Source of the DNA: a virus
Virus record (IMG/VR): IMGVR_UViG_3300037961_003440
Span: 30,365-94,364 of that record
Strand: one strand, 5' to 3'
DNA: 64,000 nt
This document shows positions 1 to 64,000 of the stretch, piece by piece. Numbering within the stretch: the first letter of the stretch is position 1; each line of letters opens with the position of its first letter. Below the pieces are notes generated by a model that worked only from the letters and a program-made list of their open reading frames with translations, was not told where the DNA came from and made no database searches. A program made the position numbers and the translations under genes.

Positions 1-522
1 AATGCATGGATGGATGCTTTTGTTTCTTTTGGTGATTATGCTTCAAGAAGGCCACTAACTCTTAACTTGCTAAATACTGCTCTAAGAGAATTGCAAATTC
101 GTGGTGCTTCACCAAAGGTTATTCTAACAGGATATGATACAATTCAAGCATTGGGTGAATTGCTACAATCTCAAGAAAGATTCATGGGAAGAACCGAAGT
201 ACTACCAACAGTAAATGGTATTAAGGGTGTAAAGGGTAGAGAAGTAGGATTTAAGGTTGCTACTTATCACGATATTCCTATTATTCCTTGTAAAGAAATG
301 CAAAGCACAGGTTCAGGTTCAGGACTAAGTGATATATTTATTCTTGATACAGACCATTTGCACTTTGCTACTTTGAAGCCAACAGAATACTTTGAAACAG
401 GTATTGATTCAGGCGACCCATTTTCAGTAAATGGTCTAAAGAACAAGGGTATGTATCGTACCATTGGTGAAGTAGTTTGTACATATTTGAAAGCACAAGG
501 AAAGATTACTAACCTATCTTGA
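1..522 (+). CDS. Major capsid protein, HK97 fold (C-terminal part)
   Basis: The gene is open from base 1, so its 5' end lies outside the window; about 173 residues remain. The C-terminal pattern is that of HK97-fold capsid proteins: a segment ending in PII, then DIFILDTDHLHFATLKP (a structural strand followed by a 'lD...l..l.P' stretch), and a final helix leading to KITNLS. The next genes are small virion-like proteins and a head-tail connector, which fits the usual head module order. It would form the icosahedral shell. The family call rests on pattern and position, not on an alignment. Confidence 0.7.
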   Translation, partial: NAWMDAFVSFGDYASRRPLTLNLLNTALRELQIRGASPKVILTGYDTIQALGELLQSQERFMGRTEVLPTVNGIKGVKGREVGFKVATYHDIPIIPCKEMQSTGSGSGLSDIFILDTDHLHFATLKPTEYFETGIDSGDPFSVNGLKNKGMYRTIGEVVCTYLKAQGKITNLS

Positions 523-552
523 GGTTTTTAGTTAATTAACAGGTGATTAAAA

Positions 553-1110
553 ATGACAAGTACAGTTACATTAGTAGCAGACCATTTAGGTTCTGATGCG
601 CCAAGAGTTATGGGTACTGAATATGTTGTTGATGCAATTATAGATGTTACAAGTTTTAACAGTTCTACAACTACAACAGGTACTTTTGACCATAATGAAA
701 ATACCTTTACTCGAACAACCGGTAATGCTTTACCTACTTTAGTAGCAGGGCAAGGTATTACAATTAGTAATGCAGCAACAGGTGGAAATGATGGTGCTAC
801 AACAATTGTTTCAGTAGCAGGAAATGTAATTACTCTCGGTGCTGTTGCGGCAAGTGATACAGATGATGAAATTACATTTATTCTTGATTCTGAAGCAATA
901 GCATATGCTAATTTTGGCCTTAGTACAGTATCTCAAGTAGAAATATTAGGACAGGAAAAACCGCTTCTTAATTGGAGAGTATCTTTGGGTACTGATGGAA
1001 ATAGTGAAATTGCTGACCATTTAGTTTTGAGATGTTTAACTGCTTCATCAGGTGCTTTAGCAACAGGTGATTCAGGTACAATTAGAGTTAGATTGCATGG
1101 ACAAATTTAA
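553..1110 (+). CDS. Probable capsid decoration or head protein
   Basis: 185 residues, rich in Thr, Ser, Gly and Val with predicted beta-strands throughout and almost no charge clusters. It starts at ATG after CAGGTGAT, 30 bases downstream of the capsid protein stop. Residues 50-110 hold a repetitive, strand-rich section (GNALPTLVAGQGITISN, TTIVSVAGNVITLG) like those of surface-exposed virion proteins. Its position directly after the major capsid gene is typical of decoration proteins. No family is recognised, so the role is inferred from position and composition. Confidence 0.45.
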   Translation: MTSTVTLVADHLGSDAPRVMGTEYVVDAIIDVTSFNSSTTTTGTFDHNENTFTRTTGNALPTLVAGQGITISNAATGGNDGATTIVSVAGNVITLGAVAASDTDDEITFILDSEAIAYANFGLSTVSQVEILGQEKPLLNWRVSLGTDGNSEIADHLVLRCLTASSGALATGDSGTIRVRLHGQI

Positions 1111-1120
1111 GGTGATTTAA

Positions 1121-1459
1121 TTGGTTAGAATTAGATACACTTTAGGTTTTGCCCGTCTATATGGTAAAGAATTTTATCAAAATGTATGGACTGAAGCAAA
1201 TGCTCAAACAGTATTTAAAATTAGAAATGCTGTTGGTTGGGAAGTAGAAGGTGAAGAAACAGTTGAAACATTAGATGTTGTTGAAGAAACAGTTGAAGAA
1301 ATTGTTGAAGAAACAGTAGAAGTTGTTGATGAAGTTGTTGATTTATCTACTTTAACAAAGAAAGAATTGCAGAAACTTTGTGATGAAAAGGGTCTTGAAT
1401 ACAAAGGCTTTGATAATAAGTCTGTTTTGATTTCTTTGTTATCTGATGAAGAAGAGTAA
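1121..1459 (+). CDS. Small head-region protein with C-terminal SAP/HeH-like motif
   Basis: 112 residues starting at TTG, which is set by AGGTGAT six bases upstream; no ATG fits. A basic N-terminus (VRIRYTLGFARLYGKEF) is followed by a low-complexity acidic repeat of VEETVEE type (about residues 45-72). The C-terminus, LSTLTKKELQKLCDEKGLEY, is a helix-extension-helix pattern as in SAP/HeH domains, which occur in head-completion and other phage proteins. It closes the capsid unit just before a strong terminator. The function is not known. Confidence 0.55.
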   Translation: MVRIRYTLGFARLYGKEFYQNVWTEANAQTVFKIRNAVGWEVEGEETVETLDVVEETVEEIVEETVEVVDEVVDLSTLTKKELQKLCDEKGLEYKGFDNKSVLISLLSDEEE

Positions 1460-1480
1460 TAAAAACTAATAATTAGATTT

Positions 1481-1528
1481 GAGTGAGTGTCGCTACTTTT
1501 ATTAGTGGCGGCCTCTCTCATTTCTTTT
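1481..1528 (+). terminator. Terminator after capsid genes
   Basis: GTCGCTAC (1489-1496) pairs with GTGGCGGC (1505-1512) over an 8-base loop, allowing two G-U pairs. GAGTGAG outside it pairs with CTCTCTC (1513-1519) with one mismatch and one bulge. ATTTCTTTTAG follows. It would separate the abundant capsid transcripts from the tail genes. Confidence 0.7.
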
Positions 1529-1545
1529 AGCGATAGGTGTTTAAC

Positions 1546-1845
1546 ATGGGTAGAATTCAAACTTCAAGAATAACAGGCGATACAAATATAGTACCAACGG
1601 CTGAAAGTCCTTGTGTCTATAATGGAATTATTTTAAGTCCAACAGATACAATAAATGCAGCAATTACAGTATCTATTTATGCTGATAATACAGGTACAGG
1701 CACTACAAATTTAGTAATAAGATATGTATGTACTCCTTCATCTACTATTGAGTTTCATTATACAGATGGATTACTTTGTAGAAGCGGATTAAGAGTAGAA
1801 TGTTCTTCATGGACTAATTTAGAAGCATTTGTTTTACACTCTTGA
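1546..1845 (+). CDS. Small beta-rich virion protein
   Basis: 99 residues, starting at the ATG preceded by AGGTGTTTAAC; an in-frame ATG nine bases upstream lacks a ribosome site. The protein is strand-rich (IVPTAESPCVYNGIILSPTD, TNLVIRYVCTPSSTIEFHYT) with three to four cysteines. It resembles small decoration or stopper proteins in composition only. It lies between the capsid terminator and a long coiled-coil protein. No family recognised. Confidence 0.5.
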   Translation: MGRIQTSRITGDTNIVPTAESPCVYNGIILSPTDTINAAITVSIYADNTGTGTTNLVIRYVCTPSSTIEFHYTDGLLCRSGLRVECSSWTNLEAFVLHS

Positions 1846-1857
1846 GGGGTGTAAATA

Positions 1858-4800
1858 ATGGAAACAGAAGTCGGTGGATTTAGAGGTTTAGATAAATATC
1901 AAGATGGTTTTAAATGGAATGTTGATACAGCATTAGAATTTTTTTATCAATTTATTATACCTCAAGACCAATCTCATTCAGTAATACAAAGAAGAATTAG
2001 AGCGCAATTACTTCGTTGGGTTAGAAGTAGTAAAAAGTGGGAAACAAATCCTACTTTTAAAGATAATTGGGATGCTAATACATTTAATAGTATTAATAAA
2101 CAAGCCTTAGATATTTTATTTAATACTAAATTAAGTGATTTAAATGCTAATAGATATTATCAAATTGTTGAAGGTAAAGAACCTAAAGAATTCAAATTTA
2201 CCAATGATAAAATAGAAGCACTTTCAAAAGATGGAAATACAATTGAATATGAAATTTCATATGGTAAAAACTTTAAGGCTAATCCAAAAGGTCTTAGAGT
2301 AGAAGATATGGAAGCATATAATCAAGCAAGAAATTTATTGTTAAATTATGACTATCAATTTGAATTACTTAAAGCAAGATTTGAACAAACAAAATCAGAA
2401 AAGGTAAAGAAGGCTCTACAAGCAAAACTTAAAGACTTAAATAAAGCAAAAGAAGATGCTGAAGTATTGTTTGAAAATGCTAAAAAAGATATGTTTAACG
2501 ATAATATAACATTAAGACAAGTAATGAATAATGACCCTATTATTGAACAATTTTATTCTGCTGTTAGTTTAGAACCCCGTACTGAAGCAGAAAAAATAGC
2601 ATTAGGTATATTAATAGAAACAGTAGAAAAAACCATTGATAAAGATTTATATGAAACAAAATATAAATTTATAACAGGTAATGAATTAACCTATGAAGAA
2701 TTTAAAAAAGAAGTAAGTGATAGAGAAGCAAAATATTTAAAGATGCTACCATTACCTCTTCAAGTAGAAAATAAATTAACAGGTGTTAGTACAGACGAAG
2801 AAGAATTAGATATTAATATTAAATTAGAATCTTTATTAGAAAAAACTATGCTAAATGAATTAGCAGAAGAAATTAAATATCCTATTGAGTTTAGTAATGA
2901 AGAAATAGACTCTATAAATGACAAAGAACAATTTATAGAATTTATAAAAAGTAAAGATACACAGTTAGTTGTAAGTATGTTGGAAAGAGCAATTAATAAT
3001 TGGAGTAAAGTAAATATTGAACCTCTCGTAAATGCACAGGCAAAATTTACTATTGAAACAAAAAAATTAGAAGAAAGAGAACTCGATGATATTAGAGATA
3101 GACCTGTAAAGTTAAGCAAAGATTCAATTAAAGAATTTATTATTTACCCCTTCGTAAATCAAAGTAATAGAACAAATCAAAATAAAATTGAAGTTAAATT
3201 GGATGAAATAGAAACTAATAAAACTAAATTTAAAATTCCAATAGTATTTCCGAAAGCAGAAGTAGATTTTGAATCTGCCTATGCAAGAACAATAGGTGCT
3301 ACTTCAAGAAATGTTATATCTTCAGAAGTTAATATAGATACAAAAAGAAAAAATGCGCCTGTAAAAGAAGGTAAAATAAAAATTAATTATGTTAGTAGAA
3401 TATCTAATGAATTAGCAGAAGTGATACCGGGTATTAGTGGAGATTATCAATGGAAAATAATAAGAGATGTTTTAACTAATTTTTATAGAGCACAAAAAAC
3501 AACTACTGAAGAAAGGCTACAAAATAAAGTTAAAAAATATATTACTACTGATTTTATTGGTAAAATGGAAATGATTGGAGATATAATAACTACTGTTAAA
3601 AAACTTCAAGATGATAGGCTTGATAAAGGAGATATAATTAATTTATCAGAATATGTGCCCTCGTCTTATTTTAAGAAAAACGGTTCATTTAAATTTACAA
3701 GAGATGAATTAAGAGATAAAGTAGTAAAGGAATTTAGCGAAAAACAAGCACAAAATTTTATTAATAAATTAACTAAATTTCAAAAATCTATGATGGCTAT
3801 AATAGCCTTTGCAGAAGAAAATGAAGAAATTATTAATTTAATAGATGAAGAAAATGATGACGGTAAAGATTTAACTACTGAAGAATTTGAAGAGAGAATG
3901 AAAAATGAATCTGCTAAATTAAGAGATAGACAAGAATTACTTGAAGAAGCAGAAATGGAACAAAGAGATGAAGAAGGTCTAATGCAAGGTACAGAAGGTG
4001 AAACAGCCGGCCAACAAATGATGGTAGATGAATCATTTGAAGATTTTGACGACTTAACAACAGGTAAAACCTTTGACTTAATGAAGGAAGAAGAATTTTT
4101 AGATGCTTTACAAGAAATGATAAAATTTCAATCTGATGCCGATATATTAAATAATAGACTTACGCTTCTTAGGGCAGAATTAGAACAAGTAGAAAAAACA
4201 AAAGCGGTTAATATTCAGACTGATTCATTTAAAAAGATACTAAATCAATGGGGAGAACTCGTAGGATATGATATGACACCTCTAAAAAATATAATTGATA
4301 ATGAAATTGATGAAGAAAAAGATGATGAAGGCAATTTTGTTAATGAACAAACTAAAGTCAAAGAAAAAATTAAACAAGAAAGAACAAAAATAGAAAGTTA
4401 TTGGAATGAAACAAGACAAAAAGATAAATTTAAAGAACCAACTGAAACAGTAATACTTGCTCTTTTAGGTGAATTAGATTTAGAAAATGCTATTGTTGAT
4501 GATTTGTATGATAATGTGTTATTTAATAATGGTAAAAATGGTAAAGTAGAAATGGAAATGAATAATTTTGAAGCACAAATTGATTATGCTAAAAATAGAA
4601 TATTATTGAAGGGAGAAATAACTTGGGCATCAAAAGCAGAATCTTATGTAGGTTATAAAATACAAAGGGGTAGAACAAAATCTTTTAGAATGCCTATTGT
4701 TGTGGGTACAGGTTTATCTGATGCACAAAAGAAAAAAGTAGGTGGTAGAAGAGTAGCACCAACAGGTAGAGTACAAGATTTTAAATTAGCAGGAGAAAAT

Positions 4801-4875
4801 ACAGACCCAGATAGATTAGAATTTTTAGAAAATATAAAAAGTAGAACAAATGTATTAATGCAAGCGGTGAGATAA
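1858..4875 (+). CDS. Large charged coiled-coil protein, function unknown
   Basis: 1005 residues, very rich in Lys, Glu, Asp and Asn, with long stretches of predicted helix and coiled coil (about residues 150-300 and 640-760). An acidic, Gln- and Met-containing linker near residues 700-740 separates helical parts. The C-terminal ~70 residues are less charged and basic (KKKVGGRRVAPTGRV). The start follows GGGGTGTAAATA. The stop overlaps the next start (TAATG), so it is translated together with the connector gene. Position among head genes suggests a virion or assembly protein; a scaffold or internal protein is possible but not shown. Confidence 0.5.
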   Translation: METEVGGFRGLDKYQDGFKWNVDTALEFFYQFIIPQDQSHSVIQRRIRAQLLRWVRSSKKWETNPTFKDNWDANTFNSINKQALDILFNTKLSDLNANRYYQIVEGKEPKEFKFTNDKIEALSKDGNTIEYEISYGKNFKANPKGLRVEDMEAYNQARNLLLNYDYQFELLKARFEQTKSEKVKKALQAKLKDLNKAKEDAEVLFENAKKDMFNDNITLRQVMNNDPIIEQFYSAVSLEPRTEAEKIALGILIETVEKTIDKDLYETKYKFITGNELTYEEFKKEVSDREAKYLKMLPLPLQVENKLTGVSTDEEELDINIKLESLLEKTMLNELAEEIKYPIEFSNEEIDSINDKEQFIEFIKSKDTQLVVSMLERAINNWSKVNIEPLVNAQAKFTIETKKLEERELDDIRDRPVKLSKDSIKEFIIYPFVNQSNRTNQNKIEVKLDEIETNKTKFKIPIVFPKAEVDFESAYARTIGATSRNVISSEVNIDTKRKNAPVKEGKIKINYVSRISNELAEVIPGISGDYQWKIIRDVLTNFYRAQKTTTEERLQNKVKKYITTDFIGKMEMIGDIITTVKKLQDDRLDKGDIINLSEYVPSSYFKKNGSFKFTRDELRDKVVKEFSEKQAQNFINKLTKFQKSMMAIIAFAEENEEIINLIDEENDDGKDLTTEEFEERMKNESAKLRDRQELLEEAEMEQRDEEGLMQGTEGETAGQQMMVDESFEDFDDLTTGKTFDLMKEEEFLDALQEMIKFQSDADILNNRLTLLRAELEQVEKTKAVNIQTDSFKKILNQWGELVGYDMTPLKNIIDNEIDEEKDDEGNFVNEQTKVKEKIKQERTKIESYWNETRQKDKFKEPTETVILALLGELDLENAIVDDLYDNVLFNNGKNGKVEMEMNNFEAQIDYAKNRILLKGEITWASKAESYVGYKIQRGRTKSFRMPIVVGTGLSDAQKKKVGGRRVAPTGRVQDFKLAGENTDPDRLEFLENIKSRTNVLMQAVR

Positions 4876-5954
4876 TGAGTATAATAAGACCTTCAGATAC
4901 AGCAATAAATTCTTTAAATTATGATTCAGGAGTAGGTCATTATACCGATATGACAAAAATTTGTGATTTGTTAGGTATTGCGCCTTTTACATCAGATACA
5001 ATTCCAACACTTGCTAATATAGGAGAATTAATTAGGTATGCTGAAGATTATATTGATGAATATACAAAACAATCTTGGCGACCATCTATTGTAGAAAATG
5101 AATTAAAAGATTTTTATTTAGATTTTCATAGAATGTATAGATATAGTAGTGTTAGTTATACAGATTATGTCGGGTTTATTAGACTAAATAGAGAAGATGT
5201 AAGAAAGGTTTTAAGATTGGCCGCATGGAAAGGTGATACTTGGGAAGAATTAGCAGGTGCTACTTGTAAAATTAATATTACTGATTTTACTAATATTACA
5301 AATATAGTATTACAATTACCAAATAACGGAACAACATTTACTTTATTAACACACCCAACAGATTCAGGGAGTTTTAATAACCAATTTGGTAATACCACAA
5401 CAGCACAAGAAATTGTATATTTAATTAACGAACAAGTACCATCTAATACGAGAGATTTTACAGGACAACATGGTAAAAAATCTCTAAATGGAATTAGTAA
5501 GTTTTTTTACGCATCTTTAGAAGATGATAATTCAATTTTAATTTCTTCTTTGCTACCTTCTGATGATGGTAAAAATTGTACTATTACAGTTACAGGTACA
5601 GGTATTACAAAAGAAGATTTTACAGATAATGAAAATGTTGGAAGGGATAATGATTGGTGGATAGAAAATCAAACAGGTACAGTTTTCTTTAAAAGTACAT
5701 ACCCTTTACAAGTTAAACATTCTTTAAAATGTACTTACCAAACAGGAAAACAAACTGTTCCAGCAGTAATTACAGAAGCCGCTACAAAATTAGTTTGTTG
5801 TGAATTAATGTCATCAGATGATAATACAATTTTATTAGGTGAAAATAATAATTCAGGTTTAGATATTAAAACTAAGTTTGATACATATAGAGCCGATGTT
5901 GAGAAGATTTTAAATATGAAGAAACGCCTAATATATTTGATAGATAGTGATTGA
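4875..5954 (+). CDS. Head-tail connector/adaptor protein
   Basis: 359 residues. The N-terminal part (IGELIRYAEDYIDEYTKQSW) and the C-terminal helices (PAVITEAATKLVCCELM, KFDTYRADVEKILNMK) match the pattern of HK97 gp6-type connectors: a helix pair that forms a ring between portal and tail. A beta-rich insertion (about residues 130-280) separates the helical parts, making it longer than the usual 100-150-residue connectors. It begins at the TAATG overlap with the upstream gene. Confidence 0.55.
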   Translation: MSIIRPSDTAINSLNYDSGVGHYTDMTKICDLLGIAPFTSDTIPTLANIGELIRYAEDYIDEYTKQSWRPSIVENELKDFYLDFHRMYRYSSVSYTDYVGFIRLNREDVRKVLRLAAWKGDTWEELAGATCKINITDFTNITNIVLQLPNNGTTFTLLTHPTDSGSFNNQFGNTTTAQEIVYLINEQVPSNTRDFTGQHGKKSLNGISKFFYASLEDDNSILISSLLPSDDGKNCTITVTGTGITKEDFTDNENVGRDNDWWIENQTGTVFFKSTYPLQVKHSLKCTYQTGKQTVPAVITEAATKLVCCELMSSDDNTILLGENNNSGLDIKTKFDTYRADVEKILNMKKRLIYLIDSD

Positions 5955-5955
5955 T

Positions 5956-6177
5956 ATGCCTTTTATTACAAAAGAACAAGTAGAAAAAATAAGAACATTA
6001 AAAACTTCTATTGATTCTATTCGTAATAGAGTAATAGAAGAAAACGAAACTTTACAAGAAATTACTAAAGAATATTTAGGTGAAGGTTATGATGATAAAA
6101 TTATGGCTAAAATAATTGAACAAGAAATAGATAAAGAAATTTCAGATAAATTAAGGAGGATTATATTTGGTGAGTGA
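5956..6177 (+). CDS. Small helical head-tail junction protein
   Basis: 73 residues if ATG at 5956 is used; GTG at 5947 would add three residues. The protein is almost wholly helical and charged (KEQVEKIRTLKTSIDSIRNRVI). It overlaps the next gene at its 3' end. Not recognised; position between connector and tail-completion genes suggests a neck component. Confidence 0.5.
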   Translation: MPFITKEQVEKIRTLKTSIDSIRNRVIEENETLQEITKEYLGEGYDDKIMAKIIEQEIDKEISDKLRRIIFGE

Positions 6178-6790
6178 ATCAGGTTATCTTGTAGATTTAT
6201 TAGATTCTAATTGGAATGATGCTATTACAGCATTAAATACTACTAATGGTAATGGTACATTATTAGATGTTCATGCTGTACATCCAATTATTATGTCCAC
6301 GAGTGATTTTACAACAGGAAGAACAGTAGATGCACAAGGTAGGTCAAGAGGTGGTAATAGAATTAATACTGCAAGTAAAAAAGAATCTACTAATCCTGAT
6401 GGTTTTATTTATTCAAAAGATATTATAGTAATAAGTACATCAAGTGCTTCTACTGAATATCCTACTTATGCTTATGATATTAGAAATGAAACCTTTACAA
6501 TGTCTATTAGTATTAGAACAAGACAAGATGATAGAATATTAAATGATAATACAAGAGTTAATCCTACAAGTAATTTTGGTAAAGAGAGAATCCGTAGCCT
6601 TTATTTACTTGTTAGATATATACTCGAACAAAGGAGAAGAGGTTGGTTTAAAACAGGCTCGCAAATTTATGAAAATATTAATTTGATAACTGTACAAGAT
6701 AGAACAGATGCGAATGATAAAAAGAATAGAATTTTTGGATATAAAGTGAATGTTGTTATGAAACGATTAGCAATCCCCGTAGGTTGTTAG
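6167..6790 (+). CDS. Probable tail-completion/neck protein
   Basis: 207 residues. The start is TTG at 6167, seven bases after GGAGG; the next codon GTG is a less well-spaced alternative. It has a mixed alpha/beta pattern, with ETFTMSISIRTRQDDR, a helix containing RIRSLYLLVRYILEQRR, and a final strand IFGYKVNVVMKRLAIPVG. This order is common in tail-terminator or head-closure proteins, which sit immediately before the tail tube gene as here. The call is by position and secondary structure. Confidence 0.45.
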   Translation: MVSESGYLVDLLDSNWNDAITALNTTNGNGTLLDVHAVHPIIMSTSDFTTGRTVDAQGRSRGGNRINTASKKESTNPDGFIYSKDIIVISTSSASTEYPTYAYDIRNETFTMSISIRTRQDDRILNDNTRVNPTSNFGKERIRSLYLLVRYILEQRRRGWFKTGSQIYENINLITVQDRTDANDKKNRIFGYKVNVVMKRLAIPVGC

Positions 6791-6817
6791 GGAAAAGTAA
6801 AAAAACGGTGATAAAAA

Positions 6818-9079
6818 ATGGTAAGTACAGAAACATGGATGGGTTCAGGACAATCAGTAACCTTAGCCCCAGAAAGCGAATTATTCTTAGGTTTTATGCC
6901 TTTAGGCCCAACTTTAGGAAGAACAGGAACGAACAAAGCACATCTAATTAAATATTCATTAGGATATGGTTTAGATGCAACAAATGTAACTCCAACATCA
7001 ACAGCAAAATTTTCAGATTATTATGAGTTAGTTCCAGATTTATATACAGGATGTACTGCTGAATTTTATTATACCGATGATAGTTCTGCACCAACATTAA
7101 GATTTAGTGCTAATGTAGCGGGTAATGATGCAGATGCAATTTATTTTTCAGGTCAATTAAATGATTTTCCTTCATTATTTAATAATGATACAAATGCGAC
7201 TACTGCTAACCCAAGAGGTTATATTATTTTAAAATCTAATGGTGCTGTAATTCCTGCACCTAATTCTTTTGAATTAATTGATAATTCACTTACACAACTT
7301 TCAACAGGTGATGCAACAATTACTAATGTTACAGGTAATGCACAAAAATATGTTGTAGGAGATATTATTAGAAGTTCTACCGGAGTAGAATTAGGAAGAG
7401 TTGTTAATTCAGGTACAGGCAGTTTAGGAACATCAATTACTGAACCTACATCATCAACAACACATTTACATCTTATTACTAATTCATTAGCAACAGTTAC
7501 AAGTTCAACAATCGCTTCAGTAAAAATTTGTACTATTGTTACAAGTACAGATTTAACGGGTATATTAACAGCAGGTGATGAAGTAAGTAATCATGCTTCT
7601 GCCGCTACATCAAGTGTTGTAATGGGTAGAGTTATTACAGTAGCATCAGATTCAATTAAAGTAGCATTAGACAATGCTAATCTTCAACCTACTAACGCAG
7701 ACCAAATTTATTTAGGTAAATTACTACCATCATCGGGCAACACTCTTGATGCAATTTATAGAGTATCGCCAAGAATTTTGTCTAATAATTGGATTGGACT
7801 AACTAATTCTGTTGGTATTCCTCAAGTAGAAATGGAAACTAAACAGATGAATTTATCTTTAGCAGGTAGTAGAAATTACTCTTATCAATATAGAGGAATT
7901 GAAACAGCAGGTGCGGCAAGTCTTGATGTTAATTTAAATCACGGAACATGGCTTTATTACGCATTTGGTAAATTAGCAAGTGCATCTTCAACAGTTGTAG
8001 ATACAGACCCTGCAACAAATCATTTTCAAAGAGCAGCAGATGGTAGTGATGTAAATAATGTAGCAATAGCACATCAGGTTTATGCAGGATATAATACAGA
8101 CCCTGATAGAGATTATGATAGTCATTCACAAAACGGTAAATTCCATAGAGTATTAAAAGGTACAACAACAATTTGTCCTCCTTTGTTGCCTAATACGGGT
8201 ATTGCTAAATTGACATTACCTAATGAACAACCAAATGGTGTTAGTAGCAATTTGATTACTTATACCTTTGGAGAAAGAAATGATAATGAATTACCATCCT
8301 TTGCTTTAGAATTGTTAGTACAAAAGGGTAATGTATTAGACGGTACAAATAAAACTTTGATGGTTGATAGAAATACATATAGTGAAAGTGTATATGCACA
8401 AATATATCCTAACTGTGTAGTTTCTGATATGTCTTTGTCTGCAAATGAAAATGAAGAAGTAAAGGTTACTTTAAATCTAAATACTAAGAGAGTATTTGAA
8501 GCACCTGCTGGTTATGTTGGTAAGTGTTATGATGCTACTAATAATGATACTTCAGAATTTAAGAATTTGTTAAACTTTGGACAACAAACAGGAAATAACA
8601 GTAATATTGTTCAGTCATTCGTAGACCCATTCTTTTTCTCTAACGGTTCTATTACATTATTCGGACAAGAATTTATGAAAGTTAGTACCTTTAGTATTAG
8701 TCTAAATAACACATTGACTGACAAAAGATATGTTGGTAATTATAATAATCAAATTAAGTATTATGTACCCGGCCAAAGAACATACGAAGTTACATTTCAG
8801 GCTATGGTTACAGACAGAAGAATATTTGATGAATTAAGAAAACAAAGTCCACATCGTTTTAACTTAGGAGAAACTGCCGATGGTTCAAATGCTAAAATTG
8901 CTTTATCATTTACAAAACCAAATGGCGAATCTATAAGTTTAGAATTTGATGATTATATGATTAGTGCCGCTTCTTGGCCTATTCAAGATGATAGAGGCCC
9001 TGTAATGGTAGACTTTACTATTATGCCTATTAGAACAGGAACAATTAATGCTTCAAGTCATTGGGTATTACAATCATAA
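6818..9079 (+). CDS. Major tail tube protein with large insertion
   Basis: 753 residues, starting after CGGTGATAAAAA. The C-terminal half has the tail-tube pattern: SITLFGQEFMKVSTFSISLN, then GQRTYEVTFQAMVTDRRIFD and a last strand pair ending in the 'VMVDFTIMPIR' type. An N-terminal section (residues about 1-320) is a Thr/Ser/Asn-rich beta domain with repeats, so the protein is two to three times longer than usual tube proteins. The extra part may decorate the tail surface. Tail chaperone and tape-measure genes follow directly, supporting the call. Confidence 0.65.
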   Translation: MVSTETWMGSGQSVTLAPESELFLGFMPLGPTLGRTGTNKAHLIKYSLGYGLDATNVTPTSTAKFSDYYELVPDLYTGCTAEFYYTDDSSAPTLRFSANVAGNDADAIYFSGQLNDFPSLFNNDTNATTANPRGYIILKSNGAVIPAPNSFELIDNSLTQLSTGDATITNVTGNAQKYVVGDIIRSSTGVELGRVVNSGTGSLGTSITEPTSSTTHLHLITNSLATVTSSTIASVKICTIVTSTDLTGILTAGDEVSNHASAATSSVVMGRVITVASDSIKVALDNANLQPTNADQIYLGKLLPSSGNTLDAIYRVSPRILSNNWIGLTNSVGIPQVEMETKQMNLSLAGSRNYSYQYRGIETAGAASLDVNLNHGTWLYYAFGKLASASSTVVDTDPATNHFQRAADGSDVNNVAIAHQVYAGYNTDPDRDYDSHSQNGKFHRVLKGTTTICPPLLPNTGIAKLTLPNEQPNGVSSNLITYTFGERNDNELPSFALELLVQKGNVLDGTNKTLMVDRNTYSESVYAQIYPNCVVSDMSLSANENEEVKVTLNLNTKRVFEAPAGYVGKCYDATNNDTSEFKNLLNFGQQTGNNSNIVQSFVDPFFFSNGSITLFGQEFMKVSTFSISLNNTLTDKRYVGNYNNQIKYYVPGQRTYEVTFQAMVTDRRIFDELRKQSPHRFNLGETADGSNAKIALSFTKPNGESISLEFDDYMISAASWPIQDDRGPVMVDFTIMPIRTGTINASSHWVLQS

Positions 9080-9111
9080 GGTGTGGAAAATTATGTATAA
9101 GGTGAAATATT

Positions 9112-9480
9112 ATGGAACAAAAGAAAGTTTTAGGAGATAAAAGTAAAATATTAGTAGGTGCAGAAGCAAAATTACATTATGTAAAAATAGAACCTGATAG
9201 TGATGAACATCTAAAGGTTTGGATTAAAGAGCCTACTTATTTACAATTAGAGCAAGCACAAATGAAATTGTTTAATGTTGATGTAAATAGCAAAGATGTA
9301 TCATTTGATATGAATGAAGTTTATAGATATTTATGGGATGCATTTGTACACAAAACAGAACCTGCTTTAACCGCTATTGATTTACTTAGGTTAAAGCCTT
9401 ATGTTGGTTCACAGATTAAAGCAATACTTCCCGACCCATTTAGTTTAATGGAGGGGGATGATAATTTAAAAGAGAAGTGA
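9112..9480 (+). CDS. Tail assembly chaperone, short (G-like) product
   Basis: 122 residues, between tail tube and tape measure, the fixed position of G/GT-type tail chaperones. The sequence is helical and acidic, with a conserved-looking section LKVWIKEPTYLQLEQAQM. The last codons include aaT TTA AAA (9465-9471), a canonical slippery heptamer, ten bases after GGAGG. A -1 slip would join this protein to the next reading frame. The stop TGA overlaps the GTG of the next ORF. Confidence 0.65.
   Translation: MEQKKVLGDKSKILVGAEAKLHYVKIEPDSDEHLKVWIKEPTYLQLEQAQMKLFNVDVNSKDVSFDMNEVYRYLWDAFVHKTEPALTAIDLLRLKPYVGSQIKAILPDPFSLMEGDDNLKEK
9465..9471 (+). other. Probable -1 ribosomal frameshift site TTTAAAA
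   Basis: The heptamer T TTA AAA lies in the right phase (X XXY YYZ) of the 9112 gene. The ORF at 9477-9686 is in the -1 frame, and no stop occurs between the slip site and that ORF. GGAGGGGG (9450-9457) upstream can act as an internal Shine-Dalgarno stimulator, as known from dnaX. Tail chaperone genes of phages characteristically use such a shift. Confidence 0.7.
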
Positions 9481-9686
9481 GAGTTGCTATTAGGTCAGGT
9501 AGAATATCTAACCCTAAAGTAGCATCAAGACTCTCGCTATATACTTTGGCTAAAGAATTACACATATCTCCAAAAGAGGTATTTGAATTACCATTTAGTT
9601 TAGTACAAGAATTATTGATGGTACACTCAGAAGTAGAATCGTATAAAGCAGATGAATTAGAAAAACAAATGAATAAAATAAAGTGA
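9477..9686 (+). CDS. Tail assembly chaperone extension (T-like), -1 frame
   Basis: 69 codons from GTG. It is probably read mainly as the C-terminal extension of the preceding protein after a -1 slip, since GTG has no well-spaced ribosome site. It is helical (SLYTLAKELHISPKEVFELP). In phages the extended product binds the tape measure while the short product guides tail-tube protein. Independent initiation at GTGA coupling is the alternative. Confidence 0.6.
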   Translation: MRVAIRSGRISNPKVASRLSLYTLAKELHISPKEVFELPFSLVQELLMVHSEVESYKADELEKQMNKIK

Positions 9687-9690
9687 TACA

Positions 9691-11760
9691 ATGTCTGTTA
9701 AAGAAGATGCAGAAAAACTTGAACAAGTTTTTGATAACTTAACTCAATCTATTCAAGATGCATCTAAGACATCAAACAAATTAAGAGATACATTTTTAGA
9801 ATTGTCTAAATCTGGTACTGCGGCTGGAAATGCTTGGACTGTTATTTCTCGTTTAACTTCAGGTACAGGTTTTTGGAGAATACAAAATAGGGTTCGTGCT
9901 ATTTCTAACTTTTTACAATTTCAAGATAAAAGAGCAGAAGCAATCGCTGAAAGTGAAAATAAAGCAATAGAAAGATTAGCAAAACAAGTTAAATTGAAAA
10001 AAGAAATTGACGGGGCACAAAGACTATTAGATAAAGTTATAATAGGTACTGCAACTGCGGAAGAAAGAGTTACATTTTATAAATCAGAACAATATAGATA
10101 TTTAGAACAAACAATGGGTGGAACAAAGGCTTTACAAGAAATGACAGGTAGATTACAATATGCTTCAGAACAGTTATCTAAAACTGATGCTATTACATTA
10201 CAAAATAGAGCAAGAAACTTTCAAAAAGAATTAGAAAGCCGACAATCATTACTAAATATAATTACTAATGGTAGAAAAGTAGATGCTGCATCTTCGGATT
10301 TACAATTAAAAAGATTTAAAAAATTATCAAAAGAGCAACAACAAAGTTATATGCAATATATAGATTTTTCAGAAAAAAGAAAAAGATATGAAGATGACCA
10401 AATTAAAGCACAAACAGAATTGTTAAATATAACAGGAACTTTAGCAACGGCTGAAGATGAACTTGCAAGGAAAAAAAGCGTACATCAATCAAAAATAGAT
10501 TTAATAGATAAAGAGTTAAAAAAGGAAGATGGAGAAACTAATGCAAGTAAAGTAGAAATTAGGAGACTTAATGAAAAAAGAGATGAAATGAAAAGAAAAT
10601 TTGAAGAAGAAAATAAACCTCTTAAAGAAGAAATAGAAAAACAGAAAAAAGAAAAAGAATTTTTACAAAAAGAAACAAAGCGTCTTGGAGAAGAATTTGA
10701 TGCTTCAGAACAAAACGCTAAAGATGCTAAAGCAAAATTAAAGAAAGATAATATTGATGTTTCAATGAAAGATGGTGGAACAATAGAGAATGACCCTCAA
10801 AATCAAAATAGAGGTTTTAGAGAATTTCTTAAAAATAGAATTCCGGGCGGTAAAAAAATTGATAAAGTTATAACAATGGCGATGGCGTTTTATGCTTTAA
10901 ATAAAGCAGAAAAGATAGAAAAATTAAGAAATTTAGTAAGAGGTAGTTTAAGACTAATAACACGATTTTTAAGAGGCGTATTTATATGGTTGCCTCTTTT
11001 AATTTTTGGGTTAATGGCTCTAAAACAAACAGGTTTATTTGATGTAATAATAAATTTTGCGAAAACTGCGGTTAGGGTTGGTTATAATATATTTCAAGGT
11101 ATTCTTGAAATAGGTGTAATAATAGGAGAAATATTTGGAAACGCTCTTAATTTTATTGATGCGTTATTTAATGGTGATAGCGGAGATGCGTGGAATGCTC
11201 TTAGTACTTTATTTATGTCGGTACTGGATTTAGTAGGTAAATTATTTGAATTTATATTTATAGATGTATTATGGGGATTAATATCAGGTTTCTTTGTTGG
11301 TTTATTTGGTAAGTATTTTGCAGAAGCCGATTCAAAATTTTCTGCTATTGTTAAAGCAATATCTGATATAGGACTTGTAGTACTTGCTATTAAAGTAGCA
11401 TTATTATTATTACCTACAAGTCTACCACTTGCTATTGCAGGTGCTATTGTAACTGCCTTTATCGGAGGGGGAATAAGAGATTTATTATTTAATCTTGTAG
11501 GTATGGCTGATGGTGGTTTAGTAACTAAATCATCACCTTATTTAGTGGGTGAAAGAGGGCCTGAAATAGTTAATCTAAAAGCAGGAGATTATGTAACACC
11601 TAATCATAAAATACCAACAGGTTCAACTACTAATATTACAGTAAATGTAAATGGTAGATTAGGCGCATCTGATTCTGAATTAAATGATATAGCAAATAAA
11701 TTAAGTAGAAAAATATCTTTAGAAATGAATAGAACCAACCCAACAGGAGTTTATAGGTGA
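9691..11760 (+). CDS. Tape measure protein
   Basis: 689 residues. The first ~380 are helical and coiled-coil (QVFDNLTQSIQDASKTSNKL; a Lys/Glu-rich rod around 240-350). Several hydrophobic helices follow at about 425-600 (FIWLPLLIFGLMALKQTGLF and others). The C-terminal motif YLVGERGPEIVNLKAGDYV, after ADGGLV, is a hallmark of tape measure proteins. It is short for this role, implying a short tail if read literally. It follows the chaperone pair with a 4-base gap. Confidence 0.85.
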   Translation: MSVKEDAEKLEQVFDNLTQSIQDASKTSNKLRDTFLELSKSGTAAGNAWTVISRLTSGTGFWRIQNRVRAISNFLQFQDKRAEAIAESENKAIERLAKQVKLKKEIDGAQRLLDKVIIGTATAEERVTFYKSEQYRYLEQTMGGTKALQEMTGRLQYASEQLSKTDAITLQNRARNFQKELESRQSLLNIITNGRKVDAASSDLQLKRFKKLSKEQQQSYMQYIDFSEKRKRYEDDQIKAQTELLNITGTLATAEDELARKKSVHQSKIDLIDKELKKEDGETNASKVEIRRLNEKRDEMKRKFEEENKPLKEEIEKQKKEKEFLQKETKRLGEEFDASEQNAKDAKAKLKKDNIDVSMKDGGTIENDPQNQNRGFREFLKNRIPGGKKIDKVITMAMAFYALNKAEKIEKLRNLVRGSLRLITRFLRGVFIWLPLLIFGLMALKQTGLFDVIINFAKTAVRVGYNIFQGILEIGVIIGEIFGNALNFIDALFNGDSGDAWNALSTLFMSVLDLVGKLFEFIFIDVLWGLISGFFVGLFGKYFAEADSKFSAIVKAISDIGLVVLAIKVALLLLPTSLPLAIAGAIVTAFIGGGIRDLLFNLVGMADGGLVTKSSPYLVGERGPEIVNLKAGDYVTPNHKIPTGSTTNITVNVNGRLGASDSELNDIANKLSRKISLEMNRTNPTGVYR

Positions 11761-11764
11761 TTAA

Positions 11765-12517
11765 ATGACAATATACAATACTAATTATATTTCAGATGCT
11801 ATGTCAAGTGCTGATAGTACTAAACCAATGCACCATGTTTTTTTAAATCTAAAAGCAAGAAATGATGACCATACAGGAAAAAATTTTGAAACAAACAGAA
11901 TAGGTTTAAAATGTGAATCTGTAAGTATTACTACTTCAAGAACAGTACCTTCTATACCAATTCCCGGTGTTGGTGTAGTTACAGGTGAATCACAATCAAT
12001 AGGATTAGATTTGGGTATGGCTACTAAATCAATAAATTTATCAGGTATAATTACTAATCAAATAATAAGTAAATCATTTGATGATGTAGAAGGTTCAGAA
12101 CCTGAAAATCCAACAGTAGAAATGACAGCATTTGAAATAGGTCAATTGCTACACGCATATGTAGATTCATCAGGTTTTCAAAAACATCAATCTATGAATG
12201 AATTAATTATATTAATTCCAAGTAGAGTTAATCATCAATTTCAATATCATACGGGATTACCTGAAGCAACAGGGGGTTCTTTATCACCTATTGAACATTT
12301 ACCTTTAATACCATTTACATATAAAACAAGAAATCAAGATAATAAAGGTACAGTATATGGTGCTATACCTGACCATTCTAATTTTCCTAAACCAATACAA
12401 GATACAGAAGAAGTAGAAGGTCTTAGAGGTTTTATTAGAAGTTTTAATTGTCAAATAACTGCTGGTGTACCATATTTGACATTTACTTTAGATTTTGAAG
12501 TTGCATTTATAATTTAA
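11765..12517 (+). CDS. Distal tail or baseplate protein
   Basis: 250 residues, directly after the tape measure, the position of distal-tail (Dit-like) proteins. It is beta-rich, with a strand pattern (GLKCESVSITTSRTVPSIP, KSINLSGIITNQI) and a C-terminal domain ending FNCQITAGVPYLTFTLDFEV. The sequence itself is not recognised. The N-terminal part has the look of tail-tube-like beta barrels that form hub rings. Function is inferred from gene order. Confidence 0.45.
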   Translation: MTIYNTNYISDAMSSADSTKPMHHVFLNLKARNDDHTGKNFETNRIGLKCESVSITTSRTVPSIPIPGVGVVTGESQSIGLDLGMATKSINLSGIITNQIISKSFDDVEGSEPENPTVEMTAFEIGQLLHAYVDSSGFQKHQSMNELIILIPSRVNHQFQYHTGLPEATGGSLSPIEHLPLIPFTYKTRNQDNKGTVYGAIPDHSNFPKPIQDTEEVEGLRGFIRSFNCQITAGVPYLTFTLDFEVAFII

Positions 12518-12529
12518 GGAGAATATATT

Positions 12530-13885
12530 ATGACAGTTAGTGCTTATGTTGATGAAGGAAAATGTTTAGTTTTTCCTACAATGTGCGATGCATATATTCA
12601 CTTAGAATATGCTAAACATAATATGAATACAAATAATGGATTGTGGAATATTAATGGTTCTTTTACAGGTCAATTTATTATTAAGCCTTATGATGTAAAT
12701 GGTTATGGTGATAATACAGGCCAAACAAATAAAGATTTAGTAGCAAATGGTGGGGCAGGAAATATTACAAATAAAAAAACAATGCCAGCAATTGCTGATG
12801 GTGCAAAAGATAGTTTTGCTGCTCATGTTTTTAGAAATAATCAAGCCGAAAAATATTTACCAAATAGAGAAAGATATTTGGCTAAAGATATGACTGGTCA
12901 AATAATAAATAATAATCCGCATGAAATGTGTTTGTTTCATAATAACAATATAACTGTCAATTTAGTTAATACTACTGACCATAATCAAAATAATCCTGCT
13001 GAATATAAAGTACAATTTAAATTAACCATAGATGGAACAGAAACAATATTGGAATCAACTAATGTATTTACAAGTAGAAAATATCATTATTCTGATGTTT
13101 CTAAAGTTAGAAATCAAGTTATATCTGATGGTTCTACTGTAACTGTATTTGATGATTATCATTTGCAATTTGTTTATGACAAATATAAAATTATAGGAAA
13201 AGAGGCAGGACAACCACCTCATTCATTAATAGGTAATGAATACAAAGAAGGATATACAATAAAATTTACACCGGGAAATACACCAACTTCTGAATTTAAT
13301 ACAAATTTAAATCAAGCAGGAATTGTAATAAATGACCCTACGGGTAATCAACCAACTCCTTTTGAATCTATACCTATTGGAACAGAAATGTTCACCGAAG
13401 ATGGAATATCATTAGGTAAAGTAATGATGGTTATTCCTAAAGCACCTCCTATTTTCCCAAATCATGCTATTGCATTTCACCCCCTTCCGGCAGGTTCTAC
13501 AATACCAATTTTAAGAGATGGTGCTAAAATTTATACTGCTATTCACCGTGAGCCAATGTATATTCATACCACTACGCATATTTCTGTTGCTTATGAACAA
13601 ACTACAAGAAGAATGAGTATATTCGCAAATGGTATAGAAGTGGCTACTACAACACACGATTCTACAACAGGTAGTTTTTCTTTAGATGCAAGTGATGTAT
13701 ATATTGGTCAAAATGCTACTTTAGCATATCCTAACGATAGAAAAACACAATTTATGGGTGAGTTAGACAGTATATTATTTACTGATACATATATGACTAA
13801 TTATACGCATTTATTTAATCCTGTTGCGCCATACCAAAATATAATGCTTTATTACGATTTTAGTGAGGGGAGAGATAATGGTTAA
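12530..13885 (+). CDS. Tail protein with LamG/concanavalin-like domain
   Basis: 451 residues after AAGGAGAATATATT. The C-terminal ~170 residues show the jellyroll pattern of LamG-type lectin domains: HISVAYEQTTRRMSIFANGI, then DVYIGQNA and FMGELDSILFTDTY. Such domains in virion tails bind glycans or other surface ligands. The 3' end overlaps the start region of the giant baseplate gene by eight bases. A fibre or baseplate-associated adhesin is likely. Confidence 0.5.
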   Translation: MTVSAYVDEGKCLVFPTMCDAYIHLEYAKHNMNTNNGLWNINGSFTGQFIIKPYDVNGYGDNTGQTNKDLVANGGAGNITNKKTMPAIADGAKDSFAAHVFRNNQAEKYLPNRERYLAKDMTGQIINNNPHEMCLFHNNNITVNLVNTTDHNQNNPAEYKVQFKLTIDGTETILESTNVFTSRKYHYSDVSKVRNQVISDGSTVTVFDDYHLQFVYDKYKIIGKEAGQPPHSLIGNEYKEGYTIKFTPGNTPTSEFNTNLNQAGIVINDPTGNQPTPFESIPIGTEMFTEDGISLGKVMMVIPKAPPIFPNHAIAFHPLPAGSTIPILRDGAKIYTAIHREPMYIHTTTHISVAYEQTTRRMSIFANGIEVATTTHDSTTGSFSLDASDVYIGQNATLAYPNDRKTQFMGELDSILFTDTYMTNYTHLFNPVAPYQNIMLYYDFSEGRDNG

Positions 13886-16800
13886 TGTAGAATATAATTC
13901 AACCATAATACCATTAAATGTTGGTGTTCCGCTTCTTAGTCCTGTTTCAACATGGCCTCATACTTCAGGTACTTATAGCGATACGGGTTCTACAATTAAA
14001 AGTGCTTTTTATAATGTAAGTCAAAATCCAAGAATAATTATTAAAAATACATATGTTGGAAAAAGTATTAATTGTTATGAAATACACAATTCTCCAGATA
14101 CACCTTTATCGAGTGTTGCTTCAAATGTTTTTGAAGTTAAAAATATACAACGCTCAGGTGGTTTTAGTACTTCGGTATTAAATAGAGTCTATCCTTTTAA
14201 TTTAAATCTTGAAAGTTATTTAGAAGTAAGTGCCGCTACAAAGGGAAATAGAATTTGTTTAGAAGGACAAGGTGCATTAACAACATTAATTAGTGGTTCT
14301 ACTTTAGATACAGCAAGTGATTATTTTGTTGTAATAAATGCAGATGACCCTTTAAATCATCATATTGCTAAAATTACAGAATTACATACTTATGAAGTAT
14401 TTGGAGATGGTTTTGATTTTGAACCTGCTTATCATAAAGAAGTTCCAAAAGGTACTAAAATTAGTATATATAAAGGCCCAGATTCAACTGATACACATAT
14501 AGTAGCAGTAGGTTATGGATTATTAGGAGATTCTACAACAAGTGATGAAAGACACGATAGTTATGTAGAAGTTAGTAGACCAACATTTTATTTTTACGAA
14601 GATAGATGCGATGTAAATAAATTACTCGGAGATACAAAATATAAAGTTACTAAAACTTCAGCACACGGTTCAGGTGACCCATTTACCGGAGGTAGTTTAA
14701 CTTTTGATTTTGGTAAAAAACAATCAACAGCACATAGTTTATTTCATTTAACAACACCAGATTTACATAAGTTTGGTTCTTCTATATGTTTTAAAACCAC
14801 ATCTTCACACGGTAATTTTATTCAAGATAAATCAAGATATAGTCAATTTGGTTTATTAAAAGATAATTTAAAAATAAACGATGAAACTATAACACAAGCA
14901 TCTGGAGTAATGAAACAAAGAATAGTATCTAATGGTGCAGTAGAAGTTTATAATAACCCTAATATAGATTATATATGGAATACACAACCACATTCAGAAA
15001 CATATGATACAAGTTTAGGTGAATGGGATAAATGTTTTAAAAATATAAATAGAGATGGACATCATTTAACAACAGGTTTAAGTAAAGAATCTTATGATTC
15101 TAATATTAAAAGATATGTTGAATATGAAAATTCTGATACAAAAAATAACGCAATACCTCAAGTATCTAATATAGATATATATGAATCAATAGTTAGTGTT
15201 GGTAATTTTATTGAGGTAAATATACCTGACCCTAATAGAATAGTAGATTTAAAAATAAAACCATATGATAAAGTATCTTTAAGAGAACAATTAGATGATA
15301 TTGATTATGAAGGAAGAATGAGCATACCTTTAATTGGTAATGCTAACTCAAGTACAACAGGTTGGAGTTTAACAATAAAAGGGTTAAGTCCAAATCAAGA
15401 CTTAAGAACAATATGGGGAAGTTCAGATGTTGCCGCTTTAAATCCAGATGGAGTAGCGCATAGTGATAATTTAAATAAATTAAGAATAAAAAATATTATT
15501 TTTATGGGAGATTTTAATTCTGCACCGGTTCAGGGTGATGATGGTTATGAACAAGTATTTACTATTACACATAGAAGAAATGTAAATACAGATGCTACTT
15601 GGGTAGTTTGTACAGGTAATTGGTCTTTAGAAGATTTTGTAAATGAAACTGCCTTTGTTTATACTTACAATGGTAGAACTAAATTATTTAATACTAATGT
15701 ACAGATAGATACAGAATGGGATGGTACTAATTTAAAAAGAGATGGTAATATAGTCGGAATTAATGATTCTTATTTATCTAATACAGAATTTTTTGTTAGA
15801 GATAGAGATTTAACGGGTTTTAGAATACCAATAAAATATGGTGACAAAAATTTAAATTATCTTAAACCTTTATATGATGATTATGATTGTTATCAAATTA
15901 AAACTACCGTAAGAGGGAATAATAGCATTGTTAATGTACCTAATTTATATGAATATATTAATGGTAATATTATATATGATAATAAACTATTTGAAGGAAA
16001 TGTAGAATATCTGGAAGATGAAATACAACCAAGCGGTATATTACAATATAAATTTAAAGGAAGAGATAGAGTTTCTGATGTATTAGATATTGTAGTTAAT
16101 CATAATTTTACTCATACTTCAGATTATATTTACACAACTAATAATCCTACTAATGATTTAACTACTGTAATATTTAATTCAAATGCAAATACAGTAAATA
16201 TAAAAGATTTTGATTATGGAGATACCGTAATTAGTTTATTTAGTTTTGATTCTATTATTAGCACTCAAACCAATATAGAAGTAGGAGATACATTATTTTG
16301 TAATATTAATGGAAAGTGTAGATTAATAGGTATAATACAAAGTATTTCAGGAGAAACAGCAGTATCAGGTACTTATTGGAATGGTTCAACAAGAACGGCT
16401 ATTCCTCAACCTAATAATGGGTATAATATTACTTTAACAGAAGCAACAAATTACTCTTCTAAAAATAAAACCTACGGTGCAGATAATTTAAGAGTTAGTA
16501 AAAAGACTACTTCTTTAGGAAAGGCTTTATCTTCTAATTTATCTAATAATATAAGACCTACTTCATTAGAAGGTTGTTCAAACAAAGGACTATTATTTGT
16601 TGACGGTAATAGTATAAATTTAACAAGTGGAGAAAAAATAGAAAAATTAAGCAATTTATCTGCTATTGATTCAGAATTTTCTCAAGGTTTTCCTATTTCA
16701 AATATAAAAGGTAATGAAATAAGTGCAAATTTACCAGATTATAAATTTAACATAACCACAGATATTAATGAAAATATTATTAAAAAGTATGATACTATAA

Positions 16801-19800
16801 GTAGTCCGACAGAAATGGGAGTATTAAAAATAGAAGCATTAGAAAATAAACTATCGCTTATTACTTTAGCACCAATTTTTCCTGTTGTATTAGCAAAGAC
16901 AGCCGAAAATACATTAGACACTACTTTAACAAATTCACAAGGATTATATTTTGTAAATACACAGGGGTTATCTAATGGAGGATTTTTACATTATCTTAGT
17001 AGTGAAACTAATAATAACGGGGCATCTAAAACCTTTACAAATCCCGGATATATTGATGACCCAACAGATGTAGATGGTATAGATTATAGACTTGAAGATA
17101 ATTATGGTACATTTATATGGAGATATATTGGTCTACAAGAATCAGATAGCACATTGGTTTGGAATAATGCTATGATAGATAGAGTTTGGAATGTTAAATA
17201 TAGCCAAACAAATAGAGAATTAAATCATATGTATGGAAATAAATCTCCTATTAATGGTTATGCTTCTGCTGTTAGAATAGAATATGATGGAGTAGTTAGA
17301 AATTGGGATTATCAATCAGTAATAACACAAGCATGGTTAAAGCAAAATTCACCTGAAGGTAGAGAAGGATTTTATAATATTGAAGGTTCAAGATTTTGGG
17401 ATATTCTTAAAATGCCTAATGAAATTAGAAATCAAATTGCAGGTTTTGGTTTAGTGCTTAACCCAACATATGCGTTTAGAGAATCAAGTCTTAGAAGTTA
17501 TTATCCTAAACTTTCTACAAGAATAGGTTTTCCCGGAGATTTAATTAACAATTTAACAGGTACATATTATCAGTATAGAGAAAATTATGAAGCATTTGAT
17601 AAAGGTATAGAAAACTTTTATTTATTTTCAACAGGAGATATATATCCTGATAGTTATAAAAGAACAAATAGTATAGGTTTTACAAATAGAAATTTGTCAG
17701 ATTATGGTATTATTTTTAAATCAAAGGGTGTTAAAGGCAATACTATAATAGAACATAGTAATTATAAAGGTACAATAGTAGATACATTAGAAAGTGACAC
17801 AAGTTATGAAATAATGCCTATAAATAATTCTAATAAAAATACTTCTGAATTAAAAAGAATGGGTTTAATGAGATTAATAGAGGTAACCTATGATTGGCAT
17901 TTTAATGAAGTAGATTATGAAAATTTAGATGATATAGTAAAATCAAGAAAATCAAGATTTACAACTGAAATAAAACCATTAGGTGATTATGTAGAGTTTT
18001 TTCCGGGCGAAATAGATATGTTAAAAACATCTTTTGGTAATCCAAAAGTAATAGGTTTTAGTATAGATGGTTCTACACAAGCAAATGGAGAATATACTGA
18101 ATCAGGGTCACTTAACGGTAGTGCTTTACCATATTATATTATAGAAGAAGGTTCAACAACAATTCCAAACACAGTATCAGGGGTAATGGACTTTTTTAAA
18201 ATATATACAGATTATGATAATTTTGATACAGGTTCAACTAATTTACTTGGTACTTATCAAGCCCAAATTTTAGGATTAACAAATATTGAAGGTGGTTATA
18301 GAACAGTCAATACAGGGCCTAATCAATTAAGATTACAAGGTTCTTGGCATACAGAAACAGGTATATTAGCAGGTAATTTAGCATCAAGTGTTACACAACA
18401 ACCTATTGGTGGTACTGTTGGTACTTATACTGCTGTTGTTACTACAACAAATAATACCAATAGAGCAAGAGGATTTATTTGTGATATTACATTAGATTCA
18501 CCAACTAATGTATCATCTATAGTATTTCATGAAGAATCAAGTAGCGTATTTATTGGTAAGAATATACATTATAAAGGTGCTCATTATCAAGCAGGAGATA
18601 CTGTTACAATTGCTGGTTCTGCTGTGGGTTCTTCGCAAGACATTATTATTACCCTACAAAATTCCGATTTAACTACCGAACATAGAATATATTTATTTCA
18701 AACCGGTCAAGCATCTGGGCAAAATAATAATGCACTAAATTATGAAGATGTAATTACAGGTACTAATATTAAAAGATGTGATTATACCGGTTTATTAAAA
18801 ATGACAGCAGATGGACAAGATGAGCCTCAAGATATACATTCTTATGAAGTAAGAACAAATGAAGGTGATTTTATTGCTAATAGTATTGCATATACAGGAT
18901 TAAGAGCAGAAAACTATTTCTTTAACTATACTACAATTTTAGGTGCATTAGATAATGATGATGGATTTTATAAAGGAGTATATGAAGATACAGCAATAAC
19001 TACTCAGACTGATGCAGAAAAACAAAAGGGGTATCATATATTTATTCCTTATCATGTAACAGGGGGAAGCAGAAATAATTTACATGAATCTGTTGGTGCA
19101 TTACCATTAAAAAGAGGTACGCCTATAAGATTTGGTAGTCTATTACCTTTTTCACAAGGCGTAGATGTAGATTTAAGAAGTACACAAGGTAACACAACAA
19201 AATCTTTATCAAGAGTTATAGATGCATTTTCTGAATGGGATGATGGAACACAAACTGCAAATACAAGACCTGTTGGTTATGCACCAAGTCATTTATATAC
19301 AGATACTATGTTAGTTATTAAAAGATTAAAAGCACATAATCATTCAATGCTTGGACAATCAAAAGGTTTTCCTATGCAAAATGCTCATATTTATGGCGAT
19401 ACAACTTCTATTAACACTAAGATAAATACAGAAGAAATTTATAATGGTTCTACAATACCAAACTTACATTTATCTTTTTGTTTTACAGATTCACAATCTT
19501 CATTCCCTTCAATTTTATACGCTTATAATTTTACAGATGTATCACAATACCCTAATAGAACAACTTATGGTTTTGAATCTACGGGTACTCAGGCATATGG
19601 TTCTGTATCAACAAATAACCATAGATTTTTATCTTCAACAGGAGGTAGAAATGTAGTAGATGATAGAGGAAATGATTTATTGGATAAATCAGACCAAATA
19701 TACGGGGCAGAAATTTTATTTAAATTAAATTTATCTTTACTTGCCAGCAATGTATCAGTTATAGAATTAGATAATTTATCTCAAACAAGTGGAAGTTTAA

Positions 19801-21644
19801 CACTTAATGCTAATGGCTCTACTACAAATGGTAGAGCAGTAATTAAAATTGAACAAGTAGATATTGCATCTGAGGATGGTTTTTCTACAAATAATGCAGG
19901 TACATTAGTTAATGTAGATGTGTCCTCATCTTTTAATAAGATTAATCAATGGGTTAATTTTGTTAATGATTTAACAGGTCATTATTTAGTTTCCGAACAA
20001 GATTTATCTAATAATGATATTCCTTTGTATATACACTCAAGAAGAAATGATGTACAAGAATCTACGGCAAATCTTATACATCAAGTTATTAGCCATAATA
20101 TTAATCATAACGGTACTACAATAACACATTATATAGAAATAGATAATGTTCCTTATTCAAATGGTTCTCATCAATTATATAATATGTATAGAGTTATGAG
20201 AATAGCAAAGGACTGTACTTTTGATTTTACCCCTAATGATGTAGAAATGTATAAATTATCAAATAGATTTACTCGTATGCCAGCAGAAAATAAATGTTAT
20301 ACATTAGTAGGAAATTCAAATATTTTTCCTCATCGTGGTGCAGCAAGTACAAATTTAACAGCGTGTAATGAAGCAGTATTATCTATGTATGTAGGTTTAG
20401 ATGTAGATGGAAAACCTAATTCAGATTATATTGTTAAAAGAGTTAATAATAGTTTTGCTACTGTTGATGGTAATAATAATACATTTATTAAAAATAAATC
20501 TTATAATTGTTTAGTTACAGATGGGATAACAGATTTAAATAAAGATTTATTATTTACAGGTGACGGTAGCCTTTCAAACCCCGATAGAATTGTATTTTCA
20601 GGTCAAATGAAAAATTTAAAAGGTATAGTTTCAATAGGTGAAGCATTTTCAGTAACTACTCAAAGAAATCCAATAAACAATACTGTTAAAAGATGTAATA
20701 TAGCAAGCACAGTAGATATAGTAGAAGAAGTAGATGAGATAACAAATACTATATTAGAAACTAATAATATACAATTTAATCCAGAATATAATGTTACAAA
20801 TGATTTATATTACATAGGTAACAATTACATAGGTAATAATGCCTTTTCAGTTATTAATAGATTATTAAATTATAAAAATAAAAGATTATATATTGATGGA
20901 AGAAATATAAAAGGGTTAGATAATATTCCTGACGAATGGAAAACTAATATAGTTTTATCAGAAAATGATGTTGATTCTCAAGTTAGCAATATTAAAAGAA
21001 TACAATCTACATTTGATTTCTTTAATCATGTAGTAGTTTATGGTGATGGAGTAAAAGGTACTGGTAGAAATAGACAATCAATAAAAGAAACTGATAGAAC
21101 AATAACTAAGGAAATAACAGACTTAACAATAAAAACACAAAAGGCCGCAGATGATTTAGCAATATCAACAGTAGAAACTCTTGATTCATTAAATAGTCAA
21201 GTAGAATTTCAAATACCCAGATTTAAAATACCATATCTAAAGGCCGGTCATATTATTACATTAGATTATCCTACTCAAAAAATACCAACAAATTTTTATC
21301 AAGTCTTAGAAATACAAACTATATTTGGACAATTGCCTAAAGTTATATTAGGTAAGTATAGTCAATCTTTAGCAGGAGTATATACAGATATTATAATTAA
21401 AAATCAAGAAACAGATGGTCAATTGAGGGGAGATAATTTTACTGATGAAACAGCAAATGTTTCCGAAGATGATGATTCCTTTATTCAACCAATGAAACTA
21501 AAAATAACTAAAACAACAACGGCATCAAGTTCTAATAGTACAATAGGGTTTAATAACCTAATAGGGTTTAACAGTAGTGTAGGGTTTGTTTCTACATCAT
21601 CAAGTAGCCAAGAAGTAATATTAGATGAGGACTTAACGGGGTGA
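13878..21644 (+). CDS. Giant baseplate/tail-tip protein
   Basis: 2588 residues from ATG at 13878, preceded by GAGGGGAGAGATA; the in-frame codons upstream have no such site. The protein is mostly beta-rich, with Asn/Thr/Ser-rich sections like fibre domains. A C-terminal section (about 2430-2540) contains FQIPRFKIPYLKAGHIITLD and NFYQVLEIQTIF, a pattern typical of tail-hub domains that close the tube. The end is low complexity, with three IGF/VGF repeats encoded by GGGTTT units. It probably combines hub and receptor-binding parts. Confidence 0.55.
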   Translation: MVNVEYNSTIIPLNVGVPLLSPVSTWPHTSGTYSDTGSTIKSAFYNVSQNPRIIIKNTYVGKSINCYEIHNSPDTPLSSVASNVFEVKNIQRSGGFSTSVLNRVYPFNLNLESYLEVSAATKGNRICLEGQGALTTLISGSTLDTASDYFVVINADDPLNHHIAKITELHTYEVFGDGFDFEPAYHKEVPKGTKISIYKGPDSTDTHIVAVGYGLLGDSTTSDERHDSYVEVSRPTFYFYEDRCDVNKLLGDTKYKVTKTSAHGSGDPFTGGSLTFDFGKKQSTAHSLFHLTTPDLHKFGSSICFKTTSSHGNFIQDKSRYSQFGLLKDNLKINDETITQASGVMKQRIVSNGAVEVYNNPNIDYIWNTQPHSETYDTSLGEWDKCFKNINRDGHHLTTGLSKESYDSNIKRYVEYENSDTKNNAIPQVSNIDIYESIVSVGNFIEVNIPDPNRIVDLKIKPYDKVSLREQLDDIDYEGRMSIPLIGNANSSTTGWSLTIKGLSPNQDLRTIWGSSDVAALNPDGVAHSDNLNKLRIKNIIFMGDFNSAPVQGDDGYEQVFTITHRRNVNTDATWVVCTGNWSLEDFVNETAFVYTYNGRTKLFNTNVQIDTEWDGTNLKRDGNIVGINDSYLSNTEFFVRDRDLTGFRIPIKYGDKNLNYLKPLYDDYDCYQIKTTVRGNNSIVNVPNLYEYINGNIIYDNKLFEGNVEYLEDEIQPSGILQYKFKGRDRVSDVLDIVVNHNFTHTSDYIYTTNNPTNDLTTVIFNSNANTVNIKDFDYGDTVISLFSFDSIISTQTNIEVGDTLFCNINGKCRLIGIIQSISGETAVSGTYWNGSTRTAIPQPNNGYNITLTEATNYSSKNKTYGADNLRVSKKTTSLGKALSSNLSNNIRPTSLEGCSNKGLLFVDGNSINLTSGEKIEKLSNLSAIDSEFSQGFPISNIKGNEISANLPDYKFNITTDINENIIKKYDTISSPTEMGVLKIEALENKLSLITLAPIFPVVLAKTAENTLDTTLTNSQGLYFVNTQGLSNGGFLHYLSSETNNNGASKTFTNPGYIDDPTDVDGIDYRLEDNYGTFIWRYIGLQESDSTLVWNNAMIDRVWNVKYSQTNRELNHMYGNKSPINGYASAVRIEYDGVVRNWDYQSVITQAWLKQNSPEGREGFYNIEGSRFWDILKMPNEIRNQIAGFGLVLNPTYAFRESSLRSYYPKLSTRIGFPGDLINNLTGTYYQYRENYEAFDKGIENFYLFSTGDIYPDSYKRTNSIGFTNRNLSDYGIIFKSKGVKGNTIIEHSNYKGTIVDTLESDTSYEIMPINNSNKNTSELKRMGLMRLIEVTYDWHFNEVDYENLDDIVKSRKSRFTTEIKPLGDYVEFFPGEIDMLKTSFGNPKVIGFSIDGSTQANGEYTESGSLNGSALPYYIIEEGSTTIPNTVSGVMDFFKIYTDYDNFDTGSTNLLGTYQAQILGLTNIEGGYRTVNTGPNQLRLQGSWHTETGILAGNLASSVTQQPIGGTVGTYTAVVTTTNNTNRARGFICDITLDSPTNVSSIVFHEESSSVFIGKNIHYKGAHYQAGDTVTIAGSAVGSSQDIIITLQNSDLTTEHRIYLFQTGQASGQNNNALNYEDVITGTNIKRCDYTGLLKMTADGQDEPQDIHSYEVRTNEGDFIANSIAYTGLRAENYFFNYTTILGALDNDDGFYKGVYEDTAITTQTDAEKQKGYHIFIPYHVTGGSRNNLHESVGALPLKRGTPIRFGSLLPFSQGVDVDLRSTQGNTTKSLSRVIDAFSEWDDGTQTANTRPVGYAPSHLYTDTMLVIKRLKAHNHSMLGQSKGFPMQNAHIYGDTTSINTKINTEEIYNGSTIPNLHLSFCFTDSQSSFPSILYAYNFTDVSQYPNRTTYGFESTGTQAYGSVSTNNHRFLSSTGGRNVVDDRGNDLLDKSDQIYGAEILFKLNLSLLASNVSVIELDNLSQTSGSLTLNANGSTTNGRAVIKIEQVDIASEDGFSTNNAGTLVNVDVSSSFNKINQWVNFVNDLTGHYLVSEQDLSNNDIPLYIHSRRNDVQESTANLIHQVISHNINHNGTTITHYIEIDNVPYSNGSHQLYNMYRVMRIAKDCTFDFTPNDVEMYKLSNRFTRMPAENKCYTLVGNSNIFPHRGAASTNLTACNEAVLSMYVGLDVDGKPNSDYIVKRVNNSFATVDGNNNTFIKNKSYNCLVTDGITDLNKDLLFTGDGSLSNPDRIVFSGQMKNLKGIVSIGEAFSVTTQRNPINNTVKRCNIASTVDIVEEVDEITNTILETNNIQFNPEYNVTNDLYYIGNNYIGNNAFSVINRLLNYKNKRLYIDGRNIKGLDNIPDEWKTNIVLSENDVDSQVSNIKRIQSTFDFFNHVVVYGDGVKGTGRNRQSIKETDRTITKEITDLTIKTQKAADDLAISTVETLDSLNSQVEFQIPRFKIPYLKAGHIITLDYPTQKIPTNFYQVLEIQTIFGQLPKVILGKYSQSLAGVYTDIIIKNQETDGQLRGDNFTDETANVSEDDDSFIQPMKLKITKTTTASSSNSTIGFNNLIGFNSSVGFVSTSSSSQEVILDEDLTG

Positions 21645-21648
21645 TAAA

Positions 21649-21984
21649 ATTTTAACAGAAACAGGCAAAGCAAAAATAAGAGATTTAATTAGTGCTGAAT
21701 TTAATACAATGAAAATAGGTACAGGTGGAGATAGTACTAATCCTATGGCTACCGATTTAGATTCACCATTAGCAAGTACAACTGCTACAAAAGTTAGTAC
21801 AGGGCAATCGGCATTAGATTTTATAGGTACATTTTCAGGTGCAACAATAGCAGGTCAAACAATTAAAGAAATGGCTATTTTTAATTCAGCAGGTATTATG
21901 TTGAGTAGAGTCAGTTTTAATCCTATTGGCCCATTTACAGCATCAGATTCAATAGAATTGGTTTTTACATTAGAGGTGAATTAA
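21649..21984 (+). CDS. Small tail-fibre-associated protein with ATT start
   Basis: 111 residues if it starts at ATT (21649), three bases after GGGGTGATAAA. The first ATG (21709) lacks a ribosome site and would remove LTETGKAKIRDLISAEF. That stretch matches the 'LT..G...IrdLI' start common in phage tail proteins. The rest (MKIGTGGD, ending SIELVFTLEVN) fits a family of short fibre or baseplate proteins of the same layout. The stop is followed one base later by the fibre gene. Non-AUG initiation is inferred from sequence. Confidence 0.55.
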   Translation: MLTETGKAKIRDLISAEFNTMKIGTGGDSTNPMATDLDSPLASTTATKVSTGQSALDFIGTFSGATIAGQTIKEMAIFNSAGIMLSRVSFNPIGPFTASDSIELVFTLEVN

Positions 21985-21985
21985 A

Positions 21986-24244
21986 ATGGTAGATTATGCA
22001 AATCAAGATAAAATAACATCCTTAAGCGCAGCAAGTACAGATGGAATAACAGATGGTGTAGACCATCTTCATAGCGGTATAATTAAAGTATTGTCAAAAA
22101 TAAATAAAGGTAATTATATTGCAGAATATGGTTCTTCTGTATTTCAACAAATAGCAGGTAGTAGCAGAACCAAATTTAAATTTAATGGTGATATAAAATA
22201 TGTTAGAGATGGAAGAATATATGTTGGTACTCCGACTGAGGTTGAATTAACTTCAGACCCTAATGCGTCAAATGATAGGTATGATTTAATTGTGATTTCA
22301 GGTTCAGCATTAGCAGTTAGAACGGGTAATGATAATTCTACACCCGTTGTACCGGATTTACAAAATGATGATATTCCCGTTGCTTTGATAAAGGTTGTTG
22401 GTGGTTCAAGTGCAAATGCGACAGATAGACATATTCAACTATATGGATATGACAAAACTACTTTTGCTCAATCTATACAAAAGTTATACAACAATGTTGG
22501 TACAGAATCTGCGACATTAGAAGCAAATGGAGATGTATCATTAACAGGTAGTTTAATCGTAGGAAGTAATATTATCAAAGCATCAGACTCAGGAAGCACA
22601 ATTACGATGGACACCAACGATAATGTAACCATTGGGAACAACTTAACAGTAGGGAATGACTTAACTTTAGGAAATAATGTAATTAGAGCATCCGATGGAG
22701 GAACAGTAATTACAACAGATACAAGTAGTAATGCAACTATCATTAATAACTTAACAGTAGGTGGCGATTTACTTGGGCCGGTTAATGGTACATTTAATAT
22801 TGCTTCAATGCAAAGTATGGTGTTTAAAGTAGATACTCAAAATAATCGTAATGATACTTGGGCTTTTATGAATGGGGCAGGTGCTACGGTTGTTTCAATT
22901 GATGAAGTAGGTAATGTAAGTATGAACCATTTAGATGTCAAGGGAGGTATTATTGATTCGTCGGTAACAGGAACAATAACTATGCAACAACATACAGTAC
23001 TTAGTAATGGCCTTACTGTTACACCAAGTAGACCAATTACAAATCAAGGTTATAGAGAAACCGTAGCAAGTAAATATATGGCTTTAACGGCTAATTCTAA
23101 TTCAACTTCCGGTACTGTCATTCCTGATGGTAATCCAAATGCTTTACCGATAAATAGTACGGATTATGTTATAAGGCAAAATCTTATGGAAGCGATACAA
23201 TATCCTTTAGATTGCTTAAAAGAAGTATATTATTTAGGTACGAATGAAGATGACCAAGTTGCTATGATTAATACTTTATCAAGCGGTTTATATTCAGGAG
23301 GTTCAAGTGACCCACTTTTTGAAATGAATATAGGTTTAACAGCAACAAATTTTCAAAATAATAATGGGTTATATGGTAGCGGTGGATTTGTATGTTTAGC
23401 AACAGACCCGCTTTCTGGTGGTGTAACGGATTTTGAAAATAGAAAAATTACATTAGTAAATACCAGTAATACACCTGTTTATATATTTACTTATTTAGGT
23501 ATAGGGGAAGAAGGCTTCAATAAAATGATTGCACCGCTTTTTGGTAAGGGTATTTTTACACAAAATAGATTGAGTGGTTTGACAGCCATGAATTGTGTTA
23601 ATTTACAATCTATGCTACATACTCAAATATTAAATACAATAACACAAGCCCCACATAGTCTAACATTTTATACAGGTGGTGGAGGCAGTACACTTAACGT
23701 ACTTGATGCTTATGTTTTAAAACCAACAGAAAGTGTTACATTACAAAACTTTAGCGTTGATACTGAAAATCCTGAAGATGAAATGATGCATCATCATGGA
23801 TTTATGAGTAATCAAATAATCTCTCAATTTTATAATCCACCAATTTCAGGTAATAGTGGGCCGCTTCATTATTGGATGCCTATTGCTAATGCAACAAATA
23901 CTATAACAAGTAAAGTATTGTATAATGGTGTACACGATAGTATATTTCCTCATGTTGCACAATCAGGTTATACAATACATTCAGCAAAAGTAGGCGGTAG
24001 TTCAATTAATTTACCACCTCATGCACCTCAAGGAACACAATATTTTGTTTATGCTGAAACAGCAACTGTTGTAATATGTGCTAATCCAAGTGGAGGACAT
24101 TCAATAGAAACTGCTGGTATTGCTTCACAAGATGTTTTTACTAACTCTACCGCAACAACAACAGGACAATCAGATACATTAGCGGCAGGTGAAATGGCAA
24201 CTTATGTTAAATTGGCTGCTAACAAATGGTTAAAGGTGGGTTGA
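21986..24244 (+). CDS. Tail fibre protein
   Basis: 752 residues after TTAGAGGTGAATTAAA. The N-terminal ~170 residues (DGVDHLHSGIIKVL, RIYVGTPTEVELTS, YDLIVISGSALAVR) have the pattern of fibre attachment domains. Residues about 185-260 contain two copies of a NNLTVG/GNNVIRASDGGT beta-solenoid-like repeat. The C-terminal half is rich in Gly, Asn and His and may form the tip. It is the main candidate for host recognition. Confidence 0.6.
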   Translation: MVDYANQDKITSLSAASTDGITDGVDHLHSGIIKVLSKINKGNYIAEYGSSVFQQIAGSSRTKFKFNGDIKYVRDGRIYVGTPTEVELTSDPNASNDRYDLIVISGSALAVRTGNDNSTPVVPDLQNDDIPVALIKVVGGSSANATDRHIQLYGYDKTTFAQSIQKLYNNVGTESATLEANGDVSLTGSLIVGSNIIKASDSGSTITMDTNDNVTIGNNLTVGNDLTLGNNVIRASDGGTVITTDTSSNATIINNLTVGGDLLGPVNGTFNIASMQSMVFKVDTQNNRNDTWAFMNGAGATVVSIDEVGNVSMNHLDVKGGIIDSSVTGTITMQQHTVLSNGLTVTPSRPITNQGYRETVASKYMALTANSNSTSGTVIPDGNPNALPINSTDYVIRQNLMEAIQYPLDCLKEVYYLGTNEDDQVAMINTLSSGLYSGGSSDPLFEMNIGLTATNFQNNNGLYGSGGFVCLATDPLSGGVTDFENRKITLVNTSNTPVYIFTYLGIGEEGFNKMIAPLFGKGIFTQNRLSGLTAMNCVNLQSMLHTQILNTITQAPHSLTFYTGGGGSTLNVLDAYVLKPTESVTLQNFSVDTENPEDEMMHHHGFMSNQIISQFYNPPISGNSGPLHYWMPIANATNTITSKVLYNGVHDSIFPHVAQSGYTIHSAKVGGSSINLPPHAPQGTQYFVYAETATVVICANPSGGHSIETAGIASQDVFTNSTATTTGQSDTLAAGEMATYVKLAANKWLKVG

Positions 24245-24245
24245 T

Positions 24246-25112
24246 ATGGATTTTCTTTTTACTAATTTAAAAAAGGGTACAAAGATTCGTAAAAAAAGAT
24301 TAGCAGGTGGAGGTGGAGGTGGAGGTGCTCAAACACCATCTACTAAATTACCCCCACCAACTAATATACCTATAAATTATCAGTTTTATTTAGGAACACC
24401 CGGTTCTAATGTTTATCCTGCAATTCATTTTACTTTTGTTAGTTTTGCACAAAATACTGTTTCAATAAGTACAGAAAACTTTGATACTTATACAGATATT
24501 ACTTCTATGTCAGTAAATCCACCAACATCAAATCCTAATAATCCAATATCTCTTGTTCCAGAAACGACATATCAACAAGAAATATCAGTACCTGTTGCAA
24601 CTGCTAATTCAAATATGGGTCATTCAGCAGGAATAGAAATAATCATTGGTGCTTTATTTAAGTTTAATCAATCTTATTCTCCTACACATTATTATGATTA
24701 TGAATTAACAATTGTTTCTCAATCATTATCAAACGGTGCAACACTTAATGGTTTTGCAAATAGTAATGTACAAGGGCCAGCATCTACTATTCCTAATACT
24801 ACTAATTGGCCGGCAGGTGGTAAAAGTGGTTGGTTTATAGACCCATTTTTAACACAAAGTAATCAAACACCAGATACAGGTATTTACGGACAAAATTATA
24901 GTTTTATATTTGCTAATCCACCGTCTGTAACTAATGCTAATTGTCCAAGATTATTTATATTATATGGTGGTGGTAAAGGTTCTCAATTACCAATGCAAGT
25001 AGGAGACACATTCACTTTAAATTTAAAGGCTGGGTTAGATTTTAATGCTAATTATCCAAGTTCAACAACACCAATTTTTTATAATCATAGGATAGTGGTT
25101 ACTTTAGTATAG
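24246..25112 (+). CDS. Beta-rich tail protein with basic, poly-glycine N-terminus
   Basis: 288 residues. The N-terminus is basic (KKGTKIRKKRLAG), then Gly7 encoded by alternating GGT/GGA codons, then a Pro-rich linker (TKLPPPTNIP). The remainder is a beta-rich domain (YPAIHFTFVSFAQNTVSIST; YNHRIVVTLV at the end). The start follows the fibre stop by one base (TTGATATGG). A fibre tip or secreted adhesin is possible; no family recognised. Confidence 0.5.
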   Translation: MDFLFTNLKKGTKIRKKRLAGGGGGGGAQTPSTKLPPPTNIPINYQFYLGTPGSNVYPAIHFTFVSFAQNTVSISTENFDTYTDITSMSVNPPTSNPNNPISLVPETTYQQEISVPVATANSNMGHSAGIEIIIGALFKFNQSYSPTHYYDYELTIVSQSLSNGATLNGFANSNVQGPASTIPNTTNWPAGGKSGWFIDPFLTQSNQTPDTGIYGQNYSFIFANPPSVTNANCPRLFILYGGGKGSQLPMQVGDTFTLNLKAGLDFNANYPSSTTPIFYNHRIVVTLV

Positions 25113-25120
25113 GTGTTATT

Positions 25121-25264
25121 ATGGGTTATTGTTTAGCAAATTATTGTTTTACGGGCTATGAAATAACTATTTTAATAATATTAGAAATATTATTTTGGGC
25201 TGGATTAGGTTTTTTTGGGATGAAAAAGATAAAACGCAAAATTAAAAAAATACCTAAAAATTAA
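25121..25264 (+). CDS. 47-residue membrane protein, possible holin-like
   Basis: Begins at ATG after TAGGTGTTATT. One hydrophobic helix (ITILIILEILFWAGLGFFG) is followed by a strongly basic tail (KKIKRKIKKIPKN). It is the last rightward virion gene. Size, single helix and basic tail resemble small membrane-acting viral proteins, but lysis function is only a guess. Confidence 0.5.
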   Translation: MGYCLANYCFTGYEITILIILEILFWAGLGFFGMKKIKRKIKKIPKN

Positions 25265-25282
25265 AAATTGCGATTTTTGCAT

Positions 25283-25323
25283 AAAAAAAAACGAGGCATG
25301 GCCGAAAAACCGACCATACCCCG
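25283..25323 (-). terminator. Terminator of the leftward replication operon
   Basis: On the minus strand a 13-bp stem (25311-25323 with 25292-25304, three G-U pairs, loop 25305-25310) is followed by nine T. On the plus strand the same bases form A-C mismatches, so the hairpin is specific to leftward transcripts. It lies 22 bases beyond the stop of the exonuclease gene. Confidence 0.85.
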
Positions 25324-25344
25324 AAATTTTATACTCAATTTATT

Positions 25345-25950
25345 TTACCAATTTACTTGCAACTCACCAAATATACTTTTTTCTTCATCAAAGTATTTAA
25401 CTACACCATTATCTTGTCCATATTTCCACAAATCATATGTCAATTGTGAATCTTTTAAACAATAATCTACCACATCATCATAATCTCCTGCTTTCCATTT
25501 TACCACAGAATCAATACTACTCATATTTTTCTGGTCATCTATGGTACATTTAACTAAATTATCTAAATGAATTCTTTTACCATGTTCTTTTAATAAATAA
25601 GCACTTGTATCAATACATCTATTTGACTTATCTTCTAAAAATTTTCTTACAATATAAATATCCATAGAATCTCTAAGAACAGGTAAATCAAAAGCGTTAA
25701 TATTATGCCCTAATAGAATTCCTCCTTTTTGGAAATGTTCGTCTAAATCAAATTTAAACTCTCTTAATTCTTTAATTATAACAGTAGTATCTTTTTTTAA
25801 GTCTTTAAGAGGTTCATCTACATATATTACCCCATTATTTCCATCCCATGTTGTAATACAAGCAACTTTGAATAGGTGAGTATTACCCCAACCTCCAATC
25901 TCATAACTTAAGTTTTTAGTTTCTATATCAAACGATAATACATTACTCAT
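25345..25950 (-). CDS. DEDD-type 3'-5' exonuclease (RNase H-like)
   Basis: 201 residues. The motifs of the DEDD superfamily are in order: FDIET (residues 6-10), GHNINAFDLPVL (about 80-91) and a final DYCLKDSQLTYDLW with the YxxxD spacing of the DEDDy type. The protein resembles the stand-alone exonuclease half of family B polymerases. It would proofread or process DNA or RNA ends. It is the last gene of the leftward unit and overlaps the ATPase gene by eight bases. Confidence 0.75.
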   Translation of the reverse strand: MSNVLSFDIETKNLSYEIGGWGNTHLFKVACITTWDGNNGVIYVDEPLKDLKKDTTVIIKELREFKFDLDEHFQKGGILLGHNINAFDLPVLRDSMDIYIVRKFLEDKSNRCIDTSAYLLKEHGKRIHLDNLVKCTIDDQKNMSSIDSVVKWKAGDYDDVVDYCLKDSQLTYDLWKYGQDNGVVKYFDEEKSIFGELQVNW

Positions 25951-27469
25951 CTTCTTTCACCTTTAATTTTACATAAGTCTGTGATTTTCTTAATTCTTCA
26001 AAAATATGTTTTACACTTTGCCAATGACGATAAAATTTATTTCTACCACATTGTTCATTTTTTCTGAAGGATTCAATCATCAACTTCTTATCTACCCAAC
26101 CATCTGTACCATTAACTTTAATCTTTGGGTTCGTTGAGTTATAAGCCGCAATATACATCTTCTCATTATTTTTATCAGAAAACCTTTTTGGTCTTTTCTT
26201 TAGTTTTTCTGTGAACCAACTTGTTATAGAATCAAAAGATTCATCTGTTAATTGTCTACCTTGTTTAATATGCTTTGCTGTAATCTTACTACTTCTTTCT
26301 GATATAGCACATAAAGCGGCCGCAATAGAAATGTTATTAATCATATTCATTAAAAAGGTATTTAGTGCTTCATAAATATTATCATCAAAAGTATTCATAT
26401 ATTTCTTCATACCTCTCCATACATTCTTTAATGCTTTTTGACCATCATCTGTCCATTCAATAACTTTTCTTTTATCTCCATCAACAGCATCTAATCTATC
26501 TTGAACCCATCTATAAGTATTATAAAGCATCTCAGAAAATTCTTCATGATAAACTGCTGAACCATCTTCATCTTCTAAAATTTCTCCAACCATATCAATA
26601 TAATCTTCTTCCATTTGTGCTCTTAAAGATTCAGGTACATCTCTAACATAAAGCCACATTCTTTGGAATACACCTTTTGTTAAAATAACTTTTTCTAATC
26701 CTTCAGGTGGTAATGTCGTAGCCCACAAACTTCTTTGTGAATCAACAACTAAATCTCTACCCCATTCGGTTAGTCTTTTCTTAATTAAATGGCTCTTAGA
26801 ATCTAAACGATTCATAAACTTTTGAAACAGCATAACTGTTTCTTGTTTATGTTGTGATTCTTTAAATATACCAGAATGTTCAAACTCATCAAAAGCAATA
26901 ATACCACTACCATAAAGGCTACCAAAAATGGTTAAATCAATAACTTTAGGTATATCGTATTCGTCATCATCTCTTGCTTGTTGTCTATCATAGTCAGGAT
27001 TATCTACATTTATTTTCATTGTTCCTAATAATGCTTGGTCTGTAAAACTATCAGGATTATTTAATGTAAATTGTCTAACTCCCGATAATGGTAAATTATT
27101 TCTTGTTGTAGGGTATGCGTTAATTAATTCAAAGGTTCTTTCCCATACAGGTTCAAGAAAATCAAACATAGTAGTCTTTCCACTTCTTGAAGTTTGAATC
27201 CAACAGTAATGGATTCTTGGGTCAAGCGTTAGTCTACCAATTGGTACTCTAACTATATCTTTTAATATTTGTCCTAATGTTACAAAATATGACATCGTTG
27301 CTGAATAATCATTGTAAAGAGAAAACTCTCCTACTACATTTTTCCATCTAATAGCATCTTTAGGTAATTCAATTTTCTTTGAGCGTATTACCTCTAAACT
27401 ACTATTATCATTTACTTTTGCTAACGCATCATATAATTCCCATTCATCTACATTTAAATCTTCAGCCAT
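25943..27469 (-). CDS. P-loop ATPase, probable replicative helicase
   Basis: 508 residues. A Walker A-like motif TSRSGKTT lies near residue 95, lacking the usual first Gly. A Walker B motif IIAFDEFEHSG lies near 190. A conserved stretch GVFQRMWLYVRDVPE near 270 resembles the corresponding section of DUF3987/MCM-like helicase ATPases. The C-terminal ~150 residues look like winged-helix domains. Placed next to primase and polymerase genes, it is the best helicase candidate in the window, which otherwise lacks one. Confidence 0.5.
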   Translation of the reverse strand: MAEDLNVDEWELYDALAKVNDNSSLEVIRSKKIELPKDAIRWKNVVGEFSLYNDYSATMSYFVTLGQILKDIVRVPIGRLTLDPRIHYCWIQTSRSGKTTMFDFLEPVWERTFELINAYPTTRNNLPLSGVRQFTLNNPDSFTDQALLGTMKINVDNPDYDRQQARDDDEYDIPKVIDLTIFGSLYGSGIIAFDEFEHSGIFKESQHKQETVMLFQKFMNRLDSKSHLIKKRLTEWGRDLVVDSQRSLWATTLPPEGLEKVILTKGVFQRMWLYVRDVPESLRAQMEEDYIDMVGEILEDEDGSAVYHEEFSEMLYNTYRWVQDRLDAVDGDKRKVIEWTDDGQKALKNVWRGMKKYMNTFDDNIYEALNTFLMNMINNISIAAALCAISERSSKITAKHIKQGRQLTDESFDSITSWFTEKLKKRPKRFSDKNNEKMYIAAYNSTNPKIKVNGTDGWVDKKLMIESFRKNEQCGRNKFYRHWQSVKHIFEELRKSQTYVKLKVKEDE

Positions 27470-28146
27470 TAATATCTCACTTCCTTTTCTTCATTTAATG
27501 CCTTTAAAATATTTTCAGCAGTTTTATTTCCTATGCCTTTTATTTTAATAATATCTTTATTATTAGACATTGATATTTCTGCTATACTTCCAAAGGTCTT
27601 TAATAGGGCTTTTGCTTTTTCTACTGAAACACCCTGTATTTCAGAAAGCACATCTACTCTTACATCATCTGTTTTTATTTTCTTAGGTAATTCTTTGTGT
27701 ATAATTAAATTTTTATCTATATGTTCTGTTGTTGCTAATATAATATGAGCCGCAGTTCTATAACTATCTACCCATATAGGTTTTACATCTGTATGTAATG
27801 CTATTGAAGTTAAAGCACCAACAAACATTTTCTTTAGTTTTGTTCTCCATGAGGTTGAATTATAATTTGTTCTATGTAAATATTCTATTGCGTCATCTAA
27901 TGTTCCGTATATTAGTATTATGTTTTTATTGTAAGTTCTATCCATATTATCTAATTGATTAAATATTCTTTTGTTTCTTATAGATTGTAAAAAGTCTGCG
28001 GCTGATTTTGCTTCTATACAACAATCACCAACAATATAATCACCAATCTCTAACCATTTCTTTTCTGTTTCTATTTTTGCTTTTTTTGCTATTGTTTCTA
28101 ATGTTCTACTTAACTGTGAGTTTTCTCTACTATCAATTATTATCAT
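27469..28146 (-). CDS. XPF/ERCC4-type structure-specific nuclease
   Basis: 225 residues from the ATG seven bases after GGAGG. The ERCC4 nuclease core is seen at the N-terminus: IIIDSREN, then LEIGDYIVG and CIEAKSAADFLQSI, where EAK replaces the usual ERK. Two helix-hairpin-helix motifs follow at the C-terminus (EIQGVSVEKAKALLKTFGS; IKGIGNKTAENILKAL). Archaeal XPF cuts branched DNA at forks and flaps. The stop overlaps the next gene's start at one base. Confidence 0.8.
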   Translation of the reverse strand: MIIIDSRENSQLSRTLETIAKKAKIETEKKWLEIGDYIVGDCCIEAKSAADFLQSIRNKRIFNQLDNMDRTYNKNIILIYGTLDDAIEYLHRTNYNSTSWRTKLKKMFVGALTSIALHTDVKPIWVDSYRTAAHIILATTEHIDKNLIIHKELPKKIKTDDVRVDVLSEIQGVSVEKAKALLKTFGSIAEISMSNNKDIIKIKGIGNKTAENILKALNEEKEVRY

Positions 28147-29179
28147 GACCATACCTCCAACACTTTCCTATACAAAGTCCTTCTTCAATTAAAGTATTAC
28201 AATTAGGTGACATATATCTTCCATCTACAATAAAACTAACGTGTTTTTTTGTTTCACTTGAATTATAATCAATCCATGTATCTTCATTAGAAGCGATTGT
28301 TTTTATTTCATGTTCTATTAATGCCTTAATATCATTTAAAGCATTACCAGATAAATTTCTTGGTTTAATATCTAAGTTTTCTTTTACAATAACAAGTTCA
28401 GATAAAAACTCATTATACCATTGTACTAATAAAACTCTTGCTCTATGATTAGGATTTTCAGCCATTACTGCATTTTTTAAACAAGGTAATATTGGTAAAT
28501 CACCCGGACTATCAACACTATCAATTTCTATATCAGCAGTTTCCATTTTTTTAACTTTAGGCCAATTAACTAATTTATTACCATAATAAATAGGTTTTAT
28601 ATTTCTTTTACCTTTCTGAGAGAGTTTATATATACTGGGCAATCCATTTAATAAATCATCATGTGTAATAGGAATACACCAACGGTTTGCTTTTAAATGA
28701 AAAGTATTTTGTATTCTTCTAAGTCTACTTGTATTAATAACAACAGTATCAAGATAAGGACTTTTATTTACAACATCATAACATATATTAAAAAAGGCTT
28801 TAATTTGTCTAAATGATTTTGCTATATTACCATATACAAATATATGAAATCCTCTACCAGAAAAAGATATATTATGTTTGTAATCTTTTTCTAATAACCA
28901 ATTGTGCATTTTTAATACATCTTGATACAATTCGGGCATGGATTTTTCATTACCATGTGCATCAAAATCTAAAAATATCCTGTCAAGAATAATAGAATAT
29001 TCTAAACCTCTATTACTTGTAAAGTGTTCATAATTATAAACGGATGTAAATAAATTCATTTTACCGTTATACATATTAATAAAGTCTTTATATTCCTTTT
29101 CATTTTTAACTACAATTCTTCCCGCTTCTCTTGCATTATTTCTTAGACTCCCTGCCCACATTTCTCTCGGAAAATACAT
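28133..29179 (-). CDS. priS: Archaeal-type DNA primase, small catalytic subunit
   Basis: 348 residues from the ATG after AGGTGATAAAT; an ATG 15 bases upstream is inside that ribosome site region. The catalytic motif FLDFDAHG (about residue 68) supplies two metal-binding Asp. SFSGRGFHI (about 106) and RRIQNTFHLKANRW (about 158) are the second and third PriS motifs. The C-terminus carries three Cys (CNTLIEEGLCIGKCWRYGH), a possible zinc or iron-sulfur site. No large subunit is visible in the window. It makes primers for PolB. Confidence 0.85.
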   Translation of the reverse strand: MYFPREMWAGSLRNNAREAGRIVVKNEKEYKDFINMYNGKMNLFTSVYNYEHFTSNRGLEYSIILDRIFLDFDAHGNEKSMPELYQDVLKMHNWLLEKDYKHNISFSGRGFHIFVYGNIAKSFRQIKAFFNICYDVVNKSPYLDTVVINTSRLRRIQNTFHLKANRWCIPITHDDLLNGLPSIYKLSQKGKRNIKPIYYGNKLVNWPKVKKMETADIEIDSVDSPGDLPILPCLKNAVMAENPNHRARVLLVQWYNEFLSELVIVKENLDIKPRNLSGNALNDIKALIEHEIKTIASNEDTWIDYNSSETKKHVSFIVDGRYMSPNCNTLIEEGLCIGKCWRYGHDNN

Positions 29180-29267
29180 ATTTATCACCTTCATGTATTG
29201 AACAAAATAAATTATTAGTGTTAGTTAATTCGGCCTTACAGCCTTTAACCTTACACCTTTTACTCAT
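29136..29267 (-). CDS. 43-residue putative zinc-binding protein
   Basis: Starts at the ATGA overlap with the upstream gene's stop and runs into the primase start in another frame. It has C-x4-C (CKVKGC) and, 11 residues on, C-x2-H (CSIH), enough for one zinc site. The coupling to the upstream gene supports translation. Function unknown. Confidence 0.5.
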   Translation of the reverse strand: MSKRCKVKGCKAELTNTNNLFCSIHEGDKYVFSERNVGRESKK

Positions 29268-29746
29268 TCCATTCCTCTCTCTTTCAATTCACTATCACTT
29301 AATTGTTTAGTATCTGCTTTTATTCTATCTTTTAAAGTCATTATCTTTTCATTTTCGTTAGAACCGTCTTTAGGTCTTTCCAACTCTCTTTCCAATTCTT
29401 CTTCCATTTCTTTATTAATTTCTTCAATTGGTTCATCATTAAAATTCACCGTCGCTGTTTTTAAATACAAAGATAGTTTTGCGGTAATCCATTCCTCTAC
29501 TCTATCAAATGTTGTATTATATATTGCTTTAGCAAAAGACATTTGACCTTTTGGTAATTCTGTATCACAGATAATATAATATTTAGTTTCTATATCCATG
29601 TCAGATATTAATTCTCTTGCTAATTCTGATACAATATCTTGTTTATTAATAATATCATTTAAAGTCCATTGTCTTTCCATTATTTTATTTTCTATTATAC
29701 CGCTTTCATAAAATGTTTGACCTGCATTATTAGAACCAATCGTCAT
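29264..29746 (-). CDS. Unknown protein in recombination gene cluster
   Basis: 160 residues from ATG (MTIGSNNAGQTF), eight bases after GGAGG; the longer in-frame version has no site. The N-terminal half is alpha/beta with ISDMDIETKYYIICDTELPK. The C-terminal half is acidic and helical (EINKEMEEELERELERPKDG). It overlaps the end of the nuclease gene by 17 bases and is coupled to the next small zinc protein. Not recognised. Confidence 0.55.
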   Translation of the reverse strand: MTIGSNNAGQTFYESGIIENKIMERQWTLNDIINKQDIVSELARELISDMDIETKYYIICDTELPKGQMSFAKAIYNTTFDRVEEWITAKLSLYLKTATVNFNDEPIEEINKEMEEELERELERPKDGSNENEKIMTLKDRIKADTKQLSDSELKERGME

Positions 29747-30599
29747 TTTGACTTCCTCCATCTGCCGCTTCACAATGGTCATAATGTCCACAATGAATAC
29801 ATTTTTTATAGAAATAAGATGCTTTCCATTCTTGTTCTAAATATGATTCAATTAACTTTTCAAATGAAGCCTTAACTGCGGTTTCAGAACGCTTAGAAAC
29901 TTTTTCAGCATATACATAATTACTTGCTGGATAATACCAAGCCCAATGAGTAAAAGGAATATCAGGGTCTAATCCTAATTTTCTAATTTGTTCGGGGTCA
30001 GCATTTTCAAATAGTATTTTATAAAACGCCATTTCTTTTCTCATAACTGTTTTCTTAGTATCTTTCCAAGCACCTGTTTTTAATTCCATAGGTATATATC
30101 CTCCATCTTCAAAAAATAGTCTATCAATAATACCTTGCAAGTGTACTTCAATACCTGATTCAGTAGTGTACTTTGCATCTAACATTATTTCATTTCCAAT
30201 AGGAATAAATGTATCAAGAGTTTCTTCTTGATGACATTCAATAAACCTTTCAGTATTATAAGCAGACATAGCCGTGTATAAATCTTCATAATCTTCTTTA
30301 TCTGTTTCGGGGTAAAGACTTCTAAAATGCTTTTGTAATTTCATAGGTTCTTCTATAAATTCTAACGCATCATCAATCTTTACAATTTTCCAAAACTCTT
30401 CTTGGGCATTATGTACAATTGTACCTTTAATCATAGCAGGACTTGTTTTTTGTTTTATATCGTCAATATATCCATACTTATAATTAAGGTTACAAAAGCC
30501 ATAACTACCAATAGAAGATTTTGTAATCTTTAATATAGGCGGTTTTCCATCTGTATTTCCTTCCCATTTATATGTGTATTCTCCATTTTCTTTTCTCAT
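29730..30599 (-). CDS. Cas4/RecB-like PD-(D/E)XK exonuclease with Fe-S cysteines
   Basis: 289 residues from the ATG after AAAGGTGTTTAGA. The nuclease core has KGTIVHNAQEEFW (conserved His), GIIDRLFFEDGG (Asp) and PMELKTG (E-x-K), the order of the PD-(D/E)XK superfamily. One Cys near the N-terminus (GFCNLNY) and three near the C-terminus (KKCIHCGHYDHCEA) can ligate a 4Fe-4S cluster as in Cas4 and AddB. It would resect DNA ends for recombination or packaging. Confidence 0.8.
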   Translation of the reverse strand: MRKENGEYTYKWEGNTDGKPPILKITKSSIGSYGFCNLNYKYGYIDDIKQKTSPAMIKGTIVHNAQEEFWKIVKIDDALEFIEEPMKLQKHFRSLYPETDKEDYEDLYTAMSAYNTERFIECHQEETLDTFIPIGNEIMLDAKYTTESGIEVHLQGIIDRLFFEDGGYIPMELKTGAWKDTKKTVMRKEMAFYKILFENADPEQIRKLGLDPDIPFTHWAWYYPASNYVYAEKVSKRSETAVKASFEKLIESYLEQEWKASYFYKKCIHCGHYDHCEAADGGSQNDDWF

Positions 30600-30637
30600 T
30601 CTAAACACCTTTTCTATATTTTTATTTGGGAGGATTT

Positions 30638-31111
30638 TTATTTCGCTTTTTTTAGTTCGTCAATTAATTGACTTGCCCCCTGTCGGGTAAGCCCTTCAGG
30701 TATATCTCCACCCAATTTTTTGATATACTTGATTTGATTATCTGTTGGTTCTTTATCTGCATTTTCTTTAGATACTCTTGAAGTAGCACCTTCTAAATTA
30801 GTTCTTAACATAGAAGCAGTAGTTAAATCATGACACGCTTTACATAATTCAACAACATTAGACCTTGCACTAATTAAGTGAAGTAGTCCTTCTTTTTTAC
30901 ATTTATGTTGAGATATTATATGATGCCATTCAGTATATCCATCTTCAGGGGCTTCTAAACAAATACTACAAATGCCTGTTTTAACCCAAAGATTTTCTTC
31001 TTCAAGTTGTAACTTAGCAATTTTTTCTTCAGCCTTGTTATACTTTTCTTCCAACCTATCCATTTCATTCTTCAATTTTTGTATTTCCTTAATATTACTT
31101 TTTTCTCTCAC
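30638..31111 (-). CDS. HNH nuclease with C-terminal helical module
   Basis: 157 residues starting at GTG after GGTGGTAAT. A coiled coil (residues 5-42) leads to a C-x2-C zinc knuckle (CSIC), then EWHHIISQH, SNVVELCKACHD: the HNH pattern with four zinc Cys. The last ~37 residues (NQIKYIKKLGGDIPEGLTR and EASQLIDEL-like helix) recur at the end of the 48095-49282 protein. Its start overlaps the polymerase stop region. It may cut DNA during recombination. Confidence 0.7.
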   Translation of the reverse strand: MREKSNIKEIQKLKNEMDRLEEKYNKAEEKIAKLQLEEENLWVKTGICSICLEAPEDGYTEWHHIISQHKCKKEGLLHLISARSNVVELCKACHDLTTASMLRTNLEGATSRVSKENADKEPTDNQIKYIKKLGGDIPEGLTRQGASQLIDELKKAK

Positions 31112-31112
31112 A

Positions 31113-33515
31113 TTACCACCAATTATCTAATGTTGTTTGTCTGCCGTCATTGGCTATCGCTGATAAATCCCACCTTAGAGATTCGTATATTAAACTGACT
31201 TTCTTATTTATTTCAGAATCGGCCAGCCTAACCCAATTTATCGGAAAGTTATCTATAACTTCCTCCAATTTTTTAAATGCAATATAATCCACATTTCTTA
31301 TTCTTCCCTTAGTTTCATACTGTCTTGGGAAGTTCTTAATACCTTTGTTATCTACATTGTAATAATAATAACTATCACCTACATTTATTGTTCCTATTTC
31401 TTGATTGTAAAACAGAACACCTGCTGAACCACCTGCAATAGAATCATATTCGTCTAATGGTCGTCTTAATCTACTTTGTTTGATAACTGATGAGGATTTA
31501 TATTTACCACCTTTTACTAATTTGTACATGGCTTTAGCATACTTAGTTACTTCTTCTTCGGTTTTACCTAAAGCAACCATTTTTAATATTTTAGATTGTA
31601 CTTCTTTTGCTAACTTAGTTTCATTTGATTTCTTCATTTCAAAACCCATAACAAAGAATTCATCTTCTATATCCTTTCCATCTTTCCAAGAAAGATAACC
31701 ACAATAACGATTCTTTTTCTTAGATAGGAAAAATGATTTTGCATATTTTTCAAATTCTAATACAACATGATTATTAAATACTTCATTTTGAATATAGTCA
31801 TTTAATTTTTTACAAAGAAGCGTAGCATCTGATGTATCTTTTACTTTTACAAATATAGAATCAGTATGTCCATAAATTACTTCATAACCTAATTCTATTG
31901 ATTTAAATGCTACACTTCTCATCGCTTCTCTTGCACTTGCTGTAATTGCTTGAGCCATTTCCATATCTCCCCAACCATAACCGTCTTTTGCTAATACTCC
32001 ATATAAAGCATTTACACCACGCTTAGTAGCCATTTGTGCTGAATCCCATTTACGATATTCATCATCATTTTTAGCATTCTTTCTTTTGGTTTTATATTCA
32101 TCACGCATTTTCATTAGTGTTAAAACTGCTTGAGGCAAGATACCAATATTATCTTTACAGAATGATACACTTGGTTTTTCTCCTTTCCACTCAACTAAAT
32201 TTTTAGGCATAGAAAAATAAACATTATGTCCATCATCGCTAATAGTTTTTGTTTCCCATGAGATATTTCTTGCGGCCATCATACTTGGATATAGAGATTT
32301 GAAATCAAATACAGCAACATTTTCATGTAATCCAAAAGTTTCTTCTTCTTCAGGATTCATTACGAAAGCCGCTTCATATTTAGTTTTCATACCCTTCATA
32401 CCTGTTGGTGCTTTCCAATTAGAATGTCGCATAAAATATGCCGCACCCATTTGTGAATTATGAAATACACATTCAAAAGGACAAATAAATAGATGTTGTA
32501 GAGCAATATCATTTTCACTAATATTCATTTCATTGTCCATTCTAACCATCAATTCTACATCTACTCGGTTATACTCAAGGAATACTTCAGTATCTTCTAA
32601 CCATGAGCGTCTAAAGAAATCATCATCTGTAAATTTAGCATTTGTTCTTTTCTTACCTGCATCTTCACCAAGTAATCTTTTAGAACAATAATCTAATTTA
32701 AGAGAAGGAAGTGTACCTCTTTGTGAGTCAAGCCATAGTCTTTCAAAACGAGTCATCAAACAATAAGTAATTCTTCCCTTGATTGGTTGTGAAGTATTTG
32801 TATATTTAATATTATAAATTCTGTTATGAGATACGCCTCTAACTTCTCTATGTGGTGATAATTTTTGAGGATTGATTTTGTTTTCTAACAACCTACTAAT
32901 AATTGTAGGTATATCAAAACCTAATACATACCAACCTATAATCATGTCAGGGTCTTTATCTTCTACAAATTTAACAAAAGCATTTAACATATCTTCTTCA
33001 TCATCATAAACTAATACGTCTTTATAATAAGGTAGAGGTTCAATAGGAAAATGAGTCATTACATAATAGTATTCATCGTATGAATCATAAAATGTAATTG
33101 CATTTATTTGTCCATCATATCTTCCACCAACCTGTGTTTCAATATCAAGATACCATTTTCTTAAATTATATTGAGGTATAGATTCCATATTATCATTAGT
33201 ATATTTTCTTGCTAAACCTATATCGGCTTCATAAGTTTTAATCCAATTATTCTTAGCATTATGAAAATCACCAACTGTTTCAAAAGAAACTTTTGTTAAA
33301 GGTTTATTATCAAGAGAAACCCAATCGCCAAATGTATATGTTGGTTTTATTCTATTATTAGAATACTTACTTGATGAAGCAATATACTCAGGCATATCAT
33401 CATTTCTATCAATAAAAAGATATGGTTTAAAATTAGTAATAGTTTTATTAACTCTTTTATTATCACTATCTCTCCAACGCATTTCAATGTTATTTTTTAC
33501 TTCACTAATAATCAT
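31113..33515 (-). CDS. polB: Family B DNA polymerase with proofreading exonuclease
   Basis: 800 residues after TTAAGGTGATATT. Exonuclease motifs: DIET (124-127) and IIGWYVLGFDIP. Polymerase motif A is VFDFKSLYPSMMAA (about 405), motif B ATKRGVNALYGVLAKDGYGW, motif C VIYGHTDSIFVK (about 548), and KKKNRYCG follows as the thumb-region motif. The final residues RQTTLDNWW match a PCNA-interacting peptide, so it probably binds the viral clamp. This is the main replicase. Confidence 0.95.
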   Translation of the reverse strand: MIISEVKNNIEMRWRDSDNKRVNKTITNFKPYLFIDRNDDMPEYIASSSKYSNNRIKPTYTFGDWVSLDNKPLTKVSFETVGDFHNAKNNWIKTYEADIGLARKYTNDNMESIPQYNLRKWYLDIETQVGGRYDGQINAITFYDSYDEYYYVMTHFPIEPLPYYKDVLVYDDEEDMLNAFVKFVEDKDPDMIIGWYVLGFDIPTIISRLLENKINPQKLSPHREVRGVSHNRIYNIKYTNTSQPIKGRITYCLMTRFERLWLDSQRGTLPSLKLDYCSKRLLGEDAGKKRTNAKFTDDDFFRRSWLEDTEVFLEYNRVDVELMVRMDNEMNISENDIALQHLFICPFECVFHNSQMGAAYFMRHSNWKAPTGMKGMKTKYEAAFVMNPEEEETFGLHENVAVFDFKSLYPSMMAARNISWETKTISDDGHNVYFSMPKNLVEWKGEKPSVSFCKDNIGILPQAVLTLMKMRDEYKTKRKNAKNDDEYRKWDSAQMATKRGVNALYGVLAKDGYGWGDMEMAQAITASAREAMRSVAFKSIELGYEVIYGHTDSIFVKVKDTSDATLLCKKLNDYIQNEVFNNHVVLEFEKYAKSFFLSKKKNRYCGYLSWKDGKDIEDEFFVMGFEMKKSNETKLAKEVQSKILKMVALGKTEEEVTKYAKAMYKLVKGGKYKSSSVIKQSRLRRPLDEYDSIAGGSAGVLFYNQEIGTINVGDSYYYYNVDNKGIKNFPRQYETKGRIRNVDYIAFKKLEEVIDNFPINWVRLADSEINKKVSLIYESLRWDLSAIANDGRQTTLDNWW

Positions 33516-33524
33516 AATATCACC

Positions 33525-34577
33525 TTAATATAATCCATGAGGTTTTGCTTCTAATTGTCCTGCTTGTGTAACTCTACAAAATGTTGCTTTAGTTTGAAAA
33601 TCAGTAATAGTATGTGCGCCTACATAACTCATAGAGGATTTAATTCCATCAGATATATCATTAACTATTCTTCTTACCTTTCCTTTATATGGTGTAATTT
33701 TAGAATTACCTTCTACATTTTTAGTTTCTTCCCCTCGTGCTGTTTTAGAATCAATAGAAGCAGAACCTTGATACTTTTTGTATAATTGTTCATTAGGCCA
33801 TTGACCCATTTTAGATATAATTCCCGGAGTTTCTTTTGTTCCTGCAAATAAAGAACCTACCATAACTGCATCAGCACCAAGAGCAATTGCTTTAGGAATA
33901 TCTCCTACTGTTTTACAACCGCCATCAGCAACAATATATGGTATTTCATCTAAGTCTAAAACTTCGTTTATATGATATGCAATATCTAATAATGCTGTTG
34001 CTTGAGGAACACCAACACCTGCTCTAATTCTTGTTTCACACATAGAACCATTACCAATTCCTACTCTTAAAGAATCAGCACCTGCTTCAATTAATCTTTC
34101 AGCCGCACCTTTAGTTACAATATTTCCAGCCATTACATGAATGTCCTCAAATTCTTCTTTAATATAAGCAATCATTTCACCGACTAATTCATGGTCGCCA
34201 TGTGCAACATCAATACAAACACCTTGAATATTAGTATAACCTACTAATGAATCAAATCTATCTTTACCTTTTTGACCTACACCAACTGCCGCAATATATT
34301 GTCCTCTTACTTCTGATTCAATATCATAACATAATGCTACTTGTTCTTTAATAGATTGAAATCTATGTAATACACCAATACCACCAAGTTTTGCTAATTC
34401 AATACACATTTCTGTACCGCATACCGTGTCCATTGGTGAAGCAATTAATGGTACATTTAAATTAAAATTACCAAATTCTACCGATGTATCACAATGACTT
34501 CTTGATTTTATATCCGACATATATGGTATAATACTAATATCATCATAAGTTAAACTATCTCTTTCTTCTATTTTCAA
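33525..34577 (-). CDS. GuaB family enzyme (IMP dehydrogenase/GMP reductase-like) without CBS domains
   Basis: 350 residues, starting at TTG six bases after GGGAGAG. Family motifs: [11 protein letters not shown], then [11 protein letters not shown] with the catalytic Cys (about residue 180), followed by [13 protein letters not shown] as in IMP dehydrogenases. The end ([34 protein letters not shown]) also matches IMP dehydrogenase. The CBS pair is absent, as in GMP reductase, and the RGMGS flap is altered to QGSAS. It would act on IMP, XMP or GMP; which reaction cannot be read from the sequence. Confidence 0.8.
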
Positions 34578-34827
34578 TTCTATCTCTCCCTAATACTTTA
34601 TCTTTAGACATTTTAAGGTCGCCTAAAACCCATCTGAGAGAATTAATTACTCCCTCTAAACCTTTATAATTATTCCAATGAGATTGTCTTAATGGTTTTG
34701 GACAAGTTTGAAATGCTGTCCATCTTCTATTTTGTTCTCTTTCGGCTTCATCTAATAAGTTTTCAATTTGTTCCCATGTTCTATCATAAGCAAAATTTTC
34801 GCTATCTTGGTGGTCGCTCATTGTCAT
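34555..34827 (-). CDS. Unknown 90-residue helical protein
   Basis: Starts at ATG eight bases after GGAGAG; a second ATG two codons on is possible. The sequence is helical and charged, with a Trp-rich middle (RRWTAFQTCPKPLRQSHWNN). It overlaps the upstream gene by 26 bases and the GuaB-like gene by 23. Not recognised. Confidence 0.55.
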   Translation of the reverse strand: MTMSDHQDSENFAYDRTWEQIENLLDEAEREQNRRWTAFQTCPKPLRQSHWNNYKGLEGVINSLRWVLGDLKMSKDKVLGRDRIENRRKR

Positions 34828-35056
34828 TTGTTTTACTCTCCTTTTTCATCTCTTCCATTATACAAATAGGACATTGTGTTTTTCCATTTTCATCTTTTGC
34901 TATTAGTTCATCACACCAACCTGTATTATGTAATACACTTGCTGTTTCTATGTTTAGTGCGTTAGCCATGTTTTGAGTCATCAATAATAATCTTTCTATT
35001 AATTCTCTTTGGCTTGTTTTTTTGCTTGTTTTTTTCTTATTCTTTTTCTTACTCAT
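34802..35056 (-). CDS. Small basic protein with CPIC motif
   Basis: 84 residues from the ATG after AGGTGAAAAAA; the upstream GTG lies inside that site. A very basic N-terminus (MSKKKNKKKTSKKTS) precedes a helix and a Cys-x-x-Cys (CPIC) with an earlier Cys (TGWCDEL). It could bind nucleic acid. Located between the clamp and GuaB-like genes. Confidence 0.55.
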   Translation of the reverse strand: MSKKKNKKKTSKKTSQRELIERLLLMTQNMANALNIETASVLHNTGWCDELIAKDENGKTQCPICIMEEMKKESKTNDNERPPR

Positions 35057-35066
35057 TTTTTTCACC

Positions 35067-35831
35067 TTAATGTTCTATTCTTGGTGCTCTTAACATTCTT
35101 AAATTACCACTTAATATAGCAACAGGAGTTTCATCTTCAAAGGATAATATCGTTGTTCTACCATCTAAGTATTTATGAATAGGCGCACTAAATTCCATAC
35201 ACGCTTTTTCTCCTACTGTTTGCATAGGTTCTAATTTTACCATTACTAATTCTGTTCCATTAGAAGAAGAAATATTTAGATAATTACCATCAAAATCTAA
35301 TTGAAAAACCGAATTACCAACGGCTTCACAATCTGATAGTGCATTTACTAAATCATCTGTACTAACTTTTATTCTTGTTTTTAACTTAGTTCTGGGGCTA
35401 ACTACAACCTCTTTAGACATATCTCTATTAATAATTAGATTCTTTTCTACAAATAAAATACTATCATTATTTTCATGTCTTTCTATTACAGGTATTCTTA
35501 CTGTTTTACTTTCAGAAAGAACCTTAAGTGTATTATCTTCAAGATGCAATATACAATCTTCTTTAGGTAAATACTTTAGTAATATTTCTGAATCTACGGA
35601 AACTCTACCAGATTTACTATCATTACAATCAATAGTATCTATAACATTACTAACATAAGTAGATGGATTACCATTTGTTAATTTACAATTGGATTGTTCA
35701 TCATCAACACTAATAATAATAGAAGGACATAAAATAGTATTTTTATTATTACTACCATTATTCCATTTACCTTTTAGTAAAACACTTTCAATTTTCTTTC
35801 TCATTTCTGTTCCATTTAATTTACATTTCAT
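35067..35831 (-). CDS. PCNA-like sliding clamp
   Basis: 254 residues from ATG (MKCKLNGTEMRKK), just after ATGGAGATGATAAT; 26 upstream in-frame codons have no ribosome site. The two-domain clamp layout is visible, with strand-helix repeats (ESVLLKGK; LLKYLPKEDCILHLED; DLVNALSDCEAVG). The C-terminal LRMLRAPRIEH matches the usual PCNA ending (LAP-I). It would tether PolB, ligase and nucleases to DNA. The gene lies beside the RecA-like and RFC genes. Confidence 0.8.
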   Translation of the reverse strand: MKCKLNGTEMRKKIESVLLKGKWNNGSNNKNTILCPSIIISVDDEQSNCKLTNGNPSTYVSNVIDTIDCNDSKSGRVSVDSEILLKYLPKEDCILHLEDNTLKVLSESKTVRIPVIERHENNDSILFVEKNLIINRDMSKEVVVSPRTKLKTRIKVSTDDLVNALSDCEAVGNSVFQLDFDGNYLNISSSNGTELVMVKLEPMQTVGEKACMEFSAPIHKYLDGRTTILSFEDETPVAILSGNLRMLRAPRIEH

Positions 35832-35972
35832 ATTATCATCTCCATAGTATAGGGGGAATATTAGGATTGGAGGAAAAACCCCGTTTGCATGATACCGTTT
35901 AATATTCAATTACCGCTTAACAAAACCCTATCATCGGTTGTGTAGGTTAATTACTTAACCCGTATAACCAAT
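35832..35972 (-). promoter_or_regulatory. Leader/promoter region of the clamp gene
   Basis: 141 bases without a gene between the RecA-like gene and the clamp. It contains an inverted repeat GGTTAA-TTAC-TTAACC (35945-35960) and a TTTAAATT stretch on the minus strand at its upstream edge that could be a TATA element. Two runs of G and C (about 35856-35882) are unusual here. A separate clamp promoter is plausible but weakly supported. Confidence 0.35.
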
Positions 35973-36887
35973 TTAAAGAGTACCTTCCCTCAATGCAGGT
36001 ATTCCATTCCAAACAATTTCCTTACCATCATTTTCCATAATAGTAAATGTTTGACCTACATTTTCTGCATTGGTTTTAGATTTTCTAACTAACCCAGATA
36101 GTTTAAATGTTTTACCTCTTTCTTCCATTTTACATTCAATATGTTGAAATAATTTGGCTGTTGTAGATTTCTCCCAATCGGGTTTTAAACCTACTATTTC
36201 AAAGCCATCATGTACTTCTTTCATATGTGTAATAAAGAATTTATGACATCTTAATTGACAAGCCGCCTTAAATAATCTTTTATATTCTTCAGTTCTTGCA
36301 TACCATTGTGTCGGAACCATTTTTACTTTATCTGCGGCTCTTGGGTCTTTACCCTTAATATGATTTAATCTTGCAATCATATTTGTAGTATCTAACCATG
36401 AATCAAGACCATCAAATACAATAGCCTTTACACCTTCAATTTTAACAGTTTCATCACCATCTTCTATTTGACCTGTTTCTATTGCTTCTTTAACCATAGC
36501 AATAAAGAATCTCGCCATATCAGCAGTAGCCATATAATCAACAGTCATATCATCATTATACATATATGGATTAAAGATAACAATCTTTTCATCATTAGCC
36601 CAATGTTGTCGCCATGTAGGTTCAGCACCTTCATCAAAATCAAGAATAAATAACCAATGTGTTTTTCTTTCTTCTTCGGTTCTACAATCTAATGCAATAC
36701 CTGTTTTACCTGTTCCCGGATTTCCACTAATTCCACAAATCATATATGCTGATTCTTGCTCAAGTAATTTCTTTCGCTGATTCATAGCCCTTATCTTTGC
36801 TTCTTTAAAAGCGGATAATCCACTTTCTTCTTTTGCACTTTTCAATACTGTTCCTGCCGCATTTCCTTTCTTATTTCCTATTCCCAT
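35973..36887 (-). CDS. RecA/RadA-fold ATPase, Sak4-like recombinase
   Basis: 304 residues after AGGAAGTGAAATAA. Walker A GISGNPGTGKTG is near residue 57, Walker B VKAIVFDGLDSW near 159, and a beta-strand with FFITHMKEV follows. The single RecA-fold core without the N-terminal HhH domain of RadA matches phage Sak4-type annealing proteins. It would load on single-stranded DNA and promote recombination or repair at forks. It sits between the putative SSB and the clamp. Confidence 0.7.
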   Translation of the reverse strand: MGIGNKKGNAAGTVLKSAKEESGLSAFKEAKIRAMNQRKKLLEQESAYMICGISGNPGTGKTGIALDCRTEEERKTHWLFILDFDEGAEPTWRQHWANDEKIVIFNPYMYNDDMTVDYMATADMARFFIAMVKEAIETGQIEDGDETVKIEGVKAIVFDGLDSWLDTTNMIARLNHIKGKDPRAADKVKMVPTQWYARTEEYKRLFKAACQLRCHKFFITHMKEVHDGFEIVGLKPDWEKSTTAKLFQHIECKMEERGKTFKLSGLVRKSKTNAENVGQTFTIMENDGKEIVWNGIPALREGTL

Positions 36888-36892
36888 TTATT

Positions 36893-37117
36893 TCACTTCC
36901 TATCTATTAGTTCTTTATATTGTTCTTTTAGTTCTCCAAATTGAGTTTCAAATAATTGTCTTGAATACATTTTTCCACTCTTTAGATGTATTCTTACTGA
37001 ATACAAATCTTTGTTCGATATATTTTCATCATCATCTATTTTTTTCCACTCAATTGCTTCTACTTCAGCCAAGTCAAAACTTAACTGATTCATTCTTACA
37101 TATCTTTCATTACTCAT
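36893..37117 (-). CDS. Unknown 74-residue protein
   Basis: ATG follows GAGGTATTCAA. The middle is beta-rich (DLYSVRIHLKSGKMYSRQLF), ending in a helix; this is a layout seen in small SH3- or Sm-like folds, but there is no specific motif. It lies five bases before the RecA-like gene, so it is probably translated with it. Confidence 0.55.
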   Translation of the reverse strand: MSNERYVRMNQLSFDLAEVEAIEWKKIDDDENISNKDLYSVRIHLKSGKMYSRQLFETQFGELKEQYKELIDRK

Positions 37118-37187
37118 TTGAATACCTCATATATCGGCTTCGCACCGTTTTGACCGTCATTAACGCCTACGATTACACAACATAAAA

Positions 37188-37343
37188 TCAAAGTATTTCT
37201 TCAACCCTATCTGTTAGAAGTAATAGTGCTGATGCCCACAATCCAACAAAGATACCTAAGTTTTCATCATGTAAAGCATAAATAGCAATACTACCAACAA
37301 TAGAAATTAAACTACTATAAAATCCTAATTTTTTCCAATTCAT
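37188..37343 (-). CDS. 51-residue protein with two membrane helices
   Basis: ATG follows TTGGTGATTTTA. Two hydrophobic segments (SSLISIVGSIAIYAL and IFVGLWASALLLL) are separated by a short acidic loop. Translation overlaps nothing, and the ribosome site is one of the best in this region. Function unknown; it is embedded among replication genes. Confidence 0.6.
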   Translation of the reverse strand: MNWKKLGFYSSLISIVGSIAIYALHDENLGIFVGLWASALLLLTDRVEEIL

Positions 37344-37348
37344 TAAAA

Positions 37349-38584
37349 TCACCAATAACTTAATTCATCATCTACTGTTTCTACTTCATTTGGTACACCA
37401 AGAGCAACTCTCGGTAAAATACCATATACATTCATAGATACAGGGTTATATTCATCATCAAGATAATTACCATCTTCATCTCTCTTTTGTGTTTGATTTG
37501 TTCTACCAATTACAATAATATCAGAACCTACACCAAAGTCAATATTTACATTTTCAGGAATCCAACATGGTGTTGATTCAGGAATATCTGCTTCTTCAAA
37601 TCCATAACTTGCATCAGCAGGTTCAATCCATAAAACTCTATTTCCTGTCTTTTCATTAACAGTTAGATTCATACTACTAACAATACCATCAGTAATACAA
37701 AGTTTCATTCCCGGATTTGACATAATTGTAGAATGATAATCTTCAATCTCTAATAAATCAGCAACATAATCGCCCATACAATCAGCAAGTAAATCTTCCA
37801 TAGAAGGTAGTTTGCTAACAAACAAATCGTTATCTTCATCTAAATTATCATTGTATTGAATAGAAGCCAGCGTTCTTCCTTTAATACCATAACAAGCATT
37901 TCTTTCATCATTGAATAAAGCATTTAGATGTACCCATTCAAAAGGTCTAACATCCCATTCTTTAGCGGCAATATTCTTCAAACCAAAAGTCCAATATTGA
38001 AAGTCGCCACCGTCTTTCTTAGCAATAAAATGTACTCTTCTTCTAAATTCTTCAGCAGGTAGTGGCTTACCATAGCGAGGATTTGAATCCCCACTCATAA
38101 AAGATTTAATATTATCAAGAGGAACAATCCACTTATTTTCTTCTACCTCAATTGCTGAATTAGGTATTTGTGGTAGTATCTTAGTTTGAACATCACCATC
38201 TACAACTTGACTCTTTTCATATCCTGCATCAGTTAATACAATTTCAGCGCATCTACCTTCATTAAATACAGTATTAGAGTTAGCGTTATAATCACTAATT
38301 AGTCTTTTTCTATTCCATTCTTGTACATCTCTTGCAGGTTCGCTACCAACAACAAACCCAAAAGCATCATTACCATATCCACCTTTCTTAGATGATGTAT
38401 TTCCTTTCAAAGAACCTCGTACAAAGTTTCTTGTTAGAGTTAGTGCAATCATAGCCTGTCGCTCATTCTCTAAATCAAGGTTGTTGCTTTCTGCAATTTC
38501 CTCATACTTAGTCATTATTTCTTCTTCTGTTTTGTTCAACTTATTAGCCAAACCTTTCAACTCATTTTCTATTCTTTCATTCAT
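37349..38584 (-). CDS. Probable single-stranded DNA-binding protein (tentative)
   Basis: 411 residues from ATG after GGAAAGTGAAAAAA. The N-terminal ~50 residues are helical. The rest is beta-rich with blocks (WIVPLDNIKSFMSGDSNPRY; VLWIEPADASYGFEEADIP; DIIVIGRTNQTQKRDEDGNY) that look like OB-fold strands, and an acidic Trp-ending C-terminus (VDDELSYW). Position between clamp loader and recombinase fits an RPA-like protein, which the window otherwise lacks. This is inference; no diagnostic motif was found. Confidence 0.4.
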   Translation of the reverse strand: MNERIENELKGLANKLNKTEEEIMTKYEEIAESNNLDLENERQAMIALTLTRNFVRGSLKGNTSSKKGGYGNDAFGFVVGSEPARDVQEWNRKRLISDYNANSNTVFNEGRCAEIVLTDAGYEKSQVVDGDVQTKILPQIPNSAIEVEENKWIVPLDNIKSFMSGDSNPRYGKPLPAEEFRRRVHFIAKKDGGDFQYWTFGLKNIAAKEWDVRPFEWVHLNALFNDERNACYGIKGRTLASIQYNDNLDEDNDLFVSKLPSMEDLLADCMGDYVADLLEIEDYHSTIMSNPGMKLCITDGIVSSMNLTVNEKTGNRVLWIEPADASYGFEEADIPESTPCWIPENVNIDFGVGSDIIVIGRTNQTQKRDEDGNYLDDEYNPVSMNVYGILPRVALGVPNEVETVDDELSYW

Positions 38585-38612
38585 TTTTTTCACTTTCCTT
38601 TGCTTTACTTTT

Positions 38613-39524
38613 TTAATTGTCAATGAATTGTGCCGCAAACCACGACACGATTATTTTTGGAGTCATTGACTTACTTCTCCATTCCATTTCTCCAATATGA
38701 CTTAGGCACTTAAACATAATGCTTCTTCCTAAATCCATTTCTAATACATAACTGTGTAGATTATTACATATTTCTTTTACAGAACGACCACTTAAAACCT
38801 CTTTCATTAGTATTTCATTCGCTTCAAAGACTTCTTTATTTATTAGATGATTCATAATCTTCTCATAATTTTGCATATATACCTTTGTCTTTTCTGACAA
38901 ACTGCTACTGCTAAAAGCGGTTGCCTGTAATTCATTTATTGCTCTACGCATATCACCATTAATAGCATTACAATAATTTAATACTTCATCATAAGTAAAA
39001 ACAGTTTTTTCTTCATTTGCTATTTCCATTAATGCTTTAGTCATTACTTCAGGTTGTAGTCCTTTAAACCAATAATTAGCACAACGACTTCTAATTGCAT
39101 AGTCTACTCCTGTATGGTCATTACAAGTAATAATAAAACGAACATTGTATGCTCTTTCCATTGTTCTTTTTAATGCTCTTTGAGAATCTCTTGTTAGACC
39201 GTCTACTTCATCTAACAGAATCATCTTAAATGGTGCATCATCACTACCTTTAGTATTGACAAAATTAGAAATCGTTGTTCTAATAGTGTCTAACTTTCTA
39301 TCTTGACTTGCATTAATCTCTAAGAAATTAACACTTTTACTATCACCTAAAAATTCATTTGCTAAACAATGTCCTGCTGTTGTTTTACCATTTCCGGGAT
39401 TTCCATAAATTAATACATTTGGCATATCATTATTTTCAATCCACGAATTTGCATCTTCTACAAATTTATTCTGTCCTATTATATCACTTACTCTTTTTGG
39501 TCTGTATTTTTCTGTCCAATTCAT
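38613..39524 (-). CDS. rfcS: Clamp loader small subunit (RFC-S)
   Basis: 303 residues from ATG after GGAGTGATTGAAA. Starts WTEKYRPKRVSDIIGQ, the RFC box. Walker A GNPGNGKTT is near residue 43, Walker B LLDEVDGL near 103, sensor ITCND and the SRC motif (IRSRCANY) are all present. It would load the viral clamp. No RFC large subunit is seen in the window; the AAA-like protein at 40499-41326 or a host subunit may take that place. Confidence 0.92.
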   Translation of the reverse strand: MNWTEKYRPKRVSDIIGQNKFVEDANSWIENNDMPNVLIYGNPGNGKTTAGHCLANEFLGDSKSVNFLEINASQDRKLDTIRTTISNFVNTKGSDDAPFKMILLDEVDGLTRDSQRALKRTMERAYNVRFIITCNDHTGVDYAIRSRCANYWFKGLQPEVMTKALMEIANEEKTVFTYDEVLNYCNAINGDMRRAINELQATAFSSSSLSEKTKVYMQNYEKIMNHLINKEVFEANEILMKEVLSGRSVKEICNNLHSYVLEMDLGRSIMFKCLSHIGEMEWRSKSMTPKIIVSWFAAQFIDN

Positions 39525-39606
39525 TTTCAATCACTCCTAATCCTTTACATTCTGAACAAGACATATCAATTGCTACGCCTGTTCCATCACAATATTTACA
39601 AATCAT
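39484..39606 (-). CDS. 40-residue DnaJ-type zinc finger protein
   Basis: Two CxxCxGxG-like motifs (CKYCDGTG and CSECKGLG) form one complete DnaJ-type zinc module. The start is the ATGA overlap with the preceding small membrane protein; the end runs into the clamp loader start. Such stand-alone modules are common in phages, with unknown roles. Confidence 0.6.
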   Translation of the reverse strand: MICKYCDGTGVAIDMSCSECKGLGVIENELDRKIQTKKSK

Positions 39607-39728
39607 AATAGCACTAATCCTATCATGATTACAGTTAGAATATTAACAATTGTGACAATAACTAATATTCTGTTTCCTCTCTCAATGTTATCATTAAGTT
39701 TATTCAATAACTGATTCGTTTTCTCCAT
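39603..39728 (-). CDS. 41-residue single-helix membrane protein
   Basis: A charged N-terminus (MEKTNQLLNKLNDNIERGNR) leads into one membrane helix (ILVIVTIVNILTVIMIGLVL). It starts inside the end of the upstream zinc protein gene and is coupled by ATGA to the next gene. Role unknown. Confidence 0.5.
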   Translation of the reverse strand: MEKTNQLLNKLNDNIERGNRILVIVTIVNILTVIMIGLVLL

Positions 39729-39906
39729 CATCTGTATTCACCTTATATTCAACACCATACATATAATCGGTATGCTTCGTTGGTTTTCCTAAAACCCACA
39801 TTCTTGTATGAATAGATTTAATCACACAATTGTTGCAGACTTTATATTTACCACAATGCATTCCTACTGATTCAGCATTTTTTAATCCGCACATTTCACA
39901 TTCCAT
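39700..39906 (-). CDS. Small zinc-finger protein
   Basis: 68 residues with CEMCG (C-x2-C) and CNNC (C-x2-C) about 20 residues apart plus a further Cys/His pair between them (MHCGKYK), enough for a treble-clef or ribbon zinc site. The C-terminus is acidic. One of a run of four small zinc proteins. Confidence 0.6.
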   Translation of the reverse strand: MECEMCGLKNAESVGMHCGKYKVCNNCVIKSIHTRMWVLGKPTKHTDYMYGVEYKVNTDDGENESVIE

Positions 39907-40021
39907 ATTTTTCCCTCATCTTTTTTATTTCACAAGGATAAACCCAATATGAGGTCATGCCGGATAATCCTCTTTCTGTATATCTTTTACAATCTTCACT
40001 TCCGCATTTTTTACATTTCAT
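39896..40021 (-). CDS. 41-residue zinc-binding peptide
   Basis: Starts at the ATGA overlap with the upstream gene (40018-40021). CKKCGSEDCKRY and a later Cys supply four ligands. GSEDCKRYTERGLSG resembles the N-terminal knuckle of small phage zinc proteins. It overlaps the next start by 11 bases. Confidence 0.55.
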   Translation of the reverse strand: MKCKKCGSEDCKRYTERGLSGMTSYWVYPCEIKKMREKYGM

Positions 40022-40359
40022 TCTTCTTCACTCTCACTATTACAATCTTTGCAGTTTTTATGACTAATAAATCCTGAGCCATCACAGGAATTACATAAAT
40101 CCAATTTAACATATGTGTTTGCTTTTCTATTTACAACCTTTCTGTATCTTTTAGCATCATTAACATAATGTATTATTTTCCCCTTTGGCGGTACATAACT
40201 AAATGTTAATCCATTTGCTTCAATATAAGTTAGAATTGCATCTACAATTTGATTAGGGCTTCTTTCTTCGCCATCATTCATGGCTCTATCAATAAACCTT
40301 TCAGCATATGTTTTATTTCTTTTTCTTCTTTTTCCGTTAATCCAATTTCTTTTTACCAC
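40018..40359 (-). CDS. Protein with winged-helix-like part and DnaJ-type zinc motif
   Basis: 113 residues from GTG at 40359, which forms a TAGTG overlap with the upstream stop and is six bases after AAAGGTG. The middle (SPNQIVDAILTYIEANGLTF) is helix-turn-helix-like. The end holds CNSCDGSGF and CKDC, a zinc module as in DnaJ. Probably nucleic-acid binding. Confidence 0.6.
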   Translation of the reverse strand: MVKRNWINGKRRKRNKTYAERFIDRAMNDGEERSPNQIVDAILTYIEANGLTFSYVPPKGKIIHYVNDAKRYRKVVNRKANTYVKLDLCNSCDGSGFISHKNCKDCNSESEEE

Positions 40360-40499
40360 TATAAACACCTTTCTGCTTCTTCAGGAGTCATGTTTGCTTC
40401 ATAACATAATCTCAATCTTTTTGTTGTTGTTTTGTCTATTAAGTCATTTTTTATTTTACCTAACCATATTGTATATGCTATACCTTGAGATTTTTTCAC
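40359..40499 (-). CDS. 46-residue protein of unknown function
   Basis: Starts with GTG at a TAGTG overlap with the upstream ATPase stop, preceded by TTAGGTGATTG. Sequence is basic and helical (KNDLIDKTTTKRLRLCYEA). Both ends are coupled to neighbours, which supports it as a real gene. Confidence 0.5.
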   Translation of the reverse strand: MKKSQGIAYTIWLGKIKNDLIDKTTTKRLRLCYEANMTPEEAERCL

Positions 40500-41326
40500 T
40501 ACCAATCACCTAACTTTGTATTTACTACTCTTATGGATTTCTTTCTTGGTTTTTTCAAGCCTAAAATTTTACACTCATCTCTATCCAATTTACTGATAGC
40601 CCATTCTTTATATGCGGGGTTTTGTAAAAGAGATTTAACTAAATAAGCATCTTTTTGTTTTAGACCTAATTTATTACATATTTTAGGAACAGGCGAATAA
40701 CTATTTCTTTTTGGGAAATTTACTCTACCCCCATGATTACCTGACCAAGAATAAGTTAGTATCTCATAAAAATAATCTGTATTCCAACGCCTCATAATAT
40801 TATCAGCAAATGCTATATTTCTTACATCTATATTAGGTTGAATCCAACTAATTAACTGCATATCAGATGGTTTATTATATTTAATTAAGTTTAATACTTC
40901 TTTTCTATCTTTATTTTTTAGATAAGAAATGTTAATATCATAAATACTTTTTTCATACTTCTTAATTGATTCAGCGTTAGGTGCAACCTTTTTGATTTGC
41001 TGTTGTCTGTTATCAGTTTGACCCATTCTTTTTCTTACACATAAATTCATTATAGAATCAGGAACATCTTTTTCATTTAAAGAAGTTAATGCTACATAAT
41101 CTAATACAAGTAAAATTTGTAATATCTTTTCTTTATCAGGTTTATAATGTACATCTTCTATTAATATACCATGATTTCTTGGATATGAATATACATCGTC
41201 TATTTTAATATCATTAGCCTGATATATAACAAAAGGTCTTGAACCTAATTGTTGCTTTGCTCTTTTGGTTTTTCCACTACCATTACCGCCTACATATAAA
41301 TTAAATTTCTTTTCTTTTCCTTTCAT
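40499..41326 (-). CDS. AAA-like P-loop ATPase
   Basis: 275 residues. Walker A GGNGSGKTK is at 13-21, a Walker B-like ILIEDVH with Glu-Asp near 55, and a sensor-like VALTSLNEKD follows. The C-terminal half is helical, with PKRNSYSPVPKICNKLGL. It lacks the RFC box. It could be a divergent clamp-loader large subunit, a helicase loader or an origin-binding ATPase; the sequence does not decide. Overlaps the upstream gene by 26 bases. Confidence 0.6.
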   Translation of the reverse strand: MKGKEKKFNLYVGGNGSGKTKRAKQQLGSRPFVIYQANDIKIDDVYSYPRNHGILIEDVHYKPDKEKILQILLVLDYVALTSLNEKDVPDSIMNLCVRKRMGQTDNRQQQIKKVAPNAESIKKYEKSIYDINISYLKNKDRKEVLNLIKYNKPSDMQLISWIQPNIDVRNIAFADNIMRRWNTDYFYEILTYSWSGNHGGRVNFPKRNSYSPVPKICNKLGLKQKDAYLVKSLLQNPAYKEWAISKLDRDECKILGLKKPRKKSIRVVNTKLGDW

Positions 41327-41714
41327 TGGTTATCAACTCTATCAATCCATTCATTCCTTCTTCTTCTAAATGTTTTTTATCTTGCATATCTGCTATAACT
41401 TTATCAATCAATTCCCAATTAGCATGAGAACATGGTATGTAGTCAGGCATCAAATCTCTTAATATTTTAATTGAATCTCTTTTGCCTACTATTAAAACAG
41501 GTGATTCTCTATTAACTCCTTCTATAAGTCTAAGTATAGAATCAATTTCTAATTGTTCAAATTTTCTTTGTAAAGCAATAAGAAAAGATTTCTTTGCCCT
41601 AAACATTATCCTTGTTCTAATAGTCCAACCTGTTTTACTTTGTGATTGATATGCTGTAACTTCAGGTCTTGCCGTTGTTAATAAAATACCTTGTAATTGT
41701 CCTTCGTTAAACAT
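41301..41714 (-). CDS. Unknown protein, possibly LAGLIDADG-like fold
   Basis: 137 residues from ATG after GGTGTAGTGATAAAT. It begins NEGQLQGILLTTARPE, then a strand (GWTIRTRIMFRAKK), a helix (SFLIALQRKFEQLEI), and IVGKRDSIKILRDLMPDY. This alternation resembles half a LAGLIDADG fold, but the catalytic acidic residue pattern is absent, so if related it is not an active homing nuclease. Related small proteins occur near replication genes of other archaeal viruses. Confidence 0.4.
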   Translation of the reverse strand: MFNEGQLQGILLTTARPEVTAYQSQSKTGWTIRTRIMFRAKKSFLIALQRKFEQLEIDSILRLIEGVNRESPVLIVGKRDSIKILRDLMPDYIPCSHANWELIDKVIADMQDKKHLEEEGMNGLIELITNERKRKEI

Positions 41715-41749
41715 ATTTATCACTACACCTTATTATAATATCTGTATAT

Positions 41750-42016
41750 TTATTCTTCCTCTCGGAAATCATCAAGTGTAGTCTGTCCTGTTTCTTCAAA
41801 TGGTAGGGGTTTATTTAGTTCATCTACTACTGCTGTAAATAAATGTTTAGGTAATACACCCTCAATTCTATAAACCATTAATTTACCAACACATCTTAAA
41901 TGATAATATGATTCTTCACCATTTGGTAGTAATTGTATTAAACCTTCTTCTACACCATTAAATTCTTCTCTACAATAATGACACTTTTTTCCTTGTTCTA
42001 TTTTTCTTATTTTCAT
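41750..42016 (-). CDS. Small zinc protein with PCNA-binding-like tail
   Basis: 88 residues, coupled to the ligase stop by ATGA. The N-terminus has CHYCREEF (C-x2-C) and a later HLRC, together a four-ligand zinc site. The C-terminus FEETGQTTLDDFREEE contains Q-x-x-L-x-x-F, a PIP-box-like motif very similar to the end of the viral PolB. It may be recruited to the viral clamp together with the ligase. Confidence 0.6.
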   Translation of the reverse strand: MKIRKIEQGKKCHYCREEFNGVEEGLIQLLPNGEESYYHLRCVGKLMVYRIEGVLPKHLFTAVVDELNKPLPFEETGQTTLDDFREEE

Positions 42017-43506
42017 AGTTTCACCTCTAATTCTTTTATTTGAGTTGGTTCAGATTTATCATCTCGGTGCTTAACATATCTTGGGAATCTTAAACCATAT
42101 TCACCAGATTCGTTTTTAGTAATCATATCACCCTTTACCTCAATAATAATATCTTCCCTATCTTGTTGGTTATACAGTCGGGTTAAAAATATTATGTCCT
42201 CTTCTGTAAAACCACTACCTACTCTACCAAAAGAAACTAATTCATCTTCATCTTTAATAGCAATATCAAATGAAGAATAATATCCTGTTAATCTTCCTGA
42301 ACCTGCATGGGCATCAGTAATTATAACATCAATATCAACCATAGGAGGTTTATATTTTAACCAACCTTTACTTCTTGCACCAAAATCATAAGACATAGAT
42401 GGGTCTTTTACAATAACACCTTCAAATCCTGCTTCAATTGCTTCATTATAAACTTCTATAAATTCTTCTTGAGTATTGACCTCTACCATATTAGCAATTA
42501 ATTCATTACCAAAGTGCATTTTTAGTGTTTCCCAACGGGTATCTAAATCATCTTCAAATACAGGTTGTCCACCATACATTAAACAATCAAACAATTTAAT
42601 AGTTACAGGATTACGATAAATTACTTCTTCGGTCTTACCGTGAATGCGACTCATAATATTCTTAAATTCAGCAGGATTACCTTCTGTATCAACAGGATAA
42701 ATTTCACCATCAACAATCCAATCCACAGGGTCTGAGTTTTTACCAATTAAAGGTATCAAATCATTTTCAAACTTAGATGTAATATCATCACCTTTACGAT
42801 TAAATATTTTAATACCATCTGCATTTTGATGAACCTGCGCTCTAATTCCGTCATATTTATAATCACAAAATCTACGATTTCTTACTGTAAAGTTTCCACC
42901 TTTTGCTAACATTGGTTTCATATAATTACCTGCCTCCGGTACATATACCAAAGCGTTATTATTAACACATTGAGATATAACATCCTCAATAGGCAAAAAA
43001 CTTACAGCCTTTTTAATATCACTTGCAGGTATTCCATATGTCTTTTGTAGTATTTTCTTAACGACATTTGTGCCGCATTTGTTTCTTGTTTGGTTTAACA
43101 AAAATGCTGCTAACCATTTTTTACCTAAAGCATCTACATTATCAAAGCAATACATAATTTGATTAAATACAGAATCCATATTTTCACCATGTAAAGCAGT
43201 ATAAACTTCTGCTACTGTAATATCATTATTTCCATCAGCCTCATCAAATAATGTTTCAATTGCTTCTCCTAATCCGCCATGTATTTCTACTAAGGTTTCT
43301 ATTGTTTCACTATCTACATTATATTTATCAGCGACTCTTTTAATAAGACCCGTTTCACCTGCACCATTATTAGGATAATTTCTTGCCCATAGGTTTAACA
43401 TTTCTTCAACATTATCCATTGGATTATCATCAAAATACTTTACCATTTGTGTAGGTGTCATATCTATAAATTCTTCATTAATTCTTGCAAAATCGTTCCA
43501 CATCAT
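42013..43506 (-). CDS. lig: ATP-dependent DNA ligase
   Basis: 497 residues from ATG after GGAGAGTGAAAAAA. The adenylation motif KYDGIRAQ is near residue 220. Motifs III-V follow (IVDGEIYPVD; GFEGVIVKDP; WLKYKPP). The N-terminal ~200 residues form the DNA-binding domain of archaeal ligases. It would seal Okazaki fragments. The gene is followed by a zinc protein with a PIP-like tail. Confidence 0.92.
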   Translation of the reverse strand: MMWNDFARINEEFIDMTPTQMVKYFDDNPMDNVEEMLNLWARNYPNNGAGETGLIKRVADKYNVDSETIETLVEIHGGLGEAIETLFDEADGNNDITVAEVYTALHGENMDSVFNQIMYCFDNVDALGKKWLAAFLLNQTRNKCGTNVVKKILQKTYGIPASDIKKAVSFLPIEDVISQCVNNNALVYVPEAGNYMKPMLAKGGNFTVRNRRFCDYKYDGIRAQVHQNADGIKIFNRKGDDITSKFENDLIPLIGKNSDPVDWIVDGEIYPVDTEGNPAEFKNIMSRIHGKTEEVIYRNPVTIKLFDCLMYGGQPVFEDDLDTRWETLKMHFGNELIANMVEVNTQEEFIEVYNEAIEAGFEGVIVKDPSMSYDFGARSKGWLKYKPPMVDIDVIITDAHAGSGRLTGYYSSFDIAIKDEDELVSFGRVGSGFTEEDIIFLTRLYNQQDREDIIIEVKGDMITKNESGEYGLRFPRYVKHRDDKSEPTQIKELEVKL

Positions 43507-43511
43507 TTTTT

Positions 43512-43595
43512 TCACTCTCCTATAAATTCACCGATAAACGGCATTACACTAAACTTATCTAATATACTTATCAAATATATTTCAAAAAACATCAT
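43512..43595 (-). CDS. 27-residue putative micropeptide
   Basis: ATGATG overlaps the upstream TGA and the frame runs to a TGA just before the ligase start; preceding bases are GGGAGAGTGAAGA. The peptide is hydrophobic (MMFFEIYLISILDKFSVMPF). Coupling at both ends is the only support. Confidence 0.35.
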   Translation of the reverse strand: MMFFEIYLISILDKFSVMPFIGEFIGE

Positions 43596-43780
43596 TCTTC
43601 ACTCTCCCTGAGTTCTAACATTTCTTTATATTCATTTTCATACTTGTATGGTTTCTCTAACGCATAAAGTAAATCATCTACACTTACACCTTTTACATCA
43701 TGTAAAAATCTACATAGTGCTACGATATTATTATGGTCTGCATACCATTCCCAATATTTTTTATTTTCCATTTTATTCAT
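43592..43780 (-). CDS. Unknown small helical protein
   Basis: 62 residues with ATG (MNKMENKKYWEWY) after GGAGATGATGAAG. Helical, with DHNNIVALCRFLHDVKGVSV and an acidic end. It overlaps the histone-fold-like gene by eight bases. Not recognised. Confidence 0.5.
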   Translation of the reverse strand: MNKMENKKYWEWYADHNNIVALCRFLHDVKGVSVDDLLYALEKPYKYENEYKEMLELRESEE

Positions 43781-44054
43781 CTTCATCATCTCCTGTATTC
43801 CATTCTCCAAATTCTAAATCATCTTCTTTCTTTTCTATAACCCTATCATTAAAATTAACTGATGCTATCTTAACATGATTAACAGTTAATCTTGTTTTTG
43901 TTTTATCTCCACCTGCTTCTTCATTACAAAATTCAGCAAACTGTTCCAAAATTCTTTCGGCTCTTGTTTGAAATTCTGTAATTGCTACCAAAGGCAATTG
44001 TCTATCGGGTGCTATCTTCTCAAATATTCTTTTTATTTCTCTTACGCTAACCAT
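43773..44054 (-). CDS. Possible histone-fold protein
   Basis: 93 residues after GGAGAGTGTAAATAA. The helix pattern fits a single histone fold: a short helix (VREIKRIFEKIAPDRQLP), a long central helix (ITEFQTRAERILEQFAEFCN) and a loop-helix TRLTVNHVKIASV, comparable to the 'RKTI...DI.LA' end of archaeal histones. An acidic tail follows (NTGDDEDE). If right, it could compact viral DNA or compete with host histones. It could also be an unrelated helical protein. Confidence 0.45.
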   Translation of the reverse strand: MVSVREIKRIFEKIAPDRQLPLVAITEFQTRAERILEQFAEFCNEEAGGDKTKTRLTVNHVKIASVNFNDRVIEKKEDDLEFGEWNTGDDEDE

Positions 44055-44464
44055 TTATTTACACTCTCCTTGTTGTAAAAATATTTTGGATTTTCAACTT
44101 CTTTAAGGTTCAAGGCAATCCAAACCGAACCACTTAGAGAATCAACTCTAATTACTTCATAGTTTTCTGTAACAATATATGTTTCTACATTTGGCGTTTT
44201 ACCATACAATCTTTGTATTTCTTGTGATACCGATTGAATATTATCAACAATATATTTTATTATTAACGGCATTTGTATTTCCACATATGGTTCAGAATCT
44301 AATTCATATATCCCTGTTTGATTACAAACATTACAATTTTGTCCATTACATATAGGGCATTTAATTTCTAAATTAGATAATACAGGAAACCTTACTCTTC
44401 GGACTCGTCTAATTCCATTAGATTCGTCTTGCTTAGAAATTGCTTTTCTTTGCTTTTCCACCAT
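44042..44464 (-). CDS. Zinc-knuckle protein of unknown function
   Basis: 140 residues from ATG after GGAGAGAATGAA. A basic N-terminus (GIRRVRRVRFP) leads to CPICNGQNCNVCNQTG, a compact four-Cys zinc site. The C-terminal part is alpha/beta (YIVTENYEVIRVDSLSGSVW). It overlaps the JAMM protease gene by 73 bases, an unusually long overlap here, so translation is probably linked to it. Confidence 0.6.
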   Translation of the reverse strand: MVEKQRKAISKQDESNGIRRVRRVRFPVLSNLEIKCPICNGQNCNVCNQTGIYELDSEPYVEIQMPLIIKYIVDNIQSVSQEIQRLYGKTPNVETYIVTENYEVIRVDSLSGSVWIALNLKEVENPKYFYNKESVNKWLA

Positions 44465-44817
44465 TTCATTCTCTCCTTATCACCAATTACAATTGCTGAA
44501 TTAAGAATAGGTAATTGAGTATTAATAGTATTCCAATCTGTATCACTAAAATAAGCCGCCCCAAATGGGTGAGTATGAATCCAGCATTTAAGCGGTATTC
44601 TCATACCAACAACTGATTCATCTTCGTAATCAACAAAACTTCTTGTACCTTTACTAATAAACAAATTATCATTACTGTCTACTATAACTGATACTTCTTT
44701 TTCATTTAGTATTTCTGTTGATAATTCCCATATAGCATTTAAGAAAACCTCACTTTCATAATTACTTTCTTCTTCATCAAACATTTCTTTTAATTTATCT
44801 TTTGCTTCTGTCCACAT
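44392..44817 (-). CDS. JAB/JAMM metalloprotease (deubiquitinase-like)
   Basis: 141 residues after GGTGATGAATA. The zinc motif is complete: HTHPFGAAYFSDTD at about 80-93 (H-x-H-P-x6-S-x-x-D), with a Glu near residue 40 as possible general acid. The family cleaves isopeptide or peptide bonds after a modifier's C-terminal Gly-Gly, or trims modifier tails. An E1-like gene lies 0.9 kb away and a Gly-Gly-ending beta-grasp gene is in the same operon direction. It starts by TAATG coupling. Confidence 0.85.
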   Translation of the reverse strand: MWTEAKDKLKEMFDEEESNYESEVFLNAIWELSTEILNEKEVSVIVDSNDNLFISKGTRSFVDYEDESVVGMRIPLKCWIHTHPFGAAYFSDTDWNTINTQLPILNSAIVIGDKERMKWWKSKEKQFLSKTNLMELDESEE

Positions 44818-45008
44818 TATTCATCACCTTCATATTCAAATCCTAATTGTTCTTGTCTTTCTTTTCCACAATCAAAAGGGTTAGAGTGGATTTGACCACT
44901 AATCCTTGAATTGATTATTTTTATATTTGGTTCACCTTCTTTAATTAGTTTCCCACATAATCTACATTTTGCATTTCCTGTTCCTACACTTAATATCCAT
45001 TCTGTCAT
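44817..45008 (-). CDS. Small zinc finger, PARP-like pattern
   Basis: 63 residues, starting at TAATG with the upstream stop. CRLCGKLIKEGEPNIKI then HSNPFDC resembles the C-x2-C...H...C arrangement of PARP-type fingers. It is coupled by TAATG to the JAMM protease gene, so both are made together. A recruiting role for the protease is possible but unproven. Confidence 0.5.
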   Translation of the reverse strand: MTEWILSVGTGNAKCRLCGKLIKEGEPNIKIINSRISGQIHSNPFDCGKERQEQLGFEYEGDE

Positions 45009-45541
45009 TATACACACATCCATTTTGGTTTATCTCTTTTCTTATATTCACTTCTCCAACCTTTCCATTGTTTATCACCCATGTAAAAATTACGATAAGC
45101 CAACAAACTATTTCCTTCTACTTTATATTCATCAGGCATACATTGAGGCGGTTCTTGAAATCCATTATCTTTTAATCTTGATGGTGGTTTTCTCAATAAC
45201 TCTCTCAATTTACTATCCGATTCATGTACTTTACCGTAGCGATAAGTATATTCATCACATAATGCTTCAAATACATCATACATAAAATTGTAATGTTGTA
45301 CAGATTCTCTAACCCAAATTGTTGTAGGGTGATTCAAATGAGCAATCTTATACAGTTTTTGCATATCTTTTGGTAATCCTACAAATACATATTTACCATC
45401 TACTTCATGATAATATTGGTCTACAACCCTATGAGTCGTAGATAGCATTTGTGCATATTCTAAAATCATCTTAATACAATGTGCATTATTATGACTCTTT
45501 GCAATTTCTTTAGCGGTTTCTTCTATGTAAAAGAAATTCAT
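45008..45541 (-). CDS. Conserved phage protein of unknown function
   Basis: 177 residues. It belongs by pattern to a family seen in cyanophages and other large phages: HCIKMILEYAQMLSTTHRV, HPTTIWVRESVQHY, DEYTYRYGKVHE, MPDEYK and a late YRNFYMGDK. Many invariant His, Arg, Glu and Tyr residues suggest an enzyme, but no reaction is known. It lies between the E1-like and JAMM genes. Confidence 0.7.
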   Translation of the reverse strand: MNFFYIEETAKEIAKSHNNAHCIKMILEYAQMLSTTHRVVDQYYHEVDGKYVFVGLPKDMQKLYKIAHLNHPTTIWVRESVQHYNFMYDVFEALCDEYTYRYGKVHESDSKLRELLRKPPSRLKDNGFQEPPQCMPDEYKVEGNSLLAYRNFYMGDKQWKGWRSEYKKRDKPKWMCV

Positions 45542-45630
45542 TCATCTTCCTCCATTATGTCAGGGTACAAAACTCTCCCAATACAATACAATATAATCAT
45601 TCCCATAATTCCTATAAATAATGTTCTCAT
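45538..45630 (-). CDS. 30-residue membrane peptide
   Basis: Frame bounded by TAATG at the start and ATGA at the end. Sequence MRTLFIGIMGMIILYCIGR plus an acidic tail has one membrane helix. Coupling on both sides is the main evidence. Confidence 0.4.
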   Translation of the reverse strand: MRTLFIGIMGMIILYCIGRVLYPDIMEEDE

Positions 45631-45713
45631 TAATCATCACCTTCATCGCAACAATCATCATTTAATGTAGAAACTCCTACACCTATCCCAAATAACCAAA
45701 ATAATAATCCCAC
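45630..45713 (-). CDS. 27-residue membrane peptide
   Basis: GTG start after GGGTGATTAAT, the same spacing as at 49282. One hydrophobic stretch (GLLFWLFGIGVGVSTL) is followed by an acidic tail with two Cys (DDCCDEGDD). It ends in a TAATG overlap. The start could also be GTG at 45722. Confidence 0.4.
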   Translation of the reverse strand: MGLLFWLFGIGVGVSTLNDDCCDEGDD

Positions 45714-45718
45714 ATTAA

Positions 45719-46276
45719 TCACCCATTTATCCTAAAATGCTTTTCAACATAATCTCCATTAAACCATCTTTGAATCCATTGAGCACCATAACCTGCAATT
45801 ACAACTTGCATAAAATTAACTCCTTCAGGTTCTCCTTCCCAAGAATCACCTTGACAACTAAAACTACCATCTGGGCCACTTGTAAATACATTATATAATT
45901 CAGGTTTTTCTAAATGTGAAATCATAGCGGCATTTCTCGCTTGCGCTCTAAGGTCTAACCATTTAACTTTAGAATTATACATTGTTCTTCTAATATCTAA
46001 ATTGTCGGCACAACAAACAACTAAATCATATCCTTTTAATTGTCCTGCTGTTAATACAGGATAAGGTTGTGCATTAACATTATACCTTTTAGACATAGCA
46101 TTAACTTTCTTTTCATCTAAATCTTCTTTGGTAAAGTTTTGATATGTTAGATTCTTTTCCTCTACAATATCAGGGTCATAAACTGTTATATCATATATCC
46201 CTACTTTATCCAATAGTGGTATTAGAAAACTTCCAATTCCACCTGCGCCTATCAACATTACTTTTCTCTTACTCAT
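45719..46276 (-). CDS. E1/ThiF-like ubiquitin-activating enzyme, minimal form
   Basis: 185 residues. The N-terminal Rossmann motif VMLIGAGGIGS (6-16) is followed by ITVYDPDIVEEKNLTYQNF, the ATP-binding signature of ThiF/MoeB/E1 enzymes. DNLDIRR follows at about 93. A late Cys (GSFSCQGDSW) is a candidate acceptor. The CxxC zinc pairs and C-terminal part of ThiF are absent, so this is a short adenylation domain. It would adenylate the C-terminal Gly of a ubiquitin-like protein such as 53609-53830. Confidence 0.8.
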   Translation of the reverse strand: MSKRKVMLIGAGGIGSFLIPLLDKVGIYDITVYDPDIVEEKNLTYQNFTKEDLDEKKVNAMSKRYNVNAQPYPVLTAGQLKGYDLVVCCADNLDIRRTMYNSKVKWLDLRAQARNAAMISHLEKPELYNVFTSGPDGSFSCQGDSWEGEPEGVNFMQVVIAGYGAQWIQRWFNGDYVEKHFRING

Positions 46277-46898
46277 TTTTTCTCACTTTCCTTAAGTTCC
46301 TTTTTAATCTCGGCAAACTAACTCCGAATTTTTTACACACTTCTTTTTGAGTATATGGTGTGTGTTCATATACATATGCGGCAATAATACCTCTTGTTAG
46401 AGTCTGCGATTTATTCCAAAATTTACACGCATCGCTAACTTCTTTAGAATTGATTTCCATATTAAATAAAAACTCGTCAATATCATTTATACCAAACACT
46501 CCAGAATTAGAATAATGTCTTGCAATCTTTTTTGCTAATCTTGATGCTCTTGATATTTTACAACCTAAGAATTTACAATACTTTCGCAAATTTGTCGGTT
46601 TATTTAAATCTCTCATTGTGTAATATAATATAGCGACAGCCCTTTCAGCACTATCATAACTATAATATAAATTAGTATAAGATATATACTTGTCATTTTT
46701 TAATACTTCTTCCTTATCTTCTATGTCATATTCATTTAATAACATTGTTAAATCATTTATCATTACCTTATTATTAGGTAATATATCATTAACCTCATAT
46801 ATTCTATAAGCCTGAATACATCCACAAACTGAACAAACAGGGAGATTAATTTCTTTGTTTAAGTTCAGGTGCTTCGCTTGACAATTTACACACGGCAT
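46269..46898 (-). CDS. tfb: Transcription factor B (TFIIB-like)
   Basis: 209 residues. An N-terminal zinc ribbon is formed by CVNC (3-6) and CSVC (22-25). Two cyclin-like repeats follow, ending in TRGIIAAYVYEHTPYTQKEVCKKFGVSLP, the helix-turn-helix that contacts the BRE in archaeal TFB. It is shorter than host TFBs (about 300). With host TBP it could direct RNA polymerase to viral promoters. It overlaps the upstream gene by 53 bases. Confidence 0.75.
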   Translation of the reverse strand: MPCVNCQAKHLNLNKEINLPVCSVCGCIQAYRIYEVNDILPNNKVMINDLTMLLNEYDIEDKEEVLKNDKYISYTNLYYSYDSAERAVAILYYTMRDLNKPTNLRKYCKFLGCKISRASRLAKKIARHYSNSGVFGINDIDEFLFNMEINSKEVSDACKFWNKSQTLTRGIIAAYVYEHTPYTQKEVCKKFGVSLPRLKRNLRKVRKNE

Positions 46899-48093
46899 CC
46901 CAATCTAACCTAATATCAGTTTGTTCTTTTTCATGCCCATTAATATATCTACTAACTGTTGAAACTAATTTTACTAACATAGTATCATTCATACAAGCAA
47001 ATGCTCTTGCTGCAAATTGGTCACCAACAGATGCACCACTTGATAAATTATCAATACAAATTGGCCCTGCCCAATAAGGTTGTTTATCGGTATTATTTAT
47101 TACATTAGGTATTTCAAGATTAACATTTTGTGTAGTTTGTGTAGTTAGTACATATGTGCTAACATCTTGAATACCTCTTTTAGATTGATTATCAACAATC
47201 ATCCAATCAGCAAATTTACCTCTAACAAACATAGCCAAAACTTCTTGACCATTTCTTGTAAAAGTGCCTTTAGTAACATTATCGTATTTATTAACCATAT
47301 CATTAAACAATTCCATAGCCCTTTGTTCAGCCAAATCACTTCTTCTATTTTGCTTCAAAAATTCTTTCATAATTTTAATCTGTGCAGGAGTGGCTTTTTC
47401 ACCAACAGTTCTAAACCATAATTCAGCAGGTGAAACCATATACCACTTACCCGTTCTTTTATTATAAAGATAGGAATTGATAAATGTATTCAAATCTCTT
47501 GTACTAATTTCACCCCATACACCACTACTAATTTCAAGTGCATAGTTATCTTCAGCGATTCTCATCAAAGACAAACGAGTATTTCTTTCTTTGACACCTT
47601 CTGTTGTTCTTTCAAAGAATTTATACGGCACTCTATTTTCCATAGCATAAGATACATTTTCAGGAACATAAATACATCTAAAGAAATAATCATCTAACGC
47701 TTCTTGTGCTTCTTCTCCTTCGCCATTAATATAAGCAGAACGCATTATTGTTCTACTAATTGCTTTCATAATAGTATCAAGGTTAGCAAATTCACCGTTA
47801 GCCATATATCTATTGCCGACTTTACGCATATTAATTAGATATTTGCAATTACCAATTCTCATCATTATACTTTTCTTTGGGTCAGACCTAACAATAGAAA
47901 CGATACCTATTGTGCTTTTTAATGCACTATGTATGCTTTCAATTGTTGGCTCTTTAGAAATATTATTTCTTTGTCTTTGTGCCCAAATATCAATATTTCT
48001 ATTTCTTGGTATTTGTCTTGAAACTAATTTAGTTTCTATTATTGCCGTTCTATCATCGCTTGCGTGTCTTATTCTAAAAATTATTTCTCCCAT
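46846..48093 (-). CDS. Unknown 415-residue protein
   Basis: Starts after AGAGGTAATTAAA. Mixed alpha/beta with a basic N-terminus (RQIPRNRNIDIWAQRQRNN), a middle stretch FFRCIYVPENVSYAMENRVP, and a helical block around 230-275 (GEKATPAQIKIMKEFLKQN). No catalytic motif stands out. It lies between TFB and another large unknown gene and overlaps TFB. Confidence 0.55.
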   Translation of the reverse strand: MGEIIFRIRHASDDRTAIIETKLVSRQIPRNRNIDIWAQRQRNNISKEPTIESIHSALKSTIGIVSIVRSDPKKSIMMRIGNCKYLINMRKVGNRYMANGEFANLDTIMKAISRTIMRSAYINGEGEEAQEALDDYFFRCIYVPENVSYAMENRVPYKFFERTTEGVKERNTRLSLMRIAEDNYALEISSGVWGEISTRDLNTFINSYLYNKRTGKWYMVSPAELWFRTVGEKATPAQIKIMKEFLKQNRRSDLAEQRAMELFNDMVNKYDNVTKGTFTRNGQEVLAMFVRGKFADWMIVDNQSKRGIQDVSTYVLTTQTTQNVNLEIPNVINNTDKQPYWAGPICIDNLSSGASVGDQFAARAFACMNDTMLVKLVSTVSRYINGHEKEQTDIRLDWDAVCKLSSEAPELKQRN

Positions 48094-48094
48094 T

Positions 48095-49282
48095 TTAATT
48101 ACCTCTTAATTCTGTTATCATTTCACTTGCTTCAGTTTTTGTTAGACCATCTCTAACTGTTCCACCTAATCTCTCAATATATTTTATTTGTTTTAGTGTA
48201 GCGGGTTGATTGGGATTAGGTGCAATAATGTTAAGTAAAGCATTTAATTGTTTAACGGATAGTGGTTTTCTGTTGATTATTCTATTTGACATATCGTTTA
48301 GAAATGTTTTCTCCCAAGCATTTTTACCTTCTTCAACTGAAAATACAGGTATATCATAATATTCACAGGCTTCTTGTAAAGCATTATTATCATATTCTGT
48401 TTTTGTTTCAGCACGAATTCTTTTTGCTTCTTCAATCATTCGCTGTCTACTTTCTTCTGCTAATCTATCTTGTTCTGATTGTTGTTCACGAATATATGCT
48501 ATTCTTTGTTCAACCTCTTCTCTCTTTTCATCTAATTGTTTTTCAAACTTTTGTGTTTTAGCAAACAATAACTGAACATCTCTCCATAGTTTTTCATTAG
48601 GATAACCTCTTGTTTTAATTTGCGCTTTAGGATTATCTGGGTGATTCCATCTCCAAACAACAGAAGCCATTTTACCTAAAGAACCCGATTTAGTTTTAGC
48701 AATTACATAGTGAGGTTCATATCTCTTAGTTTTATAATCATAATATTTACCCTTTGAACGAACATTAATTCTAATATCTAAATTCTTAACTTCATTAAAT
48801 AATTCATTCCAATCATCACCGTGTTCTTTCCACCACCATTCGGCTTTCATAGTTTTAACGGATTCTTTCATCCATTCAATAATTTTTTCTTCGGTAATTG
48901 CATCTTCAGGTATTCCTTTATTTTCTTTTAGATGTCTAATAATCATCCAATTAGTAATATGTTCACTACCAAGAATTTCTAATATTCCATTTTCAGTATT
49001 TTCTACTTCAAAATGCCAAGCAATAGGATGTCCACATACACAATAATTAGGGTGATTATCACAATGAGGTTCAGGTAATTCAAGATGTTCTGTATGAGCA
49101 TATCTTAAAGGTCTATACCAAACATTACCTGTTGCTCTCCATTCATGTTTTACTTCTTCCCAATCATCAGATACACTAATTTCAGTTAGTCTATTAATTA
49201 ATGCTTGATTTAATGCACCGCTTTTTAATTCAATATTATGGTTTTCTTCACCTTCAATATTATATTCTATAAAATCTTCCAC
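48095..49282 (-). CDS. Zinc and coiled-coil protein with shared C-terminal module
   Basis: 395 residues from GTG at 49282, after GGAGTGATTAAT; the ATG there is out of frame. A zinc part CDNHPNYCVCGHPIAWHF, then ILEILGSEHITNW, matches a phage pattern of C-x-C-G-H...G-S. A coiled coil spans about 240-310. The final ~40 residues (QIKYIERLGGTVRDGLTKTE) repeat the end of the HNH protein at 30638. Nucleic-acid related function is likely. Confidence 0.6.
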   Translation of the reverse strand: MEDFIEYNIEGEENHNIELKSGALNQALINRLTEISVSDDWEEVKHEWRATGNVWYRPLRYAHTEHLELPEPHCDNHPNYCVCGHPIAWHFEVENTENGILEILGSEHITNWMIIRHLKENKGIPEDAITEEKIIEWMKESVKTMKAEWWWKEHGDDWNELFNEVKNLDIRINVRSKGKYYDYKTKRYEPHYVIAKTKSGSLGKMASVVWRWNHPDNPKAQIKTRGYPNEKLWRDVQLLFAKTQKFEKQLDEKREEVEQRIAYIREQQSEQDRLAEESRQRMIEEAKRIRAETKTEYDNNALQEACEYYDIPVFSVEEGKNAWEKTFLNDMSNRIINRKPLSVKQLNALLNIIAPNPNQPATLKQIKYIERLGGTVRDGLTKTEASEMITELRGN

Positions 49283-49287
49283 ATTAA

Positions 49288-49530
49288 TCACTCCATACCT
49301 GCATTAAACAATTGCTGCTCTAAATATCCATCACACATTTGATTTAGTTTTTCTGCTAAACTTTGTGTAATTCCCGGAATAGTACTTCTGTTTAAACTAA
49401 GCCATATAGTATGTGCCCTATTCAATACAATAATACATCCATTATCATGTTCATTCTTTTTAATTACCACAGGTGGTAATTCTTCGCTTTCTATCAATCT
49501 AAATTCTACTGCTTTCTTTTTATTCATCAT
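49288..49530 (-). CDS. Unknown 80-residue protein
   Basis: ATG (MMNKKKAVEFRLI) after GGAGTGATAAAA. Beta-strands at the N-terminus (CIIVLNRAHTIWLSLN) and a C-terminal helix. Coupled to the next gene: its stop lies within that gene's ribosome site. Confidence 0.5.
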   Translation of the reverse strand: MMNKKKAVEFRLIESEELPPVVIKKNEHDNGCIIVLNRAHTIWLSLNRSTIPGITQSLAEKLNQMCDGYLEQQLFNAGME

Positions 49531-49535
49531 TTTTA

Positions 49536-49751
49536 TCACTCCATATTCATTAAATGTGTTAAGGGGTCTGTTTTCATCAATTGTTTGCTGAGTAAAATAT
49601 GAGGAAACTTAGATAATAACATTGGTATTACCTTGTTCCAATCAATTTCACTTTCATACTGCTTTGTCCAAACGCTACCGTTTGATTTCAAAGAAGTTAT
49701 CCTTATCACTTTATGCTTTTCTTCATTTTCATAATCCTTGCTTTCGCTCAT
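49536..49751 (-). CDS. Unknown 71-residue protein
   Basis: Acidic-basic N-terminus, then beta (KVIRITSLKSNGSVWTKQY) and a helix. It is the first gene after the gap behind the ribonucleotide reductase. AT-rich sequence (AATTTAAAAAAAAATAAG) about 30 bases upstream could be a promoter giving a short leader. Confidence 0.5.
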   Translation of the reverse strand: MSESKDYENEEKHKVIRITSLKSNGSVWTKQYESEIDWNKVIPMLLSKFPHILLSKQLMKTDPLTHLMNME

Positions 49752-49798
49752 TCTATCACATCATTTTTTTCTTATTTTTTTTTAAATTCTTGTTTTAC

Positions 49799-49826
49799 CG
49801 GAAGTTTTCGGAAGGAATCCGAAAAT
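49799..49826. other. Hairpin in gap after ribonucleotide reductase
   Basis: TTTTCGGA-AGGAA-TCCGAAAA is a perfect 8-bp inverted repeat in the 111-base gap 49752-49862. On the plus strand TTTTAGTATTTTAAG follows; on the minus strand no T run follows. It may slow transcription after the reductase or protect its 3' end. Confidence 0.5.
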
Positions 49827-49862
49827 TTTAGTATTTTAAGAATTTATATGACACAAAATGTA

Positions 49863-51722
49863 TCATATTTCACAAAGGCCACCTGCACACGCAATCTCGC
49901 CTTGTAAATCTGTATTATCTTCTGTTTCAATTACTTTGGTTAAGTCTATTTGCTTAAGTCCTGCTATCATTTGGTCGTATTGTAAGCGTGTAATTGATTC
50001 AAAAGGTGCTTGGACATAACTACCACCATCATAAGGCAATACAGACAAACCATTGTAGTATTTTCTATTATTCCACATCCAATTTCCTACTTCTTCCCAT
50101 TCCCATTTTCTAATTGAAATTGTAGCAGAAACATTGTGAGTATTCATACCTTTTGTATGACCTTTATTGACCCAATTTGTTGCTACATATTTTACTCTTT
50201 CAAGTAATTGAATTGCATCTTCACTTCTTGTTGTAGAACCTTCCGGTGCTTTTTGAGGTAAAGAAATTACAGCAGTATCATGTGGTCTAAATTGTTCATC
50301 TTCAATTATAGAAGGATGATTATTAACTAAATAATTATAAATTGCTTCATTCTTTCCTACTCTAATTCTTCTAATATAATATTCGTCATGCCAAGCATGA
50401 ATACCACTTGAAGTTCCTAAAACACAAGATGTAGTTCCAGCAGGTTTAACACAAGTAATTCTTGCCGCAGGATTTATACCAATTTGTTCTGCAATTAATT
50501 TATTAACAGACTTTGATAATTCTGCCGCTTGTTGTAAATCTAATCCTTTTAATTTATTAGAAGCAATACCTGTCATACTAACTCCAAGTAAAGCATCTTT
50601 TTCTGTTGTAGTTTTCCATATTTCTCTAAGATAATGAAAATCAGTATAACCTGCTTGTAATGTTGCTAATACAGTTGCCGCAGAAACTCTTGCATTTAAA
50701 TCATCTTGGTCAATAACATCACTTACATTTATTTCTGTTAAATTACAAAACTGATTTGGTCTCAGGGCTATTTCGCAACAAGGATTTGTTCCCCAATCTT
50801 TATCATTTGAAAAATATATTCCGGGTTCTCCTGAACCTGATTCTTTAATTCTCTTCCATAATTTCATGAAGTAATCTTTATCAATTCTGCTTCTAATAAG
50901 AACGGCTGAATTATTAGCCCTACCTCTTTGTGGATTTAACTCCCACCAATTACCGGATTTAGCAGTTATCATATCCATATCATCTGCACTAAATAAAGAA
51001 ATTAAAGCGGCTCGTCTAATACCACCTGCTAAAACAGCATCAGCAATATGACACATAATATCATGTGCTTGGATAGGAGTAATTTTTTCACCCGAAGTTA
51101 TATCTTTTAGTATTCCTTCTACTTTAACTAAACATTCTTTTAACGGTTGAGGGCCGGGTGCTTTTCCACCTGATGTAATTAATCTTTCACCTTTTGCTCT
51201 AATATCTGAATAATCAAAATCAGGTGTTGATGAAAGTCTACCAAAATATGATTTAACTAAAACCTTAATTGCATCAGCCCAACCTTCAATAGAATCTCCA
51301 ATAAGATACCTTCTTTTTCTATTAGGGTTAGGGTGTTGAATTACAGGTAATTTGTCAATATGATTATATTGTACTGAATAACCAACGCCTGTTCCACCAA
51401 GAAGTAAAAACATTGATTCCCAAAAAGCAGCAATATTATCAACAGGCATATAAGCACAGTTATAAATTCTATTAGGTGCTACTTCTATTGGCTTACCACC
51501 AAATTGTAGACTTCTCATTGAAGGTAAAACTTTCTTAGGTTGTACAAAGTTAGTATAAACATCCATTATTTGTTCTTCTAATTTAGGGTATTTTTTAATA
51601 TGCATCATCATATTTCTTGTGCATAATTCTTCCCATGTTTCCCTTCTTTCTTTTTGTTCTACATATTTTGCATATTTCATATGTACAGTTATATCGCTTA
51701 AAATTTCACTTGCTTTATTCAT
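49863..51722 (-). CDS. nrdJ: Class II (B12-dependent) ribonucleotide reductase
   Basis: 619 residues from ATG after AGGAAGTGGAATA, with TAATG coupling. Active-site region NPCCEIALRPNQFCNLTEIN (about 319) gives the radical-site Cys and Asn-x-Cys-x-Glu. LAGGIRRAALISLF and VKPAGTTSCVLGTSSGIH are also family motifs. The C-terminus CAGGLCEI supplies the redox Cys pair. It reduces ribonucleotides without oxygen or a second subunit, feeding viral DNA synthesis. Confidence 0.9.
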   Translation of the reverse strand: MNKASEILSDITVHMKYAKYVEQKERRETWEELCTRNMMMHIKKYPKLEEQIMDVYTNFVQPKKVLPSMRSLQFGGKPIEVAPNRIYNCAYMPVDNIAAFWESMFLLLGGTGVGYSVQYNHIDKLPVIQHPNPNRKRRYLIGDSIEGWADAIKVLVKSYFGRLSSTPDFDYSDIRAKGERLITSGGKAPGPQPLKECLVKVEGILKDITSGEKITPIQAHDIMCHIADAVLAGGIRRAALISLFSADDMDMITAKSGNWWELNPQRGRANNSAVLIRSRIDKDYFMKLWKRIKESGSGEPGIYFSNDKDWGTNPCCEIALRPNQFCNLTEINVSDVIDQDDLNARVSAATVLATLQAGYTDFHYLREIWKTTTEKDALLGVSMTGIASNKLKGLDLQQAAELSKSVNKLIAEQIGINPAARITCVKPAGTTSCVLGTSSGIHAWHDEYYIRRIRVGKNEAIYNYLVNNHPSIIEDEQFRPHDTAVISLPQKAPEGSTTRSEDAIQLLERVKYVATNWVNKGHTKGMNTHNVSATISIRKWEWEEVGNWMWNNRKYYNGLSVLPYDGGSYVQAPFESITRLQYDQMIAGLKQIDLTKVIETEDNTDLQGEIACAGGLCEI

Positions 51723-52165
51723 TATTCCACTTCCTTTCTTATTGGTAAATTTTCCCATTTGTTAAACTGCGCCAACAGTTTGTTTTCTTTTTTAGTAACT
51801 ACTATCCAATCCATATCTTGAACCCAAGTCCAATTTTTCATGTCTGCAATTACTTTATCTCCGTATATTCTAACTAATTGGCCTATTTCCCAAAATTCTT
51901 TATTATCATATTTTATAATGGGATGTCCACACGCTTGAATTATACTTTTTCGGCTTTCTGCAATTATCTGACCATCACTATAAAAGTTAGGATTAGAACA
52001 GGTAATTTTTAAGTCATTAAATTTTCTATGAAAATTTGCTAATGTTAATGACTCTTTTATCTTCCAACCTGATGCTTTTAAATCACTTTCAAAAATGCGA
52101 CTTGGTAGGAAGTTTTCATCTTCTTCGTCTATATTATATTCGTTGTAAAAATTTTTTATATTCAT
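51722..52165 (-). CDS. Unknown protein upstream of ribonucleotide reductase
   Basis: 147 residues from ATG after ATGGTGATAAT. Mixed alpha/beta with a Cys-His stretch (IIQACGHPIIKYDNKEFWEI) and Trp-rich DMKNWTWVQDMDWIVV. The stop overlaps the reductase start (TAATG). Not recognised. Confidence 0.5.
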   Translation of the reverse strand: MNIKNFYNEYNIDEEDENFLPSRIFESDLKASGWKIKESLTLANFHRKFNDLKITCSNPNFYSDGQIIAESRKSIIQACGHPIIKYDNKEFWEIGQLVRIYGDKVIADMKNWTWVQDMDWIVVTKKENKLLAQFNKWENLPIRKEVE

Positions 52166-52260
52166 ATTATCACCATATATATTACCCATTATGCTAATTT
52201 CCTTGATTTATCCAAAAAAATTTGTTTTGATGGGCCGTTCCACTTCATTTTTTCAAAAAA
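52166..52260 (-). promoter_or_regulatory. Gap with possible promoter before the reductase pair
   Basis: 95 bases without a gene. On the plus strand TTTATCCAAAAAAA occurs here and TTTATCCAAAAAAC again at about 56047 in the origin-like region. AT-rich sequence is compatible with a promoter for the reductase unit; no clear TATA box is seen. Confidence 0.3.
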
Positions 52261-52557
52261 TTACTCTATTTCTTTAGATATTAAATCGTGATATTTTACT
52301 GATTTGTTATTTTGTGTTTCAAAACAGTCATCACACATACAAAAAACAATTCTCTTGTCTGAAAATTCTCTATAATGAAAGTCATGCCTACTAAGATATG
52401 TAGCATAAGCCATTAATTCTACGCCACCTATCAAAGATTTTGTCTTTTTGTCTGTTGATAATTTTTTATCGCAAGTTAAGCAGGTTCTTTTGCTATCACT
52501 TGGTTGCATTTCCTTCTTTATCCACTTTTCTTTATTTGGTATCATTGTTGTACTCAT
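52261..52557 (-). CDS. Zinc-ribbon protein
   Basis: 98 residues starting at ATGA overlap. CLTCDKKL (C-x2-C) and a later CMCDDC supply four or more Cys ligands, separated by a hydrophobic middle (GGVELMAYATYLSRHDF). Function unknown. Confidence 0.6.
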   Translation of the reverse strand: MSTTMIPNKEKWIKKEMQPSDSKRTCLTCDKKLSTDKKTKSLIGGVELMAYATYLSRHDFHYREFSDKRIVFCMCDDCFETQNNKSVKYHDLISKEIE

Positions 52558-52784
52558 AATTCTTCACCATCTTTTCTAAAAACTTTTCTTACTGAGGACT
52601 TAACCTCGTGATAAACCCCTTTTGATTTAGGGCTTCCTGATACAGTAATTAATTTTACAGTATCGGTAGCAGGATTTTTTACCCGTATCTTAATATGTTT
52701 GCTAATTTGAAACTCTACGATTTCTACACCTAAAGTTTCTATTGCTTTCATCATCTTCTTAATCTCTTTTCCGTTCATAACCAT
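52554..52784 (-). CDS. HicA-like dsRBD-fold phage protein
   Basis: 77 residues from ATG (MVMNGKEIKK), shortly after the upstream stop. The order helix (KEIKKMMKAIETLG), strands (VEIVEFQISKHIKIRV), strand (LITVSGSPKS) and helix with Arg resembles phage HicA-like proteins, with the conserved KH in strand 2. In toxin-antitoxin pairs HicA cleaves mRNA; here no HicB partner is evident. Confidence 0.45.
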   Translation of the reverse strand: MVMNGKEIKKMMKAIETLGVEIVEFQISKHIKIRVKNPATDTVKLITVSGSPKSKGVYHEVKSSVRKVFRKDGEEL

Positions 52785-52788
52785 CACA

Positions 52789-53100
52789 TCATTGTATCGT
52801 TTTACTATAACATATGTTATATTTCTTAATATACGCCAAAAGAGTTGCTTCATGTTCCATATTTCTATCGCTATAATCTAATGAAAAATATTTTTCAACA
52901 AATTCTTCCAGAAATCCACCAAGTATTTCTTTGGGCAATATCATTTCCATTTCTTCAAACTGATTTAAAAATGTAGGTAATATTCCTTCTTCTTCTCTCA
53001 TTTTATGTACTTCTCTAAGCCAAGTTTCATGAGCACGAATTTCTTTCCATGTAGGTTTTAACATTTTTAGAAATATCCAAAAGTCTTTTAAAATATTCAT
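52789..53100 (-). CDS. Unknown helical protein
   Basis: 103 residues, coupled by ATGA to the upstream gene. Entirely helical and acidic (IRAHETWLREVHKMREEEG; FLEEFVEKYFSLDYSDR). Not recognised. Confidence 0.5.
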   Translation of the reverse strand: MNILKDFWIFLKMLKPTWKEIRAHETWLREVHKMREEEGILPTFLNQFEEMEMILPKEILGGFLEEFVEKYFSLDYSDRNMEHEATLLAYIKKYNICYSKTIQ

Positions 53101-53471
53101 TCAAAAGCCGCCTCTTTCTTAAAATAATAAATCATATCTTTGGCATTTCTAAATCTTTCTTGAGCAGATTTACCATCTTTCCAAGATATATTATAAGAAG
53201 CATAACGATTTAATTTGTTAATTAGGGTTGATTCATACATTGACTGTTGTGCAACCATATCATCTTTAGCATATTGTTCAGCATATTCTTTTGATTCTCT
53301 TTTCATATCTTTTAATTGAGTATTCCAACCCTTTTGTAAAATAGGGTATCTAATAAAACTCATAGGTGAGGGATAATTACTATAACTGTAATAATCTTTC
53401 TTTTTCTCAACCAAGTAGTCTATAATTTCAATAAATTCTTCTGCGCCTGTATCTTTTCTCCAATAACTCAT
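53097..53471 (-). CDS. Unknown helical protein after the Ubl terminator
   Basis: 124 residues from ATG (MSYWRKDTG). Helical with many Tyr and charged residues, including KKDYYSYSNYPSPMSFIRYP. It starts 11 bases beyond the T run of the terminator, so it is read from readthrough or a promoter inside the hairpin region. Not recognised. Confidence 0.5.
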   Translation of the reverse strand: MSYWRKDTGAEEFIEIIDYLVEKKKDYYSYSNYPSPMSFIRYPILQKGWNTQLKDMKRESKEYAEQYAKDDMVAQQSMYESTLINKLNRYASYNISWKDGKSAQERFRNAKDMIYYFKKEAAFE

Positions 53472-53481
53472 CACTATCAAT

Positions 53482-53516
53482 AAAAAAATCCCCCCATTAT
53501 TTTAAGTGGCGGGGGG
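53482..53516 (-). terminator. Terminator of the ubiquitin-like gene
   Basis: On the minus strand CCCCCC (53516-53511) pairs with GGGGGG (53495-53490), followed by AT and seven T (53488-53482). GGGGGG/CCCCCC runs are rare in this AT-rich sequence. It isolates the ubiquitin-like gene from the following genes. Confidence 0.75.
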
Positions 53517-53538
53517 AAACCACTATCCTATGAAAAAT

Positions 53539-53586
53539 AGTTTTATCAGTAAAACTACTAAAAACTGTATGCCATTAGTCGCATAC
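53539..53586 (-). ncRNA. Tandem hairpins in the 3' region of the ubiquitin-like gene
   Basis: Two perfect inverted repeats lie before the terminator: GTATGC-8-GCATAC (53567-53586) and AGTTTTA-TCAG-TAAAACT (53539-53556). With the GC terminator this gives three successive hairpins in about 105 untranslated bases. They may stabilise the mRNA or be a small structured RNA. Confidence 0.45.
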
Positions 53587-53608
53587 TAACTAACAGAATT
53601 GACCTGTA

Positions 53609-53830
53609 TTAATCGTCATCACTAATACAAGAACCGCCAACAATTGCTTGAGTTAGTACGACTTCATCAACCGCATTAAAATCAATGTTAGCAATATCTT
53701 CTCTTGAAACCAATTCACCATCAACATATGCCCAATGTGTAGGGTGGTCAATTATTTGGTCAAGTGCTTCAGTTGCACTTAGAGTTAATTCTGTATGTCC
53801 TGTTTCATTCAATATTGTTATCTTTACCAT
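53609..53830 (-). CDS. Ubiquitin-like beta-grasp protein with Gly-Gly and removable tail
   Basis: 73 residues after GGAAGTGAAATAA. The order strand (MVKITILNET), strand (HTELTLSA), helix (TEALDQIIDHPTH), strand (WAYVDGELVS) and last strand DEVVLTQAIVGG matches MoaD/ThiS/SAMP-type ubiquitin-like proteins. DEVVLTQ...GG corresponds to the DEV.L.PP..GG ending of MoaD. Unlike sulfur carriers it continues SCISDDD after Gly-Gly, so a protease must trim it before E1 activation. A JAMM protease and an E1-like enzyme are encoded 9 and 7 kb away. It has its own terminator. Confidence 0.7.
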   Translation of the reverse strand: MVKITILNETGHTELTLSATEALDQIIDHPTHWAYVDGELVSREDIANIDFNAVDEVVLTQAIVGGSCISDDD

Positions 53831-53844
53831 TTATTTCACTTCCT

Positions 53845-54162
53845 TTATTCTTCATTTTCAAAAATTGGTCTGCCATTTTCAGTAAATAGTCCACCGTTTG
53901 TAATATGCTTTACAACAGCCTTTTCCATTTTCTTTCTTGTACTTACCATTCTCTTTTCGCTTACAACATTCAAGTTTGATAGTGTATTTAGAGTTTCATT
54001 AATAAAACTCTTAGCCAATTCAAATTGTGCATTTTGACTTTCATCAAGATATACACCACCTGTTGCACGACTCATAATTCTACGAAGTTCAAAATCCGTA
54101 ATAAGTCCTGCTTCTACTTGTTCTTTCAGCATTGTTTCCAATTCATTCACATTTTTACTCAT
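53845..54162 (-). CDS. Unknown protein upstream of the ubiquitin-like gene
   Basis: 105 residues after AAAGGTGAAAAAGAA. Helical throughout (VNELETMLKEQVEAGLITD; KSFINETLNTLSNLNVVSEK), with the end GGLFTENGRPIFENEE. It is 14 bases before the ubiquitin-like gene and shares its promoter. It has no E2 signature. It could be a partner or target of the modifier. Confidence 0.55.
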   Translation of the reverse strand: MSKNVNELETMLKEQVEAGLITDFELRRIMSRATGGVYLDESQNAQFELAKSFINETLNTLSNLNVVSEKRMVSTRKKMEKAVVKHITNGGLFTENGRPIFENEE

Positions 54163-54315
54163 TTCTTTTTCACCTTTTTTCTTTTGTGGACATTGGGCTG
54201 TTCCTCACCATATTTACATAAAAAACTGAGCCTATTAAGGTTCTTGTTAATTTATGTTTGCTATAATGATATAATATCATCATATTAAATCGCACATAAT
54301 GTACGACTTTAGAAT
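54163..54315 (-). promoter_or_regulatory. Promoter region of the ubiquitin-like operon, with palindrome
   Basis: 153 bases without a convincing gene. ATGATAT-A-ATATCAT (54266-54280) is a perfect 15-base dyad, about 100 bases before the first ATG; it overlaps AT-rich sequence that could hold a TATA box. The arrangement suggests an operator at a promoter. Confidence 0.5.
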
Positions 54316-54552
54316 TCAATCTTTCCAAGTCCAAAGACAACCCTTGTAAGTATTCATTGAAATACCCTGAATTCTTTGTACATCAACCTTATGAAATGTA
54401 CGGGTCTTAGCCAACACATTATTTAATGCCTGCATTTGAATGCCGTATCTTTCACCATTATTGATAAATTCGTATATTTCTTGTGTACTTCGGGGTTCTT
54501 TGGCTTCTTTGAGATATTTTTCTATCTTAATTCTTATCCTTTTGTATTTCAT
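54316..54552 (-). CDS. Winged-helix protein
   Basis: 78 residues from ATG after AGGTGATATTA. The helical order with RSTQEIYEFINNGERYGIQ, then MQALNNVLAKTRTFHKVD and a wing (GISMNTYKGCLWTW) matches small winged-helix domains. Probably a DNA-binding regulator; it is the last gene before the palindromic gap. Confidence 0.6.
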   Translation of the reverse strand: MKYKRIRIKIEKYLKEAKEPRSTQEIYEFINNGERYGIQMQALNNVLAKTRTFHKVDVQRIQGISMNTYKGCLWTWKD

Positions 54553-54772
54553 TAATATCACCTTTCAATCCATTAATATCATCTTGTACCTTTCTTAATG
54601 TTTTCATAACATTAGATACTATCTCACTTACTTCATTAAGTTTTTCGTCTATCTCTTCTTTCCATTCTGTTTTCGGTTTCATTATCTTACCTACCTTTTC
54701 ATAGCATTTATCACAAAGTATTGGATTACCTGTAATTCCTTTGTAACAACCACACATTAAACATTCTCCCAT
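54527..54772 (-). CDS. Zinc ribbon plus coiled coil
   Basis: 81 residues. CLMCGCYKG and CDKCYEK form a zinc site; the remainder (IDEKLNEVSEIVSNVMKTLR) is coiled coil. It overlaps the winged-helix gene by 26 bases. Unknown role. Confidence 0.55.
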   Translation of the reverse strand: MGECLMCGCYKGITGNPILCDKCYEKVGKIMKPKTEWKEEIDEKLNEVSEIVSNVMKTLRKVQDDINGLKGDINEIQKDKN

Positions 54773-54778
54773 CTTTAA

Positions 54779-55147
54779 TCACCTATATCTTTTTGCTTGT
54801 TTTCTTGAGGATATAGAACCACTAAATCTATTATCTACTCTCCATGTTCTTTCATCGGTTGATGTATTGCGAACATCCTTATTGTTTCTAATTGCATCAA
54901 GTACATTAGACTCATGAGCAGATAATCCAAAATCAGTCATCTTACCTTCAAGTTTTTTAATTTCATTTTGTGTTTTCTTAATCGCCTTTTTCTTAGATTC
55001 AGCCTTATCGGTTAATACTTTATTCCCTAAAGGTTTGCCGTAATTAGCCACATCTTTCTGTATCTTATCCTCAATTTGATTAAGAATCTTCCTCAGTTCT
55101 CTCTTTTGTTCCGTCAATCTTTGCTTCAACATTATTTTCCTTTTCAT
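54779..55147 (-). CDS. Basic coiled-coil protein
   Basis: 122 residues with ATG (MKRKIMLKQRL) after GAGGAATGATT. Lys-rich coiled coil to about residue 75; the end (TWRVDNRFSGSISSRKQAKR) is basic and probably disordered. It may bind nucleic acid. Confidence 0.5.
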   Translation of the reverse strand: MKRKIMLKQRLTEQKRELRKILNQIEDKIQKDVANYGKPLGNKVLTDKAESKKKAIKKTQNEIKKLEGKMTDFGLSAHESNVLDAIRNNKDVRNTSTDERTWRVDNRFSGSISSRKQAKRYR

Positions 55148-55286
55148 AATCATTCCTCATTTCTTTTGCAATTGCTTTACACTTATGCCAATTGCCAACA
55201 CGACCATTACAAAATATATACCATGCAATTCTATCTTCGCTGAAATTATTTTGTAACATATAATTGATATGTTTCATTTTACCCAT
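55080..55286 (-). CDS. Unknown 68-residue protein
   Basis: Starts at ATG after GGGAGATATGAA. Contains FSEDRIAWYIFCNGRVGNWH and a charged tail. Overlaps the next gene by 68 bases. Confidence 0.5.
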   Translation of the reverse strand: MGKMKHINYMLQNNFSEDRIAWYIFCNGRVGNWHKCKAIAKEMRNDYEKENNVEAKIDGTKERTEEDS

Positions 55287-55287
55287 T

Positions 55288-55581
55288 TCATATCTCCCTA
55301 ATTTTAATCAGAAGTAAAACCAAATAGCCTATTAAATCTTTGACCACATCTTCATCAGATTCAATGCTATCATTACCTTGCATTAATCTATTGAGTTTAT
55401 CGTCAATTCTAACTCTAAGCCCTTCGTCAATTCCTGCTTTTGAAAAAACCCTAATTGGGTTCATCACGGAATCGCCATATTGTTCATTCTTTTGAATTAG
55501 GAAATCCCTAATTTCATCCATTGTTTCTTTTATTTTCTTTTTTGTTTCCATACTGTCCACCAGAACATCAGTCTTTTTCAT
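55288..55581 (-). CDS. Possible DUF1599 (nucleotide modification-associated) protein
   Basis: 97 residues; the second ATG at 55551 after GGTGGACAGT is an alternative start. The pattern QKNEQYGDSVMNPIRVFSKA, GLRVRIDDKLNRLMQG, SDEDVVKDLIGYLVLL matches DUF1599/Nmad1, a family found near nucleotide-modification genes in phages. It is the first gene of the leftward unit beside the origin-like gap. Its biochemical role is not known. Confidence 0.55.
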   Translation of the reverse strand: MKKTDVLVDSMETKKKIKETMDEIRDFLIQKNEQYGDSVMNPIRVFSKAGIDEGLRVRIDDKLNRLMQGNDSIESDEDVVKDLIGYLVLLLIKIREI

Positions 55582-55610
55582 TTAATTTAAAACTTTATCT
55601 CTTACAAAAT

Positions 55611-55625
55611 GACACCTTTTCCCAT
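55611..55625 (-). repeat. GGGAAAAG iteron, copy 1
   Basis: GACACCTTTTCCCAT on the plus strand, i.e. ATGGGAAAAGGTGTC on the minus strand. It differs from copy 2 by one base in 15. Confidence 0.55.
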
Positions 55626-55692
55626 TTTCCCATGCTACAAAATGTATGAGATAATATTTTGCATGAGATAATCCAATTTTCTTAATCATTTT

Positions 55693-55707
55693 GATACCTT
55701 TTCCCAT
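55693..55707 (-). repeat. GGGAAAAG iteron, copy 2
   Basis: GATACCTTTTCCCAT; followed by two further partial copies (ATTATCCCA, CTTTTCCCACA). Confidence 0.55.
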
Positions 55708-55808
55708 TATCCCACTTTTCCCACACTTTGACCCTCTTACATATATACACAAATATATACAAAAATAGATAGAGAGTAAAGTAAAGTAAGTAAGGAAGGA
55801 AAGGGAAA

Positions 55809-55822
55809 AGGGGAAAAGATAC
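55809..55822 (+). repeat. GGGAAAAG iteron, copy 3 (inverted)
   Basis: AGGGGAAAAGATAC, opposite in orientation to copies 1 and 2 and preceded by another GGGAAAAG, in a polypurine stretch. Confidence 0.5.
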
Positions 55823-55883
55823 TAAAATAAACATAATGATTAAGATAATATAATTATCTAATACAAAATGTTTTCTCATAGTA

Positions 55884-55896
55884 ATGGGAAAAGATG
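55884..55896 (+). repeat. GGGAAAAG iteron, copy 4 (inverted)
   Basis: ATGGGAAAAGATG, overlapping the 16-bp palindrome that begins at 55893. Confidence 0.55.
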
Positions 55897-55908
55897 GGAA
55901 TTCCCATC
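55893..55908. repeat. Perfect 16-bp palindrome
   Basis: GATGGGAATTCCCATC reads the same on both strands. Its half site GATGGGAA resembles the iteron core, so it may bind the same protein as a dimer. Confidence 0.7.
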
Positions 55909-56055
55909 AAATAAATTATGTCATACAAAATGACTGACATCTTTTAAACAAAGATAAATGATTAAAACTAATAAAATAAAACTATATTAAAATGATTAGT
56001 TATAGTTTATATATTGTTCTGGTTATTGTTAGATAAATAAGACAATTTATCCAAA

Positions 56056-56174
56056 AAACTTCTGTGCGAATTGCCCAAACCGACACCACCTATGACCCCC
56101 TACCCCTTATAAGGCAAGCCGACCCCCTCCGACCTGCCTATATATCACCAATTAGATTGTTTTGTCAGAAGTTT
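56056..56174 (-). other. GC-rich, G-run island bounded by a 9-bp inverted repeat
   Basis: AAACTTCTG (56056-56064) and CAGAAGTTT (56166-56174) enclose a GC-rich stretch whose minus strand carries runs of G3-G5 and two copies of AGGGGGTC. It could form a G-quadruplex or a structured RNA. No tRNA pattern is seen in it. Confidence 0.5.
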
Positions 56175-56177
56175 AGA

Positions 56178-56187
56178 ACCATATGGT
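56178..56187. repeat. CCATATGG palindrome, site 1
   Basis: ACCATATGGT, between the GC-rich island and the end of the leftward gene at 56298. Confidence 0.55.
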
Positions 56188-56264
56188 AATAATAACTAAT
56201 AGTGTAAATTTGTGGAACGCATTATTACCCCAAAGGGCGACATTTTTTGTGAGAAAATGCCGAA

Positions 56265-56300
56265 AAACTCCCTCAAATTGAGGCTTAATCCTCTTCATCA
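56265..56300 (-). terminator. Terminator after the 56298 gene
   Basis: On the minus strand GAGGCTT (spanning the stop) can pair with AAGCCTC, or CCTCAA-T-TTGAGG can form just downstream; GAGTTTTT follows. The two stems share bases, so they exclude each other. Confidence 0.45.
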
Positions 56301-56777
56301 AGCCTCATTTGAATTAACCCCATAAGTGCCGGATAAATTTCCGGTTTCTTTGAAATTCCTGCGACCATCACGCTCATCGGCTTCAAGTTTTGCTTTCAAA
56401 TATGATTCAAGTGTATGTTCATATCTAACACCATCTTCAACAAATGTCGGTTTGAGTTTTGAATTCTCAAAAAATATTTGGTGATTAACTTGATTATCTT
56501 TTGCCTGTTTTGAGTTAGCCTTTAGCACATCTTTGTCAAGTCGGACACTTCGCCAACCTTCAAATTCATTATCAGCAAATTCAAGTTTTAGACTCTTGAC
56601 GATTTTTTCACGGTTTCTAAGTGATTCACCTCGCTTCATTTGATATTCGGCAAGGTCAATTTTGTCAAGAATAACCTCATCTTCACTATTCTCATTTTCA
56701 ACAATCCACGCCTTAAGAGGGGCGAGAAATTTGTTATATATCTCATCGTTTTGGTATTTCGTTTTCTTTTCGGTCAT
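56298..56777 (-). CDS. Unknown early protein
   Basis: 159 residues from ATG (MTEKKTKYQNDEIYNK) after GTGGTAATTAAT. Charged, mainly helical, with a middle GWRSVRLDKDVLKANSKQAK and an end that looks disordered (GNLSGTYGVNSNEA). It is divergent from the 56894 gene across two CATATGG sites, so both are probably co-regulated. Confidence 0.5.
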   Translation of the reverse strand: MTEKKTKYQNDEIYNKFLAPLKAWIVENENSEDEVILDKIDLAEYQMKRGESLRNREKIVKSLKLEFADNEFEGWRSVRLDKDVLKANSKQAKDNQVNHQIFFENSKLKPTFVEDGVRYEHTLESYLKAKLEADERDGRRNFKETGNLSGTYGVNSNEA

Positions 56778-56833
56778 ATTAATTACCACTAAATAGGACT
56801 TCTTTAACATCATAAGGTTTTCACAAAGTTACA

Positions 56834-56843
56834 ACCATATGGT
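56834..56843. repeat. CCATATGG palindrome, site 2
   Basis: ACCATATGGT in the divergent promoter, followed by CACTTTGTAGGCACG, a word shared in altered form with site 7. Confidence 0.6.
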
Positions 56844-56872
56844 AAGGCCACTTTGTAGGCACGAACCTTAAG

Positions 56873-56882
56873 GTCATATGGT
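56873..56882. repeat. CATATGG site 3 (half-degenerate)
   Basis: GTCATATGGT, immediately before the start-codon hairpin of the 56894 gene. Confidence 0.45.
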
Positions 56883-56895
56883 ATTCTAATACCAT
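56878..56895 (+). promoter_or_regulatory. Hairpin covering the start of the RHH-like gene
   Basis: ATGGTATT-CT-AATACCAT is a perfect 8-bp inverted repeat whose last two bases are the A and T of the ATG at 56894. As DNA it could be an operator; as RNA it could hide the start codon. Confidence 0.55.
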
Positions 56896-57103
56896 GTTTT
56901 CATGGAGAAAAATATCAAGAAAAGAGCGTAAAGAAGAAACACAAAAGAATTTTACCCTTAAATTAAAACAGGATAGATATAAGAATTGGATTTGTGAATC
57001 TGCAAGGGTTCAAGGTAATACAATTGAAGAGGTCAAAGAAAGAATGGATTTATTATTGGCTGCAATTGTTGAAAAATTAGATGAAGCAAACGGAGATGAA
57101 TAA
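56894..57103 (+). CDS. Ribbon-helix-helix-like regulator (possible)
   Basis: 69 residues. After a basic N-terminus (RKISRKERKEETQ) come a strand (NFTLKLKQ) and two helices (DRYKNWICESARVQG; TIEEVKERMDLLLAAIVEKL). This is the order of RHH DNA-binding proteins. The gene sits on two CATATGG sites and starts inside a palindrome, as an autoregulated repressor would. RHH assignment is by pattern only. Confidence 0.45.
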   Translation: MFSWRKISRKERKEETQKNFTLKLKQDRYKNWICESARVQGNTIEEVKERMDLLLAAIVEKLDEANGDE

Positions 57104-57104
57104 A

Positions 57105-57341
57105 ATGGATAACATACCAAAAGAAGTAGAAAAAACAATAGAGCAAATAACACGAGAACAGAAAAAAGTATTTGAGGATTATTACGATACACAAATTAGA
57201 AAATGGGTTTGGTATTGTTGTAATAAGGGCTGTGCAACAATTAATGTAAAAAATCCTTTAGATAGTGTAGTTTTTGTTGATGCTTGGAGATATTTAGAAA
57301 CAGAATGTCTAAAAAATAGCAAGGTGAATAATAATGAGTAA
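57105..57341 (+). CDS. Unknown early protein
   Basis: 78 residues from ATG (MDNIPKEVEKTIEQ) after GGAGATGAATAAA. Helical, with RKWVWYCCNKGCATINV containing three Cys. Overlaps the next gene by eight bases. Confidence 0.5.
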   Translation: MDNIPKEVEKTIEQITREQKKVFEDYYDTQIRKWVWYCCNKGCATINVKNPLDSVVFVDAWRYLETECLKNSKVNNNE

Positions 57342-57471
57342 ATTATTGAAAGAAGCACAAAGTAAAACTCTTGAATTGTTAAAAATTGAAGAGGATTTGG
57401 CATATCATAGATGGTTAAGAGCAAAACAAATGGTTGAATTTAAGAAATTATTGGAGAGTGAGGAAGAATGA
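57334..57471 (+). CDS. 45-residue helical protein
   Basis: ATG after AAGGTGAATAATA, ending in an ATGA overlap. Amphipathic helix with a Glu-rich end (KKLLESEEE). Real by its ribosome site and coupling; function unknown. Confidence 0.55.
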   Translation: MSKLLKEAQSKTLELLKIEEDLAYHRWLRAKQMVEFKKLLESEEE

Positions 57472-57725
57472 AATACAAATATGATATGACTAAAGAAGTT
57501 TTGATTGCTTCATGGCTAAAAGATTTTGATGAATTACCACATACTAAAAGTGTAGTTTATAGTTTCTTTAGTATTATTTCCGAAACTGATGATGAAGAAA
57601 TAATTAATTCTTATTATACTTCTATTGTTGGATTATTAAAAGACTGTAAAGGCTATCCTCTAAAAAGAGGTTGGAATTTTAAGAAAAGTAATATTGAATT
57701 GCTAAAAGAATTAGGGTGGTATTGA
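57468..57725 (+). CDS. Unknown early protein
   Basis: 85 residues, coupled by ATGA. Helical with HTKSVVYSFFSIISETDDEE. The stop overlaps the next ATG (TGATG). Confidence 0.5.
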   Translation: MKYKYDMTKEVLIASWLKDFDELPHTKSVVYSFFSIISETDDEEIINSYYTSIVGLLKDCKGYPLKRGWNFKKSNIELLKELGWY

Positions 57726-57913
57726 TGAAATACAAAAATAATCAATTAATTGCAATTATTCAAGAGATATGTGCAATAATTTATTTTCAACAATCATTAA
57801 AACATCAAGATAAATGGTTGAATGACAGAATTAAAGATGGGCTTTGGGATTTAGAATTGTGTGAAGATGAAGAATATGAAAATGGATTTAAAAAAGAAGG
57901 TGAGGAAGAATGA
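57725..57913 (+). CDS. Unknown early protein
   Basis: 62 residues from ATG (MKYKNNQLIAII) after GGGTGGTATTG. Helical, acidic end. Starts MKYK like the preceding protein (MKYKYDM), which may reflect duplication. Confidence 0.5.
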   Translation: MKYKNNQLIAIIQEICAIIYFQQSLKHQDKWLNDRIKDGLWDLELCEDEEYENGFKKEGEEE

Positions 57914-58185
57914 TAAATGAAATAATGAATGAATTAGTAGAATTAAGATTTAAAGTAATAGGTGCTAAAGATAGCAATACAGGTAAAATACCGGATTATA
58001 GAAATTATGCTGTAACATATTTTTTGAATATGAATCATGCTTATGTTGATTATGGTATTGAAGGTTTGAGAACACAAATTTTGTATGTTATTTCAAATCT
58101 TGAAGATTGGAATTGTGTTGAAGGTATGAAAGTTAAAAATCAATTAAAATTGATTACTATTAAATTAAAGGAGATGTTAAAATAG
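57910..58185 (+). CDS. Unknown early protein
   Basis: 91 residues at an ATGA overlap. Helical (EIMNELVELRFKVIG; GIEGLRTQILYVISNLEDW). Its stop overlaps the ATA start of the next gene as ATAG. Confidence 0.5.
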   Translation: MINEIMNELVELRFKVIGAKDSNTGKIPDYRNYAVTYFLNMNHAYVDYGIEGLRTQILYVISNLEDWNCVEGMKVKNQLKLITIKLKEMLK

Positions 58186-58382
58186 GTAAATTTCAAAGAA
58201 GGCATTATGAAATATTAGCCGCTACAATTGCTTTATTTAATGAAAATGAATTATATGAAGTAGATGATATAATCAATAAAGTTACTGATATGCTAATAGC
58301 GGATAATCACAGGTTCAAATATAATCAATTTGTTGAAAAAATTGAATTTATAAGAAATAGATTTGTTCCGAGATACGATTAG
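58182..58382 (+). CDS. Small phage-family protein starting at ATA
   Basis: 66 residues. No ATG, GTG or TTG is near the start, but ATA at 58182 lies five bases after AAGGAGATG, and overlaps the upstream TAG. The product begins (M)GKFQRRHYEILAATIA and has ADNHRFKYNQFVEKIEF, the pattern of a common phage family (RRHY..iA...; DN.rF....F) which normally begins M-x-K-F. So the ATA start is likely real. Function unknown. Confidence 0.6.
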   Translation: MGKFQRRHYEILAATIALFNENELYEVDDIINKVTDMLIADNHRFKYNQFVEKIEFIRNRFVPRYD

Positions 58383-58408
58383 ATTTATCATACCTCCGTG
58401 TGCAGTTT

Positions 58409-58442
58409 TTGGGTTCTGCATTATTAAAAACCCAATTTTTTT
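58409..58442 (+). terminator. Terminator of the early gene run
   Basis: TTGGGTT (58409-58415) pairs with AACCCAA (58429-58435) over 13 bases, then seven T. It follows the 58182 gene by 26 bases. Confidence 0.75.
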
Positions 58443-58476
58443 GAGTTTTAAATTATTTCAAGGTACTGCAAAGCGT

Positions 58477-58486
58477 ACCATATGGA
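58477..58486. repeat. CCATATGG palindrome, site 4
   Basis: ACCATATGGA, preceded by GGTACTGCAAAGCGT (itself GGTAC...GTACC) and about 70 bases before the 58554 gene. CTGCAAAGCG recurs before site 8. Confidence 0.55.
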
Positions 58487-58553
58487 TGCCGCTTTTGCAT
58501 AATCCTTAGATAATAATCGAAACCCTATTTATCACCTAATAGGAGGTAGTAGT

Positions 58554-59030
58554 ATGAGTAATACAGAAGAAGAAATGCAAGACGAAAACAAGAAAGCAAC
58601 CAAAGAGGATGTCATTGAATTGGCAGAATCAATGGGGATAAATAGAGGCACTTGTTCATGGGATAATCCGGTGAACAAATTTGTAATAATGTTGAATACA
58701 TTATTCATGAATACCTTAGCAAGTGAAAGAGTGAACCAAGATTGTTTGATGATTTTAGTCGGCCAACCAATAGGTCAATTAAAAGCCATCAAAGAATCAT
58801 ATGATGCTTTCAAAGCGGCTGAACAAAAGCAACGAGATTATTACAAGGCTGAAAGAACCAAGAAAGATGAATGGGAAGAAAAATATAATTCTGTTAAATG
58901 GAAAAACAGACATATTCAATCTTCTAATAGATTCGCACGAGTCATCGCTCAGATGGCTTTAGATGATTCAAGAAGATTGAGTTATGCAATATCGGAGGCT
59001 AATGATATGTTTAGTTTCGACGATGAGTGA
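58554..59030 (+). CDS. Unknown early protein ending in a repeated acidic peptide
   Basis: 158 residues after ATAGGAGGTAGTAGT. Acidic N-terminus, helical middle and a Lys/Glu coiled coil (KQRDYYKAERTKKDEWEEKY). The last seven residues, MFSFDDE, are preceded by their own GGAGG (58994-58998) and ATG (59007). The same arrangement is repeated as micro-ORFs at 59203 and 59298. Function unknown. Confidence 0.6.
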   Translation: MSNTEEEMQDENKKATKEDVIELAESMGINRGTCSWDNPVNKFVIMLNTLFMNTLASERVNQDCLMILVGQPIGQLKAIKESYDAFKAAEQKQRDYYKAERTKKDEWEEKYNSVKWKNRHIQSSNRFARVIAQMALDDSRRLSYAISEANDMFSFDDE

Positions 59031-59150
59031 TTAATTTCACTACTAAACTACTGCAACAAGTCCGGTTCAGGGGGTAATTTATTGGTTCAATTACTCCTTG
59101 AATCGGCACATCATCGGCTTTGTTTCATTATACAAAAGTGTCATTTCACA

Positions 59151-59162
59151 AACCATATGGTT
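59151..59162. repeat. CCATATGG palindrome, site 5
   Basis: AACCATATGGTT, a 12-bp perfect palindrome; its 3' half forms part of the hairpin of unit A. Confidence 0.65.
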
Positions 59163-59195
59163 GTCCACGATAGTAAAATGGACACCGCAGGAGGG
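59159..59195 (+). promoter_or_regulatory. Unit A: hairpin plus strong ribosome site
   Basis: GG-T-TGTCC (59159-59166), 13-base loop, GGACACC (59180-59186), then GCAGGAGGGT. Compared with unit B, four stem pairs differ on both sides and still pair, so the RNA fold is probably conserved. Confidence 0.65.
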
Positions 59196-59202
59196 TAATT
59201 TA

Positions 59203-59223
59203 ATGTTTGATTGTGATGACTGA
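59203..59223 (+). CDS. Micro-ORF MFDCDD
   Basis: Six codons and TGA, seven bases after GGAGGG. The peptide is acidic and resembles MFFDDDE of the next unit and the end of the 58554 protein. Translation itself may matter more than the peptide. Confidence 0.45.
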   Translation: MFDCDD

Positions 59224-59246
59224 TTATTATCATTACCAAACATATT

Positions 59247-59256
59247 ACCATATGGT
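59247..59256. repeat. CCATATGG palindrome, site 6
   Basis: ACCATATGGT; the GG begins the hairpin of unit B. Confidence 0.65.
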
Positions 59257-59289
59257 TCATGCGTTAGCATATTATGAACCGCAGGAGGG
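59254..59289 (+). promoter_or_regulatory. Unit B: hairpin plus strong ribosome site
   Basis: GGTTCAT (59254-59260), 13-base loop, ATGAACC (59274-59280), then GCAGGAGGGT. Same layout, loop length and downstream sequence as unit A, with a different stem sequence. Confidence 0.65.
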
Positions 59290-59297
59290 TGAACAGA

Positions 59298-59321
59298 ATG
59301 TTCTTTGACGATGACGAGTGA
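59298..59321 (+). CDS. Micro-ORF MFFDDDE
   Basis: Seven codons and TGA, eight bases after GGAGGG. An in-frame ATG at 59274, inside the hairpin, would make it 15 codons. TGATTA follows the stop, as in the 58554 gene and unit A. Confidence 0.45.
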   Translation: MFFDDDE

Positions 59322-59621
59322 TTAAGTTAAGAACATTATTATCTGTTACCATATGGTAAGCACTTTGTAGCGCACCTTACAAAAATAAAATTAATAAAAA
59401 AATAAATTAAAAAAAAAGGTGGGAAGAAAATATATTACTATTTTTTTATAAGATTTGATTAAGAAAAAAATCTACACAAATCTTATGAAGCCTGACAAAC
59501 GAACAACTGAACACAAGTTTAAGTTTAAAACTTCCCATGATGGATTTTTACTAAGAATCCTAACTTAGACATACAAGATTATGACCTCTAATTATTTACT
59601 TGAAGAAATTAATCTTCTTCC
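59322..59621. other. Non-coding, AT-rich stretch
   Basis: 300 bases with no supported gene. It contains CCATATGG site 7, an A/T-only run (59385-59418) and a 10-bp inverted repeat ATAAGATTTG/CAAATCTTAT (59448-59486). The hairpin is not followed by T on either strand. Confidence 0.5.
59347..59358. repeat. CCATATGG palindrome, site 7
   Basis: TACCATATGGTA, followed by AGCACTTTGTAGCGCACC. Its reverse complement gives GGTGCGCTACAAAGTGCT upstream of the palindrome, comparable to the flanks of sites 2, 4 and 8. Confidence 0.65.
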
Positions 59622-60248
59622 TCAAGCAGAATCATCTGTGGATTCCTCCGTAGAAACTTCTTCTGCTATTGGTGGTTTAATGTTTAGACCTTCTTCAAGA
59701 TTTAATTTACCATCCCAACGACCTGTTGTAAAGTATTTGGTAAATCTTTGTTTTACAGCAAAACCTCTTGCTTTAGCCATTTCTAAACCATCAGGATATG
59801 GTGAACCACCCATTTCCTTATTTCTATCTGAAATAACATTTGTTTGTTGAATAACAAGATTGTTGTTCCAAAAATCAACGGTTGCATCAATTGTCATTTG
59901 TTCTAATGTAGACAAACTTGCTTGAACAAATGCAGGCAAATTAGATTCTGCACCCTTTTGTATAGGCCAATTTGTTGCTAATGCACCATCTGATTTTTCA
60001 ACAGTTAAATCTCTTCCTTCAATTAGAATTTGATTCCATAGATTCTTCCGCTTTGCAGAATTTCTATTACCTCTTCTAATATTCATTCGTATCAATTCAA
60101 CAGCATCAATTATATCATCATTAGAATTCAAGTAATCTTGATTACCTTCATGGTCTAAAAATTCTTCAACCTTTGTTATTCTGCTATTCCATTTTTCATC
60201 TGTCATTGACAAATCTTTTTCTTTCTTTTCTGTTTCTTTCTTAGGCAT
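59622..60248 (-). CDS. Unknown 208-residue protein
   Basis: ATG after GGAAGTGAAAAAAT. Basic N-terminus (MPKKETEKKEKDLS), helical middle (DDIIDAVELIRMNIRRGNRN), a section NWPIQKGAESNLPAFVQASL, and an acidic, Ser/Thr-rich end. It is the only leftward gene right of 56777. Sites 8 and 9 and a hairpin lie upstream of it. Confidence 0.5.
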   Translation of the reverse strand: MPKKETEKKEKDLSMTDEKWNSRITKVEEFLDHEGNQDYLNSNDDIIDAVELIRMNIRRGNRNSAKRKNLWNQILIEGRDLTVEKSDGALATNWPIQKGAESNLPAFVQASLSTLEQMTIDATVDFWNNNLVIQQTNVISDRNKEMGGSPYPDGLEMAKARGFAVKQRFTKYFTTGRWDGKLNLEEGLNIKPPIAEEVSTEESTDDSA

Positions 60249-60278
60249 ATTTTTTCACTTCCTTATTTTTCTTTTCTT

Positions 60279-60298
60279 ACTTCCCGTTTTTGGGAAGT
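60279..60298. other. Hairpin before the 59622 gene
   Basis: ACTTCCC-GTTTTT-GGGAAGT, a perfect 7-bp stem, about 30 bases before the leftward ATG. The leader contains a second ACTTCC next to the ribosome site, so GGAAGT could pair alternatively. Confidence 0.45.
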
Positions 60299-60345
60299 GC
60301 TATATCAATCCCACAATAAATCATAAGGTATTGCTGCAAAGCGCA

Positions 60346-60357
60346 AACCATATGGTT
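60346..60357. repeat. CCATATGG palindrome, site 8
   Basis: AACCATATGGTT, preceded by CTGCAAAGCGCA as at site 4, followed by CTATTCTTAGGTTCATT. Confidence 0.65.
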
Positions 60358-60427
60358 CTATTCTTAGGTTCATTCGTCATCATCTCTTATGGCGGAGGGT
60401 TCTTTTTATTCTCTATTCATTCTTCAA

Positions 60428-60437
60428 TCCATATGGT
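60428..60437. repeat. CCATATGG palindrome, site 9
   Basis: TCCATATGGT, followed by TCTACTTTGGAGGTTCTT, a direct repeat of the sequence after site 8. Confidence 0.55.
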
Positions 60438-60662
60438 TCTACTTTGGAGGTTCTTGATTTTTTATTTAATTAAATCAAATCTTTTTTTCTGTGATTGCGA
60501 AAACTGCATATTCTTGTCGAAACACCTTTCAAACAGACTATGACAGTAAAATATACATCATTCTGTATAGTAAAAAAGCAGATACAGCAAAACCGATACA
60601 TTTTACCAAATACATACTGTTATAACCCTCTACATACCCTGATATAACATGAGGATTACCTA

Positions 60663-61025
60663 ATGGTGTTCAATTTTTACATTAATCAGGGTTCTGAACC
60701 TAAACACTCAGAAGAATTAGAAGAAATATTAAAGAAAATGGAAAATCATTTCGCAGATTGGGAAGATTTCTATACCTTTTATTCTAAGAGAGCAGGAATA
60801 CCAGAAAAAATGAAAGAACAAATAAGACAATTATACATTGATTTGCGAGAAGATTTTATTAGTATAATTAAACAATACAACAAGAATATACGCCATTTTG
60901 CAGATATACATTCATCAAATAATCCAGATACAGACTTTGAGAATGAAGTTATTAATCAAATGAAAGAGATGGCAAATAACTTTAATAAAAAAGATACAGA
61001 TAATTCTTTTAATATGTATAATTAA
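60663..61025 (+). CDS. Unknown helical protein
   Basis: 120 residues, ATG after GAGGATTACCTA. Mainly helical and charged (ELEEILKKMENHFADWEDFY; QIRQLYIDLREDFISIIKQY). Preceded by a non-coding region with two CCATATGG sites. Not recognised. Confidence 0.5.
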   Translation: MVFNFYINQGSEPKHSEELEEILKKMENHFADWEDFYTFYSKRAGIPEKMKEQIRQLYIDLREDFISIIKQYNKNIRHFADIHSSNNPDTDFENEVINQMKEMANNFNKKDTDNSFNMYN

Positions 61026-61189
61026 ATCTTATTTCTTATTTCGGGAATAGAATTTAATTAAAAAAAAAATTTTCGCTAACGCCAAAAAAATTTGCGGCCA
61101 TTTTTCTGAAAAAGGCTATGGTATATTTTTTACCCTTTTTTATTTTTGCAGCATTATAGTTAAATAGTATTTAATTTTTACATTTTAAT

Positions 61190-61297
61190 ATGACAAGGTG
61201 TAATTACTTAGATGAATGGTTTAACGCTAAGTCAAAAGAAGTTGACAAGAAAGAAAATAAAACCAAAAAATGTTTTGTTACCGGTGGTAAAAAATGA
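61190..61297 (+). CDS. 35-residue protein ending in TGGKK
   Basis: ATG without a clear ribosome site; AT-rich TTAAATAGTATTTAAT 15-30 bases upstream may be a promoter giving a leaderless message. The peptide is basic and ends CFVTGGKK, the same TGGK word found in the next proteins' linkers. The stop overlaps the next start (ATGA). Confidence 0.5.
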   Translation: MTRCNYLDEWFNAKSKEVDKKENKTKKCFVTGGKK

Positions 61298-62364
61298 ATT
61301 GGGAAGATATACTTAAAATAAAAGATACTGCGGGTAACAATCTAATTGTTAGAGATGTAGATAACTTTATTGAAAGATTAAGAGCCGCAGTTAGAGTTGC
61401 AGCAAGTCAATATTTTGGAGAAATATCACAAGCAAAAAGAGAAGGAGAACCAAGAGTTTCTAATATTAATATAAGACAAAATTATATTTCCGATGAAATA
61501 CTAAGAATAAGAATTTCATATAGACATAGAGAATCTAAAGAAAGAGAATTCTTTGAAATTATTTTAAGAGAAGATGAAACAGGTGATTACTATTTCCTTA
61601 GAATAAGTGGGCCGGGAGTTAATTTAACAGATAATAGTATTGTAAGTAGTGAAACAAAATTAATTACTATTATTGTAGAGGCTGTTGAAAGAAATATACA
61701 ATTTAATATTCCTGAAAGTAAAGACCTTAGAGATACTTCAGGTGAAGATAGACAAACTTCTGAACAAACTATTAGAGATGTTGAAGAAGCAAATCCGGGT
61801 TATTTGTATATTAATCAAAAAATGTATAAAATTACAGATTTAGAGGAACAAGCAGATAAAGAGGGTATTACCTATGAACAATTGTTAAGAAGATTAGGTA
61901 GAATTACTAAAGCATTTGGTCAACAACAAACTCCTAAACCATCATTAGGTTCTAAAGCCAAAAGAAAGAAAAAACCATTACCCACAGCACCAGATAAATA
62001 TATAATATATATGACAGAAAAATATAATTCACGAATGTATAGAGGTATTTGGATTCCTATGTGGCGAGATAATCCTCAAAAATTTGATTCAAGACAAGAG
62101 GCTTTAGATTGGCTTACAAGAATGATGATAGAAAGAGGTAATCCGAGAGGATGGACTGTTGAAGGTAATACATATAGTGGTCATGCTGTTGTTTATGATG
62201 GTATTTATGAAATGATAATGGCACCAAGTTATTATTATTATATTGCTGAAGAAAATGAAGAATTACCTGACCCTAATAATCATAATATAAGAGTAGACAA
62301 TACTACAAGAGATAGAGTTTTAGATAGATTAGAGGGTAAAAAATATGACACAGAAAGATACTAA
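61294..62364 (+). CDS. Protein with NWEDILK start and KRKKKPLP linker
   Basis: 356 residues. N-terminus MNWEDILKIKD, then an alpha/beta domain (EILRIRISYRHRESKEREFF), a basic linker SKAKRKKKPLP at about 222-232, and a C-terminal domain with YNSRMYRGIWIPMWRDNPQK. The start and linker recur in the next protein. Possible virion-associated or targeted protein; domains not recognised. Confidence 0.55.
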   Translation: MNWEDILKIKDTAGNNLIVRDVDNFIERLRAAVRVAASQYFGEISQAKREGEPRVSNINIRQNYISDEILRIRISYRHRESKEREFFEIILREDETGDYYFLRISGPGVNLTDNSIVSSETKLITIIVEAVERNIQFNIPESKDLRDTSGEDRQTSEQTIRDVEEANPGYLYINQKMYKITDLEEQADKEGITYEQLLRRLGRITKAFGQQQTPKPSLGSKAKRKKKPLPTAPDKYIIYMTEKYNSRMYRGIWIPMWRDNPQKFDSRQEALDWLTRMMIERGNPRGWTVEGNTYSGHAVVYDGIYEMIMAPSYYYYIAEENEELPDPNNHNIRVDNTTRDRVLDRLEGKKYDTERY

Positions 62365-63913
62365 TTGGGAAGATATTTTAAAAAATCTTTCTTTTGCTAA
62401 TCAAATAACTACAACAGGTGGTAAGACTAAGAGAAAGAAAAAACCATTACCCGATTTTGAACCTGAACCTAAATGTTGGCCTAAAATAGAATTATTTTTA
62501 ACAAAGTTAAGTAACGCTTTTGGTTTATTAGACCCCGAAGCAACCAGAATTATTAATTATCCGTTTAGAGAAGCATTTGATGAAAGTCAATGGTGTAAAT
62601 CATATGATAGTTTAATTAATAATAATATGGCTATTAAAATAAATGGTTTTGATATGCGACCTAATGAAACTAAATATGTAGTTATGCGTATGTTTTTCCA
62701 TTTAGAAAATGACGATTATAATTTAATGCTTAATTGTCATGCAAGATTTGAACATGATAAAGTAGAATATCAAAGTATAAGATTTTACGGGTCGGGTGAA
62801 AAAACGCTCGGTACTGTTTTCGGTGTAGATATATTTGACTTTCAATATACCTCTAATAGAGGCACGAGAGAATTAAATGAATATAACGATTTTAGCAACT
62901 GGGCTTATCAATCAAGAGTTTTAAGATTTATAGATGCTATACAATCTATTGCTAATGAATATACTACGGGAGTAAATATAATAATGGGTACTGAACCATC
63001 ACTTGAAGAACTAAAAACAAGTTTTGTTGAAAAATTCTTTACAAGTAGAAAACCGAGAGGTAGAGATATAAATAAAAGTTTAATTGGACAACAAAAAACT
63101 ACAACGGGTGGTAAGGTAAAAAGAAAAAAGAAACCTTTGCCTGATTTTGAACCAAGTACAGAATGTTATGATTGGTTAAAAGGTTTAGAAAGTGTAATAG
63201 AATCAACAACACCTTTATCAAAACATCATTTCATACACCTCAGTCCTAAATTAGCACAAAGGGAAGATTTATGTTGTTTTATTAAAAGTCATATAGAAAA
63301 AATGTTTAATGAAAGAATGTATTATGATGAACCCTTTAGGAAATTAAATCAAGAAGAAGAAATATATTTTGGTGCAGTTACCAATATGATTGAAAATCCT
63401 GACCATCAACTATTTTTTCAACTTACGGTTGACCCAATGATGGATAAAAGATTGTTTAGATTAGAAGTAGAAATATGCTCTTTTATTTTTCCTAATATTG
63501 CTGCTTATACTCCTTTTCCCGAAGAAATTTTTGAACAAGGTAATACGATATATGGTGATGCTGAAGATTTTTCAATTTGGGTTTCAGACCCCGATTATAG
63601 TGCATATTTTGATGTTTATGATTTGGATATAAAAAATATAGAAGATTATGAAAGCCAAATAATAGATGAGTTAAAAAAATTAAATAAATTTGTAGATTAT
63701 ATAGGTAATAATGATTTTAAATCATCACTTAGGCGTTGGCTTATAACAAAAGCAGCCGAAATAAGTACTACTGATGATGAAATATTTAGTGAAAATTTTG
63801 ACACCAAATTAGCGGAGAGAGCAACTAAATTTAATTTAATGGATGACAGGGTTTTATTTTCAAGTAATGCCTTTTCGTTTTTAGTTAAAGTAATTCAGCA
63901 AAACCTCCCTTAA
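62345..63913 (+). CDS. Two-domain protein with NWEDILK start and two KRKKKPLP linkers
   Basis: 522 residues after GAGGGTAAAAA. N-terminus TQKDTNWEDILKNLSF, then TTTGGKTKRKKKPLPDFEP at about 22-40 and nearly the same TTTGGKVKRKKKPLPDFEP at about 255-273. Each linker precedes a Cys-containing helical domain (KCWPKIELFL; ECYDWLKGLE), suggesting internal duplication. Function unknown. Confidence 0.55.
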   Translation: MTQKDTNWEDILKNLSFANQITTTGGKTKRKKKPLPDFEPEPKCWPKIELFLTKLSNAFGLLDPEATRIINYPFREAFDESQWCKSYDSLINNNMAIKINGFDMRPNETKYVVMRMFFHLENDDYNLMLNCHARFEHDKVEYQSIRFYGSGEKTLGTVFGVDIFDFQYTSNRGTRELNEYNDFSNWAYQSRVLRFIDAIQSIANEYTTGVNIIMGTEPSLEELKTSFVEKFFTSRKPRGRDINKSLIGQQKTTTGGKVKRKKKPLPDFEPSTECYDWLKGLESVIESTTPLSKHHFIHLSPKLAQREDLCCFIKSHIEKMFNERMYYDEPFRKLNQEEEIYFGAVTNMIENPDHQLFFQLTVDPMMDKRLFRLEVEICSFIFPNIAAYTPFPEEIFEQGNTIYGDAEDFSIWVSDPDYSAYFDVYDLDIKNIEDYESQIIDELKKLNKFVDYIGNNDFKSSLRRWLITKAAEISTTDDEIFSENFDTKLAERATKFNLMDDRVLFSSNAFSFLVKVIQQNLP

Positions 63914-63916
63914 TCA

Positions 63917-63930
63917 AAATTTATATATAG
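63917..63930 (+). promoter_or_regulatory. Archaeal promoter TATA box
   Basis: AAATTTATATATAG fits the archaeal TATA consensus. It lies 33 bases before the ribosome site GAGAGGATT and 46 before the ATG at 63963, placing the start site about 20 bases upstream of that ATG. Confidence 0.6.
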
Positions 63931-63962
63931 TTAATTAAAAAATAAATTATTGAGAGGATTAT

Positions 63963-64000
63963 ATGTGGGCTACTATACTTAAGGGTAAAGCCACATCTAA
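63963..64000 (+). CDS. Start of a protein with MWATILK N-terminus (partial)
   Basis: ATG after GAGAGGATTAT; only 12 codons lie in the window. MWATILKGKATSK resembles the W-x-x-IL-K start of the two preceding proteins. Confidence 0.6.
   Translation, partial: MWATILKGKATS

Follow-up and report, generated by a model that had tools for sequence, protein, structure and literature searches.

A set of three genes on the minus strand of the analysed stretch of viral DNA (64,000 nt, referred to as the window) encodes a ubiquitin-like modifier (Ubl, 73 aa, 53609..53830), a short E1-like adenylating enzyme (185 aa, 45719..46276) and a JAMM/JAB metalloprotease (141 aa, 44392..44817). On balance, this is probably a virus-encoded set for activation, conjugation and deconjugation of the Ubl, core in a group of archaeal tailed viruses that are very probably magroviruses. 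The three ORFs had been singled out in an earlier inspection of the letters (the sequence-only reading), and all were confirmed at their coordinates, the identities proposed there being supported.

The record that contains the window is that of an archaeal tailed virus of 94 kb with a GC content of about 30%, and its MCP is closest to those of the HVTV/HCTV viruses. In size, GC content and gene content the record agrees with the published description of magroviruses (Magrovirales; 90-110 kb, low GC, PolB, RFC-S, PCNA, primase, ligase and TFB, two divergent gene clusters, kinship with Druskaviridae; PMC10768690). Judged from gene content and this description it is very probably a magrovirus, and the hosts of the large ocean virus family carrying the set are probably marine archaea. 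The set is located in the replication/early cluster, outside the tail genes, so that action in takeover or replication would be likelier than action in tail assembly.

Among 42 long records of the virus group, the E1 and JAMM genes were each present in 42 and the Ubl gene in 41; all three occurred together in 41/42, the exception being a contig whose sequence begins 3.7 kb ahead of E1, although any set of core genes would be expected to travel together within a virus family and joint presence is not in itself proof of a shared pathway. Strand and order (Ubl-E1-JAMM) were shared in 37/38 cases, the exception being a contig that breaks off between Ubl and E1, and the distance from Ubl to E1 was 2.8-7.6 kb. 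Eight records longer than 80 kb were retrieved by DNA polymerase alone, and all were within the 42-record set. Ubl, E1 and JAMM are all absent from HVTV-1, whose capsid protein marks it as a distant relative. The three genes are core genes of this virus family, and the co-occurrence in relatives on which the sequence-only reading had staked its proposal beforehand was borne out.

The Ubl was assigned by AlphaFold2 fold, Foldseek neighbours, conserved Gly-Gly and dN/dS. Its C-terminus reads VVLTQAIVGG followed by SCISDDD, i.e., Gly65-Gly66 and a seven-residue tail. In the AlphaFold2 model (pLDDT 78.3, pTM 0.59) the elements are ordered bb-a-bb-b, and a ThiS/MoaD-like beta-grasp fold, as had been suspected from the order of strands, is predicted with moderate confidence. 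The top PDB neighbours of the model in Foldseek were almost all ubiquitin-type folds, including ubiquitin, ThiS (TM 0.50/0.55) and Mth1743, with weak values (E 0.016-0.1, best 0.016; TM 0.4-0.55). No ThiS, MoaD or ubiquitin family matched the protein in Pfam, NCBIfam or PDB sequence profiles, and the assignment therefore rests on fold and motif; recognition by a profile is not a defining feature of the beta-grasp fold. The sequence A-[IVL]-V-G-G near the C-terminus was kept in all 86 distinct homologous ORFs, so the Gly-Gly, whose conservation had likewise been named in advance as decisive, holds throughout. The tail beyond it varies from 0 to 9 residues (0, 1, 2, 4, 8 or 9 in relatives), with two residues in 55/86 and Gly-Gly as the exact end in six variants; the tail in the window is unusually long for a family in which one or two residues are usual. 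The dN/dS was 0.06-0.14 against four relatives (dS up to 1.2) and 0.16 against a fifth. A match to the PinA protease inhibitor (PF10465), found in 4 of 20 members with E=5e-4 at best and below the cut-off, was set aside as chance, as were two tblastn matches in named phages, one of them in Maribacter phage Panino, where the neighbourhood of the match holds no annotated E1 or JAB.

The E1-like protein consists of a ThiF/MoeB-type Rossmann domain only. Pfam ThiF matched it above cut-off (E=5e-16) and NCBIfam ThiF families matched it at 1e-12, the ThiF/MoeB models being best, and it missed the cut-off of the MoeB/ThiF equivalog TIGR02356 (47.6 bits vs 275); PDB profile matches were UBA5, MccB, Cap2, BubCD, MoeB and ThiF. 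Residues G10, G12, G13, G15, D34, D36, K57, D91 and C141 were invariant across 28 E1 sequences, and with its nucleotide-binding residues invariant the claimed E1/ThiF-type identity is upheld. CxxC zinc motifs are absent from the protein, as is the Arg of NLxRQ, in whose place stands an invariant Tyr45. Cys141 (in S-C-Q) is also present in relatives from Methanoperedens and Pacearchaeota; its position differs from that of the usual catalytic Cys, the usual context of which is absent from the protein. The Methanoperedens and Pacearchaeota contigs carry this related E1 and no recognisable viral-type Ubl or JAMM; a Methanoperedens protein of 166 aa ending in GKGG was considered as a Ubl and gained no support from hhalign.

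The JAMM protein contains HTHPFGAAYFSDTD, the complete HxHP-x6-SxxD motif that the sequence-only reading had pointed out, and E41, H81, H83, P84, S91 and D94 were invariant in 23 sequences. Pfam Prok-JAB matched it at E=2e-4 (21.7 bits, just under the gathering score of 25), and 14 of the 23 family members matched this model at E<0.01. Profile matches were AMSH-LP, STAMBP, Sst2 and the Rpn11-like 6fjv, those of AMSH type at 1e-4, and among solved structures its closest relatives are deubiquitinases (isopeptidases) of the AMSH and Rpn11 types. A tblastn search of named phages with JAMM gave no match. In viruses where no tail follows the Gly-Gly of the Ubl (L125/G018, L136/G021 and L143/G023), both the protease and its motif are still kept, and JAMM therefore probably does more than trim tails. 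A relative is encoded in at least 131 viral stretches. Taken together, this recurrence, the Ubl dN/dS of 0.06-0.16, the constant VGG and the invariant residues of E1 and JAMM argue that the set is not a product of chance.

No E2 or E3 was identified for the viral set, just as none had been visible in the sequence-only reading, and direct transfer from E1 and sulfur transfer both stay candidates. A constant partner encoded upstream of E1 (415 aa, 46846..48093, minus strand, 28/28 loci) is a candidate thioester carrier or conjugation partner. Cys346 and Asp348 of its C-terminal motif G-P-I-C-I-D-N are invariant; it had no profile match in Pfam, NCBIfam, PHROGs or PDB, and whole-model Foldseek of its AlphaFold2 model (pLDDT 80) gave no significant match and no E2. 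As an E2, it was suggested by the ICID motif and an alpha-beta4-Cys-alpha order, and Foldseek, PDB profiles and PHROGs gave no support; in comparison with a 718-aa neighbour from Methanoperedens, shuffled sequences scored equally, which again lent the E2 reading no support. A doubtful extension is a full conjugation cascade encoded by magroviruses, in which the 415-aa protein would be a new kind of carrier or ligase for the Ubl, dependent on Cys and acting after the short E1 on targets of the virus or the host; a ubiquitin-like system would then be a core function of these abundant archaeal viruses of the ocean. Between the gene for the 415-aa protein and E1 lies, in 21/28 loci, a gene for a zinc-ribbon protein that is probably TFB-like (46269..46898, minus strand; conserved C-x-C...C-x-C-G, weak Pfam Zn-ribbon match), possibly a functional neighbour outside the core chemistry. 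Two further minus-strand genes have no assigned function, namely those for an 83-aa protein (49288..49539), found alongside Ubl, E1 and JAMM in 28/28 loci, and for a 398-aa protein (48095..49291, 25/28 loci) with a C/H-rich motif (ClCGh.ivyHFEi.NTe).

Prokaryotic Ubl/E1/JAB sets are already known as a kind; occurrence of Ubl/E1/JAMM in archaeal viruses or magroviruses is undescribed in the literature searched. QbsE/QbsD, HcyS/HcyD/HcyF and CysO/Mec, bacterial chromosomal sets located beside sulfur or siderophore genes, share with the viral set a ThiS-like short-tailed protein, a ThiF-type E1 and a JAMM that exposes Gly-Gly, whereas the viral set is embedded among replication genes, no sulfur gene having been detected, and has a much shorter E1. 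BilABCD/BubABCD and Cap2-Cap3, which perform anti-phage defence conjugation in bacteria and have recognised E2s, likewise combine a Ubl or target with E1 and JAB, and the viral E1 profile matches Cap2 and BubCD; here, in contrast, it is the virus that carries the genes, and an E2 was not recognised. In Caldiarchaeum subterraneum the archaeal Ub precursor has its tail trimmed by JAMM, and the viral JAMM profile matches the Rpn11-like protein 6fjv; unlike the viral set, that Ub-E1-E2-E3-Rpn11 cluster is cellular and includes an E2 and a RING E3. The haloarchaeal SAMP/UbaA/HvJAMM1 system resembles the viral set in its archaeal setting, its JAMM and the E1-only conjugation proposed for the virus; SAMP precursors are not known to carry a tail, and UbaA is a full-size E1, whereas the viral E1 is devoid of zinc motifs and of the Arg of NLxRQ. 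SAMPs are conjugated by E1 only, without E2 or E3, and are removed by JAMM (PMC4443979, PMC4895103). General ThiS/JAB/E1 sulfur clusters have been described in bacteria, and TAPI/TAPK of lambda- and T1-like phages are a phage Ubl and JAB protease of tail assembly without E1 (PMC1779556), unlike the archaeal-virus set, which has its own E1 and sits outside the tail genes. In crAss001 (MH675552), gp76/gp77 are adjacent ThiF-like and JAB-like (metalloprotease) genes in a replication block, and the Crassvirales pair lies near uracil-DNA glycosylase and B12-dependent ribonucleotide reductase. The closest named-phage match of the viral E1 is the Crassvirales E1 (about 28-36% identity over 100 aa), which differs from the short archaeal-virus E1 in its long N-terminal extension and bacterial hosts; a homologous Ubl was not detected in Crassvirales. 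The N-terminus of gp76 in crAss001 contains an IVGG, which other crAss-like E1s lack and which was regarded as a coincidence.

In the proposed mechanism, the initial product is a Ubl precursor that bears the short tail seen in its sequence after Gly65-Gly66. The viral JAMM, to judge from its intact catalytic set and from the conserved Gly-Gly with variable tail, would remove this tail, and the E1-like enzyme, given its ThiF domain, would then adenylate Gly66 with ATP. Attachment of the activated Ubl to lysines, whether in proteins of the virus or of the host, is the weakest step; it may proceed straight from E1 as in archaeal SAMPs or through a carrier that has escaped recognition, with the 415-aa partner as one possibility, and the modification would be reversed by JAMM. 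Marking of virion or host proteins, steering of host proteasomes and blocking of host conjugation, as suggested in the sequence-only reading, are candidate roles. The points counted against conjugation are the missing E2/E3, the E1 without the Arg and without the usual context of the catalytic Cys, the weak E-values of the Ubl and its lack of a profile match, the co-occurrence expected of core genes in a family, and the fact that such sets are also known from sulfur-carrier pathways.

The main rival, a possible but less probable one, is that the Ubl is a sulfur carrier: after trimming by JAMM and adenylation of Gly66 by E1, host donors would make a thiocarboxylate and the Ubl would deliver sulfur to tRNA, a nucleotide, methionine or cysteine, or an Fe-S/cofactor pathway, as in QbsE/QbsD, HcyS/HcyD/HcyF, CysO/Mec and TtuB/TtuC. 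Among named sulfur carriers the Ubl is most like ThiS, the best E1 matches are the ThiF/MoeB models, and the one- and two-residue Ubl tails resemble those of QbsE and HcyS. The closest solved JAMMs, on the other hand, are isopeptidases, and neither a rhodanese nor a PAPS reductase was found in the records of 30 relatives (0/30 for these two families), nor any other recognisable sulfur-handling gene within the window, so that host enzymes would need to supply and accept the sulfur. A double role also has a precedent, since TtuB of Thermus does both jobs and deletion of JAMM there lowers tRNA thiouridine (PMC3980101).

Interference with or mimicry of the host SAMP/proteasome pathway, in which decoy Ubl, E1 and JAMM would act without a viral conjugation cycle, JAMM stripping host conjugates and the Ubl or short E1 poisoning the host E1, is unlikely. 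It would suit the DUB-like JAMM and the truncated E1 without its canonical Arg, but full conservation, both of the Gly-Gly in the Ubl and of the residues at the adenylation site, is what active enzymes would show. Very improbable is a mere joint passage of three unrelated core genes in one virus family, for example a ThiS-like virion-assembly protein with a ThiF-like enzyme and a JAMM acting on other targets: the spacing between Ubl and E1, the co-occurrence expected within a clade and the E1-only contigs of Methanoperedens and Pacearchaeota speak for it, while the three parts match exactly in their chemistry, HVTV-1 is devoid of all three together and an adjacent ThiF/JAB pair occurs independently in Crassvirales phages.

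A core Ubl together with a predicted activating enzyme and a predicted trimming or removing protease suggests that protein tagging, or sulfur carriage, may proceed in these viruses as it does in cells. If the set works in conjugation as proposed, a ubiquitin-like pathway of their own would be among the core functions of a widespread group of marine archaeal viruses, and the proposal is directly testable by proteomics through the conserved Gly-Gly remnant. The set would also hint at a route for viral redirection of proteasomes or transcription factors in archaea, and Ubl, E1 and JAMM would form a natural minimal system for studying E1-only conjugation that bears on whether sulfur carriers or modifiers arose first.

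The gene content, with several genes read from the sequence by eye, indicated an archaeal tailed virus, comprising a family B polymerase, PCNA-, RFC- and primase-like proteins, an ATP-dependent ligase and a B12-type ribonucleotide reductase for replication, and an HK97-like capsid protein, nearest to those of haloviruses HVTV-1, HCTV-1 and HCTV-5, and a large terminase for the virion. The window spans bases 30365-94364 of a viral record 94,364 bases long. Based on the published description of size, GC content (here about 30%) and two divergent gene clusters, the virus was placed as a probable member of the order Magrovirales, which has been tied to the marine archaea Poseidoniales and has Druskaviridae as distant relatives (PMC10768690; PMC12999244). 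An IMP dehydrogenase/GMP reductase-family gene is encoded at 33525-34577 (Pfam IMPDH, 2.7e-91). Two distinct proteins, encoded at 42013-43515 and in a further stretch (L161:10199-12700), bear motifs of ATP-dependent DNA ligases (KYDGIRAQ, KYDGMRIQ), one in the replication and the other in the structural cluster. Several structural-module proteins share an N-terminal motif of the M-x-W-x-x-I-L-K type (MSWISILKAD, MTWKNILKED, MTWKDILKMP, MNWTTILKRK, ISWKDILKSN and NWEDIIQKK; positions 12421, 6927, 11796, 5339, 3708 and 2687 of L160, bases 1-16000 of the record G000), possibly a virion-targeting or prohead signal.

The ORF for the ubiquitin-like protein (Ubl; 53609-53830, minus strand) is a real gene, because dN/dS in comparison with five relatives was low (0.06-0.14 for four of them, 0.16 for the other) and relatives are encoded in at least 131 viral stretches. 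The beta-grasp fold of the modifier proposed in the sequence-only reading was borne out at moderate confidence by an AlphaFold2 model from 20 homologues (beta-beta-alpha-beta-beta-beta; pLDDT 78.3, pTM 0.59), in which the residues beyond Gly-Gly were disordered. Ubiquitin, ThiS, the archaeal Ubl Mth1743, SUMO and ISG15 made up most of the best Foldseek matches; E-values of the leading few dozen were no better than 0.016-0.1, most TM-scores fell between 0.4 and 0.55 (top, ThiS), and the family was recognised by none of the sequence profile libraries searched. The strongest evidence for the assignment is the C-terminal sequence, since all 86 distinct ORFs have A-[IVL]-V-G-G and then a tail of varying length (0, 1 and 2 residues in 6, 22 and 55, and 4, 8 or 9 in the others), the pattern expected of a processed Ubl precursor. 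HPTHW is a second, near-invariant motif.

The two enzymes also proved to be of the types read from the sequence, a short E1/ThiF-type adenylating enzyme and a JAMM protease with a complete motif. The E1 (45719-46276, minus strand; 185 aa), scarcely more than an adenylating Rossmann domain, matched Pfam ThiF (5e-16), scored far under all NCBIfam equivalog cut-offs, and has solved relatives including UBA5, MccB, Cap2, MoeB, Uba4 and ThiF. Its nucleotide-site residues are invariant, an equally invariant Tyr takes the place of the Arg of NLxRQ, and CxxC zinc motifs are absent. An invariant Cys in the C-terminal third (C141, in S-C-Q) recurs in the remote homologues encoded on Methanoperedens and Pacearchaeota contigs. 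In the Methanoperedens loci (L194:6994-11174, L195:7770-11080 and L193:3869-4432) the related short E1 adjoins genes for proteins of 718 aa and 166 aa, the latter ending GKGG, and in two of the loci (L194 and L193) E1 is immediately preceded by a LAGLIDADG-type gene. The JAMM protease (44392-44817, minus strand) has the full catalytic set (E41, H81-x-H83-P84, S91 and D94), invariant in 23 relatives, and its nearest solved structures by family profile (AMSH-LP, STAMBP, Sst2 and an Rpn11-like protein) are all isopeptidases removing ubiquitin. The E1 and JAMM genes of the marine viruses also occur on contig NZMJ01000151.1 (titled Maricaulis sp. MAG), which is thus probably a piece of magrovirus DNA placed in a bacterial bin.

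Conjugation of the Ubl to proteins is the best explanation of the set, and we hold it to be somewhat the likelier course. JAMM would expose Gly66, the second residue of the Gly-Gly pair, E1 would adenylate it, the activated Ubl would end up on lysines, and JAMM would undo the modification. The alternative, that the Ubl carries sulfur, appears less probable, although the Ubl and E1 resemble ThiS and ThiF most and the sulfur carriers QbsE and HcyS rely on the same three parts. Sulfur could come from host enzymes, ThiS/JAB/E1 sulfur clusters have been described generally (PMC1779556), and Thermus TtuB is both modifier and sulfur carrier (PMC3980101). Against sulfur carriage and for conjugation, PAPS reductase and rhodanese were found in none of 30 relatives and JAMM is of the DUB type; moreover, JAMM and its motif are kept in viruses whose Ubl already terminates at Gly-Gly, which suggests a further job besides tail trimming.

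A 415-aa protein (46846-48093, minus strand), encoded just upstream of E1 and in 28/28 loci, is a candidate fourth component, as a lead only. It ends with a near-invariant G-[PS]-I-C-I-D, with invariant Cys and Asp, which recalls the active site of E2s; the AlphaFold2 model of the protein (pLDDT 80) gave no significant fold match, and no profile search tied it to E2s. Products of 49288-49539 (28/28 loci) and 48095-49291 (25/28), in the same gene block and nearly as constant as E1, Ubl and JAMM, could be additional components. Between the 415-aa gene and E1 lies a zinc-ribbon TFB-like gene (46269-46898, minus strand; homologues in 21/28 loci). Because Haloferax proteasomes degrade SAMP-modified TBP2 (PMC4895103), a part in swapping host transcription factors is an attractive but unsupported idea.

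Lambda- and T1-like tail clusters contain Ubl and JAB without E1 (PMC1779556), whereas the present viruses carry E1 too. Crassvirales share adjacent ThiF- and JAB-like genes, annotated 'thiamine biosynthesis protein' and 'metalloprotease' (L159:6259-8657, crAss001 gp77/gp76; stretches L198-L201), but no Ubl of the present family was detected in them; the pair may represent a phage pathway of the Ubl type that has gone unnoticed. The gene before the pair, crAss001 gp78, has a conserved Y-M-H-S-H...C-x-G motif. Term searches of papers on magroviruses and archaeal Caudoviricetes, a set that did not include two central ones, turned up neither ubiquitin nor ThiF nor JAB; with coverage thus incomplete, the earlier supposition that the set had not been described in an archaeal tailed virus stands provisionally. 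Record G017 (of L122; 184733 bases) may be two joined viral genomes, since E1, Ubl and JAMM each occur twice and its length is double the usual.

The co-occurrence in relatives on which the proposed pathway depended was found. Among 42 long records, selected via Ubl or E1, E1 and JAMM were present in 42 and Ubl in 41, and the sole record without Ubl is a contig starting 3.7 kb before E1, the usual Ubl position being 2.8-7.6 kb upstream of E1. Of 38 records checked, 37 agreed in gene order and strand, the other being a contig truncated between Ubl and E1, and all eight records over 80 kb from a DNA polymerase-only search fell within the 42. Within a single virus family, core genes will occur together in any case; that the three proteins act on one another is inferred from their chemistry and from the lack of all three in HVTV-1, a single comparison, and what the co-occurrence itself shows is that the Ubl/E1/JAMM set is a core feature of this virus family.
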